NCBI GenBank assembly: GCA_029256325.1
Contig: JAQSYD010000069.1
Location: forward strand, 1 to 40,137
Source of the DNA: Clostridia bacterium
Lineage (GTDB): Bacteria; Bacillota; Clostridia; Lutisporales; Lutisporaceae
Length of the DNA stretch: 40,137 bases
Direction of reading: 5' to 3'
A program made the translations under genes and the position numbers. The notes under the pieces were generated by a model. That model saw nothing but the letters and a program-made list of their open reading frames with translations, did not search any database and had not been told where the DNA came from. Below, in pieces: positions 1 to 40,137 of the stretch. The first letter of the stretch is position 1. Each line of letters opens with the position of its first letter.

Positions 1-192
1 GCTGCAATTCTTGCTGCTGTGGGGGATGGATTGTTTCCTTCCGTTGAAGCAGCCTGTGATGCATTTATTAAAGTAACGGATACTATTGAGCCAAATCCGG
101 CGCATGTTGAGTTATACAACAAAAAATATGACAAATTCAAAGAAATATACCCGGCAACCAAGGATTTATTCAAAAAGCTAACTGCAAAATAA
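1..192 (+). CDS. FGGY-family carbohydrate kinase, C-terminal fragment
   Basis: The window opens inside this gene; only the last 63 codons are present, ending at TAA 190-192. The fragment reads as the C-terminal helix region of FGGY kinases: an alanine-rich helix (AAILAAVGDG), then a segment ending with the typical P-x-x-x-x-x-Y-x-x-x-Y-x-x-F spacing (PNPAHVELYNKKYDKF). Family members phosphorylate sugars such as xylulose or related polyols in the cytosol. No active-site residues lie in the visible part, so the substrate cannot be inferred. It is followed at once by a strong terminator, so it closes an operon that lies left of the window. A second FGGY kinase lies 5.5 kb downstream, suggesting two neighbouring sugar-use operons. 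Confidence 0.75.
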   Translation, partial: AAILAAVGDGLFPSVEAACDAFIKVTDTIEPNPAHVELYNKKYDKFKEIYPATKDLFKKLTAK

Positions 193-193
193 A

Positions 194-240
194 AAGAAAT
201 AAGCCAGTAGTCATTGAGATTACTGGCTTATTTCTTTTTT
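194..240 (+). terminator. Rho-independent terminator after the kinase fragment
   Basis: A 16-bp stem (AAGAAATAAGCCAGTA with its complement) encloses a loop of about 10 nt and runs into a T-tract at 234-241. An A-tract on the left side makes it potentially bidirectional. The inner 29 nt (201-229), loop included, match the hairpin at 15572-15600 at 27 of 29 positions. Confidence 0.85.
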
Positions 241-321
241 TGAAAGCTATTTGTTATAGTCTCTATAATTACGTGACACTAGTAATTGCAGTAAATGTGT
301 GTTAAGGTTAAAGCTTGAAAA

Positions 322-367
322 ATCAGCGTTTTGAGACTGAAATTAATTTCAGTCTCAAAACGCTGAT
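322..367. repeat. Perfect 46-bp palindrome
   Basis: Two 23-bp arms (left arm begins ATCAGCGTTTTGAGACTG) meet with no spacer, so the 46 bp read identically on both strands. It lies between the terminator of the upstream kinase and the promoter of the SorC operon. No T-tract follows on either strand, so it is not a textbook terminator. It could form a cruciform or a very stable RNA hairpin, or be a protein-binding site. The rest of the 241-456 gap holds the promoter and operator listed separately. Confidence 0.85.
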
Positions 368-373
368 AATTTA

Positions 374-402
374 TTTACTATTGCAAAGCAGTATGGTACT
401 AT
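374..402 (+). promoter_or_regulatory. Predicted sigma-A promoter of the SorC-led sugar operon
   Basis: TTTACT at 374-379 and TACTAT at 397-402 are separated by 17 bp, and TGG precedes the -10 box (extended -10). Transcription would start near 409, upstream of the inverted-repeat operator at 426-441. Confidence 0.55.
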
Positions 403-425
403 ACAAGTGAATACAATTTCATATA

Positions 426-441
426 TTGAACAAATGTTCAA
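426..441. promoter_or_regulatory. Inverted-repeat operator, probably for the SorC-family regulator
   Basis: TTGAACAAATGTTCAA consists of perfect 7-bp arms (TTGAACA / TGTTCAA) around AA. It lies just downstream of the predicted promoter and about 15 bp before the regulator's start codon. Operators of this TGAACA/TGTTCA type are known for SorC/DeoR-type sugar regulators. Autoregulation of the operon is inferred from position. Confidence 0.6.
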
Positions 442-456
442 AAGTGGAGGGGTTAT

Positions 457-1407
457 ATGGCGATTACAGACAATATAAGAATGACAATTAAAGTTTGTCA
501 ACTATATTATGAGGATAACTTAAGTCAAAAGGAAATATCGGCACAGCTTGGCATTTCAAGACCTCAAATAAGCAGACTGCTTACATATGCAAAATCCAAC
601 AATATTGTTTCTATCAAAATTAATAATCCATATATCGATGAAACAAGATTAGAACGCCAATTAGTCGAAAAATATCATCTTAAGGATGCCTTAGTTCTAA
701 ATACAAACGGGGCCAATGAATCCGGAAGATTGGATGAGTTTGGCAGGTTGGCTGCAAATTGTTTAGATGCATATATTTTTGATAACAACAGAGTGGGAGT
801 AATGAGCGGTCAAACCATAAGCAGCGTTGTTTGGTCCATCAAGCATTTTGACCGTCGTGGTCTTGAATTTATACCCCTAGTTGGAGGTATTGGTTCTGCC
901 AGTGTTAATTTTCATGCCAATGTCATTGCACAAAGATTTGCAGAATGCTCTGGTGGCAGCTGCTATATGCTCAATGCACCTGTTATTGTGCAAAGTGAAG
1001 AAGCACGTAATATACTAATGAACGAGCCTGAAATTGCAGCAGTACTCAAAAAGGGCAATGAATGTGATGTGGTGATCGTAGGGATTGGACAAATCGATAT
1101 GGATTCTACAACAGCTCAGGCTGGAGCACTGAACAATGAAAATGTAGAAAGTCTAAAAGCGGCAGGAGCTGTTGCCTCCGTATGCACTTCCTATGTTGAC
1201 TGTAATGGAAGACTTATTGAAACTGAGTTAGATAAACGTTCAATAGGTCAAACCTTAGACCAAATTAAAAAATGTAAGACAATTGCACTAGCAATTGGCA
1301 ATAGAAAAGTTGAGTCTATTAAGGCAGCTCTTTTAGGAGGCCATATTGATGTTTTCATCACTGACCTTGAAACTGCGCGTTCTATTATAGACGAAACACA
1401 TTATTAA
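457..1407 (+). CDS. SorC-family sugar-responsive transcriptional regulator
   Basis: Cytosolic DNA-binding regulator of the SorC/LsrR/CggR class, 316 aa, a normal length. An N-terminal helix-turn-helix (about residues 17-45, with NLSQKEISAQLGISRPQISR) is followed by the large sugar-phosphate-binding domain (about 60-316) of the family, recognisable from stretches such as GVMSGQTISSVV and VGGIGSAS. The ATG at 457 has GGAGGGG upstream. It is the first gene of a run of six same-strand genes: binding protein, ATPase, permease, TrpA-like enzyme and kinase. Family knowledge says the effector is usually a phosphorylated sugar made by the operon's own kinase, so the FGGY kinase product is the likely inducer; that is inference. 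The palindrome at 426-441 is its probable site. Confidence 0.88.
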   Translation: MAITDNIRMTIKVCQLYYEDNLSQKEISAQLGISRPQISRLLTYAKSNNIVSIKINNPYIDETRLERQLVEKYHLKDALVLNTNGANESGRLDEFGRLAANCLDAYIFDNNRVGVMSGQTISSVVWSIKHFDRRGLEFIPLVGGIGSASVNFHANVIAQRFAECSGGSCYMLNAPVIVQSEEARNILMNEPEIAAVLKKGNECDVVIVGIGQIDMDSTTAQAGALNNENVESLKAAGAVASVCTSYVDCNGRLIETELDKRSIGQTLDQIKKCKTIALAIGNRKVESIKAALLGGHIDVFITDLETARSIIDETHY

Positions 1408-1447
1408 GGAGGGAAATAATTTGAAAATTATTAAGGGGGGTCAAATC

Positions 1448-2407
1448 ATGAAAAAAGTTTTCGCACTGGTTTTAGCATTAACACTTATGTTATCCTTAGC
1501 AGCTTGCAGCAATTCTGCTGCGCCAGCTGATTCTTCAGCAGGTAAGAGTGGTACTGATACTGCGACAGAAGCAGCAAAGAAGATATCCATACTTACACCT
1601 TATCTTAGTTCTGTAACCACGAACCAAATGGTTGAGACAATGAAGGCAAGTATGGAAACTAAAGGCATGGTAGTTACTGTTGTGGATACAAAAGGCGATT
1701 TTGGTCAGCTTGCAAGCCGTATTGAGGACGTTGTTTCTTCTAAAGCGGATGCAATTGTACTTGTAAGTGCAGATCCAAATCAAGTTAAGACACAGCTTCA
1801 AGCAGCTTTTGATGCGAGTATTCCTGTATTTGGTTGTGACAGTGGTTTTATTGAGGGTATGATGGTCAATGCAACTAGTGATAACTACGCAATGGGTGAG
1901 ATGATGGCAAAATACTTATTTGAGGACTTAATGGGTGGAAAAGGTACTGTAATTGCACTTACTCATCGTCCTCATCCGGGTGTTGTGAAGAGAAGTGAAG
2001 CTTTTGATAAGCTTTTAAAGGAGTATCCTAACATTAAGCTAATAACAGAACAACATATTGAGGTTCCTGGACCTATTGAGAATTCTAGAAAGGTTATGGA
2101 GAACCTAATCCTTTCCAATGCATCAAAAGATTCAATTACAGCAGTATGGAGTGCATGGGATGAACCTGCTATAGGCGCTACACAAGCACTTCAGGATGCA
2201 GGAAGAAGCGAAGTAATTGTAACAGGTGTTGACGGCAACAGTCAGGCAGTTGAAATGATTAATCAAGATACAAACTTAAAGGCAACTGCAGCACAGAATT
2301 TTGAGGGTATGGTAGAGATTGTCGTAAATGAAATGACAAAAATGTTCGCAGGTGAAGAAATTACAAAGGGCGAGCAATATGCACCGGCAACAATTATAAA
2401 AAAGTAA
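1448..2407 (+). CDS. Sugar ABC transporter substrate-binding lipoprotein
   Basis: Membrane-anchored extracellular binding protein, about 319 aa. The start at ATG 1448 is preferred over an upstream in-frame TTG at 1421 because AAGGGGGG lies just before it and the protein then begins with a classic lipoprotein signal (MKKVFALVLALTLMLSLAAC). The lipobox LAAC is followed by a Ser/Ala/Thr-rich linker, then a periplasmic-binding-protein type I fold (Peripla_BP_4, RbsB-like) from about residue 40. Characteristic pieces are the D-A-I-V-L-V strand, the VFGCDSG strand and a late VTGVDGN segment. It hands ligand to the RbsA/RbsC-like transporter encoded next. The ligand is probably a pentose, hexose or related polyol, but the sequence does not say which. 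Confidence 0.88.
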   Translation: MKKVFALVLALTLMLSLAACSNSAAPADSSAGKSGTDTATEAAKKISILTPYLSSVTTNQMVETMKASMETKGMVVTVVDTKGDFGQLASRIEDVVSSKADAIVLVSADPNQVKTQLQAAFDASIPVFGCDSGFIEGMMVNATSDNYAMGEMMAKYLFEDLMGGKGTVIALTHRPHPGVVKRSEAFDKLLKEYPNIKLITEQHIEVPGPIENSRKVMENLILSNASKDSITAVWSAWDEPAIGATQALQDAGRSEVIVTGVDGNSQAVEMINQDTNLKATAAQNFEGMVEIVVNEMTKMFAGEEITKGEQYAPATIIKK

Positions 2408-2452
2408 AATAAAAGGAATATGCAACAAATTTTCGCCAAGGAGTGATATGCT

Positions 2453-3934
2453 ATGTTACTGCAAACAAAACAATTGTGTAAGCAATTTAGCGGCATGTAT
2501 GCCCTTAAGGATATCAATTTTGAGATCGCTGAGGGAGAAATACACGGACTCGTAGGTGAGAACGGCGCAGGCAAATCCACATTAATAAAGATACTCACTG
2601 GTGTTTATAGCATAGATAATGGTGAAATTTATTGGAACGGGGAGCGTGTAGAGATACACAATCCCCGCCAAAGCCGGAATATCGGCATCAATGTTATCCA
2701 CCAGGATAGACATCTTATCCCAGCCTTCAATGGAATTGAAAACATCTATTTAGGCTTGGAATATGAAAAGAAATCAGGATTTGCGGTGGACTGGGCAAAA
2801 ATGAAAAAAAGAGTGGATGAAGTGATTGCAGATTTGGGTATTGACATTGACCTGACACTTCCTGCCTCTCAACTTACTCCGCCACAGCGTACACTCATCG
2901 AAATTGCTCGTGGGATGATGACAGAATGTAAATTGTTAATATTGGATGAACCTACAGCATCACTTACGGACAAGGAAGCTGAGATGCTATTTGAAACAAT
3001 AGGAAAGCTTCAAGCTAGAGGTACATCCATTCTATATGTTACCCATAGAATGGATGAGATTTTTAGATTAACAGATAGGATTACTGTTTTTAAAAATGGT
3101 CAAATGGTTAATACAGTAAATACGAAAGACGTAGACAAAGATAAGATTATTTCAATGATGACAGATAATTGGACAAGCCAAAAAATAGACAGCGCTAATA
3201 ACTTTGGAAATACTATGCTGTCAGTGAAAAATATAGCATCTAGAGATGGAATTGTTAAAAATGCAAGCTTTGAGGTTCATGCAGGTGAGATATTAGGTAT
3301 CTTTGGTCTAGGCGGTAGTGGCAGAACTGAATTATTGGAATGTGTATATGGATACCGTACAAAATCTGAAGGAAGTATTTTGCTTGATGGCAAACACATT
3401 GAAAATAACACGCCAGCGAATTCTATTAAAAATGGAATGGTACTCATTTGCGAAGACAGAAGAGGAATGGCTTTAGTTGGTTCACTGAGCGTAAAACAAA
3501 ATACTGTTCTTTCCACCATAGACAACTATTCGAAATTTGGTGTAGTCAATGAGTCAAAGGAAAAAGCGGATACGCTAGAAAAGATTGACACACTTAATAT
3601 AAAAACAGAAGGTCCTGATCAAACAGTACTGCAGCTTTCAGGGGGAAATCAGCAAAAGGTTGTATTTGCAAAGGCATTACTTTCAAACCCAAAGGTTTTA
3701 CTATGTGATGAACCGACACAAGCGGTCGACGTCATGACAAGGTTTGAAATTCATAAGCTATTGCGCAAAAAAGCTGAAGAAGGTAATGCGGTTGTATTTG
3801 TATCCTCAGATTTAAAAGAGGTTTTAGAAGTAGCTGACAATATACAAATCATGGCAAATGGATGCACTAAAGAATTGCTTAAAAATGACGGTTTGGCTGC
3901 TGAGCAGGTACTTGCCTGTTGCTATGCAGACTGA
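2453..3934 (+). CDS. Sugar ABC transporter, double ATPase subunit (RbsA/MglA-like)
   Basis: 493 aa with two fused nucleotide-binding domains, the standard length for this family. NBD1 has Walker A GENGAGKST (residues 35-43) and Walker B LLILDEPTAS, but the usual LSGGQ signature is replaced by LTPPQ. NBD2 (about 250-493) has the degenerate Walker A GLGGSGRTE typical of RbsA second halves, a canonical LSGGNQQK signature and Walker B VLLCDEPT. The changed NBD1 signature suggests the two ATP sites are unequal. The ATG at 2453 is preceded by AAGGAG. It energises the permease encoded immediately downstream for import of the ligand bound by the lipoprotein upstream. Confidence 0.92.
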   Translation: MLLQTKQLCKQFSGMYALKDINFEIAEGEIHGLVGENGAGKSTLIKILTGVYSIDNGEIYWNGERVEIHNPRQSRNIGINVIHQDRHLIPAFNGIENIYLGLEYEKKSGFAVDWAKMKKRVDEVIADLGIDIDLTLPASQLTPPQRTLIEIARGMMTECKLLILDEPTASLTDKEAEMLFETIGKLQARGTSILYVTHRMDEIFRLTDRITVFKNGQMVNTVNTKDVDKDKIISMMTDNWTSQKIDSANNFGNTMLSVKNIASRDGIVKNASFEVHAGEILGIFGLGGSGRTELLECVYGYRTKSEGSILLDGKHIENNTPANSIKNGMVLICEDRRGMALVGSLSVKQNTVLSTIDNYSKFGVVNESKEKADTLEKIDTLNIKTEGPDQTVLQLSGGNQQKVVFAKALLSNPKVLLCDEPTQAVDVMTRFEIHKLLRKKAEEGNAVVFVSSDLKEVLEVADNIQIMANGCTKELLKNDGLAAEQVLACCYAD

Positions 3935-3953
3935 TTGGAGGGGGCTATTATAT

Positions 3954-4907
3954 ATGAATAAAAAAATTAATATTTCTGACCTGTTTAGAGCCTATGGAAC
4001 AATTTTTGCAGGTATTATCATTGTGATTGTATTTAGCATTTTGCGACCAGATGCGTTTTTTACTATGGGAAACCTAATTAATATTACCAGACAAATTTCA
4101 CTGCTGGTTATAATAGCTTTAGGTGCAACCTTAGTAATGTGTGTGGATGAGTTTGATTTGTCTATTGGTGCACTTGCAAGTCTAGGGGGCGTTGTAGCTG
4201 CAAAATTAGCAGTAGCGGGTGTTCCAATTCTTTTATGCTTCATAATACCCGTAATCATCTGCTTTTTAATTGGTTTAATCAACGGCTGGATTGTCACAAG
4301 ATTTAAAGTGCTTTCTTTCATTACTACCCTTGCGATGAGTACTATTCTTGGAGGGTTTACCTTTTGGTTTACAGGTGGTGCTACCGTATTCCAAAACATA
4401 CCGAAAGCCTTTATAATCGTTGGTTCAAAAAGTATATTGGCGATTCCTTTACTTTCTATTATTATGGTAATACTGACATTCGTGTTTTGGTTTATTATGC
4501 GTCATACAGCTTTTGGCAGAAAGCTATATGCGATAGGTGGCAATGAGTCTGCCTCTCAAGTTTCAGGCATTCATGTTAAGAAATATAAAAATCTTGCTTT
4601 TGCACTGTGTGCAGCACTTGCCGCACTAACAGGAGTTTTGATGGCATCACGTCTTGGTTCTGCACACCCAACAGGGGGGGATGGTCTGTTTTTACAGTCC
4701 TATGCTGCTGTATTTCTTGGCAGAACTGTATTTAAAGAAGGCGTTCCAAATATTTGGGGTACATTTGTAGGGGCAGCAATTTTAGGAATACTTGCAAACG
4801 GTTTAACTATTTTGCAGGTACCAACCTTCATGCAGGATTTACTAACAGGATGCATCATTATTTTGGCAGTGATAATTCAAAAAATGGGACGTGGTGATTC
4901 GAAGTGA
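3954..4907 (+). CDS. Sugar ABC transporter permease (RbsC-like)
   Basis: Integral membrane permease of the BPD_transp_2 / RbsC family, about 317 aa. The frame is open further upstream to 3858, but the ATG at 3954 follows GGAGGGG and gives a normal N-terminus (MNKKINISDLFRAYG) ahead of the first membrane helix. Roughly eight to ten hydrophobic segments follow. The family signature around residues 60-75 is clear (LGATLVMCVDEFDLSIGAL), as is the late GGDGLFLQSYAAVFLG region. Only one permease gene is present, so it probably acts as a homodimer with the double ATPase. Its stop codon overlaps the GTG start of the TrpA-like gene, which implies translational coupling. Confidence 0.9.
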   Translation: MNKKINISDLFRAYGTIFAGIIIVIVFSILRPDAFFTMGNLINITRQISLLVIIALGATLVMCVDEFDLSIGALASLGGVVAAKLAVAGVPILLCFIIPVIICFLIGLINGWIVTRFKVLSFITTLAMSTILGGFTFWFTGGATVFQNIPKAFIIVGSKSILAIPLLSIIMVILTFVFWFIMRHTAFGRKLYAIGGNESASQVSGIHVKKYKNLAFALCAALAALTGVLMASRLGSAHPTGGDGLFLQSYAAVFLGRTVFKEGVPNIWGTFVGAAILGILANGLTILQVPTFMQDLLTGCIIILAVIIQKMGRGDSK

Positions 4908-5701
4908 TTAATATAGTTTCTAAACGAAATTTACATGTTATACAAAATGAAAAGAAATTGCTGGTAGGCTATCTGCTTGCAGGTTATCCGCAAAAGGACA
5001 GTTTTTTAGAGGTTATAACGAATTGTGAAACTGCCGGTGTAGATATTTTTGAGCTTGGTTTTCCGTCTTCTGATCCTTCAAGTGATGGCGAAGTAATAAA
5101 GAAAGCACATCAGATGGTAGATACCTCGGTATGCAGCGATGTGAATTACTGGAATTCAATAAGAAGTGCTGTTACAAAGCCGATATGGGTAATGGCATAT
5201 AAAAAGGATCTTATAGATACAGGCTTTTACAAAACTCTGGCAGACAAGAGATTAATCGATGCGTTGGTCATACCAGATATAAGCTTTAAGGAGCGCCAAG
5301 AGTTAGGAGAGGAACTTGCTCCATATGGCGTTGATATAGTAGGCTTCGTAAATCCTGAAATGAAGGACATTGAGCTGGAAGAGTGCTTTTCAAATACAGC
5401 CCTTGTTTATCAACAGCTTTATTCAGGTCCGACAGGTATGTCTGTTATATCTGATGACTTTGGAAAAATACTACATAAAGCACGTCGCCATAAAAGCATC
5501 AAAGTGTTCGCTGGATTTGGAATTAGTACACCGCAGCGGGTTAACCAATTGCTTAATGATGGCTTTGATGGTGTTATCATAGGAACGGCTATGATAAATA
5601 AACTAAACGATTCGGTACAAGACTTGATTACATTTATTAATGAACTGACTGCTACAACCAAAAAGGCAGGTGGAAGTAATGAAGTATATAGCAACCTTTG
5701 A
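4904..5701 (+). CDS. TrpA-like (tryptophan synthase alpha homologue) TIM-barrel enzyme in a sugar operon
   Basis: 265 aa, the usual TrpA size and fold. Both catalytic residues of TrpA appear to be kept: the Glu of E-L-G (E50, cf. Glu49 of Salmonella TrpA) and the Asp of S-D-G (D61, cf. Asp60) in ELGFPSSDPSSDGEVI. The C-terminal phosphate-binding segment GFGISTPQRV...IIGTAMI is also kept. Differences from true TrpA include Ser for Phe after P54 and Glu for Pro after the SDG. There is no trpB or other trp gene nearby. It starts with GTG overlapping the permease stop and runs into the FGGY kinase, so it is transcribed with sugar uptake genes. TrpA catalyses retro-aldol cleavage of indole-glycerol phosphate; here a retro-aldol cleavage or isomerisation of the kinase's phosphorylated product is the natural guess, but it is inference. 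Confidence 0.8.
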   Translation: MINIVSKRNLHVIQNEKKLLVGYLLAGYPQKDSFLEVITNCETAGVDIFELGFPSSDPSSDGEVIKKAHQMVDTSVCSDVNYWNSIRSAVTKPIWVMAYKKDLIDTGFYKTLADKRLIDALVIPDISFKERQELGEELAPYGVDIVGFVNPEMKDIELEECFSNTALVYQQLYSGPTGMSVISDDFGKILHKARRHKSIKVFAGFGISTPQRVNQLLNDGFDGVIIGTAMINKLNDSVQDLITFINELTATTKKAGGSNEVYSNL

Positions 5702-7157
5702 TATTGGGACAACTGCAGTAAAAGGTGTTTTTGTTGCAATTGACGGTACTCCTGTTTTTACAAAAAGTATTAATATTGAAACAGTATTCATAGGGGATTT
5801 TAAAGAACAGCGTCCTATGGACTGGTATTATGCATTTTGCATCATTTCAACAGAATATTTTGCCAAAGGATATGATCCAAATGATGTTATTGGAATTGTG
5901 ATGAGCGGGCAGATGCAGGATTTAATTCCCGTAGATAAAAGCAATATGCCTACTAGAAACGCGATTCTATATTCTGATGTCAGAGCTGAAAAACAAGCAA
6001 AAGAGATTGTCGAAATTGTGGGCTTTAATGAAATAGTAAATAGTTCAGGAAACAATTTTGATGGTTCTATACCTTTTTCAAAGCTTTTGTGGTTGAAGCA
6101 AAATCACTTTAATGATTATAGGAATACATTTAAGATATTATTCAGTTCAAAGGATTATGTTATTTTATGCTTAACGGATTGCCATGTAACTGATGTGACT
6201 ACAGCATCAACTACAGGGTTGATGGATATTCATAAAAAACATTGGAATATTAATTGGTTGGATGCTGTGGGAATAGATCATTCGAAGCTTCCTCAACTGC
6301 TATATGCAGAAGAACAAGCAGGAATTGTAACTGAAAATGCATCTTATGAGACTGGATTTGCATTAGGAACACCTGTTTATGCAGGTACTGGTGATGCAGG
6401 TGCTACAACCTTGGCAAGCGGAATTGCATCTGATGGTGAGTTTAACATCAATTTGGGTACTTCAGGCTGGGTTGCCTGTGTATCTTCTGATGTACTCGAA
6501 AAATTAGGGGTATTTAACCTTGCCGCAATGCCTAAGGGTCATTATATCAATGTAGTACCTTTTTTTAATGCCGGAAATGTGCATAAATGGATTAGCAATA
6601 CCTTGACAAATGATAATGAACTAGATGAAAAGTATGACTATGTTCATAAGCTTTTAGAACAAAGTGTGCCAGGAAGTCATGGACTGATGTTTTTGCCATA
6701 TTTGGTAGGTGAAAGATTTCCGGTTGTAGATACACAAATTCGAGGTGGTTTTATAGGCATTACCCCAGAGACAACGAAACAGGACATGGCACGCGCTAGC
6801 CTGGAAGGTGTTGCCTTTTCTATTCGCCAAGGGATTGAAAGCATTGGACGTAAGCCAAATAAGATTTCTTTAATTGGCGGTGGTGCACAAGTTCGCGTTT
6901 GGTGTCAGATTTTTGCTGACATACTGGGTCATGAAGTTCAGGTTTATGATGATTCGGAGTTTTTACCTTCTATAGCAATTGCAGCATCTGTAATGGTTGC
7001 ACAAGGAATAATACCAAATTATCATAAATTTACAGAGACGCTGCAACAGTCTCAAAATTGTAAAAGCTATAAACCAGAACCATACGCTGTAGAGCTAATG
7101 AATAAATTATATGATTCTTATTGCAGTATTTATCCCGCCTTTAAGAAAATTAAATAG
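5679..7157 (+). CDS. FGGY-family carbohydrate kinase
   Basis: Cytosolic sugar kinase, about 492 aa, typical for the family. N-terminal ATPase motif FDIGTTAVKGVF, sugar/nucleotide-site regions GTGDAGATTLASG and NLGTSGWVA, and the C-terminal adenosine motif LIGGGAQVRVWCQIFADI are all present. I take the ATG at 5679, with AGGTGGAAG before it; a GTG at 5670 is in frame but overlaps that ribosome-binding site. The gene overlaps the end of the TrpA-like gene by 23 nt, so the two are coupled. It probably phosphorylates the sugar brought in by the ABC transporter, giving both the TrpA-like enzyme's substrate and the regulator's effector. Relatives include xylulokinase and LsrK; the true substrate cannot be fixed from sequence. 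Confidence 0.88.
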   Translation: MKYIATFDIGTTAVKGVFVAIDGTPVFTKSINIETVFIGDFKEQRPMDWYYAFCIISTEYFAKGYDPNDVIGIVMSGQMQDLIPVDKSNMPTRNAILYSDVRAEKQAKEIVEIVGFNEIVNSSGNNFDGSIPFSKLLWLKQNHFNDYRNTFKILFSSKDYVILCLTDCHVTDVTTASTTGLMDIHKKHWNINWLDAVGIDHSKLPQLLYAEEQAGIVTENASYETGFALGTPVYAGTGDAGATTLASGIASDGEFNINLGTSGWVACVSSDVLEKLGVFNLAAMPKGHYINVVPFFNAGNVHKWISNTLTNDNELDEKYDYVHKLLEQSVPGSHGLMFLPYLVGERFPVVDTQIRGGFIGITPETTKQDMARASLEGVAFSIRQGIESIGRKPNKISLIGGGAQVRVWCQIFADILGHEVQVYDDSEFLPSIAIAASVMVAQGIIPNYHKFTETLQQSQNCKSYKPEPYAVELMNKLYDSYCSIYPAFKKIK

Positions 7158-7167
7158 AATATTAATA

Positions 7168-7211
7168 AAGCTGTTTTCTAGGAATGAAACCCTACAGAAA
7201 ACAGCTTTTTT
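7168..7211 (+). terminator. Terminator of the SorC-led sugar operon
   Basis: A 12-bp stem (AAGCTGTTTTCT / AGAAAACAGCTT) with a 16-nt loop is followed by a T-tract, directly after the kinase stop codon. Confidence 0.85.
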
Positions 7212-7317
7212 GTTATGAAGTGCTTTAAAATAAACAAATTTCGCGGTCAGGGTTTTACAAAAAAATACAAGTGGACTGGCTTATAATATTCTTAAAATAA
7301 GTATGACGGGGGGAACC

Positions 7318-7536
7318 ATGATGTATAGTAAGGTCTCAGAAATTATTGACACATTAAAAAGGGTTGAAGAAAGAGCTTGCATAGTCGGTTTTGATTTGGA
7401 TGATGCAAAGCTGCATACGAGATTAATCAGAGAACTGAAAATGGAGTGCGATGCAAATAATATCGACTGTAGGGAGCAAGTAAAAATGCTGCCTTTAGCA
7501 AATATTGATTACACATCACTTCAAATAAACTGTTAA
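7318..7536 (+). CDS. Small acidic orphan protein of unknown function
   Basis: About 72 aa starting MMYSKVSEIIDTLKRVEE. I do not recognise it. The start is placed at ATG 7318 because GGGGGG lies 5 nt before it; an in-frame ATG at 7303 lacks such a site, and ATG 7321 is equally possible. It is soluble, mostly helical in its first half, rich in Asp/Glu, and has four cysteines (in ACIVG, MECDAN, DCRE and the C-terminal NC). A TATAAT at 7282-7287 and a terminator at 7589-7631 make it a monocistronic unit between the sugar operon and the glycosyltransferase pair. The ribosome-binding site and clean flanking signals argue that it is a real gene. Confidence 0.55.
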   Translation: MMYSKVSEIIDTLKRVEERACIVGFDLDDAKLHTRLIRELKMECDANNIDCREQVKMLPLANIDYTSLQINC

Positions 7537-7588
7537 AACAACATGTCAGCACATCGATGAAGAGTTTTTAAATTTAAGAGCCATACAG

Positions 7589-7631
7589 AATAACCAGAAT
7601 TCTAATAATAGGATTCTGGTTATTGTTTTAA
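7589..7631 (+). terminator. Terminator after the small orphan gene
   Basis: A 12-bp stem (AATAACCAGAAT and its complement) with a short loop is followed by TGTTTTAAAG; the T-tract is modest. Confidence 0.75.
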
Positions 7632-7732
7632 AGAGCAAAGCATAAAACAGCAACTTATTTAAGGATAAATCATACAATATAGTAAGTACAAGCTTGATGT
7701 AAGCAAATCATGAAAAAATTGGGGGTATGACA

Positions 7733-8677
7733 ATGATTCACAATTATTGCACAGTACTAAGCAAAGGTTATATACACAGAGGGCTTATTTTGTACAATTC
7801 TCTAAAAAAATATGACCAAGATTTTCGCTTCTTCTTTGTCTGTATGGATGATGAAGTGGAGTCACTCCTTAAAAGGATGACCTTAGATAGGGCAATTCTC
7901 ATAACGATGAAGCATATTGAAGCTCAGGATCCAGAGCTTGCTGCTATCAAAGCTGTTCGTAACGATAAGGAATATATTTGGTCTTCGAAGGGTTCTGTCT
8001 TACTATACTTATTTCGTAATTATCCTAAGCTTAACCATATAGTCTGGTTGGACGGCGATATAGAATTTTACGCCAATCCTGAACCGATTTTTACGGAATT
8101 AGGGAAGTGTTCAATATTGTTAACAAAGGAAAGATTTGTTGAAGCATATAGTGAGTTGAACAACATTTATGGCATATTTAACACAGGATTGATGGGTTTT
8201 AAAAAGAACAGCCATACAATTAATTGCTTGAAGTGGTTTAGGAAGAAATGCATTGAATGGTGCTATGATAAAGTGGAACCGGGAAAATGGAGTGATCAAA
8301 TGTATGTAAACAATTGGCCAGTGATGTTTTATGACGTTAGAGTGATGAAACACATAGGAATAAACGTAACTGCTTGGAACATACAAGGTGCTCGAGTCAG
8401 TAAGCAGGAGGATGAAATTTATATTAATGGAGAAAAGCTGATATTTTACCACTACAGCGGTCTTAAATTTATAAATTACAATGAATTTGATTTGTGCTCC
8501 TATATTGATTTGCCGAAGGATGTTAAGGAACTGATATATATGCCATATATAGAGAAATATCAAAATATGATTGATCAAGTAAATGGGTATGTTGATAATT
8601 TCTATAACGGACTTCATTATAAAGAATATAAGTATTGCAATTACTATAAGTTAGGAGGCAAAGGAGCAAATGGATAA
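7733..8677 (+). CDS. Glycosyltransferase, GT-A fold (GT8-like), copy 1
   Basis: About 314 aa, cytosolic or membrane-associated sugar transferase. The start MIHNYCTVLSKGYIHRGLIL and the D-x-D motif (LDGD, residues 107-109) after a hydrophobic strand mark a nucleotide-sugar-dependent GT-A enzyme. Later family landmarks are the FNTGLMGF stretch, the KKCIEWCYDK helix, and D-Q-M-Y before a conserved W-N. I use ATG 7733 rather than 7727 because GGGGGT directly abuts 7727. It overlaps by 8 nt with a paralogue sharing the same landmarks. Donor and acceptor are unknown; relatives act on surface polysaccharides or glycoproteins. No polysaccharide export or polymerase genes are nearby. Confidence 0.78.
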   Translation: MIHNYCTVLSKGYIHRGLILYNSLKKYDQDFRFFFVCMDDEVESLLKRMTLDRAILITMKHIEAQDPELAAIKAVRNDKEYIWSSKGSVLLYLFRNYPKLNHIVWLDGDIEFYANPEPIFTELGKCSILLTKERFVEAYSELNNIYGIFNTGLMGFKKNSHTINCLKWFRKKCIEWCYDKVEPGKWSDQMYVNNWPVMFYDVRVMKHIGINVTAWNIQGARVSKQEDEIYINGEKLIFYHYSGLKFINYNEFDLCSYIDLPKDVKELIYMPYIEKYQNMIDQVNGYVDNFYNGLHYKEYKYCNYYKLGGKGANG

Positions 8678-9611
8678 GCAAGTGAATTACTTTTGTACTA
8701 TCACAACCAACAGTTATTTGCTAAAGGCATTGGCGTTATATGAATCCATCTACATGAATATGGGCAAAAGTTTTCATATTTGGATTTGCACAATTGATAA
8801 GATCTCCTATGATTTATTAATAAAAATAAATTTGCCTAATGCTTCGATAATTTATGTGGGAGAGATAGAAAATAAACGTCTTCTAGAGGCAAAGAATAAT
8901 CGATATGTAAATGAGTATTGCTGGACAATAAAGGCAAGTCTTGTAAAACATATATTAAAACAACACAATGATATTGATTCCATTCTTTACTTGGATTCAG
9001 ACACTTTTATGTTTTCAAATCCTCGCGTTTTTTTTGAAGGCCTAAAGAAAAATGATGTATTGCTTACCTGTCATAATTTTGGTGATGGAGTATATTTTTT
9101 GACAAGACAAAAGGGACTTTTTAATGCCGGCATCGTTGGTTTCAAAAATAGTAGAAATGCACTTCGAATCCTGAACTGGTGGGAAAATAGATGTATAGAA
9201 TGGTGCTACAACGACGTTCAACCAAATAGGTTTGGTGACCAGAAATACCTGGAGACAATAAATAATAAACATCCTAAAACAGCAGTAATAAAGTCTGTTG
9301 GTGGAAATGCAGCGATGTGGAATATTGAGCATAGTGATATAAAGAATTTAGACAATAAGGTTTATATTAACGATGATATTCTCATGTTTTTCCACTTTTG
9401 CAGTTTTTATATCATTAGTGAAAATGAATTTGATCTATGGAAATGTGTAAGTCCCAAAATAGAAACTGATGCAATGCAGCTGATCTTTATTCCTTATGTT
9501 CAAGCTATTAAAAATGCAATAAATTTGATAAAAAAATATGAGCCGGAATTATCGATTTTTTTATCAGATAAATATAATAGTGACACATTGTATAACTATT
9601 TAAAGCTTTAA
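8670..9611 (+). CDS. Glycosyltransferase, GT-A fold (GT8-like), copy 2
   Basis: 313 aa, colinear with the preceding protein. It begins with a Y/F-C-T strand (NYFCTITTNSYLLKALALYE), has the metal/nucleotide D-x-D as LDSD (residues 109-111), then FNAGIVGF, NRCIEWCYND and a GDQKY-L segment. The start codon lies inside the end of copy 1 and has AGGAGG plus AAAGGAG upstream, so the pair is translationally coupled. Divergence between copies is high outside the motifs, so the duplication is old and the two may transfer different sugars or build one linkage in sequence. A strong terminator closes the two-gene unit. Confidence 0.78.
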   Translation: MDKQVNYFCTITTNSYLLKALALYESIYMNMGKSFHIWICTIDKISYDLLIKINLPNASIIYVGEIENKRLLEAKNNRYVNEYCWTIKASLVKHILKQHNDIDSILYLDSDTFMFSNPRVFFEGLKKNDVLLTCHNFGDGVYFLTRQKGLFNAGIVGFKNSRNALRILNWWENRCIEWCYNDVQPNRFGDQKYLETINNKHPKTAVIKSVGGNAAMWNIEHSDIKNLDNKVYINDDILMFFHFCSFYIISENEFDLWKCVSPKIETDAMQLIFIPYVQAIKNAINLIKKYEPELSIFLSDKYNSDTLYNYLKL

Positions 9612-9651
9612 GAAAAGACACTTTCCATGTTCAGAAATCATATAAGCTGTA

Positions 9652-9688
9652 TGAAGGCGTGTGAAAACAATCACACGCCTTCATAATT
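9652..9688 (+). terminator. Terminator after the glycosyltransferase pair
   Basis: A GC-rich 13-bp stem (TGAAGGCGTGTGA / TCACACGCCTTCA) with a 6-nt loop is followed by TAATTTTT. Confidence 0.85.
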
Positions 9689-9701
9689 TTTAGCAATAAA
9701 A

Positions 9702-9719
9702 AAGTGCCCTAAAGCACTT
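9702..9719 (-). terminator. Minus-strand terminator beside the tRNA relic
   Basis: AAGTGC / GCACTT forms a short stem whose T-tract (TTTTTTATT) lies on the minus strand. It sits immediately downstream of the decayed tRNA-Pro 3' half when read on the minus strand, the position a tRNA terminator would occupy. Confidence 0.55.
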
Positions 9720-9720
9720 A

Positions 9721-9770
9721 AGTTTCTATAATACCCTGGATAACAGGAGATAGACCTGCGACATTTTAAA
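9721..9770 (-). pseudogene. Decayed tRNA-Pro 3' half (old attachment site or dead tRNA gene)
   Basis: Aligned with the tRNA-Pro att copy at 15602-15661, this stretch keeps the flank TTTCTATAAT, then CCTGG, TAACAGGA and GACCTGCGAC in the same order and spacing. About 27 of 38 positions match within the tRNA part, with no gaps there. The T-loop has lost its TTCAAAT, so no functional tRNA arm is possible. Beyond about 9770 the similarity to the 5' half is marginal (GCGCTA near 9800). It is either the scar of an earlier integration into the same tRNA gene or a degraded tRNA-Pro duplicate with its own terminator. The rest of the 9689-9854 gap shows nothing else. Confidence 0.6.
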
Positions 9771-9854
9771 TCTCAAAATGCAATTTTCAAGAAAAAATGC
9801 GCTAGCTAAAGGGGTGGGTATAATATATGGGGATTCGAGCATCAACAAGCTATA

Positions 9855-10520
9855 CTATGAATTCAGATTATTTCTGATGTTTTCCAATAGATAATTTTTG
9901 GCATGTTCAAAGTGATTTTCCATTAATATTACGGCTCTGTCGGAATCTTTGGCAGTTATTGCTTCAAATATATTCTTATGTTCATTAAGAACTACAGTTT
10001 CTACATTGACAAAGTTTTGATATCGATTTGTAAGGATGCTAAATAGACTTCTGATCTTTAATGAAGCATCATATAATTTAGAATTATTGGCGTACTTGTA
10101 TAGAATATCGTGGAAATCATCCGAATGCAGCTTGAAGCTTTCAATATTACCCTGTTTTAACGAATTCTCTTGTAATTCTATGGATTTCTTTAAATGTTCG
10201 ATAACATCGTCTACATGACTGTTTTTTAGTGCCAGTTTTAATGCAGCAACATCTAACAGTGAGCAGAAATCATAAATTTCTATAATATCTTTTTCATTAA
10301 TCTCCACTACTTTTCCACCAATATTAGTGATATGATCAATCAAGCCTTCCTGGCTCAGTCTCTTAATGGCTTCTCTTATTGGAGTAGAGCTGATATCAAA
10401 TCTTTCTTGCAGCGCTTTTAAAGTCAGTTTTTCACCGCACTTGATTTTTTGACTGATAATATCTTCTCTCAAGATTGTATAAATCTGGTCTGCTAAAGTC
10501 ATTTTAACAATATCTCGCAT
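9855..10520 (-). CDS. GntR-family transcriptional regulator with FCD domain
   Basis: About 221 aa. It has an N-terminal winged helix-turn-helix (about residues 5-70, with LKALQERFDISSTPIREAIK and the wing after EGLIDH) and a C-terminal all-helical FCD ligand-binding domain (about 80-210) typical of the FadR subgroup. ATG 10520 is preferred over 10526 because AGAGGG then stands at proper distance. It is divergent from the flavoprotein-ferredoxin-peptidase operon across a 229-bp gap carrying a predicted promoter in each direction and a 40-bp palindrome. It most likely controls that operon and possibly itself. FCD regulators usually bind small organic or amino acids, often with a metal; the ligand here is unknown. 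Confidence 0.88.
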   Translation of the reverse strand: MRDIVKMTLADQIYTILREDIISQKIKCGEKLTLKALQERFDISSTPIREAIKRLSQEGLIDHITNIGGKVVEINEKDIIEIYDFCSLLDVAALKLALKNSHVDDVIEHLKKSIELQENSLKQGNIESFKLHSDDFHDILYKYANNSKLYDASLKIRSLFSILTNRYQNFVNVETVVLNEHKNIFEAITAKDSDRAVILMENHFEHAKNYLLENIRNNLNS

Positions 10521-10619
10521 AAACATCCCTCTTTAGAATAAATCAAATTTTAAATATAGAAACTGGGTTCACAGGATGCAAAATCACTGCAAAGAACGCC
10601 AATCAGTATATTAATTAAT

Positions 10620-10649
10620 AGTATAGCATACAAGAATAACTGGATGCAA
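10620..10649 (-). promoter_or_regulatory. Predicted promoter of the GntR regulator gene
   Basis: On the minus strand TTGCAT (complement of 10644-10649) and TATACT (complement of 10620-10625) are separated by 18 bp, about 100 bp upstream of the regulator's start. Confidence 0.5.
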
Positions 10650-10653
10650 TAAT

Positions 10654-10693
10654 ATTTGACAATATACATTTTGCAAAATGCATATTGTCAAAT
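10654..10693. promoter_or_regulatory. 40-bp palindromic operator in the divergent region
   Basis: Two 20-bp arms (ATTTGACAATATACATTTTG and its complement) match with a single mismatch and no spacer. The right arm overlaps the -35 box of the flavoprotein promoter, and the left arm abuts the -35 of the regulator promoter. The site could therefore control both directions. The GntR protein is the obvious candidate to bind it. Confidence 0.7.
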
Positions 10694-10713
10694 AAAAAAT
10701 GATATGCTACTAT
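10685..10713 (+). promoter_or_regulatory. Predicted promoter of the flavoprotein/peptidase operon
   Basis: TTGTCA at 10685-10690 and TACTAT at 10708-10713 have a 17-bp spacer. The -35 lies inside the palindrome, so a bound regulator would block RNA polymerase. Confidence 0.6.
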
Positions 10714-10749
10714 TTTAAATAGAAGCTATAGATTGAGGGGGAGTAGTAA

Positions 10750-12702
10750 ATGTATCAACAAGATTGGCCATATCCTCTGGAGTGGGATAAGGAAGAAGTT
10801 ATACAATCAGAGGTACTGATTCTTGGGGGTGGGATAGCTGGGTGTATGGCGGCTATAGCAGCAGCTCGACAGGGTTTGCAAGTTGTGTTGGTTGAAAAAG
10901 GTGCAACAAAACGCAGTGGTGCAGGTGGATCCGGTTGTGATCACTGGGAGTCGGCAGCAACAAATCCTTGCTCTAAGGTAACCCCGGAAGAGCTTGCCAA
11001 AGCAATGCTAGAGGATAATGACGGCTTCAACAACGGCATATCACACTACATCGAGTGTCGGGAAGGGTATGACCGTTTGCTGGATATCGAAAAGCTGGGT
11101 GGAAAAATAAGAGATACAGAGGATGCGTTTAAAGGAGCAGAATTTCGTGATGAGCGTACCAAGCTCATGTTTGCTTATGATTACGAAAATAAATATACAA
11201 TAAGGATTTGGGGATCTACGTTTAAACCTGCCATGTACAATGAATTAAAAAGATTGGGTGTAAAAATTTATGACAGGATCATGATTACATCATTGCTTAC
11301 AGAGGATGGAAAACAAGGCGGTAGATGTGTGGGGGCAACAGGCATCCATACCAGAACCGGAAAATTTTATATTTTCAAAAGTAATGCCAGTGTTATGTGC
11401 ATGTCAAGACCAGCCAGAGTATGGTTATTTTCTGCAGCACTTCCAGGCTTGTGTGAGTTCAGACCAACCCAATGCATAGGAGATGGACATGCTATGGGAT
11501 GGAGAGCCGGCGCAGAGTTTACAATGATGGAAAAATCCGTAGGCGCAGAGTTTTCTGCTTCAGGCAAAAGCTATCCTCCCTATGGTGCTGGGAATAATCA
11601 TAATACATGGTATGCGGCATCACTCATTGATTCCAATGGTAAGGAAGTTCCCTATGCAGACAGGGACGGAAATATCCTGGAAGGAGTAAGTGATCGGTTT
11701 AAACCTGCCAAAGGGCAAAGGTTCTTCATGAAGGGCGGTAATATTGACAATCCGAAATATGCATATGAGGGTCCTGAGACACTCCCTTTATCAAAGATGG
11801 TGGAGGAAGGATATAAATTGCCTTTTTATGCGGATTTGTCTGCTTTACCTGACCATGAGAGAAAAGTTATCTGGGGCATGATGATCGGTGAAGAGGGAAA
11901 AACAAAAATACCTATCTATAAAAACTATAAGGATGCCGGCTTTGATCCAGAAAAGCATGTGATCCAATGCTATGGCCGCGGATGGACATCTGCAAGCTTT
12001 CTCCCGCAAGAACGACAGCTGTTTGGGCTGCCTGGTGGTTTTTTAAATGACTGGAGTCTCAGCACCAATTTGGCAGGGCTGTATGTTGCCGGTGACTCAC
12101 TTTTTGCTTCAAACTGTTTTGGGCACGCTGCAACCACTGGTTATTATGCAGGAAGGCATGCTGCGGAATTTGCACAGGAAAATGGTTTAATGGAAATTGA
12201 TCTCAAACAAATTAATAATGAAAAAGCTAGAGTATATGCACCTTTGAAAAATGATCCTCATAACAGCATAGGTTGGAAAGAGTTGAACATGGGGATTGCT
12301 AAAACGATGCAAAATTACTGCGGAGAAGTAAAACGTAATGAACTTTTAAATATTGGGCTATCACTTTTGAAGGAATATGAAGAAACAGTGATTCCCAATA
12401 CCTTTGCATATAATCCACACGAGCTTGTTAGGCTGCTTGAGGTTTTCGACATTTTGACAGTATCGCAGATCATCCTGCAGTCATGCCTTGCCAGGGATAC
12501 TAGTTCAAAGCCGTTATGCTTCCACAGAGGGGACAGCAAAGAAACGGATATAGACAAGAATAATCAGTTTATCACTGTAAAACAGGTAGACAATCAGGTG
12601 CATATTGGAAGGTTATCACTCAATTATTTTGGCGACCTGAAAGAAAACTATGAAAAAAATAATAAGGATTACATTGGAGGGGGGAATTATGATGCCAGAT
12701 AA
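10750..12702 (+). CDS. FAD-dependent oxidoreductase, AprA/fumarate-reductase flavoprotein superfamily
   Basis: 650 aa soluble flavoprotein. The N-terminal Rossmann motif GGGIAG (residues 26-31) and the ribose-binding E49 show FAD binding. An LYVAGDSLFASNC stretch near residue 450 is the second FAD signature of the succinate dehydrogenase / fumarate reductase / adenylylsulfate reductase A family. Length and the following two-cluster ferredoxin match the AprA-AprB arrangement. No sulfate-reduction genes (sat, dsr, apr/qmo) are nearby, so genuine APS reductase activity is doubtful. An oxidoreductase acting on an organic acid or amino-acid-derived substrate fits the peptidase context better, as inference. 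The ATG at 10750 follows GAGGGGGAG. It is the first gene of the operon. Confidence 0.78.
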   Translation: MYQQDWPYPLEWDKEEVIQSEVLILGGGIAGCMAAIAAARQGLQVVLVEKGATKRSGAGGSGCDHWESAATNPCSKVTPEELAKAMLEDNDGFNNGISHYIECREGYDRLLDIEKLGGKIRDTEDAFKGAEFRDERTKLMFAYDYENKYTIRIWGSTFKPAMYNELKRLGVKIYDRIMITSLLTEDGKQGGRCVGATGIHTRTGKFYIFKSNASVMCMSRPARVWLFSAALPGLCEFRPTQCIGDGHAMGWRAGAEFTMMEKSVGAEFSASGKSYPPYGAGNNHNTWYAASLIDSNGKEVPYADRDGNILEGVSDRFKPAKGQRFFMKGGNIDNPKYAYEGPETLPLSKMVEEGYKLPFYADLSALPDHERKVIWGMMIGEEGKTKIPIYKNYKDAGFDPEKHVIQCYGRGWTSASFLPQERQLFGLPGGFLNDWSLSTNLAGLYVAGDSLFASNCFGHAATTGYYAGRHAAEFAQENGLMEIDLKQINNEKARVYAPLKNDPHNSIGWKELNMGIAKTMQNYCGEVKRNELLNIGLSLLKEYEETVIPNTFAYNPHELVRLLEVFDILTVSQIILQSCLARDTSSKPLCFHRGDSKETDIDKNNQFITVKQVDNQVHIGRLSLNYFGDLKENYEKNNKDYIGGGNYDAR

Positions 12703-12979
12703 AAAAATATGTATGCCTTCAGAAATGCCTGCGGCTAATCCCATAGTGTATAATAAAGAAAAGTGTATAGGCTGCAATAGGTGTGTTGAAATATGCCAGG
12801 TAGATATTTTGATTCCGAACTCCGAAAAAGGTAAACCCCCTATGGTATTATACCCTGGAGAATGTTGGTACTGTGGGTGTTGCGTTATGGAATGTCCATT
12901 AGAAGGGGCGATTACACTTCGTCATCCTTTGATGAATCAAGTACATTGGGTTGCAAAAGAGAGCTTGATGAATAAATAG
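12689..12979 (+). CDS. Two-cluster [4Fe-4S] ferredoxin, AprB-like partner of the flavoprotein
   Basis: 96 aa from ATG 12689 (a second ATG follows directly), with GGAGGGGGG upstream; the frame is open further left but lacks a start signal. Two cluster motifs are visible: C26-x2-C29-x2-C32-x3-C36 and C59-x2-C62-x2-C65-x3-C69, the latter in the CWYCGCCVMECP form known from AprB-type subunits. It overlaps the flavoprotein end by 14 nt, which supports a complex in which it passes electrons to or from the FAD. The C-terminal tail (VHWVAKESLMNK) may contact the flavoprotein, as AprB tails do. True AprB is about 50 residues longer. Confidence 0.85.
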   Translation: MMPDKKICMPSEMPAANPIVYNKEKCIGCNRCVEICQVDILIPNSEKGKPPMVLYPGECWYCGCCVMECPLEGAITLRHPLMNQVHWVAKESLMNK

Positions 12980-13007
12980 CTATTTTATAAAAGGGAGGGG
13001 ATTTATC

Positions 13008-14000
13008 ATGTTATTAAAGGAATTGTCACAAGCCTTTGGGGTAGCAGGTTATGAGAAGGAAGTTCGTGAACTGATAAAGGAAGAAGTTAAAGCCTATTCA
13101 GATGAAATCATTACAGATGCTATGGGGAATTTGATCGTTTATAAGATGGGGGAAGGACCCCAGAAGAAAAAAATCATGCTGGCAGCGCATATGGACGAAA
13201 TAGGACTTCAGGTTACAAAGATTGAAAATGACGGTCAAATCAAAGTAAAGACGCTGGGTTTTTTATGGCTTTCTACTACTTATATGAGCAGATTCAAGTT
13301 CAGAAACGGTATTATAGGTATTGCAGCAGGACGGATTGAAGATCAGAAAAATGAGTTTACTAAGCTATATATTGATATTGGAGCCAAATCCAAAGAGGAA
13401 GCATCAAAATATGTAAAGCTAGGTGATGTAGCCAGCTATATTGGAGAATATATAGAGCTAAAGGATAACAATATTGCAGCAAAGGCATTAGATGATAGAA
13501 TAGGCTGTTATATCATGGTTGAAGCCTTGAAAAGGATAGTGAAGCCACAAAATGATATATACTTTACATTCACGGTTCAAGAAGAATTAGGTTGCAGGGG
13601 AGCTAAAGTTTGTGCAGAGAGAATAAAGCCTGATTTGGGAATCGCCATTGATGTGACGCCTGCCCATGATTATCCTTGCGATCTAGAGGGAAGCAATACC
13701 TTAGGCGCGGGTACAGGAATTAAGATCTCTGATCCATCGGTGATATGTGATGAATATCTGATTGATGAGATGGTTCAATGCTGTGAAGAGAACGCTATTA
13801 AATATCAGTATGATGTAATTGATAAGGGTGGCACAGATGCAAGCTCAATCAATCAATCCAATCTTGGCGTAAGAACAGCAGGAATAACTGTTGCAACGAG
13901 ATATCCCCATGGACCAAACAGTATGGTCAATATGTTGGATGTAGAGGCTTCAATACAGTTGCTTTGTAAATATGTGGACAGAAGCTTTATATTTGAATAG
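13008..14000 (+). CDS. M42-family metallo-aminopeptidase
   Basis: 330 aa, usual M42 length (glutamyl aminopeptidase / FrvX / TET family), a cytosolic exopeptidase that forms large oligomers. Metal and catalytic residues are in place: H61 and D63 (AAHMDEIG), D162 (KALDDRIG), E192-E193 (QEELG), D215 (AIDVTPAHD) and H301 (YPHGPNS). The ATG at 13008 has GGGAGGGG upstream. It follows the ferredoxin by 28 bp in the same operon. With the dipeptidase downstream it would release amino acids from short peptides, possibly feeding the flavoprotein's substrate; that link is inferred from gene order only. Confidence 0.9.
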   Translation: MLLKELSQAFGVAGYEKEVRELIKEEVKAYSDEIITDAMGNLIVYKMGEGPQKKKIMLAAHMDEIGLQVTKIENDGQIKVKTLGFLWLSTTYMSRFKFRNGIIGIAAGRIEDQKNEFTKLYIDIGAKSKEEASKYVKLGDVASYIGEYIELKDNNIAAKALDDRIGCYIMVEALKRIVKPQNDIYFTFTVQEELGCRGAKVCAERIKPDLGIAIDVTPAHDYPCDLEGSNTLGAGTGIKISDPSVICDEYLIDEMVQCCEENAIKYQYDVIDKGGTDASSINQSNLGVRTAGITVATRYPHGPNSMVNMLDVEASIQLLCKYVDRSFIFE

Positions 14001-14096
14001 TAATATGCTACTTCAAATACCTCGTTAAGTCGGCTAAATATGTCTATTTATTTATTGTATCCTTGAACTGGTTTGTAGAATGAAGGAGGATAAGCA

Positions 14097-15497
14097 ATGG
14101 ATTTCGAGGCAATTATTGAGAGCTACAGAGATGAAATTGTTAGATCAACTCAAGATTTAATCAAAATAAAAAGTATCAAGGCAGGAGCGGAGCCTGGGAT
14201 GCCCTACGGCCGTGCCTCCTATGAAGCTTTGCAATATGTGCTGAATTTGAGTGAGCGCTTAGGGTTTCAAGTAAAAGATATTGATGGATACGCGGGAACT
14301 GCTGAATTTGGAGAAGGCAGTGAGACGATAGGAGTATTGGTACATGTAGATGTTGTTCCTGAAGGTGAAGGCTGGACTTTTTCACCATTTTCCGGGGAAA
14401 TTCATGGGGGTAAACTGTACGGGAGAGGTGCCATAGACGACAAAGGACCAACGATTGCAGTACTTTATGCCTTAAAAGCTATTCAAGCTTCCGGTGTAAA
14501 GCTGAACAAGAAAATAAGAGTCGTATTTGGGACCGATGAGGAATCCGGCTTTGAGGGCATCAAGTATTATCTGTCAAAGGAAAAAGCATTTGATATGGGC
14601 TTTACGCCTGATGCACAGTTTCCTTTGATAAGCGGTGAAAAGGGAATACTTTTATATAAACTGAGTAAAAGGCTTAAAAGAAATACAGCAGGTGCAATAC
14701 AGATTAAATCAATAAGCGGCGGCAGTGCGCCAAATATGGTACCCGGCTTTTGCAAAGTTGTTCTTCGTATAGAAGATGAGAAGAAGTCAGAGCTGGAGGA
14801 TTTAATCAATCAATTTAAGCAGCACTATGGATTTGAAATTGCTGCAGAAGCCAAGGAGAATTTGGTGACCCTGAAAAGTTCCGGAAGGGTGGCACATGCC
14901 AGTACACCTGAGGAAGGGCTGAATGCAATTTCTATAATGATGTTTTTCTTAGAACAGCTTCAAATTGAAGATGATGAACTATTTGAGCATATTAGAATAT
15001 ATAATGATAAAATCGGCTTGTTGGATAATGGTAAGTCTTTCTGTGCCAACTACTGCGATGAAATATCGGGCAAAATGACTTTAAATGTTGGATTAATAGA
15101 AATGAATGAAAACAACTATAATATCACGATGGATATCAGATACCCAATATCATATCAAGCGGAGGAAATCGTAAAAGCTCTACATCATGAGTTTACAGCT
15201 GCAGGGTATCATATGGAGCAGCTTTTCGCATTGGATCCCATATTTTTCCCCGAGGAGCACAGTCTGCTGCAAAAACTAATGAAGGTCTATAAAAATAACA
15301 CCAAGGACTATGAGAACAAACCCATTGTCATAGGGGGTGCGACCTACGCTCGTGCTATGAAAAATGTAATTGCTTTTGGTCCGGTGTTTCCGGGAGAAAT
15401 AGAGCTTGCACATAAAAGTGATGAGTACATAACCCTTGAAAATCTGTTTAAAATTACAAAAATATATGCAGAAGCATTGGTTGAGCTAGCGAAATAG
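14097..15497 (+). CDS. pepV: M20-family dipeptidase, PepV-like
   Basis: 466 aa, the expected PepV size; hydrolyses dipeptides and some beta-alanyl dipeptides in the cytosol with two zinc ions. Visible signatures are H83-x-D85 (VHVDVVPEGEGW), RGAIDDKGP with D114, and the acid pair E148-E149 in GTDEESG. The long lid/dimerisation region between about 180 and 380 is complete. The 96-bp gap to the M42 gene contains no terminator, so it may still belong to the operon. AGGAGG precedes ATG 14097. The downstream hairpin at 15572-15600 has its T-tract on the other strand, so no clear plus-strand terminator follows. Confidence 0.9.
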   Translation: MDFEAIIESYRDEIVRSTQDLIKIKSIKAGAEPGMPYGRASYEALQYVLNLSERLGFQVKDIDGYAGTAEFGEGSETIGVLVHVDVVPEGEGWTFSPFSGEIHGGKLYGRGAIDDKGPTIAVLYALKAIQASGVKLNKKIRVVFGTDEESGFEGIKYYLSKEKAFDMGFTPDAQFPLISGEKGILLYKLSKRLKRNTAGAIQIKSISGGSAPNMVPGFCKVVLRIEDEKKSELEDLINQFKQHYGFEIAAEAKENLVTLKSSGRVAHASTPEEGLNAISIMMFFLEQLQIEDDELFEHIRIYNDKIGLLDNGKSFCANYCDEISGKMTLNVGLIEMNENNYNITMDIRYPISYQAEEIVKALHHEFTAAGYHMEQLFALDPIFFPEEHSLLQKLMKVYKNNTKDYENKPIVIGGATYARAMKNVIAFGPVFPGEIELAHKSDEYITLENLFKITKIYAEALVELAK

Positions 15498-15562
15498 AAA
15501 TTTGCTCCGGTAATGTTAAAAGAGTTGATTGATATAATAATAGTAATATGTAGAATTTAATA

Positions 15563-15600
15563 TAAAAAAACAAGCCAGTAATCCTTGAGATTACTGGCTT
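15563..15600 (-). terminator. Minus-strand terminator, the original tRNA-Pro terminator
   Basis: The stem AAGCCAGTAATC with its complement reads into TTTTTTT on the minus strand. It lies 14 bp beyond the attL copy of the tRNA 3' end, where the terminator of the uninterrupted tRNA-Pro gene would have been. Insertion of the element has separated it from the tRNA. The hairpin resembles 201-229 at 27 of 29 positions. Confidence 0.7.
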
Positions 15601-15613
15601 TAAACTTTCTATA

Positions 15614-15661
15614 ATGGTCTGGGTAACAGGATTTGAACCTGCGACCTCTTGAACCCCATTC
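15614..15661. repeat. attL: 48-bp direct repeat of the tRNA-Pro 3' part
   Basis: Identical over 48 bp to 26793-26840, with different bases on both sides. It corresponds to tRNA-Pro from just before the anticodon loop to the CCA end plus two bases. The 5' half of the tRNA is missing here, so this is the displaced chromosomal 3' end at the far side of the inserted element. Confidence 0.92.
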
Positions 15662-15740
15662 TGATTTGAGTAATATTGTATATAATAATTGTTCAAGCCA
15701 ATACTATTTATATTTCTATTTCCAATAAGTAGGTGTTTAG

Positions 15741-17261
15741 ATGTCATTAGACAGAAGATTATCAGATGTTCTTACAGTAGAAGAACTAAGGAGTTATGGC
15801 AGGAAGATTTGCATTATATCAGGAGTTGGCTCAGGTAAGAACTATTGGGTTGAAAATATATTACCCCAGTATGGAAGTGTGTTGCTTGTAACCTCAAGAA
15901 AAATAGTAAAGGACCAAACACTTACACGTGATTTTTTTACGGAAAAAGCTGAATGGGATGGGGTAAATTATAAGGTCTGTACACATTCTAAAATAGGTAA
16001 GTTTATACAAAGTAATACAAGACCTAATCAAAGTTTAGATGAAACAATATTTGATTATGTTGTTATTGATGAAGCACATGCAATAGTAAGCGATGCTACA
16101 TTTTCAGATGATACAAATTACTTATGGCAGTTCATAACAAATGTGAAGGCAACAGTTATATTAATGACTGCTACGGTTTCGATAATCAAAGATATGATTG
16201 AGCGAGAAGGATTTGCAATTATTGATAAAACTGAAGAATGTACCAATATCAGACCAACCTATATCAATTTGACAACAGATAACAAAGCAAGAGAATTACT
16301 GCTCACAGCTAAACCGAACAGCAAAATAATTTATATGATGCCTTCAGCAGGTGAAGCCTATAGAATAGAAAATGAATTGATTGAATGGCATTTAAGGGAT
16401 GATGTAGTGGCAATTACATCAAGTGAAAGAAATGAAGCATATAGTAAAGAAGAAAGGGTAGTTAGAGAAGAAGCTACATATAAAACAATTGTTGAAGAAA
16501 ATCGTCTTCCTGATGATGTGAATATATTATTAACTACTACAAAGTTCAGGGAAGGTGTTAATTTAATAGATGAAAGAATAAAACAGTGCATAACAGGATG
16601 CCATCCACATGTAGATATACGTCAATTTGCAGGTAGGGTAAGAACAGGAATAGATACTCTACACATAATTGAGAACAAGAAGCAAAATATAAATTCAGTT
16701 GATAAATTTGACATCGATATTGCAAAAAGACTAATACCAAAGTTTGATGAAGTAATTTATCAATATCTAAATACAGGCTTCGGCGAGAATGATTTCACAT
16801 ATGCAAATATTGAAAATTGCGTTAAGTTCTATAACAAGATAGAGAACAAGTTTGATTTAATGAAATTTAATAGATATAAAAACAGATTTGAACTTTTTGA
16901 GCAAAGGCTTATAGCTATTGAAAGAGAAAAACAAGATTTGGAGGATTTTAGAACTAATACATATTTGTATTTAGGTAATCTTTTTGGGACTGGAGTAATA
17001 ATACTGTTAAACAACAAAGCATCCTATTTACAGGGTGTTAAAAATAGATGTATCCTTTTCCTTCAGGATTACATAGGTAAAGAACTACAACCTGAGGTCG
17101 TAGAGAAACTTCTTAATGATTTAAAAGAATTAGGTTTACGAGGGAGCAAAGGGCAAGTATATGAGAAACTTGGATTTGCAATCTCATATTTAGGTTATGA
17201 ACTAATAGATGTAGGTAATAAAAATCATTTAGTCAAAAAGATAGTAAAGAAGCTGGATTAA
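15741..17261 (+). CDS. SF2 DEAH-type helicase/ATPase of the mobile element
   Basis: 506 aa. Motif I GVGSGKN (residues 28-34), motif II D110-E-A-H, motif III MTAT near 142-145, and motif VI QFAGRVR (295-301) define a superfamily 2 helicase. The region FREGVNL (269-275) matches motif V. The C-terminal 180 residues are helical and not assigned to a known domain. It is the first gene inside the left attachment site, with AGGTG before ATG 15741. Possible roles are replication of the excised element or a defence ATPase; the first is common for a helicase at an element end, but no replication initiator is recognised. A terminator follows at 17285-17315. Confidence 0.75.
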   Translation: MSLDRRLSDVLTVEELRSYGRKICIISGVGSGKNYWVENILPQYGSVLLVTSRKIVKDQTLTRDFFTEKAEWDGVNYKVCTHSKIGKFIQSNTRPNQSLDETIFDYVVIDEAHAIVSDATFSDDTNYLWQFITNVKATVILMTATVSIIKDMIEREGFAIIDKTEECTNIRPTYINLTTDNKARELLLTAKPNSKIIYMMPSAGEAYRIENELIEWHLRDDVVAITSSERNEAYSKEERVVREEATYKTIVEENRLPDDVNILLTTTKFREGVNLIDERIKQCITGCHPHVDIRQFAGRVRTGIDTLHIIENKKQNINSVDKFDIDIAKRLIPKFDEVIYQYLNTGFGENDFTYANIENCVKFYNKIENKFDLMKFNRYKNRFELFEQRLIAIEREKQDLEDFRTNTYLYLGNLFGTGVIILLNNKASYLQGVKNRCILFLQDYIGKELQPEVVEKLLNDLKELGLRGSKGQVYEKLGFAISYLGYELIDVGNKNHLVKKIVKKLD

Positions 17262-17284
17262 GGGGAAATGGTTATCTATATATA

Positions 17285-17315
17285 GAAGGGGGAGTTTTGT
17301 TGAAACTTCCCCTTC
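17285..17315 (+). terminator. Terminator after the helicase gene
   Basis: GAAGGGGGAGTTT pairs with AAACTTCCCCTTC (one G-T wobble) around TGTTG and is followed by ATTTTATG. Confidence 0.75.
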
Positions 17316-17668
17316 ATTTTATGTTAATGAAAAAATTAGATATTGAAAAATAACATAAATGATAATAACTACCGATTACATCTGCCCTCATGAGCATTTG
17401 GTGAAACTCGAACCATCAAGTTTTTGGGTTCTACAGGTGTTGGTATCACTATGTTCAAAAAGGCAAAAAGGGGTTCGAGATAGGTTCGAATTATAATAAC
17501 TGAAAATATTTAGTTCTTTGATATTAATCTAATATTACAAATGGTGTTTTCTTATTATTTTTTCAACTATTTACTTCCCAACTTGAATATTAAATGTTAT
17601 AGTAATAATTGGATTATTTAACACATTGTGCAATTAATTGTAAAATTGTGTACAAGGCTGGTGAATTT
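17316..17668. other. Non-coding gap with inverted CTCGAACC / GGTTCGAG repeats
   Basis: About 350 bp without a convincing gene. CTCGAACC at 17407-17414 is the inverse of GGTTCGAG at 17472-17479, and GGTTCGAA repeats at 17483-17490. The stretch between them is less A/T-rich than its surroundings. Both strands read without stops for about 30 codons there (minus strand includes PTPVEPKNLM), so it may be a relic of a coding sequence or a protein-binding or origin-like site. The last 100 bp are very A/T-rich and probably carry the promoter of the next operon. Confidence 0.4.
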
Positions 17669-18277
17669 ATGCATGATTATAGAAATAATATGAACAAAAG
17701 GTTATTTTGCAAACGTAATATAATCGTATACTGTATGATTATAGTAGTTACTTTGATATATAGTATTTTAAATATAAGTAGAAGTTTAAGTTATTTAAAT
17801 TACTTTTTCAATTTTGCAATCAGTATATTTACAGCAGGTGGTCTAATTTTTACAATATTTGGAGTAACGCTCAGCTATGAAATTTATAAAGAAACTGGTG
17901 ATATTTCACAAAAAATAAAATCATTAAATAAATATAAAAATTACTCTGCTGATAAAGGGACGATTGTTAGAGATCTTGAGGGTTATCGGAGTATATTATT
18001 TGAGGATAAAGCTTTTAACAATCCAACTATGATAAGAAAAGTTACGAATGAAATATTACAAGTTATTACTAAAATCGAATTATATACTGATATTATCGAA
18101 GATAACTATGATAAGAACATAGTTGATGAGATTAACTTCATCAAGGATATTATTAATCTCGGAGTTACTAATGAAAATAGGGACAAGCTTTTGAATTATT
18201 TAAGTATTATTATAGGGATTATTGATATTAAGGATTACTACTTAGATGAACAAGGGAGGAGAGCAGTAAATGAATAA
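17669..18277 (+). CDS. Two-helix membrane protein of unknown function
   Basis: About 202 aa from ATG 17669; the frame is open to a TTG at 17609 but the ATG fits a membrane protein better, and the ribosome-binding site (GGCTGGTGAA) is weak. Two hydrophobic helices (about residues 18-36 and 45-68) are followed by a long cytosolic helical domain of about 130 residues, rich in Lys, Asp, Glu and Ile. I do not recognise the family. The stop codon overlaps the start of the next gene by 8 nt, so the two are coupled. Such a membrane plus cytosolic pair inside an island could be an effector/sensor or toxin/immunity unit; this is only a possibility. Confidence 0.6.
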   Translation: MHDYRNNMNKRLFCKRNIIVYCMIIVVTLIYSILNISRSLSYLNYFFNFAISIFTAGGLIFTIFGVTLSYEIYKETGDISQKIKSLNKYKNYSADKGTIVRDLEGYRSILFEDKAFNNPTMIRKVTNEILQVITKIELYTDIIEDNYDKNIVDEINFIKDIINLGVTNENRDKLLNYLSIIIGIIDIKDYYLDEQGRRAVNE

Positions 18278-18671
18278 TTTTTACACTACTAGTTTTTTTA
18301 AAAATATTATTAATAAGACATTAAATGATGAGCTTAAGTGGAAGCATGTACCTAAGGGATATAGATCAAGAACAAGCAACGTAACAAGGAGTATTAAAGA
18401 TGCGTATTATATCCAACCTAAAGAAGATAGACGTTTAGTTATTGGTAATTTTAAGCAAGATAGTATAAATAATGAGGGTGAACCGATAGAACGTACTTAT
18501 CTTTATATGAGTTTTACAGATTTGCAGTATAACTGCTTACATGAAGTAGTAGAATATGACCTTGACAATAATTATGCAAATCTCTTATTTCAATTAATTA
18601 AAACGATTGAGATAAAAATAAACAGTATTGATGAAATAATTAATATGTTCTCAGATGATTTTGATTTCTAA
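18270..18671 (+). CDS. Uncharacterised cytosolic protein coupled to the membrane protein
   Basis: 133 aa, no membrane segment or signal peptide, starting MNNFYTTSFFKNIINK. The N-terminal half is basic (WKHVPKGYRSRTSNVTRS) and the C-terminal half acidic, ending in DDFDF. No family is recognised. GGGAGGAGAG lies just before ATG 18270. It overlaps the preceding gene by 8 nt, and a terminator follows 9 bp after the stop, so it is the second and last gene of a two-gene operon. Confidence 0.6.
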   Translation: MNNFYTTSFFKNIINKTLNDELKWKHVPKGYRSRTSNVTRSIKDAYYIQPKEDRRLVIGNFKQDSINNEGEPIERTYLYMSFTDLQYNCLHEVVEYDLDNNYANLLFQLIKTIEIKINSIDEIINMFSDDFDF

Positions 18672-18680
18672 AAGATGATT

Positions 18681-18707
18681 AAAAGACCTCATATATTGAG
18701 GTCTTTT
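18681..18707 (+). terminator. Terminator of the membrane-protein operon
   Basis: A perfect 11-bp stem (AAAAGACCTCA / TGAGGTCTTTT) with a 5-nt loop; the A-tract makes it potentially bidirectional. Confidence 0.85.
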
Positions 18708-18856
18708 ATATTTGGATTAAATTTGCATAGTTCACGTAAAGGTACACCATTAGGAATAGTCAATTTTATCATAATAGCATCTATTTTTATGCTCGTAAAG
18801 GTTATTAATTGTTTGCAATTATATTCGTATAATCTATATGCTTTTACGGTTAATTT

Positions 18857-18865
18857 TGGTATAAT
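18857..18865 (+). promoter_or_regulatory. Extended -10 promoter of the serine recombinase gene
   Basis: TGGTATAAT, an extended -10 box with poor -35, 35 bp upstream of the ATG. The same TGGTATAAT element drives the HNH operon (20568-20576). Confidence 0.5.
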
Positions 18866-18899
18866 ATATTTGTGCCAAAAACTAATAAGGGGTGTTCAA

Positions 18900-19508
18900 A
18901 TGACAAACATGAATAGAATTTACGGATATATTAGGGTTAGTGATAAAGACCAAAATGAAGCGAGACAAATTAAGGCTATGCAAGATGCAGGAGTAGACGA
19001 GAGATTTGTATTAATTGATAAACAAAGTGGTAAGGACTTTAACAGACCACAATATCAGATGTTAAAGAACGCTTTAAGGGAAGGTGATTTGCTCATAATC
19101 AAATCCATTGACCGTTTGGGCAGGAACTATAAAGAAATTATAAAGGAATGGCAAGATATAACCCAAGAACTGAAAGCAGATATTAAGGTTTTAGATATGG
19201 CTTTACTTGATACAACCTTACATAAAGACCTTTTGGGAACTTTTATAAGTGATTTAATACTTCAGGTATTAGCTTATGTTGCACAACAAGAGAGAGATAA
19301 TATAAAACAAAGACAATTAGAAGGAATTGCAGTTGCAAAGGCACAGGGAAAGCATCTAGGTAGACCAAAGGCAATTTTCCCTGAAGGATTTAAGGAAGTA
19401 TATAAAAGATGGCAGGCAGAAGAAATAACAGCAAAGAAAGCTATGCAGGTGCTAGACTTAAAACCTACAACATATTATAAGTTAGTTAAAGAACATGAAG
19501 GCAGGTGA
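18900..19508 (+). CDS. Serine recombinase (resolvase/invertase family)
   Basis: 202 aa, normal for small resolvases and invertases. The start is ATG 18900, after AAGGGG; the frame is open further left but the promoter lies at 18857-18865. The catalytic domain has YIRVS with nucleophile S14 and R12, GKDFNRPQ, and the second Arg pair in DRLGRN (R72, R75). The long E-helix and the C-terminal helix-turn-helix (about 165-200, ITAKKAMQVLDLKPTTYYK) are intact. It cuts and rejoins DNA via a 5'-phosphoserine intermediate. Element integration is explained by the tyrosine integrase at the right end, so this enzyme may resolve dimers or invert a segment. A possible hsdS remnant overlaps its 3' end on the other strand. 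Confidence 0.92.
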   Translation: MTNMNRIYGYIRVSDKDQNEARQIKAMQDAGVDERFVLIDKQSGKDFNRPQYQMLKNALREGDLLIIKSIDRLGRNYKEIIKEWQDITQELKADIKVLDMALLDTTLHKDLLGTFISDLILQVLAYVAQQERDNIKQRQLEGIAVAKAQGKHLGRPKAIFPEGFKEVYKRWQAEEITAKKAMQVLDLKPTTYYKLVKEHEGR

Positions 19509-19650
19509 AAACCTGTCTTTTGCTTATGGATGGGGGTATATTGAAAGGTTTTTGTATATTCTCTAATATGATAAACTCTATAGCACTTCCATCATTCTCC
19601 ATTGAATATTTCTTAATGTTTTGATTATTACTAGAAATAAATGTATAATA
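19486..19650 (-). pseudogene. Possible remnant of a type I restriction specificity (hsdS) gene
   Basis: On the minus strand an open stretch of about 54 codons ends at TAA (19488-19486) and is cut by TGA upstream at 19653. It reads like the end of an HsdS target-recognition half: a helical run NNQNIKKYS, GSAIEFIILENI, then IPPSISKRQ, which mirrors the usual I-x-x-P-x-x-x-E-Q close of such domains. There is no start signal, hsdM or hsdR in the window. It overlaps the 3' end of the serine recombinase. The match is by eye only and could be chance; no other gene is seen in 19509-19695. Confidence 0.3.
19499..19520 (+). terminator. Short terminator overlapping the recombinase stop
   Basis: GGCAGGT / ACCTGTC with a GAAA-type loop runs into TTTTGC; the TGA stop lies within the hairpin. 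Confidence 0.6.
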
Positions 19651-19695
19651 TCAACATGATTTATATTAATAAAGTAGGGAATGGGTGAGGTACAA

Positions 19696-20082
19696 ATGGG
19701 TAGAGGATTTTATCATGCAAGAAGGGCATTTGCTAGGTCGGTAACACATGAACTTACCAAAGGGAAAAGGACTACAACTAATAGAACTTCAAATAAAAAA
19801 GAGACACTTGAGGATATGAATATGTACTTACCCCCAAAATTATTTTGGATGTATTGGATAGTAGCAATGTCGGTGTTTATTCTTCCTTTAGTATTTACTG
19901 ATACGGAATATACAGGTGCTATGTCTTTTATTAGTTTCTTTGTAGTATATGCAACAATGTCTATACATAGCAATAGAATAAAGTCAAAAAAAGAAGCTTA
20001 CATACTTGAAGAAAAGAGAAGGTTAAGATTAGAAGAAATGGAACTTGAAAGGCAAGAAAATAGAAAAATAAAAAAAGAATAG
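19696..20082 (+). CDS. Small membrane protein with basic N-terminus and coiled-coil tail
   Basis: About 128 aa from ATG 19696, chosen because GGTGAGG then sits at normal distance; ATG 19681 is also in frame. A strongly basic N-terminus (RGFYHARRAFARS, then GKRTTTNR) precedes two hydrophobic helices (about residues 50-67 and 76-92 of the short form). A charged coiled-coil tail rich in Glu, Lys and Arg ends in KIKKE. I do not recognise it. Monocistronic, with its own terminator directly after the stop codon. Confidence 0.5.
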   Translation: MGRGFYHARRAFARSVTHELTKGKRTTTNRTSNKKETLEDMNMYLPPKLFWMYWIVAMSVFILPLVFTDTEYTGAMSFISFFVVYATMSIHSNRIKSKKEAYILEEKRRLRLEEMELERQENRKIKKE

Positions 20083-20103
20083 CACTTAACGGTGCTATTT
20101 TTT
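20078..20103 (+). terminator. Terminator overlapping the stop of the small membrane protein gene
   Basis: AATAGCAC / GGTGCTATT around a short loop, followed by TTTTTTA; the TAG stop is inside the stem. The stretch 20104-20205 to the right shows no gene and holds the 3' flank of the minus-strand gene. Confidence 0.8.
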
Positions 20104-20205
20104 ATTACACAAAATGATTTGATAAAATATTCTTTTTATTTGAAGATTAGCTTCTGAAGGCGTTGGGATAGAAGGGGTGTAGGAAGAAGGCATGCTAAAA
20201 CCTAC

Positions 20206-20508
20206 TTAGCCTAGTATAGCAACGATAACTTGTGCTATTGTTGCTATTACTTGCATAACTCCAACAAAAACTAATGCTTTTGTCAATCCAACAATCTTAT
20301 TATTGTATTGTTCGTTGGATTTTTCTAAAGTTTCATTTGAAGCAATCATTCTGTGAACAGATTGCTCAATGGTCTTTGACAGATAAATTTCTGAGATAGT
20401 TTTAATTTGATTAGCATCTGCAATTGTTGCTGTTTTCGAAGCATTTAGCAATTCTTCTTCATCTTTATTAAGATTAAATTTTTCAAATAATTTGTCATAA
20501 GTACCCAC
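20206..20508 (-). CDS. Tail-anchored small protein of unknown function
   Basis: 100 aa, transcribed against its neighbours. GTG start at 20508 with GAGGTG five bases upstream. Residues 1-75 are soluble and helical (EEELLNASK, then SKTIEQSVHRMI and a Gln/Asn-rich stretch). Residues 76-99 form a single hydrophobic helix at the very C-terminus (LTKALVFVGVMQVIATIAQV), so it would sit in the membrane as a tail-anchored protein. No family is recognised. Its opposite orientation and its isolation between terminators suggest separate control. Confidence 0.5.
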   Translation of the reverse strand: MGTYDKLFEKFNLNKDEEELLNASKTATIADANQIKTISEIYLSKTIEQSVHRMIASNETLEKSNEQYNNKIVGLTKALVFVGVMQVIATIAQVIVAILG

Positions 20509-20567
20509 ATTAACACCTCATTATTATAATTGTTATTTGTGAAAAAGTATTTCTAGTTTAATTATAA

Positions 20568-20576
20568 TGGTATAAT
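20568..20576 (+). promoter_or_regulatory. Extended -10 promoter of the 107-aa/HNH operon
   Basis: TGGTATAAT again, 34 bp before the ATG at 20610; the -35 region is weak. A GGGAAAGGGGAG ribosome-binding region follows. Confidence 0.5.
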
Positions 20577-20609
20577 ATGGTTATATCAATTGGGAAAGGG
20601 GAGTTTTAA

Positions 20610-20933
20610 ATGTATTTAGTACAAGCTACAGAGAATTACAATTTATATAGGATGGAGGTTTTGCGATATAGAGTGGTCGAGAGAGAAGGCAAGGTTTCTG
20701 AATTAACACATAATATTAAAATTCTTAGTTCTAAGTTAAACGAAGATTTTATAATAGAGGTTGAAATCGCAAACATAAATGGAGGTTTTATAACTGCATA
20801 TGCTAATGTTAGTTATATTGATGAAGGTTATCATATTTCCGAAACTATAAATACTGAAATCCCTCCAAGTGTAATTGAAGCCATAGAAAGAGTTATAGGT
20901 GAATATTCGGAGCTAGAAAGGTTAATTTGCTAG
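20610..20933 (+). CDS. 107-aa protein of unknown function, partner of the HNH nuclease
   Basis: 107 aa, soluble, with alternating hydrophobic/charged strands (EDFIIEVEIANINGG, then FITAYANVSYIDEG), suggesting a small beta-sheet domain followed by a C-terminal helix (PPSVIEAIERVIGEYSELER). Its shape resembles SecB-like or small chaperone/antitoxin folds, but I do not recognise a family. AAAGGGGAG precedes ATG 20610. Its TAG stop is followed with no gap by the ATG of the HNH nuclease gene, so they are one transcript with tight coupling. A regulatory or inhibitory partner of the nuclease is an inference from that coupling. Confidence 0.6.
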   Translation: MYLVQATENYNLYRMEVLRYRVVEREGKVSELTHNIKILSSKLNEDFIIEVEIANINGGFITAYANVSYIDEGYHISETINTEIPPSVIEAIERVIGEYSELERLIC

Positions 20934-21911
20934 ATGGACTTTCTATCAAAATGGTTAAATATTATTAGAAAGTGCAATATTGATAATACATATAAGATGG
21001 CATGGGCTAAGGCTCTAACAGAGATAGCCTTAGAAACTGACTTTGACAAGATTGATAATCAACAAATAGAAATAACACTAGATACTATTGCAAGAAAAGT
21101 AGTTAAATATTATTGGGAACAAACGATTTATTTTGACCTAAAGCAAGGGAGTAATCCTTTAAAACCACCTAAAATATTATCGGTGACTAAGAGTTTAATT
21201 AGCAAATACCAACATAAAGCAAATTCTACTCACCCAATAAAATATTTAAAATCTAATGTTGAGAATATTTGTGAGACTGAATATGAAATAACTATCAAAC
21301 AAGTAATAGCAGCTTTAAAACAAGATGTGAGTTATAGGTTTATTTCTCTTGGAGGTAAGATTGTAGAAGGTATTTATGAATATGAAAAAGGTGATAATTC
21401 GCTTTGTATGACTTTAGATAACCTAAGAGTGTTAAAAGATAACTATGGTATTAGTTTTGAAGCTATTAATTATAGGTGGTCGCAAATACTTGAGAATTTT
21501 AATCAAACACCAAGAATTTGTAAGAAGGTTAGAATAATAGATATTGAGGAAATAAGAAGAACCCCACTTTCTAAATTTATAAAGTATCTAGACTATGAAA
21601 ATCCTGAACATTCTTGTTTTATCTGTGGGAAAAATATAGAAGGAGAAACCCCTTCACTTGACCATGTGATTGCTTGGTCATACTTATACTCAGATGATAT
21701 ATGGAATTTGGTATTTGCACATAGAAGCTGTAATAGCAGTAAATCAAACATTATACCAAATGAGCAAGTTGTTAATAAGCTAGAAAAAAGAAATCTGAGA
21801 TTATTAGAAGCATTAATTGAAAATGGAGTAAACAATAAAGAAACGTCCGAACTGCAATTTGCTATTGAACATAATTTAGTTAAGAAGTTTTGGATTTCTT
21901 GTCAGGGGTAA
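20934..21911 (+). CDS. HNH endonuclease with a large N-terminal domain
   Basis: 325 aa. The C-terminal third carries a zinc-type HNH domain: C228-x2-C231 (CFICGK), the catalytic D243-H244 (SLDHVIAWS), N258 (WNLV) and H263-x2-C266-N267 (HRSCNSSKSN). The first 200 residues form a helical region, unassigned, that probably recognises substrate or partner. There is no methyltransferase beside it, so a classic type II restriction pair is not evident. It starts directly after the stop of the 107-aa gene. A stand-alone restriction or anti-phage nuclease is plausible in an integrative island; homing is less likely because the gene is not inserted in another gene. Confidence 0.8.
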   Translation: MDFLSKWLNIIRKCNIDNTYKMAWAKALTEIALETDFDKIDNQQIEITLDTIARKVVKYYWEQTIYFDLKQGSNPLKPPKILSVTKSLISKYQHKANSTHPIKYLKSNVENICETEYEITIKQVIAALKQDVSYRFISLGGKIVEGIYEYEKGDNSLCMTLDNLRVLKDNYGISFEAINYRWSQILENFNQTPRICKKVRIIDIEEIRRTPLSKFIKYLDYENPEHSCFICGKNIEGETPSLDHVIAWSYLYSDDIWNLVFAHRSCNSSKSNIIPNEQVVNKLEKRNLRLLEALIENGVNNKETSELQFAIEHNLVKKFWISCQG

Positions 21912-21999
21912 GGGTCTGTAATTAATAAGTCAGTAGGATACTCTAACAATAAAAGTATTCAAGAAAGATTGTTAATATACACAAAAAAGGGGGGATTAT

Positions 22000-22944
22000 A
22001 TGTCTTTAACATCTACGTTACAAGGTAAAACCGAAAAAGATAAAAAATTTCAAGACATTATAAAAACAATAATTAATCCAAGACCGTCATTTACTACAGT
22101 TTCAGGGAAGAAAGCCTTTTCTGCCGAATATGAGGAATTAGTACCATACTCTCTAAGTAATCCATATTATGCAACTCTTGTAGGAGTTGGATTTGATTAT
22201 CTTGCAAGGTTCATAGTGGCTAATAAAATAAAAAATACAAATAGCAAAAGGTCTGCAGTTAATAATCTTGTTGCAGGGAATGGACTAAAAAGGTTAGAAA
22301 AAATCACAGAAAAAAGGCTTTATGATGAACTTGATAAAAAATATAAAAATAGCGTTAAAATGTGTGAGGGATTTGTTAATGATGGGAAAAGTAATCTTGA
22401 TGAAATGCTTTATATCGCTGGATATTTAGCTTCGCTAGAAATCGTTGCAAGGTCAGGGATGCCCCCTCAAGACATTAAGAAAAGTCTTATAGTTGATACA
22501 GATATAGAGGTTATTAATGACTTGAGAATATTATGTAATTTATTTGAAAATATATTTATCAGCTCAGGAATATTAAACGAGAACAGTAGTGTTATATTCA
22601 ATCCCCGATTTGGAATTGTTTCAATGCACTGTGGTGGAGCTGATGCAGATATTTTTATAGACGGCACATTATATGATTTTAAATGTACAAAGAGTAAAGG
22701 ATATAATTGGAGTGATTGTGCTCAAATTGTTGGATATTACTTGCTAAACATTATTGACATTAGGTGTGGTGGACATGGAATAGGCATAGATGAATACGGA
22801 GATGAATACAGCATAGATAGACTTGCATTTTATAGAAGTAGATATGGCGAAATAGAAAATTTAGAAGTAGAGTTATTAGGTGAAAATAAAGTTGAACAAG
22901 GAATAGAAGAAATAAGAAAACTGTGGGGATTGAAATTTATTTAG
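22000..22944 (+). CDS. Candidate PD-(D/E)XK-fold nuclease
   Basis: 314 aa, no membrane segments. Residues 211-231 hold a PD-(D/E)XK-like core: D217 in a GGADADIFID turn, then D226-F-K228 in the next strand (TLYDFKCTK). This is followed by Q242-x3-Y246 in AQIVGYYLLN, the helix motif seen in RecB/Cas4-like nucleases. The N-terminal 200 residues are helical and unassigned. ATG 22000 has GGGGGG upstream. The gene is alone, with a terminator behind it. Its active-site pattern implies metal-dependent DNA cleavage; the role in the island, whether defence or element processing, is unknown. Motif recognition is by eye. Confidence 0.6.
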   Translation: MSLTSTLQGKTEKDKKFQDIIKTIINPRPSFTTVSGKKAFSAEYEELVPYSLSNPYYATLVGVGFDYLARFIVANKIKNTNSKRSAVNNLVAGNGLKRLEKITEKRLYDELDKKYKNSVKMCEGFVNDGKSNLDEMLYIAGYLASLEIVARSGMPPQDIKKSLIVDTDIEVINDLRILCNLFENIFISSGILNENSSVIFNPRFGIVSMHCGGADADIFIDGTLYDFKCTKSKGYNWSDCAQIVGYYLLNIIDIRCGGHGIGIDEYGDEYSIDRLAFYRSRYGEIENLEVELLGENKVEQGIEEIRKLWGLKFI

Positions 22945-22989
22945 ACCGTGTAGTTTAATTAGGATACATTCTTCTTATATGGTGACTTT

Positions 22990-23020
22990 AAGACATACCA
23001 ACTCAAAGGTATGTCTTTTT
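22990..23020 (+). terminator. Terminator after the PD-(D/E)XK gene
   Basis: AAGACATACC / GGTATGTCTT with an 8-nt loop and following T-tract. The remaining gap up to the next gene has a G-rich patch near 23060-23095 and a promoter at 23134-23162. Confidence 0.85.
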
Positions 23021-23133
23021 ATAAGATTAAGCGAATTTAAATCAAGATTTTTTTGAAGAACTGGTTCGTGGAAGGGTTGCGTTGCAAGGGGCGTAAATAG
23101 TAATGCCATTATTACAATAAACATAACCAATTG

Positions 23134-23162
23134 TTGAATGAAAATACAATAAAAGGTAAAAT
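23134..23162 (+). promoter_or_regulatory. Predicted promoter of the next membrane-protein gene
   Basis: TTGAAT at 23134-23139 and TAAAAT at 23157-23162 with a 17-bp spacer. Confidence 0.45.
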
Positions 23163-23194
23163 AAAGGTATGTTTAAAAGTTGGGGGGGATAAAT

Positions 23195-23521
23195 ATTAAA
23201 GCAGTTACGATGTTTTTTCTCGCAGTTGAATTTATAACATTTATACTTATTTCTATAATACATTTATTTAGATTACTATTTGATAGTTTTAATAATGTTT
23301 TAGCAAGTTACATAGAGACACTCGCTAAAAATCATATTGGCTCAATAAAAGGAACGTTTGATATTTTAGGGCTATGGGTTAGTAGCTTTTCAACTAAGAA
23401 ATTGCCACTCAAAGAAACTATGATGCACTTTTGGGAGTATAAGATTACATGGGTAGGTTTAGCATTAATTGTCCTGTTAATCTTACAGAACTATAGTGAA
23501 AATAGACAAGAATACTATTAA
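23195..23521 (+). CDS. Small membrane protein, two predicted helices, unusual start
   Basis: About 108 aa with a hydrophobic N-terminal helix (MFFLAVEFITFILISIIHLF) and a C-terminal one (TWVGLALIVLLILQ), joined by a polar loop of about 60 residues. Start assignment is unclear. The strong GGGGGGG at 23182-23188 has no ATG behind it; an in-frame ATT at 23195 lies at the right distance, the ATG at 23210 lacks a ribosome-binding site, and the TTG at 23180 precedes the site. Function unknown. It may be cotranscribed with the next small gene. Confidence 0.45.
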   Translation: MKAVTMFFLAVEFITFILISIIHLFRLLFDSFNNVLASYIETLAKNHIGSIKGTFDILGLWVSSFSTKKLPLKETMMHFWEYKITWVGLALIVLLILQNYSENRQEYY

Positions 23522-23592
23522 TTATAGATAACTTCAAATATTATATCTAGTTAAGATTGCTATGAAATTTATTATTTTAAGGGGGATTTATA

Positions 23593-23949
23593 ATGTCAGA
23601 TACAACAGATAACAAAATAATAATAAGAGAAGTAGTATCATTACTTTCAAAAAAGCTAAGTACGATATTTCATGAAAGAAATATTTTACGTGCAGTAGAT
23701 AGTAGAAAATATCATGGTGTTTCAGAAGAACTTGATATGTGCTTGTTTGTTTGTACAAATGAACTACAAAAGCCAAAGGTGAGAGCAGGTCAAAGAGCAT
23801 CAATCTTTGAGAAGTGCTATTGGCTGACTTTATCAGAGAAGAAAAGAAAAGTCATTGTATTTACAAATGAAGATTTCTATAACAAGTTTATTGAAGGGTA
23901 TTCAGAGTTTCTTAAAGGTATAGAAACAATGCTTATTAAATACGAGTAA
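23593..23949 (+). CDS. Uncharacterised 118-aa protein
   Basis: 118 aa, soluble, starting MSDTTDNKIIIREVVSLL after AAGGGGGA. A helical N-terminus is followed by short strands around DMCLFVCTNE and a KKRKVIVFTNEDF segment, then a C-terminal helix. The pattern suggests a compact alpha/beta domain, but no catalytic motif or family is recognised. It lies 42 bp before the exported protein gene on the same strand with no terminator between, so the two are probably cotranscribed. Confidence 0.5.
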   Translation: MSDTTDNKIIIREVVSLLSKKLSTIFHERNILRAVDSRKYHGVSEELDMCLFVCTNELQKPKVRAGQRASIFEKCYWLTLSEKKRKVIVFTNEDFYNKFIEGYSEFLKGIETMLIKYE

Positions 23950-23991
23950 ATAGTTAATGAGGTGGACAAAAAACAAGTTTTGGAGGTTCAA

Positions 23992-24918
23992 ATGAAAAAG
24001 ACATTAATAATTTTAATCCCTCTATTCATTCTGGTTACTTTAGCTATAAGTAATCCTAGTAAAGTTGAATATGTAGAATGGGCAAATAAACAGATCATTG
24101 GGGAAAACGATAATCTCATTAACAAGTTAGGTAGTGCAATAGCTTCACCAATCATAAATGAAGCTACTACTTTTGATAACTATCTACTATTTTCAGTATA
24201 TAAGACAGTAAATATTGATGGGTCTGTATATAAGACACTTGGAATTTATAGAAGCTTTATACTTATGTCAAAATCAGAAGGATATATAAATCTTAACTAT
24301 AATAATAATTCATCTAATCAAATAACATCAAGTAATCAAAGTATAAACATAAATACGCTAATTGAGAGTGCAGGAACTGAAGTAAATAACTTGATAGACA
24401 GTGCCAATAAAGCTATTAACGATGCTTTAACCTTTCAACCAACACAACCAATGACTGATAGTTCTGATGAATTAGATATTGGAGGTACAATAATTGAAGG
24501 TACAGTTTATAATACCTATGCCAATGGGAGATACGGTTTTACTATCGACTATCCAAACCAATTTGGAATAGGAATACCACCACAAAATGGTGATGGTCTT
24601 GAGTTTATTTCACGAGATGGTAAGGCTGGTTTGGTAGCATCAGGTCGCAACAATGTTATGGACGAAAACGCAAAGGACATGTACGAAGCAGAAGTTGCAA
24701 GTATAAATAACATATCATATAAGTTTCAAAAAGATAATTGGTTCGTACTATCTTGGATAGACAATAAAACTGTCTATTATGCGAGGGTGATTGTAGGAGA
24801 AGGCTCTATAAATACATTCATGTTCTCATGCCCTGAAGAACAATTAGACCAATATTACGATATTATTGAACATATAAGTAAGTCATTTAAAAAAGGAAAC
24901 ATAGAAATTGCTAATTAG
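23992..24918 (+). CDS. Exported or membrane-anchored DUF4359-like protein
   Basis: About 308 aa from ATG 23992 (GGAGG seven bases before); the frame is open to 23962. An N-terminal hydrophobic signal/anchor (MKKTLIILIPLFILVTLAIS) lacks a lipobox Cys. Right after it come NPS and Y-V-E-W-A, the pattern I associate with DUF4359, up to about residue 105 (TLGIYRSFILMS). An Asn/Ser-rich linker of about 60 residues leads to a C-terminal globular domain (about 175-305) beginning with NGRYGFTIDYP, a motif common in extracytoplasmic domains of Gram-positive proteins. So it is probably surface-exposed. Role in the island unknown. Confidence 0.55.
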   Translation: MKKTLIILIPLFILVTLAISNPSKVEYVEWANKQIIGENDNLINKLGSAIASPIINEATTFDNYLLFSVYKTVNIDGSVYKTLGIYRSFILMSKSEGYINLNYNNNSSNQITSSNQSININTLIESAGTEVNNLIDSANKAINDALTFQPTQPMTDSSDELDIGGTIIEGTVYNTYANGRYGFTIDYPNQFGIGIPPQNGDGLEFISRDGKAGLVASGRNNVMDENAKDMYEAEVASINNISYKFQKDNWFVLSWIDNKTVYYARVIVGEGSINTFMFSCPEEQLDQYYDIIEHISKSFKKGNIEIAN

Positions 24919-25034
24919 TATGTAGGTTACGCAAATTCAATAATCAGAACTTATGAAACACAAAAGTATGATTGTATTTCTGTTGATGATGATATTAGAT
25001 GATAATAATTTTGTAAAGTTAAGGGGTTTTGTTT

Positions 25035-25682
25035 ATGTGGGAAACAAGAGAAGTATCAATTAAATCACTTAAAACTGTACTTAAAGTAGAAGCAGATATT
25101 ATTTTTGAGGGTTTCGAGTTAATTGAAAGAATTAGTGATTTATTAGATAACTTACTAAATCCAACATCTTTTTCAAGAGTAGCAAACCTTGTTCTTGTTA
25201 AAGGAAGCAACTTATGTCAAGGAATTTTCTGTTTGGTGATAGAGGGTCTTGGGCAAGAAGCAGGGGCTCTTTTAAGACCTACTATCGAAAGCATTGAGTT
25301 ATTATGCTATATAGAAAAAAGACCTGATAGAGTTGAACAGATTTTAAGCGATAAAAAGCCAAGTGTAGGAGAGATTGCAAAAGAAATTGAAGGACATTTC
25401 CATGACTTAAGAAAGCATCTGAATACTCACGCATCTCATTTATCTATATCTTTTGAAGCAATGAACCATCTAATTGATTTTGAAAAAGAACAATTTGTGG
25501 TTAAGAAAAAACAAGGATATTCTGAAAAGTCACTTAAAGCAAATTTACGCTCGCTGTTTAGCATGTTATTCTTTTTGTGCTATGAAGGTACACTTTGCTT
25601 AAATAATTGTGGAGAATTATCAGATGATATTGCGATAGCAATCGATAATTGGAAACTAAAGGGTGGGAGTGTTTTTCGGTAG
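25035..25682 (+). CDS. DUF5677-like helical protein
   Basis: About 215 aa from ATG 25035 after AAGGGG. Almost entirely helical. The central segment with Q-G-I-F-C-L-V-I-E-G-L-G-Q-E-A-G-A-L-L-R and the E-S-I-E-L-L helix resembles the DUF5677-type proteins found next to defence and mobile genes, but I give that by eye. A His/Asp-rich stretch (EGHFHDLRKHLNTHASHLS, residues about 118-136) could bind metal or be catalytic. It faces the integrase gene across a bidirectional terminator. The 24919-25034 gap holds nothing recognisable. Confidence 0.45.
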   Translation: MWETREVSIKSLKTVLKVEADIIFEGFELIERISDLLDNLLNPTSFSRVANLVLVKGSNLCQGIFCLVIEGLGQEAGALLRPTIESIELLCYIEKRPDRVEQILSDKKPSVGEIAKEIEGHFHDLRKHLNTHASHLSISFEAMNHLIDFEKEQFVVKKKQGYSEKSLKANLRSLFSMLFFLCYEGTLCLNNCGELSDDIAIAIDNWKLKGGSVFR

Positions 25683-25715
25683 AGTATAGTTAATAATATT
25701 CTTTTCGATATAGCT

Positions 25716-25745
25716 AAAAGAGAGCAGTTGATACTGCTCTCTTTT
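25716..25745. terminator. Bidirectional terminator between cargo and integrase
   Basis: A perfect 13-bp stem (AAAAGAGAGCAGT / ACTGCTCTCTTTT) with a 4-nt loop and T-tracts on both strands, between convergent genes. Confidence 0.9.
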
Positions 25746-26667
25746 ACACCTTAATGTTATTCAACGGATTAAATTTATCATTCTGCTCTTGAATAGCAGA
25801 CATAAACAAATCAGCATATCTTTTAGTCATTTCTAATTTTGCATGACCAAGAATTTTCTGAAGGCTGAATATATCTCCACCTGACATTATCCAATTCTTG
25901 GCGAAACTGTGGCGAAAAGTATGACAGGATAGGCGTACATCACTAAAGTTCATGATTTCTTTTAGCCTTTTAAATACATTCTGCACAGCATTTTCAGATA
26001 ATCTATTATTCTCATTATCAGTAAAAACAGAGTTAACTCTTTCTTCGGTTTTAAAATAGCTTTCCTTAAAATATTTCAATTCTAATAGTTCCTTTTTTAG
26101 CTTATCAACTAAAGGTATAGTTCTTTGAATACGCTTCTTGCCTATAACGGTTATCTTATCATTATTCATATCAATATCATTCCAAGTAAGGTTGCAAAGT
26201 TCGCCTAATCTTATTCCTGTACCAAGTAAAGTGAGGATAATAACATAATCACGATATGCAAAATAAGACTTCTCTCTATGGCTTAACCTTCTATAATAGT
26301 TAAGCATTTGAGTAATATGGTATTCGGTATAACAAATGATTTTTAATTCTTCCTTTTGATAACTTAGCTTCGCTGTAGGATTTTGTTTTTCTATTATGAT
26401 TTCTTCATTGCTACAATACTTATAAAATACTTTAAGGTTTCTCAGCTTATGATTTATTGAAGCAGGTTTATTCCCTTTGTTCTGACATCCCATTAAATAA
26501 GATTTTGTAATGTTAGCTGTAACATCTTCGATATTTACTGCTTCTCTTTCAACGCAGAACCCATGAAAGTCATTAAGTGTATTCTCATAGCTTGAAATTG
26601 ATTGCTTTGATAAGTTGGTGAATTTCCTATCGTCTATAAAGTCCTTGATTGCAAATTTTAATAACAA
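25744..26667 (-). CDS. Tyrosine recombinase, integrase of the element
   Basis: About 307 aa from TTG 26667, which has AAGGAG ten bases before; the frame is open to a TTG at 26721 without such a site. A SAM-like core-binding domain (about 1-105) precedes the catalytic domain with the complete active site: R153 (GTGIRLGEL), K177 or K178 (GKKR), H249-x2-R252 (HTFRHSF), H275 (LGHAKLEMT) and nucleophile Y284 (KRYADL). It catalyses strand exchange between the element's attP and the 3' part of tRNA-Pro. It lies 73 bp from attR, and transcription points into the element. No separate excisionase gene is recognised. Confidence 0.95.
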   Translation of the reverse strand: MLLKFAIKDFIDDRKFTNLSKQSISSYENTLNDFHGFCVEREAVNIEDVTANITKSYLMGCQNKGNKPASINHKLRNLKVFYKYCSNEEIIIEKQNPTAKLSYQKEELKIICYTEYHITQMLNYYRRLSHREKSYFAYRDYVIILTLLGTGIRLGELCNLTWNDIDMNNDKITVIGKKRIQRTIPLVDKLKKELLELKYFKESYFKTEERVNSVFTDNENNRLSENAVQNVFKRLKEIMNFSDVRLSCHTFRHSFAKNWIMSGGDIFSLQKILGHAKLEMTKRYADLFMSAIQEQNDKFNPLNNIKV

Positions 26668-26760
26668 AAAGACCACTCTCCTTCTAATTTTTACATAGAA
26701 ATCAAATGGTCGGTTTTCCAATATTCCGTTCTACTGCAACCACTTTATTATTTGAAAGTA

Positions 26761-26780
26761 AAAAAGGGCTTCAAGCCCTT
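26761..26780 (-). terminator. Terminator of tRNA-Pro supplied by the element
   Basis: AAGGGCT / AGCCCTT with a 3-nt loop; read on the minus strand it ends in TTTTTT, 13 bp after the CCA. It replaces the original terminator now at 15563-15600. Confidence 0.75.
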
Positions 26781-26792
26781 GCAATTAACAAC

Positions 26793-26840
26793 ATGGTCTG
26801 GGTAACAGGATTTGAACCTGCGACCTCTTGAACCCCATTC
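26793..26840. repeat. attR: 48-bp direct repeat within the intact tRNA-Pro
   Basis: Identical to 15614-15661. At this end the repeat is continuous with the 5' half of the tRNA, so the element restored the gene on integration. Confidence 0.92.
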
Positions 26841-26870
26841 AAGCGCGCTACCAAGCTGCGCTATACCCAG
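26794..26870 (-). tRNA. tRNA-Pro (anticodon GGG), integration target
   Basis: 77 nt including encoded CCA. A 7-bp acceptor stem CTGGGTA / TACCCAG, D-arm GCGC-AGCTTGGTA-GCGC, anticodon arm CTTGA-ATGGGGT-TCAAG, 5-nt variable loop AGGTC and T-arm GCAGG-TTCAAAT-CCTGT all fold correctly. Loop bases 34-36 are GGG, reading CCC and CCU codons. The 3' part was brought by the element. Confidence 0.95.
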
Positions 26871-26880
26871 ACGTCAACAA

Positions 26881-26909
26881 ATAATATATCACAATAGTTT
26901 AATATGCAA
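26881..26909 (-). promoter_or_regulatory. Promoter of tRNA-Pro
   Basis: On the minus strand TTGCAT (complement of 26904-26909), a 17-bp spacer, then TATTAT (complement of 26881-26886), ending 10 bp before the tRNA. To the right, 26910-27110 carries only a weak nested inverted repeat (CAGTTTGA 27005-27012, TCAAACTG 27054-27061). Confidence 0.65.
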
Positions 26910-27110
26910 ATACCTATTGATATATACCTTTAAAAAATGGAAATAGGTATGTAGCACTATTTTTAACTGAAGCTAATAAATTATACATTTCTTGAAGGAT
27001 TAAACAGTTTGATGGAGAAATATATAAGGTAAACCAAAAGGGAACAGCAGTGTTCAAACTGCAACTTTTATAAAGTTAACCATAGTTCATATTGTGAGGC
27101 ACGGGGTATT

Positions 27111-28385
27111 ATGGCAAAAAAGTCAAAAAAGAAAAAATCTTCCTCGATACATATCATAACCATCTTATTTTTAGCGGTTTGTATTGCATATATATTCAGG
27201 TATTTTGCCTTTAAGATAGAAACTGAAATGGTAAAATATGATTCTATGGAGAATAGTATTGCAACCCAAGGCGTGCTTATTAAGAATGAGTGGTCTATGG
27301 CTCTGCCCGGTGGAACAGCGGCAGATTACAAGGCAAATGAGGGGGAACGAGTATCCATTGGCAAACAAATATTAAATATATCTAAGAATGACGGTGCAGA
27401 TGAGAATATTTCCCTTAAAATTGACAAAATTAATGAAAGAATAGAAGAAATCAAAAAGGCGGAAGCAGACAACAATTTTTTTGCAGCAGATAAGCAGAAA
27501 ATTGATGCGAATATACAGAATAGTATAAGCGAACTTAAAACTGTAACAGAGTCCGGTAATTTTTCAAGACTGGAAGAGGTTAAAAGTGAGCTTGCTGCTA
27601 ATGTATACAAAAAGTCTTTAGTGGCGGGCACTGATAGCTTCAGTGGTCAGAATATTGAGCAGCTTATGAATGAAAAGGCTGCCTTACAAGAAATACAAAA
27701 GAACAATTCCAATGTTGTATATGCGCGCACCAGCGGCTTGGTCAGCTATGAGCTGGACGGCTATGAGGCTGTGCTGAAGCCAGAAAGCATTCAAGGATTG
27801 AAGGTTTCAAGTATTCTGGAAATAATAAATGCAGCAGGTGAAAAGAATAATAAAAAGAATGAAGAGAAACTGGAAGGCGTAAAGGTCGTTGACAACTTTG
27901 AATGGTATATTGCCTCTGTAATACCCAAGGGGATCCTTACAAAGGATGATATAGGTAAAAGCATACAAGTGAGGTTTAAGGACAATAACAATACAGTGGT
28001 GAGTGGTACATTAAAGCATTTTGATGAGGGTAATGAAAATGGAAATCTAATCGTTGTTAGGACAGGTGAGCAGCTCAAGGATTTTCAGCGAATCAGAACA
28101 GCAAATGTAGAGATCATCACAAAACACAAAGAAGGCTTGATCGTGCCGTTAAAATGTATTGTAGAAAAAGAAGGTCTTAAGGGTGTGTTTATAGAAAGAA
28201 GCGGTATGGCAAGGTTCGTACCTATAAAAATTGCAATGTCAAATGAAAAGGAAGCTTTAGTAGAAAATCTAGATAAAGACGACAAGGGATATGACAGCAA
28301 AAACTATGAGCTTAAACCCTACGACAGAGTTATAACGACAGTTGACAAAGTGAAACAAGATCAAATGCTGCCAGGAGCTTTCTAA
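27111..28385 (+). CDS. HlyD-like membrane-fusion/adaptor protein
   Basis: 424 aa. A lysine-rich N-terminus (MAKKSKKKKSSS) and one membrane helix (about residues 13-33) anchor a large extracytoplasmic part. There is a biotinyl-lipoyl-like half motif (about 48-85), a coiled-coil hairpin (about 98-165, Lys/Glu-rich), a second lipoyl half (VVYARTSGLVSYELDG) and a C-terminal beta-barrel region near 250-420. This is the HlyD/secretion-adaptor layout, but there is no ABC exporter gene nearby. In Clostridia such a gene often precedes yggS-sepF, so a cell-envelope or division role is possible. Start ATG 27111; the upstream signal is weak (GCACGGGGTATT). Confidence 0.7.
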   Translation: MAKKSKKKKSSSIHIITILFLAVCIAYIFRYFAFKIETEMVKYDSMENSIATQGVLIKNEWSMALPGGTAADYKANEGERVSIGKQILNISKNDGADENISLKIDKINERIEEIKKAEADNNFFAADKQKIDANIQNSISELKTVTESGNFSRLEEVKSELAANVYKKSLVAGTDSFSGQNIEQLMNEKAALQEIQKNNSNVVYARTSGLVSYELDGYEAVLKPESIQGLKVSSILEIINAAGEKNNKKNEEKLEGVKVVDNFEWYIASVIPKGILTKDDIGKSIQVRFKDNNNTVVSGTLKHFDEGNENGNLIVVRTGEQLKDFQRIRTANVEIITKHKEGLIVPLKCIVEKEGLKGVFIERSGMARFVPIKIAMSNEKEALVENLDKDDKGYDSKNYELKPYDRVITTVDKVKQDQMLPGAF

Positions 28386-28398
28386 AGGAGTGAATCAC

Positions 28399-29097
28399 TT
28401 GGATAATATTCAAGTCAATATAGCTGATATTAAGGAAGAAATTAAAAAAATCTGCCATCACTGTGGGAGAAATCATGAGGATATTACATTAATAGCAGTT
28501 ACAAAGACCATAGACCCAGAAAGAATAAACGATGCTGTTGATTGCGGCATAGCTGACCTTGGAGAAAACAAGGTGCAGGAAATCATGGATAAATATGATG
28601 CAGTATCAAAAAATATAAAATGGCACCTTATTGGGCATTTACAGACGAATAAGGTAAAATATATAATAGATAAAGTAGGGCTTATCCATTCTGTTGATAG
28701 CATTAAATTAGCAGAAGAGATCAGTAAAAGAGCCGAGAAGAACAATATTACAAAGGATGTGTTAGTGCAAATCAATGTAGCAGAAGAAGAAACAAAGTTC
28801 GGAATAGGTTTAGAAGAAGCAGTGGATTTTGTAAAAAGCATTTCTGGATTTGGCAGCATTCGTATTAAAGGCTTGATGACAATAGCGCCTTACATGGAAG
28901 ATCCCGAAGGCGTAAGGCCTGTTTTTAGACAACTTAAGGAAAAATTCGATGAGCTTGCTCAGATGAATTTACCCAATACAGACATGAAGTACCTATCGAT
29001 GGGCATGAGTAATGATTATCAAATTGCTATTGAAGAAGGCGCTAACATGATTAGAATAGGAACCGCCATTTTTGGTAAACGGAATTATAATAAGTAG
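28399..29097 (+). CDS. ylmE: YggS/YlmE-family PLP-binding protein
   Basis: About 232 aa alanine-racemase-fold protein without racemase activity, involved in vitamin B6 and amino/keto acid balance. PLP-binding K36 lies in LIAVTKT; other family marks are the GENKVQE loop, WHLIGHLQTNK and the C-terminal LSMGMSNDYQIAIEEG with GTAIFG. I take TTG 28399, eight bases after AAAGGAG; a GTG at 28390 lies on top of that site. Second gene of the ylm/div cluster, 13 bp after the HlyD-like gene and ahead of sepF, as in many Firmicutes. Confidence 0.92.
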   Translation: MDNIQVNIADIKEEIKKICHHCGRNHEDITLIAVTKTIDPERINDAVDCGIADLGENKVQEIMDKYDAVSKNIKWHLIGHLQTNKVKYIIDKVGLIHSVDSIKLAEEISKRAEKNNITKDVLVQINVAEEETKFGIGLEEAVDFVKSISGFGSIRIKGLMTIAPYMEDPEGVRPVFRQLKEKFDELAQMNLPNTDMKYLSMGMSNDYQIAIEEGANMIRIGTAIFGKRNYNK

Positions 29098-29127
29098 TTA
29101 TTTTAGAATTAATTGGGGGTAAAGTTA

Positions 29128-29592
29128 ATGAGTTCAAATTTTTTTAATAAAGTGTTATATTTCATGGGTATAGGCGATAATATTGAGGAGGAGATTGAGG
29201 AGCAGGAGATTGCAGCAACCTCTACAAAACCGCAAATTGAATCAGTAACATCCGTGAAGAAGAATAATGTAGTGAATTTGCATTCTGCTTCCCTACCAAT
29301 GAAGGTAGTGGTGGTTGAGCCTACAAATTATGATGAGGTACAAGAAATCTGCAACAATCTAAAAAGCAAGAAGCCAATCATTATCAACTTTGAAAACATT
29401 GATAAGGACGTAGCCAGAAGAATGGTTGATTTTATAAGCGGTGCAGTTTTTGCATTGGATGGAACAATTCAGAAGGTTTCAAACGGAATCGTAGTGGTTG
29501 CACCATCAAATGTTGATATTTTAGGTAATCTTAAAAATGGAATTGGCAGAGAAGATTTCGACTTAGAAGGAATTTTCAGCTGGTTAAAATAG
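29128..29592 (+). CDS. sepF: SepF cell-division protein
   Basis: About 154 aa from ATG 29128 (GGGGGT upstream; an in-frame TTG at 29113 precedes it). An N-terminal amphipathic helix (MSSNFFNKVLYFMG) for membrane binding and an acidic linker lead to the SepF core (about 65-150) with KPIIINFENIDKDVARRMVDFISGAVFALDG. It polymerises and tethers FtsZ filaments to the membrane at the septum. Position between ylmE and yggT is the conserved one. Confidence 0.93.
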   Translation: MSSNFFNKVLYFMGIGDNIEEEIEEQEIAATSTKPQIESVTSVKKNNVVNLHSASLPMKVVVVEPTNYDEVQEICNNLKSKKPIIINFENIDKDVARRMVDFISGAVFALDGTIQKVSNGIVVVAPSNVDILGNLKNGIGREDFDLEGIFSWLK

Positions 29593-29624
29593 TTATAATA
29601 CAACAAAAGAATGTGAGTGATAAA

Positions 29625-29906
29625 ATGGAATATTTACTTATTAGATCATTGAGTGTTTTTTTTCAGCTGGTTAATTTATTGCTTGTAATAAGGGTTGTTC
29701 TATCTTGGGCGAGGTATAACCCCTATAACAAATATATCACACTGCTATTTAATGTAACGGAGCCGGTATTAGAGCCTTTTAGAAAGCTTATGAGCAGGCT
29801 TAATGTTAACTTTGAAATGGTAGATCTATCACCATTAGTTGCCATGCTTTGTATTCAATACATTATTCAGCCCCTTACTTACACCTTGATAAGACTTTTC
29901 TTTTAG
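29625..29906 (+). CDS. ylmG: YggT-family membrane protein (YlmG)
   Basis: About 93 aa from ATG 29625; a GTG at 29613 is in frame but GAGTGA fits the ATG. Two hydrophobic helices (about 8-28 and 67-90) flank the family motif R-V-V-L-S-W and Y-N-P, followed by T-E-P-V-L-E-P-F-R. Exact biochemical function is not established; the family lies in division clusters and affects septation and envelope function. Confidence 0.9.
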   Translation: MEYLLIRSLSVFFQLVNLLLVIRVVLSWARYNPYNKYITLLFNVTEPVLEPFRKLMSRLNVNFEMVDLSPLVAMLCIQYIIQPLTYTLIRLFF

Positions 29907-29918
29907 GAGCGGTTTGGT

Positions 29919-30701
29919 TTGGATAGAAGCAAGGTAATTGAGAAATTTACAGACTATGATGACAGGTTGTTGGTCAATAAGATTCTTGATGCAATAGAAT
30001 ATTGCAGAAAAAATTTTACATACAAGGCCACAACTTTTTTGGACCCCAGGCAGCAAAAGCTTGTAGAGGGTCTGCTAAAGCAAGAAAAAAACATTGAATA
30101 TGATGTTGAGAGTGGAATTGAAAATAGCGAAAGAAAACTCTACATCATATATCATGAAGACTATGATATGGACGACATTGAAAAGTCCTATCAAATATTA
30201 GAATTTTCCTGGTACAACAAAGGGGTAAAAAAACCCTCCCATAGAGATTTTTTAGGAAGCATAATAGGTGCCGGCATAAAAAGAGAAATGCTGGGAGATA
30301 TTATTCTTCAGGAGGATAAGGCCTATGTTGTATGCAGTAAAGAAGTATCAGAATACATATTGTATAATATTGATAGAGTAGGAAGCCTGCCCGTAAAGGT
30401 ACAGCTTGTAGAGCAAGCAGGTATAATTGAAGAAAAAGAAAAGATCATAAATGCCACAGTTGCTTCCTTGAGACTGGATAGCATAATAAGTGCCAGCTTC
30501 GGACTTTCAAGAACTAAGGCTGCAGAGTTAATAAAGTCCGGTAGAGTGCGAGTTAACTGGGAAGAAAAGGACCTAACCTCAAAAGTAATTAAACAAAGCG
30601 ATGTTATTTCAATAAGAGGAAAAGGCAGAATTATTCTAGAAGAAATAGCAGGTAACACGAAAAAGGATAGAATAAGAATTACTATAAAGAAGTTTGTTTA
30701 A
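29919..30701 (+). CDS. ylmH: YlmH-type RNA-binding protein with S4 domain
   Basis: 260 aa, normal length. The N-terminal two thirds are the YlmH-specific domain (with FLDPRQQKL near residue 45 and HRDFLGSIIGAGIKREMLGD near 110). The C-terminal S4 RNA-binding domain spans about 182-245 (LRLDSIISASFGLSRTKAAE, then GRVRVNW). Starts with TTG at 29919 after AGGAGCGG. Homologues bind RNA and have been linked to ribosome handling; it is cotranscribed with division genes. Confidence 0.9.
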   Translation: MDRSKVIEKFTDYDDRLLVNKILDAIEYCRKNFTYKATTFLDPRQQKLVEGLLKQEKNIEYDVESGIENSERKLYIIYHEDYDMDDIEKSYQILEFSWYNKGVKKPSHRDFLGSIIGAGIKREMLGDIILQEDKAYVVCSKEVSEYILYNIDRVGSLPVKVQLVEQAGIIEEKEKIINATVASLRLDSIISASFGLSRTKAAELIKSGRVRVNWEEKDLTSKVIKQSDVISIRGKGRIILEEIAGNTKKDRIRITIKKFV

Positions 30702-30715
30702 GGGAGGTTGAAATT

Positions 30716-31165
30716 ATGCTAACTCCAATGGAGATACACAATAAGGAATTCAAAAAAGTGATGAGAGGCTATAAAGAAGAAGAGGTCGATGAGTTTCTAG
30801 ATAAGGTTGTTACAGATTTTGAAAAGCTATATAGAGAAAACGGCGAATTAAAAGATAAGCTATCAGTAATAAATGATAAGGTGGACAGCTATAATTTGAT
30901 GGAGAAAACTCTTCAAAATACACTGGTAGTAGCACAGACCACTGCCGAGGATGTCGTGATAAATGCAAGAAAGAAGTCGGAAGTCATTATACATGAGGCA
31001 GAGGAACAGGCGAAGAGAATAGTTGAAGAAGCCAACAGAAGTGTTGTAGATGTTCATAGAGAATATGAAAACCTTAAAAAAGAGGTACAAGTGTTTAAGA
31101 CCAGGTTTAGAACTCTTCTTGAATCTGAATTGGAAGCCCTGAATGTAAATTTAAACGAGTTGTAA
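30716..31165 (+). CDS. divIVA: DivIVA-family polar/septal scaffold protein
   Basis: 149 aa, at the short end for DivIVA. The N-terminal membrane-curvature domain has LTPMEIHNKEFKKVMRGYKE and the following EVDEFLDKVVTDFEKLY. A parallel coiled coil runs through residues about 30-145. It lacks an extended C-terminal tail. Start ATG 30716 after GGGAGG. It closes the ylm/div operon; a terminator follows. In Bacillus ileS comes next, but here it does not. Confidence 0.92.
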   Translation: MLTPMEIHNKEFKKVMRGYKEEEVDEFLDKVVTDFEKLYRENGELKDKLSVINDKVDSYNLMEKTLQNTLVVAQTTAEDVVINARKKSEVIIHEAEEQAKRIVEEANRSVVDVHREYENLKKEVQVFKTRFRTLLESELEALNVNLNEL

Positions 31166-31170
31166 AAACT

Positions 31171-31198
31171 AAACTCTTTCATTTTAATGAAAGAGTTT
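31171..31198 (+). terminator. Terminator of the division-gene operon
   Basis: A perfect 13-bp stem (AAACTCTTTCATT / AATGAAAGAGTTT) with a 2-nt loop; the following tract is AATTATTT. The 31199-31385 gap also holds AATCGCAC (31246-31253) and its inverse GTGCGATT (31285-31292), a possible leader hairpin before the DAHP synthase gene. Confidence 0.7.
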
Positions 31199-31385
31199 AA
31201 TTATTTGTAGAATTAAACCAAAAAATGTGGGATAATAACAATGTAAATCGCACTAATTTTAACATGAACTAACAAAAAATATTTGTGCGATTAATAGCAG
31301 CTGTATATGTTTATTCAATTTGAATAATTTAAAATAGCAAATTGCGCAACATATTGAGATAAGGGCTATAGCGCAGGAGGACAAA

Positions 31386-32210
31386 ATGGACTTAAGATAT
31401 ATATCAAAAGAAAATAATCAAGGTATTTCGGTAAAGATTAAAGATATAGTGATTGGTAATGGAGATTTTACAATAATCGCGGGACCCTGTTCTGTAGAAA
31501 GCAGTGAAATGATTTTATCAACAGCACAGCACGTAAAAAGTAAGGGAGCTGCAATATTAAGAGGTGGAGCTTTTAAGCCCCGCACCTCTCCCTATGCTTT
31601 TCAAGGACTGAAAGAGGAGGGACTTGATATGCTAAAGGCAGCCTCTCAAAATGAAAACATACCTGTTGTATCAGAGGTAATGGATCCTAGGGATGTAGCT
31701 GTTATTTACGACTATGTTGATATGTTTCAGATAGGTTCAAGAAATATGCAGAACTTTTCCTTATTAAAAGAGGTTGGTAGAACAGATAAGCCGATTTTAT
31801 TAAAACGAGGTATGGCAGCTACCATAGAAGATTTCTTGATGGCTGCAGAATATATAGCAGCGGAAGGAAATGACAGGATAGTACTTTGTGAGAGAGGTAT
31901 CAGAACTTTTGAAAATATAACTCGCAATACTTTGGATTTAGCGGCAGTTCCAATTCTTAAAAAGCTCAGTAAGCTGCCTGTTATTGTAGATCCCAGTCAT
32001 GGCACAGGTATCAGAGAACTAGTGCTGCCAATGTCCTTAGCAGCCTTGGCTGTAGGAGCTGATGGCGTAATCGTGGAGGTGCATCCTGATCCGGCCTGTG
32101 CCTTGTCAGATGCAGAACAAAGCTTAAGCTTTGAACAATTTGAAACTTTTGCAGAGAAAATTAATAGGCTGAAGCATTACTTTGAAGATATGCGAAAAGG
32201 TTCCTACTAA
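31386..32210 (+). CDS. aroF: 3-deoxy-7-phosphoheptulonate (DAHP) synthase, core-only type
   Basis: 274 aa; joins phosphoenolpyruvate and erythrose 4-phosphate in the first step of aromatic biosynthesis. KDO8P-synthase-like class Ib with AGPCSVES (about residue 36), RGGAFKPRTSPYAFQG (about 59-74), LLKRG, and the metal/PEP-site DPSHGTG near 203. No N-terminal ferredoxin-like or chorismate mutase domain and no C-terminal addition is present, so known feedback-regulatory modules are absent. Start ATG 31386 after CAGGAGG. It stands alone between terminators and is not part of an aro or trp operon here. Confidence 0.92.
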   Translation: MDLRYISKENNQGISVKIKDIVIGNGDFTIIAGPCSVESSEMILSTAQHVKSKGAAILRGGAFKPRTSPYAFQGLKEEGLDMLKAASQNENIPVVSEVMDPRDVAVIYDYVDMFQIGSRNMQNFSLLKEVGRTDKPILLKRGMAATIEDFLMAAEYIAAEGNDRIVLCERGIRTFENITRNTLDLAAVPILKKLSKLPVIVDPSHGTGIRELVLPMSLAALAVGADGVIVEVHPDPACALSDAEQSLSFEQFETFAEKINRLKHYFEDMRKGSY

Positions 32211-32245
32211 TTTGAAAATGAATATTTTTATATAAATATTAAGAA

Positions 32246-32281
32246 AATAACACCATGAAGAAATATCGTGGTGTTATTTTT
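32246..32281 (+). terminator. Terminator of the DAHP synthase gene
   Basis: AATAACACCA / TGGTGTTATT with a loop of about 13 nt and a T-tract. Confidence 0.85.
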
Positions 32282-32301
32282 ATGGACTTCAGGAGGATAA
32301 T

Positions 32302-32592
32302 ATGGATATAAACAAGGCTGAAGTTAAAGAGTTGGAAAGCAGGGTAGAAAAAATCTCTCTTATGCTTGAAAAGGCGAAAATCGGTGACTATGTCACGATG
32401 ATGTCAAAGCCAAAAACGATGTTGTTCAACAATTTTATTGCAGGATTGGCTAGAGGATTTGGAATGGCTATCGGTTTTACAATACTCGGTGCTGTAGTGA
32501 TATACTTTCTTCGTCAATCCGTATTTTTAAATATACCTATACTTGGTAATTTTATTGCAGAAATCGTTAAAATCGTTCAAGACAATCTTTAA
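32302..32592 (+). CDS. DUF5665-type small membrane protein
   Basis: 96 aa. An N-terminal cytosolic helix (ELESRVEKISLMLEKAKI) is followed by the family stretch NNFIAGLARGFGMAIGFTIL, one or two hydrophobic helices (about 40-66 and possibly 69-85), and a short amphipathic end. It starts ATG 32302 after AGGAGG and lies 21 bp before the zinc-finger gene, probably cotranscribed. The function of the family is not known. Confidence 0.75.
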   Translation: MDINKAEVKELESRVEKISLMLEKAKIGDYVTMMSKPKTMLFNNFIAGLARGFGMAIGFTILGAVVIYFLRQSVFLNIPILGNFIAEIVKIVQDNL

Positions 32593-32613
32593 CAATAGGA
32601 AGGAGCTGATATT

Positions 32614-33219
32614 TTGGATAAGAACAAGCTAAAGCATTTTGAAGAGCTTTTAAACGAAGAGAAAAAAGAAAGAGAGCATTCACTGCTAGATGACAGGTTG
32701 GGTATGGATGTGTCCCTTAGAGATGCCACCAGTGAGCTTTCATCATATGATAATCATCCTGGAGATATGGGAACTGAAACCTATGAAGCTGAAGTCAATC
32801 AATCTTTTAGAATTAATGATAAATATATGCTGAGTGAGATTGATACAGCACTGCAGAAGATAGAGGATGGAAGCTATGGCGAATGTGAAGCCTGCCATAA
32901 GAATATTGAGGAAGACAGACTTGAGATAGTACCTCATGCCAGATTTTGTATACATTGCGAAAACAATTTTGAGCAAAAAATAGACGATGAAGAAAAGGGC
33001 AGACCTATAGAGGAACAAGTTATGCCTAATCTGGGATACTCTTTCAGAGATATCACCATGGATGATGAGGTGGGCTTTGATGGAGAAGACACCTGGCAAG
33101 CTTTGAATGATTATAATGTGAGAATGTCTGACAATAATTTCGACCATGAGGATAGCTTTGGTTATGTGGAGGATGTAGATCAAGTAAGCAACACAAGATA
33201 TAAAAAGCAATTGGAGTAG
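32614..33219 (+). CDS. TraR/DksA-family zinc-finger protein (YteA/YlyA-like)
   Basis: 201 aa. An N-terminal coiled coil (about 1-85) carries an acidic hinge with D-N-H-P-x-D. A C4 zinc finger (C91, C94, C112, C115: CEACHKNI and FCIHCE) and a Firmicutes-type acidic C-terminal extension follow. DksA relatives act in the RNA polymerase secondary channel, but the extension group is poorly studied. Start TTG 32614 after AGGAGC. Its position before lspA and rluD matches ylyA of Bacillus, which supports an orthologous role. Confidence 0.85.
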   Translation: MDKNKLKHFEELLNEEKKEREHSLLDDRLGMDVSLRDATSELSSYDNHPGDMGTETYEAEVNQSFRINDKYMLSEIDTALQKIEDGSYGECEACHKNIEEDRLEIVPHARFCIHCENNFEQKIDDEEKGRPIEEQVMPNLGYSFRDITMDDEVGFDGEDTWQALNDYNVRMSDNNFDHEDSFGYVEDVDQVSNTRYKKQLE

Positions 33220-33244
33220 GAATGTGTAATGATTGATGTAGGCG

Positions 33245-33298
33245 GTCACTCTGAGATTGCGAAGCGTCTTAAGATTCTTCACTGCGTTCAGAATGACA
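33245..33298. repeat. Short dispersed repeat, copy A
   Basis: Begins GTCACTCTGAG-ATTGCGAAG and ends TCAGAATGAC, imperfect inverted ends of about 10 bp. It shares its first 20 positions with copy B at 35583, with one mismatch. It sits in the intergenic space before lspA; the remainder of 33220-33467 holds only the promoter below. Confidence 0.65.
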
Positions 33299-33425
33299 GA
33301 CGCTTCATGAAGTATTACCGATAAATCAATGCATATATTCTTTAAGCTGCGTACTTAGAATGGCAGAATTCATGCTGTGCTTCGTGCGCCTTTTGTTTAA
33401 TATAGGTGTTATTTTTTATCCTATA

Positions 33426-33434
33426 TGCTATAAT
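33426..33434 (+). promoter_or_regulatory. Extended -10 promoter before lspA
   Basis: TGCTATAAT about 34 bp before the lspA start codon, with no clear -35 box. Confidence 0.45.
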
Positions 33435-33467
33435 TTATAAGTATAAATTGCATGAGGGGGAATATGT

Positions 33468-33908
33468 GTGTATCCAATATTAATTATTGCAGCTGTTATA
33501 GCATTGGACCAATTTTCAAAATATCTCACCGTTACAAGACTTATGCCTATGGGAGATTATAATGTAATATCCGGCTTTCTGGAATTTACATATGTAGAAA
33601 ACTTCGGTATTGCCTTTGGCATGTTTCAAAATCAAAGATGGTTTTTTGTAATATCGACAAGCATTATTGCTGTGGTGGTATTGTATTTTATTTTTAAGAT
33701 GTTTAAGAAATATGTTTTTTATACAATCTGCTTATCTCTGATATTTGGTGGTGCGATTGGCAATCTTATAGATAGAATAAGATTGGGTTTTGTCATAGAT
33801 TTTATACATTTCAGTTTTTTCCCACCTGTATTTAATATCGCAGATTCAGCGGTAGTAGTTGGAGCAATCGCTTTAAGCATAGCGATTTTATTTACAAAGG
33901 AAGTTTAG
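33468..33908 (+). CDS. lspA: Lipoprotein signal peptidase (signal peptidase II)
   Basis: 146 aa integral membrane aspartic protease that removes signal peptides from prolipoproteins. Four hydrophobic helices are visible. Conserved elements: D14 (ALDQFSK), the N-F-G-I-A-F loop, and the catalytic dyad D111 (FVIDFIHF) and D126 (FNIADSA). Start GTG 33468, with GAGGGGG upstream; the ATG nearby is out of frame. Followed by rluD and the pyr genes as in Bacillus. It would process the binding lipoprotein encoded at 1448-2407. Confidence 0.95.
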   Translation: MYPILIIAAVIALDQFSKYLTVTRLMPMGDYNVISGFLEFTYVENFGIAFGMFQNQRWFFVISTSIIAVVVLYFIFKMFKKYVFYTICLSLIFGGAIGNLIDRIRLGFVIDFIHFSFFPPVFNIADSAVVVGAIALSIAILFTKEV

Positions 33909-33941
33909 AACAAAGAAGCATTACATAAAAGAAGGATTATT

Positions 33942-34852
33942 ATGGACAAAATGATGTTTACAATTGATGAGCAGCAGACAGGGAAGCGCTTGGACGCTTT
34001 TTTATCAGAAAATATAGAAGGACAATCCCGTTCCTACATACAAAAGCTCATAGAACAAGAAGCCATATTGGTAAAGGGAAAGCCTTCAAAGTCAAATTAT
34101 AAGCTTCGCATGGGGGATCATGTAGAGGTTCATATACCTGATCCTGTGCCTTTAGAGGTAATTGCAGAGAATATAGAGCTTAATATTGTCTATGAAGATG
34201 AAGATTTAATTGTAATTAATAAACCCCAGGGTATGGTGGTACATCCTGCACATGGCAATTATACCGGCACGATTGTAAACGCGCTGCTCAGTCATTGCGA
34301 TAATTTATCCGGTATTAATGGTGTTATGCGCCCGGGAATCGTGCATAGAATAGACAAGGATACATCCGGTATCATTGTTATTGCTAAAAATAATGAAGCG
34401 CACGTTTCATTGTCAGAGCAGCTGAAGGAACATAGCATCACTCGCTGCTACAATGCCCTTGTAGAGGGCAGGATGAAAACGGATGAAGGTACAATTGAGA
34501 CTATGATAGGCCGCAATCCTAAGGACCGCAAGGAAATGGCCGTCGTATCAAGAAACGGCAAAAAGGCTGTGACCCATTACACTGTGTTGGAAAGATTTGA
34601 AAGCTACACTTTGATAGAGGCGCGTTTGGAAACGGGCAGAACGCATCAAATCAGGGTACATATGGCTCATATCGGGCATCCTATTGTAGGAGATCCTGTT
34701 TACGGATATAAAAAGCAGAAGTTTCATACAGAAGGTCAGCTCTTGCATGCCAGAATATTAGGCTTTGTGCATCCCAGGACTGGTGAATATAGAGAGTTTG
34801 AGGCACCGTTACCGGAGTATTTTACCAGCATTTTAAATAAAATTAGAAAATA

Positions 34853-34853
<1 letters not shown>
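33942..34853 (+). CDS. rluD: RluD-family 23S rRNA pseudouridine synthase
   Basis: 303 aa. An S4 RNA-binding domain (about residues 14-70) precedes the RluA-type catalytic domain with GIVHRIDKDTSG, where D138 is the nucleophile, and GRTHQIRVHMAHIGHPIVGD near 228-247. It isomerises uridines in the helix 69 region of 23S rRNA or a related site. Start ATG 33942 after GAAGGA. The PyrR leader begins right at its stop codon. Confidence 0.93.
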
Positions 34854-35563
<710 letters not shown>

Positions 35564-35582
35564 GCGGCTTAAACCAAGGATT

Positions 35583-35668
35583 GTCACTCTGAGCTTGCGA
35601 AGAGTCCTAAAATCCTTAGATTCCTCAGGATAACACAACAATTGTTACGTTCTTTCATTACAATGACA
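35583..35668. repeat. Short dispersed repeat, copy B
   Basis: GTCACTCTGAGCTTGCGAAG starts as copy A at 33245. The distal part is diverged, with CAATGACA at 35661-35668 as the counterpart of the other end. It fills most of the pyrR-pyrC gap. Confidence 0.55.
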
Positions 35669-35705
35669 GCACACGCTATTGATAAATATTTAAGGAGGTT
35701 TAGAT

Positions 35706-36977
35706 GTGAACATACTGATTAAAAAAGCATCTATTGTTGATGCTATTGATTCTTATCCGCAAGACAGTGATATTTTGATCGTAGATGGGATCATTGTGCA
35801 AATAGGTGTGGGAATCGACGTTGAGGCAGATCAGATTATTGACGGAAGGGGTTTGACTTTACTACCGGGGCTGGTTGATATGCACTGCCACTTAAGAGAG
35901 CCGGGCTTTGAGTATAAGGAAACGGTTGCATCTGGCACAAATGCAGCAGCTAAAGGTGGCTATACAACCATTTGCTGCATGCCGAATACCAAGCCGGTCA
36001 TTGATCATGAGGATATGCTGAAAAATTTGTTAGAGATTATAGAGAAGGATGCTGTTGTACATGTACTGCCTATAGCAGCTGTTTCAATAGGACAGCAAAG
36101 TCAAAGTCTTACAGATATGAAAAAACTTAAGGAACTTGGTGCAATTGCTTTCTCCGATGATGGTCAACCGGTGTCAAACAATGCTGTGATGCTGGAAGCA
36201 CTGTTAAAAGCAAAGGAGTACGGCACGCTGATTATAGATCACTGTGAAGACCATAGCCTAGTAAAGGGTGGTTTAATAAATGAAGGCAAAAAGGCTGAAG
36301 AACTTGGCCTGCCAGGTATATCAAAGCTTTCGGAGGAGCTGCCGGTCCTTAGGGATATTATGCTGGCAGCTGAAGCGGATTTTAGAATCCATATTGCCCA
36401 TGTAAGTACCAGAGGAACCGTGGATATTATAAGGGAAGCAAAAAAGCGTGGGATACAGGTTACTTGCGAGGTAACGCCTCATCATATAGCCTTAAGCGAT
36501 GAGATAATCACAGCTGGATATACAGACTGCAAGGTTAATCCACCTTTAAGAAGTCCTGAGGATATGGAGGCTGTAAAGCAGGGCTTGAAGGATGGTACAA
36601 TTGATGCAATTGCCACAGATCATGCACCTCACCACGAAAGTGAGAAAAATCAAGATTTTAAAATTGCGGCAAACGGTATTTCTGGTATTGAAACATCATT
36701 TGCTGTATGCTTCACAGAGCTGGTAGATACAGGAGTTCTCAGTCTAAAGGAATTGGCTGCCAAAATGAGTTATAATCCCAGCAGGATACTCGGCATCAAT
36801 AAGGGTAGAATTGCAGTAGGTGAGCTTGCAGATATGGTACTAGTAGATTTAAATAAAACAACTAGGATTGACAAAAACACTTTCCTTTCCAAAGGCAAGA
36901 ACACGCCTTTTCATGGCAGAAGCTATAAAGGCGAGGTTGTATATACCATTGTGAAGGGCAAAATAGCTTATCAGTAA
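35706..36977 (+). CDS. pyrC: Dihydroorotase
   Basis: 423 aa amidohydrolase-fold enzyme closing carbamoyl-aspartate to dihydroorotate. Zinc ligands H60 and H62 lie in DMHCHLREPG; other marks are GGYTTICCMPNTKP, FSDDGQPV, IAHVSTRGT and ATDHAPHH. Start GTG 35706 after AAGGAGG; the ATG two bases earlier is out of frame. It follows pyrR but not pyrB, so aspartate transcarbamoylase and carbamoyl-phosphate synthase must be encoded elsewhere. Confidence 0.95.
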   Translation: MNILIKKASIVDAIDSYPQDSDILIVDGIIVQIGVGIDVEADQIIDGRGLTLLPGLVDMHCHLREPGFEYKETVASGTNAAAKGGYTTICCMPNTKPVIDHEDMLKNLLEIIEKDAVVHVLPIAAVSIGQQSQSLTDMKKLKELGAIAFSDDGQPVSNNAVMLEALLKAKEYGTLIIDHCEDHSLVKGGLINEGKKAEELGLPGISKLSEELPVLRDIMLAAEADFRIHIAHVSTRGTVDIIREAKKRGIQVTCEVTPHHIALSDEIITAGYTDCKVNPPLRSPEDMEAVKQGLKDGTIDAIATDHAPHHESEKNQDFKIAANGISGIETSFAVCFTELVDTGVLSLKELAAKMSYNPSRILGINKGRIAVGELADMVLVDLNKTTRIDKNTFLSKGKNTPFHGRSYKGEVVYTIVKGKIAYQ

Positions 36978-37019
36978 ATAAAAAATTACATTAATTAAAA
37001 GTTTATAGGAGGATTTAGA

Positions 37020-37955
37020 ATGATCGTTGATAGATTGATTGAAAAAGTAGTGAAGTGTAAAAATCACACAGTGGTTGGATTGGATCCTAGACTGGATTAT
37101 GTTCCAGACTACATAAGAGAAGCAGCAAAAGAACAGTCTGTCAGCTTTGCAGAGGGTGTGGCAAAGGCATTTCTTGCCTACAATAAGGGATTGATTGACA
37201 GCATCTATGATATTGTACCAGCAGTTAAACCTCAAATTGCTTTTTATGAACAATATGGCATTGAAGGTGTAAAATGCTTTCAGCAAACCTGTGAATATGC
37301 TGCTTCCAAGGGACTTTTGGTTATAGGAGACATCAAGCGTGGTGATATTGGAAGTACCGCTGAAGCATATTCCGAAGCATATTTAGGAAATAAGGAGTAT
37401 TCCATCAACACGGACTTCGTAACAGTAAATCCATATTTGGGAACGGACTCTTTGGAGCCTTTTGTAAAGCATTGCCATGAAAATGAGAAGGGTATATTTG
37501 TATTGGTTAAAACCTCAAATAAATCCTCCGGAGAGCTGCAAGATCTAGTATGCAATGGCAAGACGATCTATGAGCATGTGGCAGATCTGGTTGTAAGGCT
37601 GGGAGAACCTTATAGGGGCAGCAGCGACTATAACTTTGTAGGTGCAGTAGTAGGAGCTACCTATAAAGAAGAAGCATCAAAGCTGCGAAATATCATGAAG
37701 AATACATACTTCTTAGTGCCCGGGTATGGGGCACAAGGAGGTACGGCAGAGGATGTTGCTGCTTGCTTTAACCAGGATGGGCTGGGAGCAATCGTTAATT
37801 CCTCCAGAGGTATCATTGCGGCATATAAATCAAAGGAGTATAACGAAAAGTACAGTGAAAAGGATTATGCTGCTGCAGCCAGAGCTGCGGCAATCAAGAT
37901 GAGAGATGACATTAACAGCGAGTTAGGCAAAAAGAATAAATTAGCTTGGGCTTGA
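37020..37955 (+). CDS. pyrF: Orotidine 5'-phosphate decarboxylase (long type)
   Basis: 311 aa, the longer type 2 form common in Clostridia and actinobacteria. Catalytic set D104-x-K106-x2-D109 in GDIKRGDIGST, substrate-site GLDPRLDYVP, and late GYGAQGG and NSSRGI. Makes UMP from OMP. Start ATG 37020 after AGGAGG, 42 bp after pyrC and 29 bp before pyrK. Confidence 0.95.
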   Translation: MIVDRLIEKVVKCKNHTVVGLDPRLDYVPDYIREAAKEQSVSFAEGVAKAFLAYNKGLIDSIYDIVPAVKPQIAFYEQYGIEGVKCFQQTCEYAASKGLLVIGDIKRGDIGSTAEAYSEAYLGNKEYSINTDFVTVNPYLGTDSLEPFVKHCHENEKGIFVLVKTSNKSSGELQDLVCNGKTIYEHVADLVVRLGEPYRGSSDYNFVGAVVGATYKEEASKLRNIMKNTYFLVPGYGAQGGTAEDVAACFNQDGLGAIVNSSRGIIAAYKSKEYNEKYSEKDYAAAARAAAIKMRDDINSELGKKNKLAWA

Positions 37956-37984
37956 GCTAGAGATTGAGATTGGTAGGTGTAGAT

Positions 37985-38746
37985 ATGAAAAATGAGATAT
38001 GCGAAATCATTCATAATAAGGAATTGACGCTGGGTGTATTTGAAATGATATTTAGATCAGAAAATATAGCAGCTTTAGCTATGCCGGGACAGTTTGTACA
38101 TCTTCGGGTGAACACCGGACTTTATCCATTGCTGCGCCGGCCTATCAGTATTCATAGCGTTGATAAGACAAAAGGTACAGTTGCAATAATATATCACATC
38201 GTGGGAAAAGGTACGGAGGAAATATCGAAGCAGGTGACTGGCGTTATAGATGTAATGGGACCCTTGGGTAACGGTTTCCCAAAGCTTGCAGGAAAGAAGT
38301 GTGCTGTTGTTGGAGGCGGAATAGGAGTAGCACCTTTGCTGGAGCTATCTAAAAGCTTATCTCATTGTGATGCTTATCTGGGGTTTCGGAACTGTACGTA
38401 TAAAGTAGAAGCCTTTGAAAATAGCTGCAATAAGGTTTACCTGACAACGGAGGATGGAAGTGCCGGCCACAAAGGATATATTACAGACCAACTGAAGAAG
38501 AATATCACAGAATATGATGTAGTTTATACCTGTGGTCCAAAGATCATGATGAAAAAGGTAATGGAAATTTGCCAACTGAATAATGTGGAATGCTATGTAT
38601 CTTTAGAGGAACGCATGGCTTGCGGCATAGGTGCGTGCCTTGTATGTGCCTGCAAAATACAAGAAGAAAACGGAGAGTGGCATCATAAGAAGGTATGCAA
38701 GGATGGTCCGGTATTCAATGCGAAGGAGGTTTTGTTTGATGATTAA
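37985..38746 (+). CDS. pyrK: Dihydroorotate dehydrogenase electron-transfer subunit
   Basis: 253 aa from ATG 37985 (AGGTG upstream; an in-frame TTG at 37964 is less likely). FAD-binding domain with RRPISI (51-56), NAD-binding region VVGGGIGVAPLL (108-119), and a C-terminal [2Fe-2S] site with C213, C218, C221 and C238. It passes electrons from dihydroorotate oxidation in PyrD to NAD+. It overlaps the pyrD start by 8 nt, consistent with the PyrD-PyrK complex. Confidence 0.95.
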   Translation: MKNEICEIIHNKELTLGVFEMIFRSENIAALAMPGQFVHLRVNTGLYPLLRRPISIHSVDKTKGTVAIIYHIVGKGTEEISKQVTGVIDVMGPLGNGFPKLAGKKCAVVGGGIGVAPLLELSKSLSHCDAYLGFRNCTYKVEAFENSCNKVYLTTEDGSAGHKGYITDQLKKNITEYDVVYTCGPKIMMKKVMEICQLNNVECYVSLEERMACGIGACLVCACKIQEENGEWHHKKVCKDGPVFNAKEVLFDD

Positions 38747-39644
38747 TATGGAAGTCGATATTGGTGGCTTAAAGCTTAAAAATCCCATCATGACCGCCTC
38801 GGGTACCTACGGATTTGGCAGAGAATATAGTGAGTACTATGATTTGAGCAAGTTAGGTGCTGTCGTTGTAAAGGGTCTTACACTAAAGCCGAGGGAAGGC
38901 AATAAAGCACCTAGAATTGCAGAAACTCCTGCAGGAATATTAAACAGTGTCGGACTGCAAAACCCCGGAATAGAAGTATTTTTACAGCAGGAACTGCCAT
39001 TTTTACGAAAATATAATACAGCGGTAATAGCAAATATTGCAGGAAATACAGTAGAGGAATACTGTCAAATGGCAGACAAGCTTGGCACTTCCATAGATGC
39101 CATAGAGCTTAATATCTCCTGTCCGAATGTAAAAGAAGGCGGAGTTGCTTTTGGTACAAAATGCGACTCGGTGTACGGTATTACAAAGGCTGTAAAGCAG
39201 CATTGCAAAGTACCTCTAATAGTAAAACTCTCACCCAATGTAACGGATATCACTGAAATTGCTTTGGCAGCTGAGGAAGCTGGTGCGGATTGTTTATCCT
39301 TAATAAATACTTTATTAGGAATGTCCATAGACATCAATACCAGAAGACCCATACTTGCCAATGTGGTAGGCGGGCTATCCGGACCTGCCGTTAAACCTGT
39401 AGCAGTACGTATGGTGTATCAAGTGGCAAAAGCAGTGAATATCCCTGTTATCGGAATGGGAGGCATCAGCAGCTGGCAGGATGCCATTGAGTTTATGCTG
39501 GCAGGAGCAGATGCTGTGGCAATAGGAACCTATAACTTTGTAAATCCAAATGCACCAATAGAGATTATTGAGGGTATGGTTCAATATATGGAAAACAATG
39601 GTTGTAAGAGCTTGTCAGATTTTAAGGGAAAAATAGAAATCTAG
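38739..39644 (+). CDS. pyrD: Dihydroorotate dehydrogenase, class 1B catalytic subunit
   Basis: 301 aa from ATG 38739, with GGAGG upstream and inside the last codons of pyrK; the frame is open further left without a start signal. FMN-binding TIM barrel with the catalytic C128 of class 1 enzymes in NISCPNVKEGG, VKGLTLKPREGN, and the phosphate-site GMGGISSW and AIGTYNF. Needs PyrK for NAD+ reduction. It is the last pyr gene here; pyrE is not present. Confidence 0.95.
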   Translation: MINMEVDIGGLKLKNPIMTASGTYGFGREYSEYYDLSKLGAVVVKGLTLKPREGNKAPRIAETPAGILNSVGLQNPGIEVFLQQELPFLRKYNTAVIANIAGNTVEEYCQMADKLGTSIDAIELNISCPNVKEGGVAFGTKCDSVYGITKAVKQHCKVPLIVKLSPNVTDITEIALAAEEAGADCLSLINTLLGMSIDINTRRPILANVVGGLSGPAVKPVAVRMVYQVAKAVNIPVIGMGGISSWQDAIEFMLAGADAVAIGTYNFVNPNAPIEIIEGMVQYMENNGCKSLSDFKGKIEI

Positions 39645-39694
39645 CAGTATTTTCCTATAGGTCTGATTTTATTGACGAATTTCTGCAGCAGCTC

Positions 39695-39730
39695 GATTTA
39701 ATATTGCAAGATTTTATGCAATATTAAATC
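39695..39730. repeat. Inverted repeat after pyrD
   Basis: A perfect 14-bp stem (GATTTAATATTGCA / TGCAATATTAAATC) with an 8-nt loop. No T-tract follows, so it may be a weak terminator or a regulatory site. The rest of 39645-39950 is very A/T-rich without a gene. Confidence 0.6.
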
Positions 39731-39953
39731 TATGAAATTGCAAATTTGTTAAAATTATAACTTATTAGAACAATGTAAATACAACACTTTGAGATGATTT
39801 ATCTGAAGTAGATTAAATTATTTTAAAATATAGAGTGCAGAATTTGTCATAAATCAAGTTTAATTAATATTTTAACAATTGCAAAATTTATTGAATATGT
39901 ATTGAAATTCTAGTAATAATCCAGTATTATTTTATTTTCTAAAAATTTAAAAT

Positions 39954-39997
39954 ATTCACGAATGTGAATTGCATAATGCAATTAGATGCATTATAAT
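39954..39997 (+). promoter_or_regulatory. Promoter of the sodium-dependent transporter with overlapping palindromes
   Basis: TTGCAT at 39969-39974, a 17-bp spacer and TATAAT at 39992-39997 form a near-consensus promoter. AATTGCAT-A-ATGCAATT (39967-39983) is a perfect palindrome covering the -35, and ATTCAC / GTGAAT (39954-39969) lies just upstream. Repressor control is likely. Confidence 0.65.
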
Positions 39998-40075
39998 GTA
40001 TATTTAATATCTATTATTATGGTTTAGATGTCATATGACGTTTAAATAAAGAGATTTAAAAAGGAGGTACTCTCA

Positions 40076-40137
40076 ATGGCAGAAAAAAGAGAAAATTGGG
40101 GCAGTAAGCTTGGTTTGATTCTTGCTATGGCTGGAAA
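40076..40137 (+). CDS. Sodium-dependent transporter (NSS/SNF family), N-terminal fragment
   Basis: Only the first 20 codons lie in the window. After a strong AAGGAGG, ATG 40076 begins a short charged stretch followed by W-G-S-K-L-G-L-I-L-A-M-A-G, which matches the conserved start of helix 1 in neurotransmitter:sodium symporters, where residues just beyond bind sodium. Such transporters import amino acids. The substrate cannot be judged from this fragment. Confidence 0.8.
   Translation, partial: MAEKRENWGSKLGLILAMAG

Follow-up and report, generated by a model that had tools for sequence, protein, structure and literature searches.

A decayed tRNA-Pro 3' fragment as the probable scar of an earlier insertion at a layered tRNA-Pro(GGG) locus in Lutisporaceae

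The window analyzed here, a stretch of 40,137 nucleotides (contig JAQSYD010000069.1 of assembly GCA_029256325.1, positions 1 to 40,137) from a Clostridia bacterium of the family Lutisporaceae, carries a pair of glycosyltransferase-like genes (GT1 and GT2), a degenerate tRNA-Pro 3' fragment with a terminator hairpin, a 5.9-kb block (9775-15605), a perfect tRNA-Pro 3' fragment, a low-GC island and an intact tRNA-Pro(GGG) gene (Table 1). As described in the initial annotation, the two fragments bracket GntR, flavoprotein, ferredoxin and peptidase genes, and the peptidases are two in number (M42 and M20/PepV). The genes to the right of the tRNA are presumably those of SepF, YlmH and DivIVA, labels that we take from the usual gene order.

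Table 1. Features of the tRNA-Pro locus in the window, with the evidence for each.
Feature	Position	Strand	Evidence
Glycosyltransferase package, horizontally shared	7652-9770	+	81.5% DNA identity over 2126 bp with G005:C29; fourfold sites 90/128
Glycosyltransferase-like GT1	7727-8677	+	80% amino-acid identity to G005
Glycosyltransferase-like GT2	8670-9611	+	78% amino-acid identity to G005
Intrinsic terminator hairpin of former tRNA (GTGC type)	9702-9719	-	72.6% over 73 bp with G020, E=1.9e-7
Degenerate tRNA-Pro(GGG) 3' fragment with 10-bp flank (scar)	9722-9774	-	profile 22.6 bits, E=2.7e-6; 37/48 with the 15606 copy
GntR/FCD regulator, first gene of the block	9855-10526	-	homology with congener G004 from 9855
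Fumarate-reductase/AprA-like flavoprotein	10750-12702	+	sequence match
Ferredoxin-like 4Fe-4S protein	12650-12979	+	sequence match
M42 aminopeptidase	13008-14000	+	sequence match
M20 dipeptidase, PepV type	14097-15497	+	unlinked to the cluster in relatives
Terminator hairpin of middle fragment (AGCCAG type)	15573-15599	-	sequence; type common to tRNA-Pro of G001, G002, G007, G017
Perfect 47-nt tRNA-Pro 3' fragment and 9-bp flank; left boundary of current island, right limit of block	15606-15661	-	profile
Current low-GC island with resolvase-domain protein and tyrosine integrase	15741-26721		domains, composition
Tyrosine integrase of current island	25744-26721	-	
Intact tRNA-Pro(GGG), integration target	26794-26870	-	tRNA search

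The relic (9723-9770) was compared with the att copy starting at 15606 and with the intact tRNA-Pro(GGG) gene, and it is identical to the former at 37 of 48 positions counted from 9723. The flank TTTCTATAAT is preserved completely (10/10) and the tRNA portion at 27 of 38 positions, exactly reproducing the count on which a decayed tRNA-Pro 3' end with a common flank had been proposed. With the two true copies set aside, the runner-up site in the window reaches 26/48, and the maximum over 300 first-order Markov windows is 30/48. As well, the gapped score of the relic is 41, against a maximum of 36 among 40 simulated windows. A sequence-only profile (R1), which represents the half-tRNA and was built from 22 other copies of the family with the relic excluded, matches the relic at 22.6 bits with E=2.7e-6 in the window and E=2.4e-4 in the 3.57-Mb genome, E-values that the search tool itself treats as rough. 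Four matches stand above the relic genome-wide, three of them perfect-type copies and the fourth another real tRNA.

The initial annotation had made the similarity depend on its significance in a covariance-model search, and here the whole-tRNA model is borderline, while the fragment profile is clearly significant. With the full-length tRNA-Pro covariance model, the relic scores 14.8 bits (E=0.061). Two matches rank above it, the intact tRNA and the perfect fragment of 47 nt at 15615, and the latter has E=7.9e-8. An Rfam tRNA search of the whole genome reported neither the relic nor the perfect 15615 fragment; because it also misses the latter, this search cannot decide the question, and the half-tRNA profile was therefore used. 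The T-loop of the relic, previously described as destroyed, is altered, whereas the T-stem is preserved (GCAGG/CCTGT). Moreover, the changes are clumped and spare the flank and the T-stem (P about 0.001, post hoc), a pattern not expected from simple neutral decay.

DNA homology between the window and a genome of another genus in the same family (G005, contig C29) extends over the glycosyltransferase pair and terminates within the relic, which corresponds to a point inside the second tRNA fragment of G005. In G005, the GT1-GT2 homologues are flanked by intact tRNA-Pro 3' fragments of 58 and 54 nt, forming a 2.4-kb package without a recombinase. At fourfold-degenerate sites, 90 of 128 are identical between the window and G005 in GT1 and GT2, compared with 61 of 220 in the six genes right of tRNA-Pro, and the same six genes gave 175/346 between the window and the congener G001. 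This difference indicates that the GT1-GT2 package has moved horizontally. In a tree of 38 rows, GT1 pairs with the G005 package copy at 100/99 and GT2 at 100/100, and both stand apart from the other glycosyltransferases of G005. Related genes also flank tRNA-Pro in G010, G017 and G021; a reading of GT1 and GT2 as plain ancestral neighbours was considered and is opposed by the tree and the fourfold sites.

The gene order in G010 is GT3, UDP-sugar dehydrogenase, intact tRNA-Pro and a HlyD-like gene, and in G005 it is GT3, UDP-sugar dehydrogenase, first fragment, GT1, GT2 and second fragment. The UDP-sugar dehydrogenase of G005 is 69% identical to that of G017, and likewise that of G010. Since the first fragment of G005 sits where G010 has an intact tRNA-Pro, G010 represents the empty site for the G005 package. 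A further tRNA fragment left of the pair, such as G005 has, was not found anywhere in the window with filters off (next best match 4.3 bits). A glycosyltransferase query of named GTDB contigs found no relative, and no genome was found in which the pair is joined directly to an intact tRNA-Pro. The G005 array is detached from its own tRNA-Pro (array on C29, tRNA-Pro on C23) and its second fragment lies about 110 bp from tRNA-Leu(CAA); the position of this package suggests a rearrangement or a secondary location. Repeats TGTTACCAC adjoin the fragment near tRNA-Leu(CAA) (G005:C29, L138 14615-14870).

The minus-strand terminator reported to follow the relic is present as a hairpin (9719-9702), and its type is that of the fragment ending the G005 package and of the intact tRNA-Pro of a third genome, G020, where the GTGC-terminator unit still terminates the tRNA gene. 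In a three-way alignment, the terminator and fragment of the relic align with the second fragment of G005 and with the terminator and 3' end of the intact G020 tRNA-Pro, and the relic is therefore a decayed form of a unit that elsewhere is still a tRNA-Pro end. The unit is 72.6% identical between the window and G020 over 73 bp (E=1.9e-7) and 97.8% between G020 and G005 over 89 bp. The 10-12 bp separating the terminator from the fragment read TTTCTATAAT in the window and ATTACTTAGA in both G005 and G020. The spacer tracks the host lineage even though the glycosyltransferase package is common to the window and G005; either the point of exchange may therefore be to the left of the tRNA, or conversion may have occurred later. 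Terminator type does not follow age in a simple way: the GTGC type belongs to the window's oldest scar and the AGCCAG type to the younger one, and several unoccupied tRNAs carry the latter type as well.

To the right of the relic, homology with the congener G004 starts 81 bp beyond the end of the scar and belongs to a different chromosomal place. The homology thus switches abruptly at the scar, and since the match to G005 stops inside it and that to G004 starts at 9855, the scar is the seam of two segments that were probably acquired separately. Gaps of 81 bp and 108 bp separate the genes of the block from the left fragment and from the flank of the right one, respectively. None of the five genes encodes a recombinase or a conjugation protein, and the block shows no remnant of an integrase or of transfer genes. 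The GntR-flavoprotein cluster lies at other places in six relatives (G004, G006, G010, G013, G015 and G019); in G004, where the contig end cuts the cluster, GntR and flavoprotein are present, and the order GntR-flavoprotein-ferredoxin-M42 is found in the other five (cut in M42 in G006). PepV is not linked to this cluster in the relatives. A close M42 match was found in none of the other four genus members, all incomplete genomes (best 33%, in G004). The neighbours of the cluster in G004 are unrelated genes, among them a tyrosine recombinase gene at a distance of about 1.4 kb from GntR and the flavoprotein (G004:C69, L225 2194-3228).

No tRNA-Pro fragment was matched beside the cluster in the retrieved stretches of the six relatives (loci L225-L230), or near the flavoprotein in 79 named loci. 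Three profile matches of 17-23 bits near flavoprotein loci were rejected as fragments, because each proved to be an intact tRNA gene, for Pro(TGG) in one case and for Leu in two. The GC and GC3 values of the block (0.388/0.359) are native when compared with those right of the tRNA (0.376/0.36) and with the current island (0.303/0.234), so a compositionally foreign block, which had been considered, is ruled out, and its divergence from relatives is ordinary and near that of the flanking genes. Relatives of the flavoprotein that are 70-74% identical occur in Bacteroidota and Spirochaetes MAGs (L249, L250, L251 and L277), above many Clostridia, which suggests transfer of this gene between phyla.

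The island at 15.6-26.8 kb has an intact tRNA, a displaced 3' fragment and a tyrosine integrase between them, as in tRNA islands, and also encodes a resolvase-domain protein (18675-19508). The profile matches at 9722, 15604 and 26784-26840 (the tRNA) share one orientation, as expected of tandem accretion. A second contig of the same genome (G000:C18, 19 kb; L139 9058-10229) carries a tyrosine recombinase beside a perfect 49-nt tRNA-Pro 3' fragment, together with coupling-protein-like, actin-like (ALP_N) and PcfJ-like proteins. It could be a second element able to use the same tRNA-Pro; its contig ends were checked for an overlap that would point to a circle, and none was found.

In the family, fragments were surveyed with the R1 profile and DNA searches, the latter over 22 family genomes. 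Fragments of the tRNA-Pro 3' end occur in series with the tRNA in G001 (one), G002 (two), G007 (one) and G020 (one), and the two of G005 are on a contig other than that of the tRNA. Eight segments, including the block and the island of the window, are bounded on both sides by tRNA-Pro fragments or the tRNA. Among them, a PF00589 or PF00239 domain was detected solely in the current island of the window, in a survey that covered tyrosine recombinases (PF00589) in nine genomes and serine recombinases (PF00239) in six. About 620 bp separate the short second fragment of G020 (24 nt aligned; G020:C123, L221 3631-4345) from the intact tRNA-Pro, and the mini-segment between them has one 151-aa open frame.

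These observations are best explained jointly, with a probability of roughly 0.8, by a relic that is the decayed att site of the glycosyltransferase package, a block that was inserted later and an integrase island that came third. Integrative elements that target tRNA-Pro(GGG) would recombine within its 3' half, so that a displaced 3' fragment and its terminator come to mark the far end. Every incoming element would supply its own tRNA 3' end and terminator, restoring tRNA-Pro and displacing the previous end. The glycosyltransferase package would once have ended in the GTGC terminator and a tRNA 3' end that was then the functional end of tRNA-Pro; a subsequent insertion would have severed this end, and with selection gone the fragment would have decayed. 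The GntR/flavoprotein/peptidase block, today without a recombinase, would be that subsequent insertion, and the 11-kb island with the integrase a third, recent one, by which the scar is displaced further from the tRNA. We infer site-specific recombination as the cause, this order of events, the entry of the block by the same route, and mobilization. The earlier proposal of a fossil of a previous insertion at the same tRNA is well supported by two facts: a package that lies between intact fragments in G005 has the scar as its right end in the window, and the same terminator/fragment unit ends the intact tRNA-Pro of G020.

The weight of the rival readings differs by the part of the array that they address. 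Chance resemblance to tRNA-Pro could appeal to the full covariance model (E 0.061), and it is hardly credible given the profile E of 2.7e-6, an identity of 37/48 where 300 simulated windows reach 30/48 at most, and the positional homology with an intact fragment in G005. A dead second copy of the entire tRNA-Pro gene, in which integration was not involved, was the alternative offered in the initial annotation; it would explain the terminator and the 3' half. For this reading a 5' half was sought at 9771-9850, and loose scoring gave a weak trace at about 9786-9822, equalled by 3% of random places, but strict scoring yields nothing (9% of random places equal it). The profile match, moreover, halts at 9774, in the anticodon region, as in integration fragments, and what G005 has at the corresponding place is a homologous fragment of 54 nt. 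As the recognizable part runs from the 3' end no further than the anticodon region, a dead duplicate is very unlikely.

The remaining rival accepts that the scar ends the package and holds that the block was not integrated at an att site, having reached its place through some other kind of recombination or through deletion and rearrangement. The native GC and GC3 of the block, its divergence close to that of the flanking genes, the occurrence of the GntR-M42 cluster elsewhere without a tRNA-Pro fragment and the unlinked PepV are consistent with it. The block genes, however, stop within 81 and 108 bp of the fragments, the cluster is at a different place in G004 and the congeners yielded no close M42 match (0/4, all incomplete), and we regard placement by other means as rather unlikely. 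Flanked by a degenerate relic on the left and a perfect 47-nt fragment on the right, with a homology break at its left side and its cluster elsewhere in six relatives, the block is probably an insertion. The suggestion that it is an older island that lost its integrase is plausible and indirectly supported by this position, the left break 81 bp from the scar and an M42 gene without a close match in 4/4 incomplete congeners; its native composition and ordinary divergence, and the failure to find a genome joining the glycosyltransferase pair to tRNA-Pro, speak against it.

The whole array, read as layered insertions at tRNA-Pro, is a tandem accretion of CIME-like remnants, a known kind at a new location. 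CIMEs and tandem accretion at tRNA genes have been reviewed (PMC5704250), and, as far as that account goes, the array is similar in having integrase-less segments between att fragments, beside an integrase-bearing element and in series at one tRNA 3' end. Unlike the CIMEs described there, the oldest visible att site is degenerate, the block has no conjugation genes and there is no sign of cis-mobilization. Given the decayed left site, excision or mobilization of the block in cis by the neighbouring element is doubtful. Similarly, the ssrA islands of Dehalococcoides, of which 16 of 31 have an integration module, are described as tandem islands downstream of one RNA gene with direct repeats of its 3' end and an integration module in part of them (PMC3146451), but their target is tmRNA and their recombinases are serine recombinases, in contrast to the tRNA-Pro and tyrosine integrase here. 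The tRNA-island definition of Islander, as outlined in PMC4383910, requires an intact tRNA, a displaced 3' fragment and a tyrosine integrase and fits the 15.6-26.8 kb island. Because candidates without an integrase are discarded, according to that outline, the block and the segments of G001, G002, G005, G007 and G020 would be missed as separate islands. At the level of titles, no account of Lutispora/tRNA-Pro islands, tycheposons or CIME/accretion was recognized as this array.

The layers of such a hotspot can be read in order, with a perfect fragment near the tRNA, a decayed one farther off and a homology switch at the seam. Recombinase-free segments bounded by fragments, which integrase-based island finders drop, can carry horizontally transferred genes. 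As a long shot, tRNA-Pro(GGG) in Lutisporaceae might even be a cassette platform, in which small recombinase-free packages of genes, terminator and tRNA 3' fragment would be excised and re-inserted in trans by the integrases of resident elements, such as the island of the window or the C18 element with the same att. The 2.4-kb package of G005 offers a concrete test case for such trans mobilization. If this were true, genes such as those for surface glycosyltransferases would pass from genus to genus although they bring no recombinase with them.
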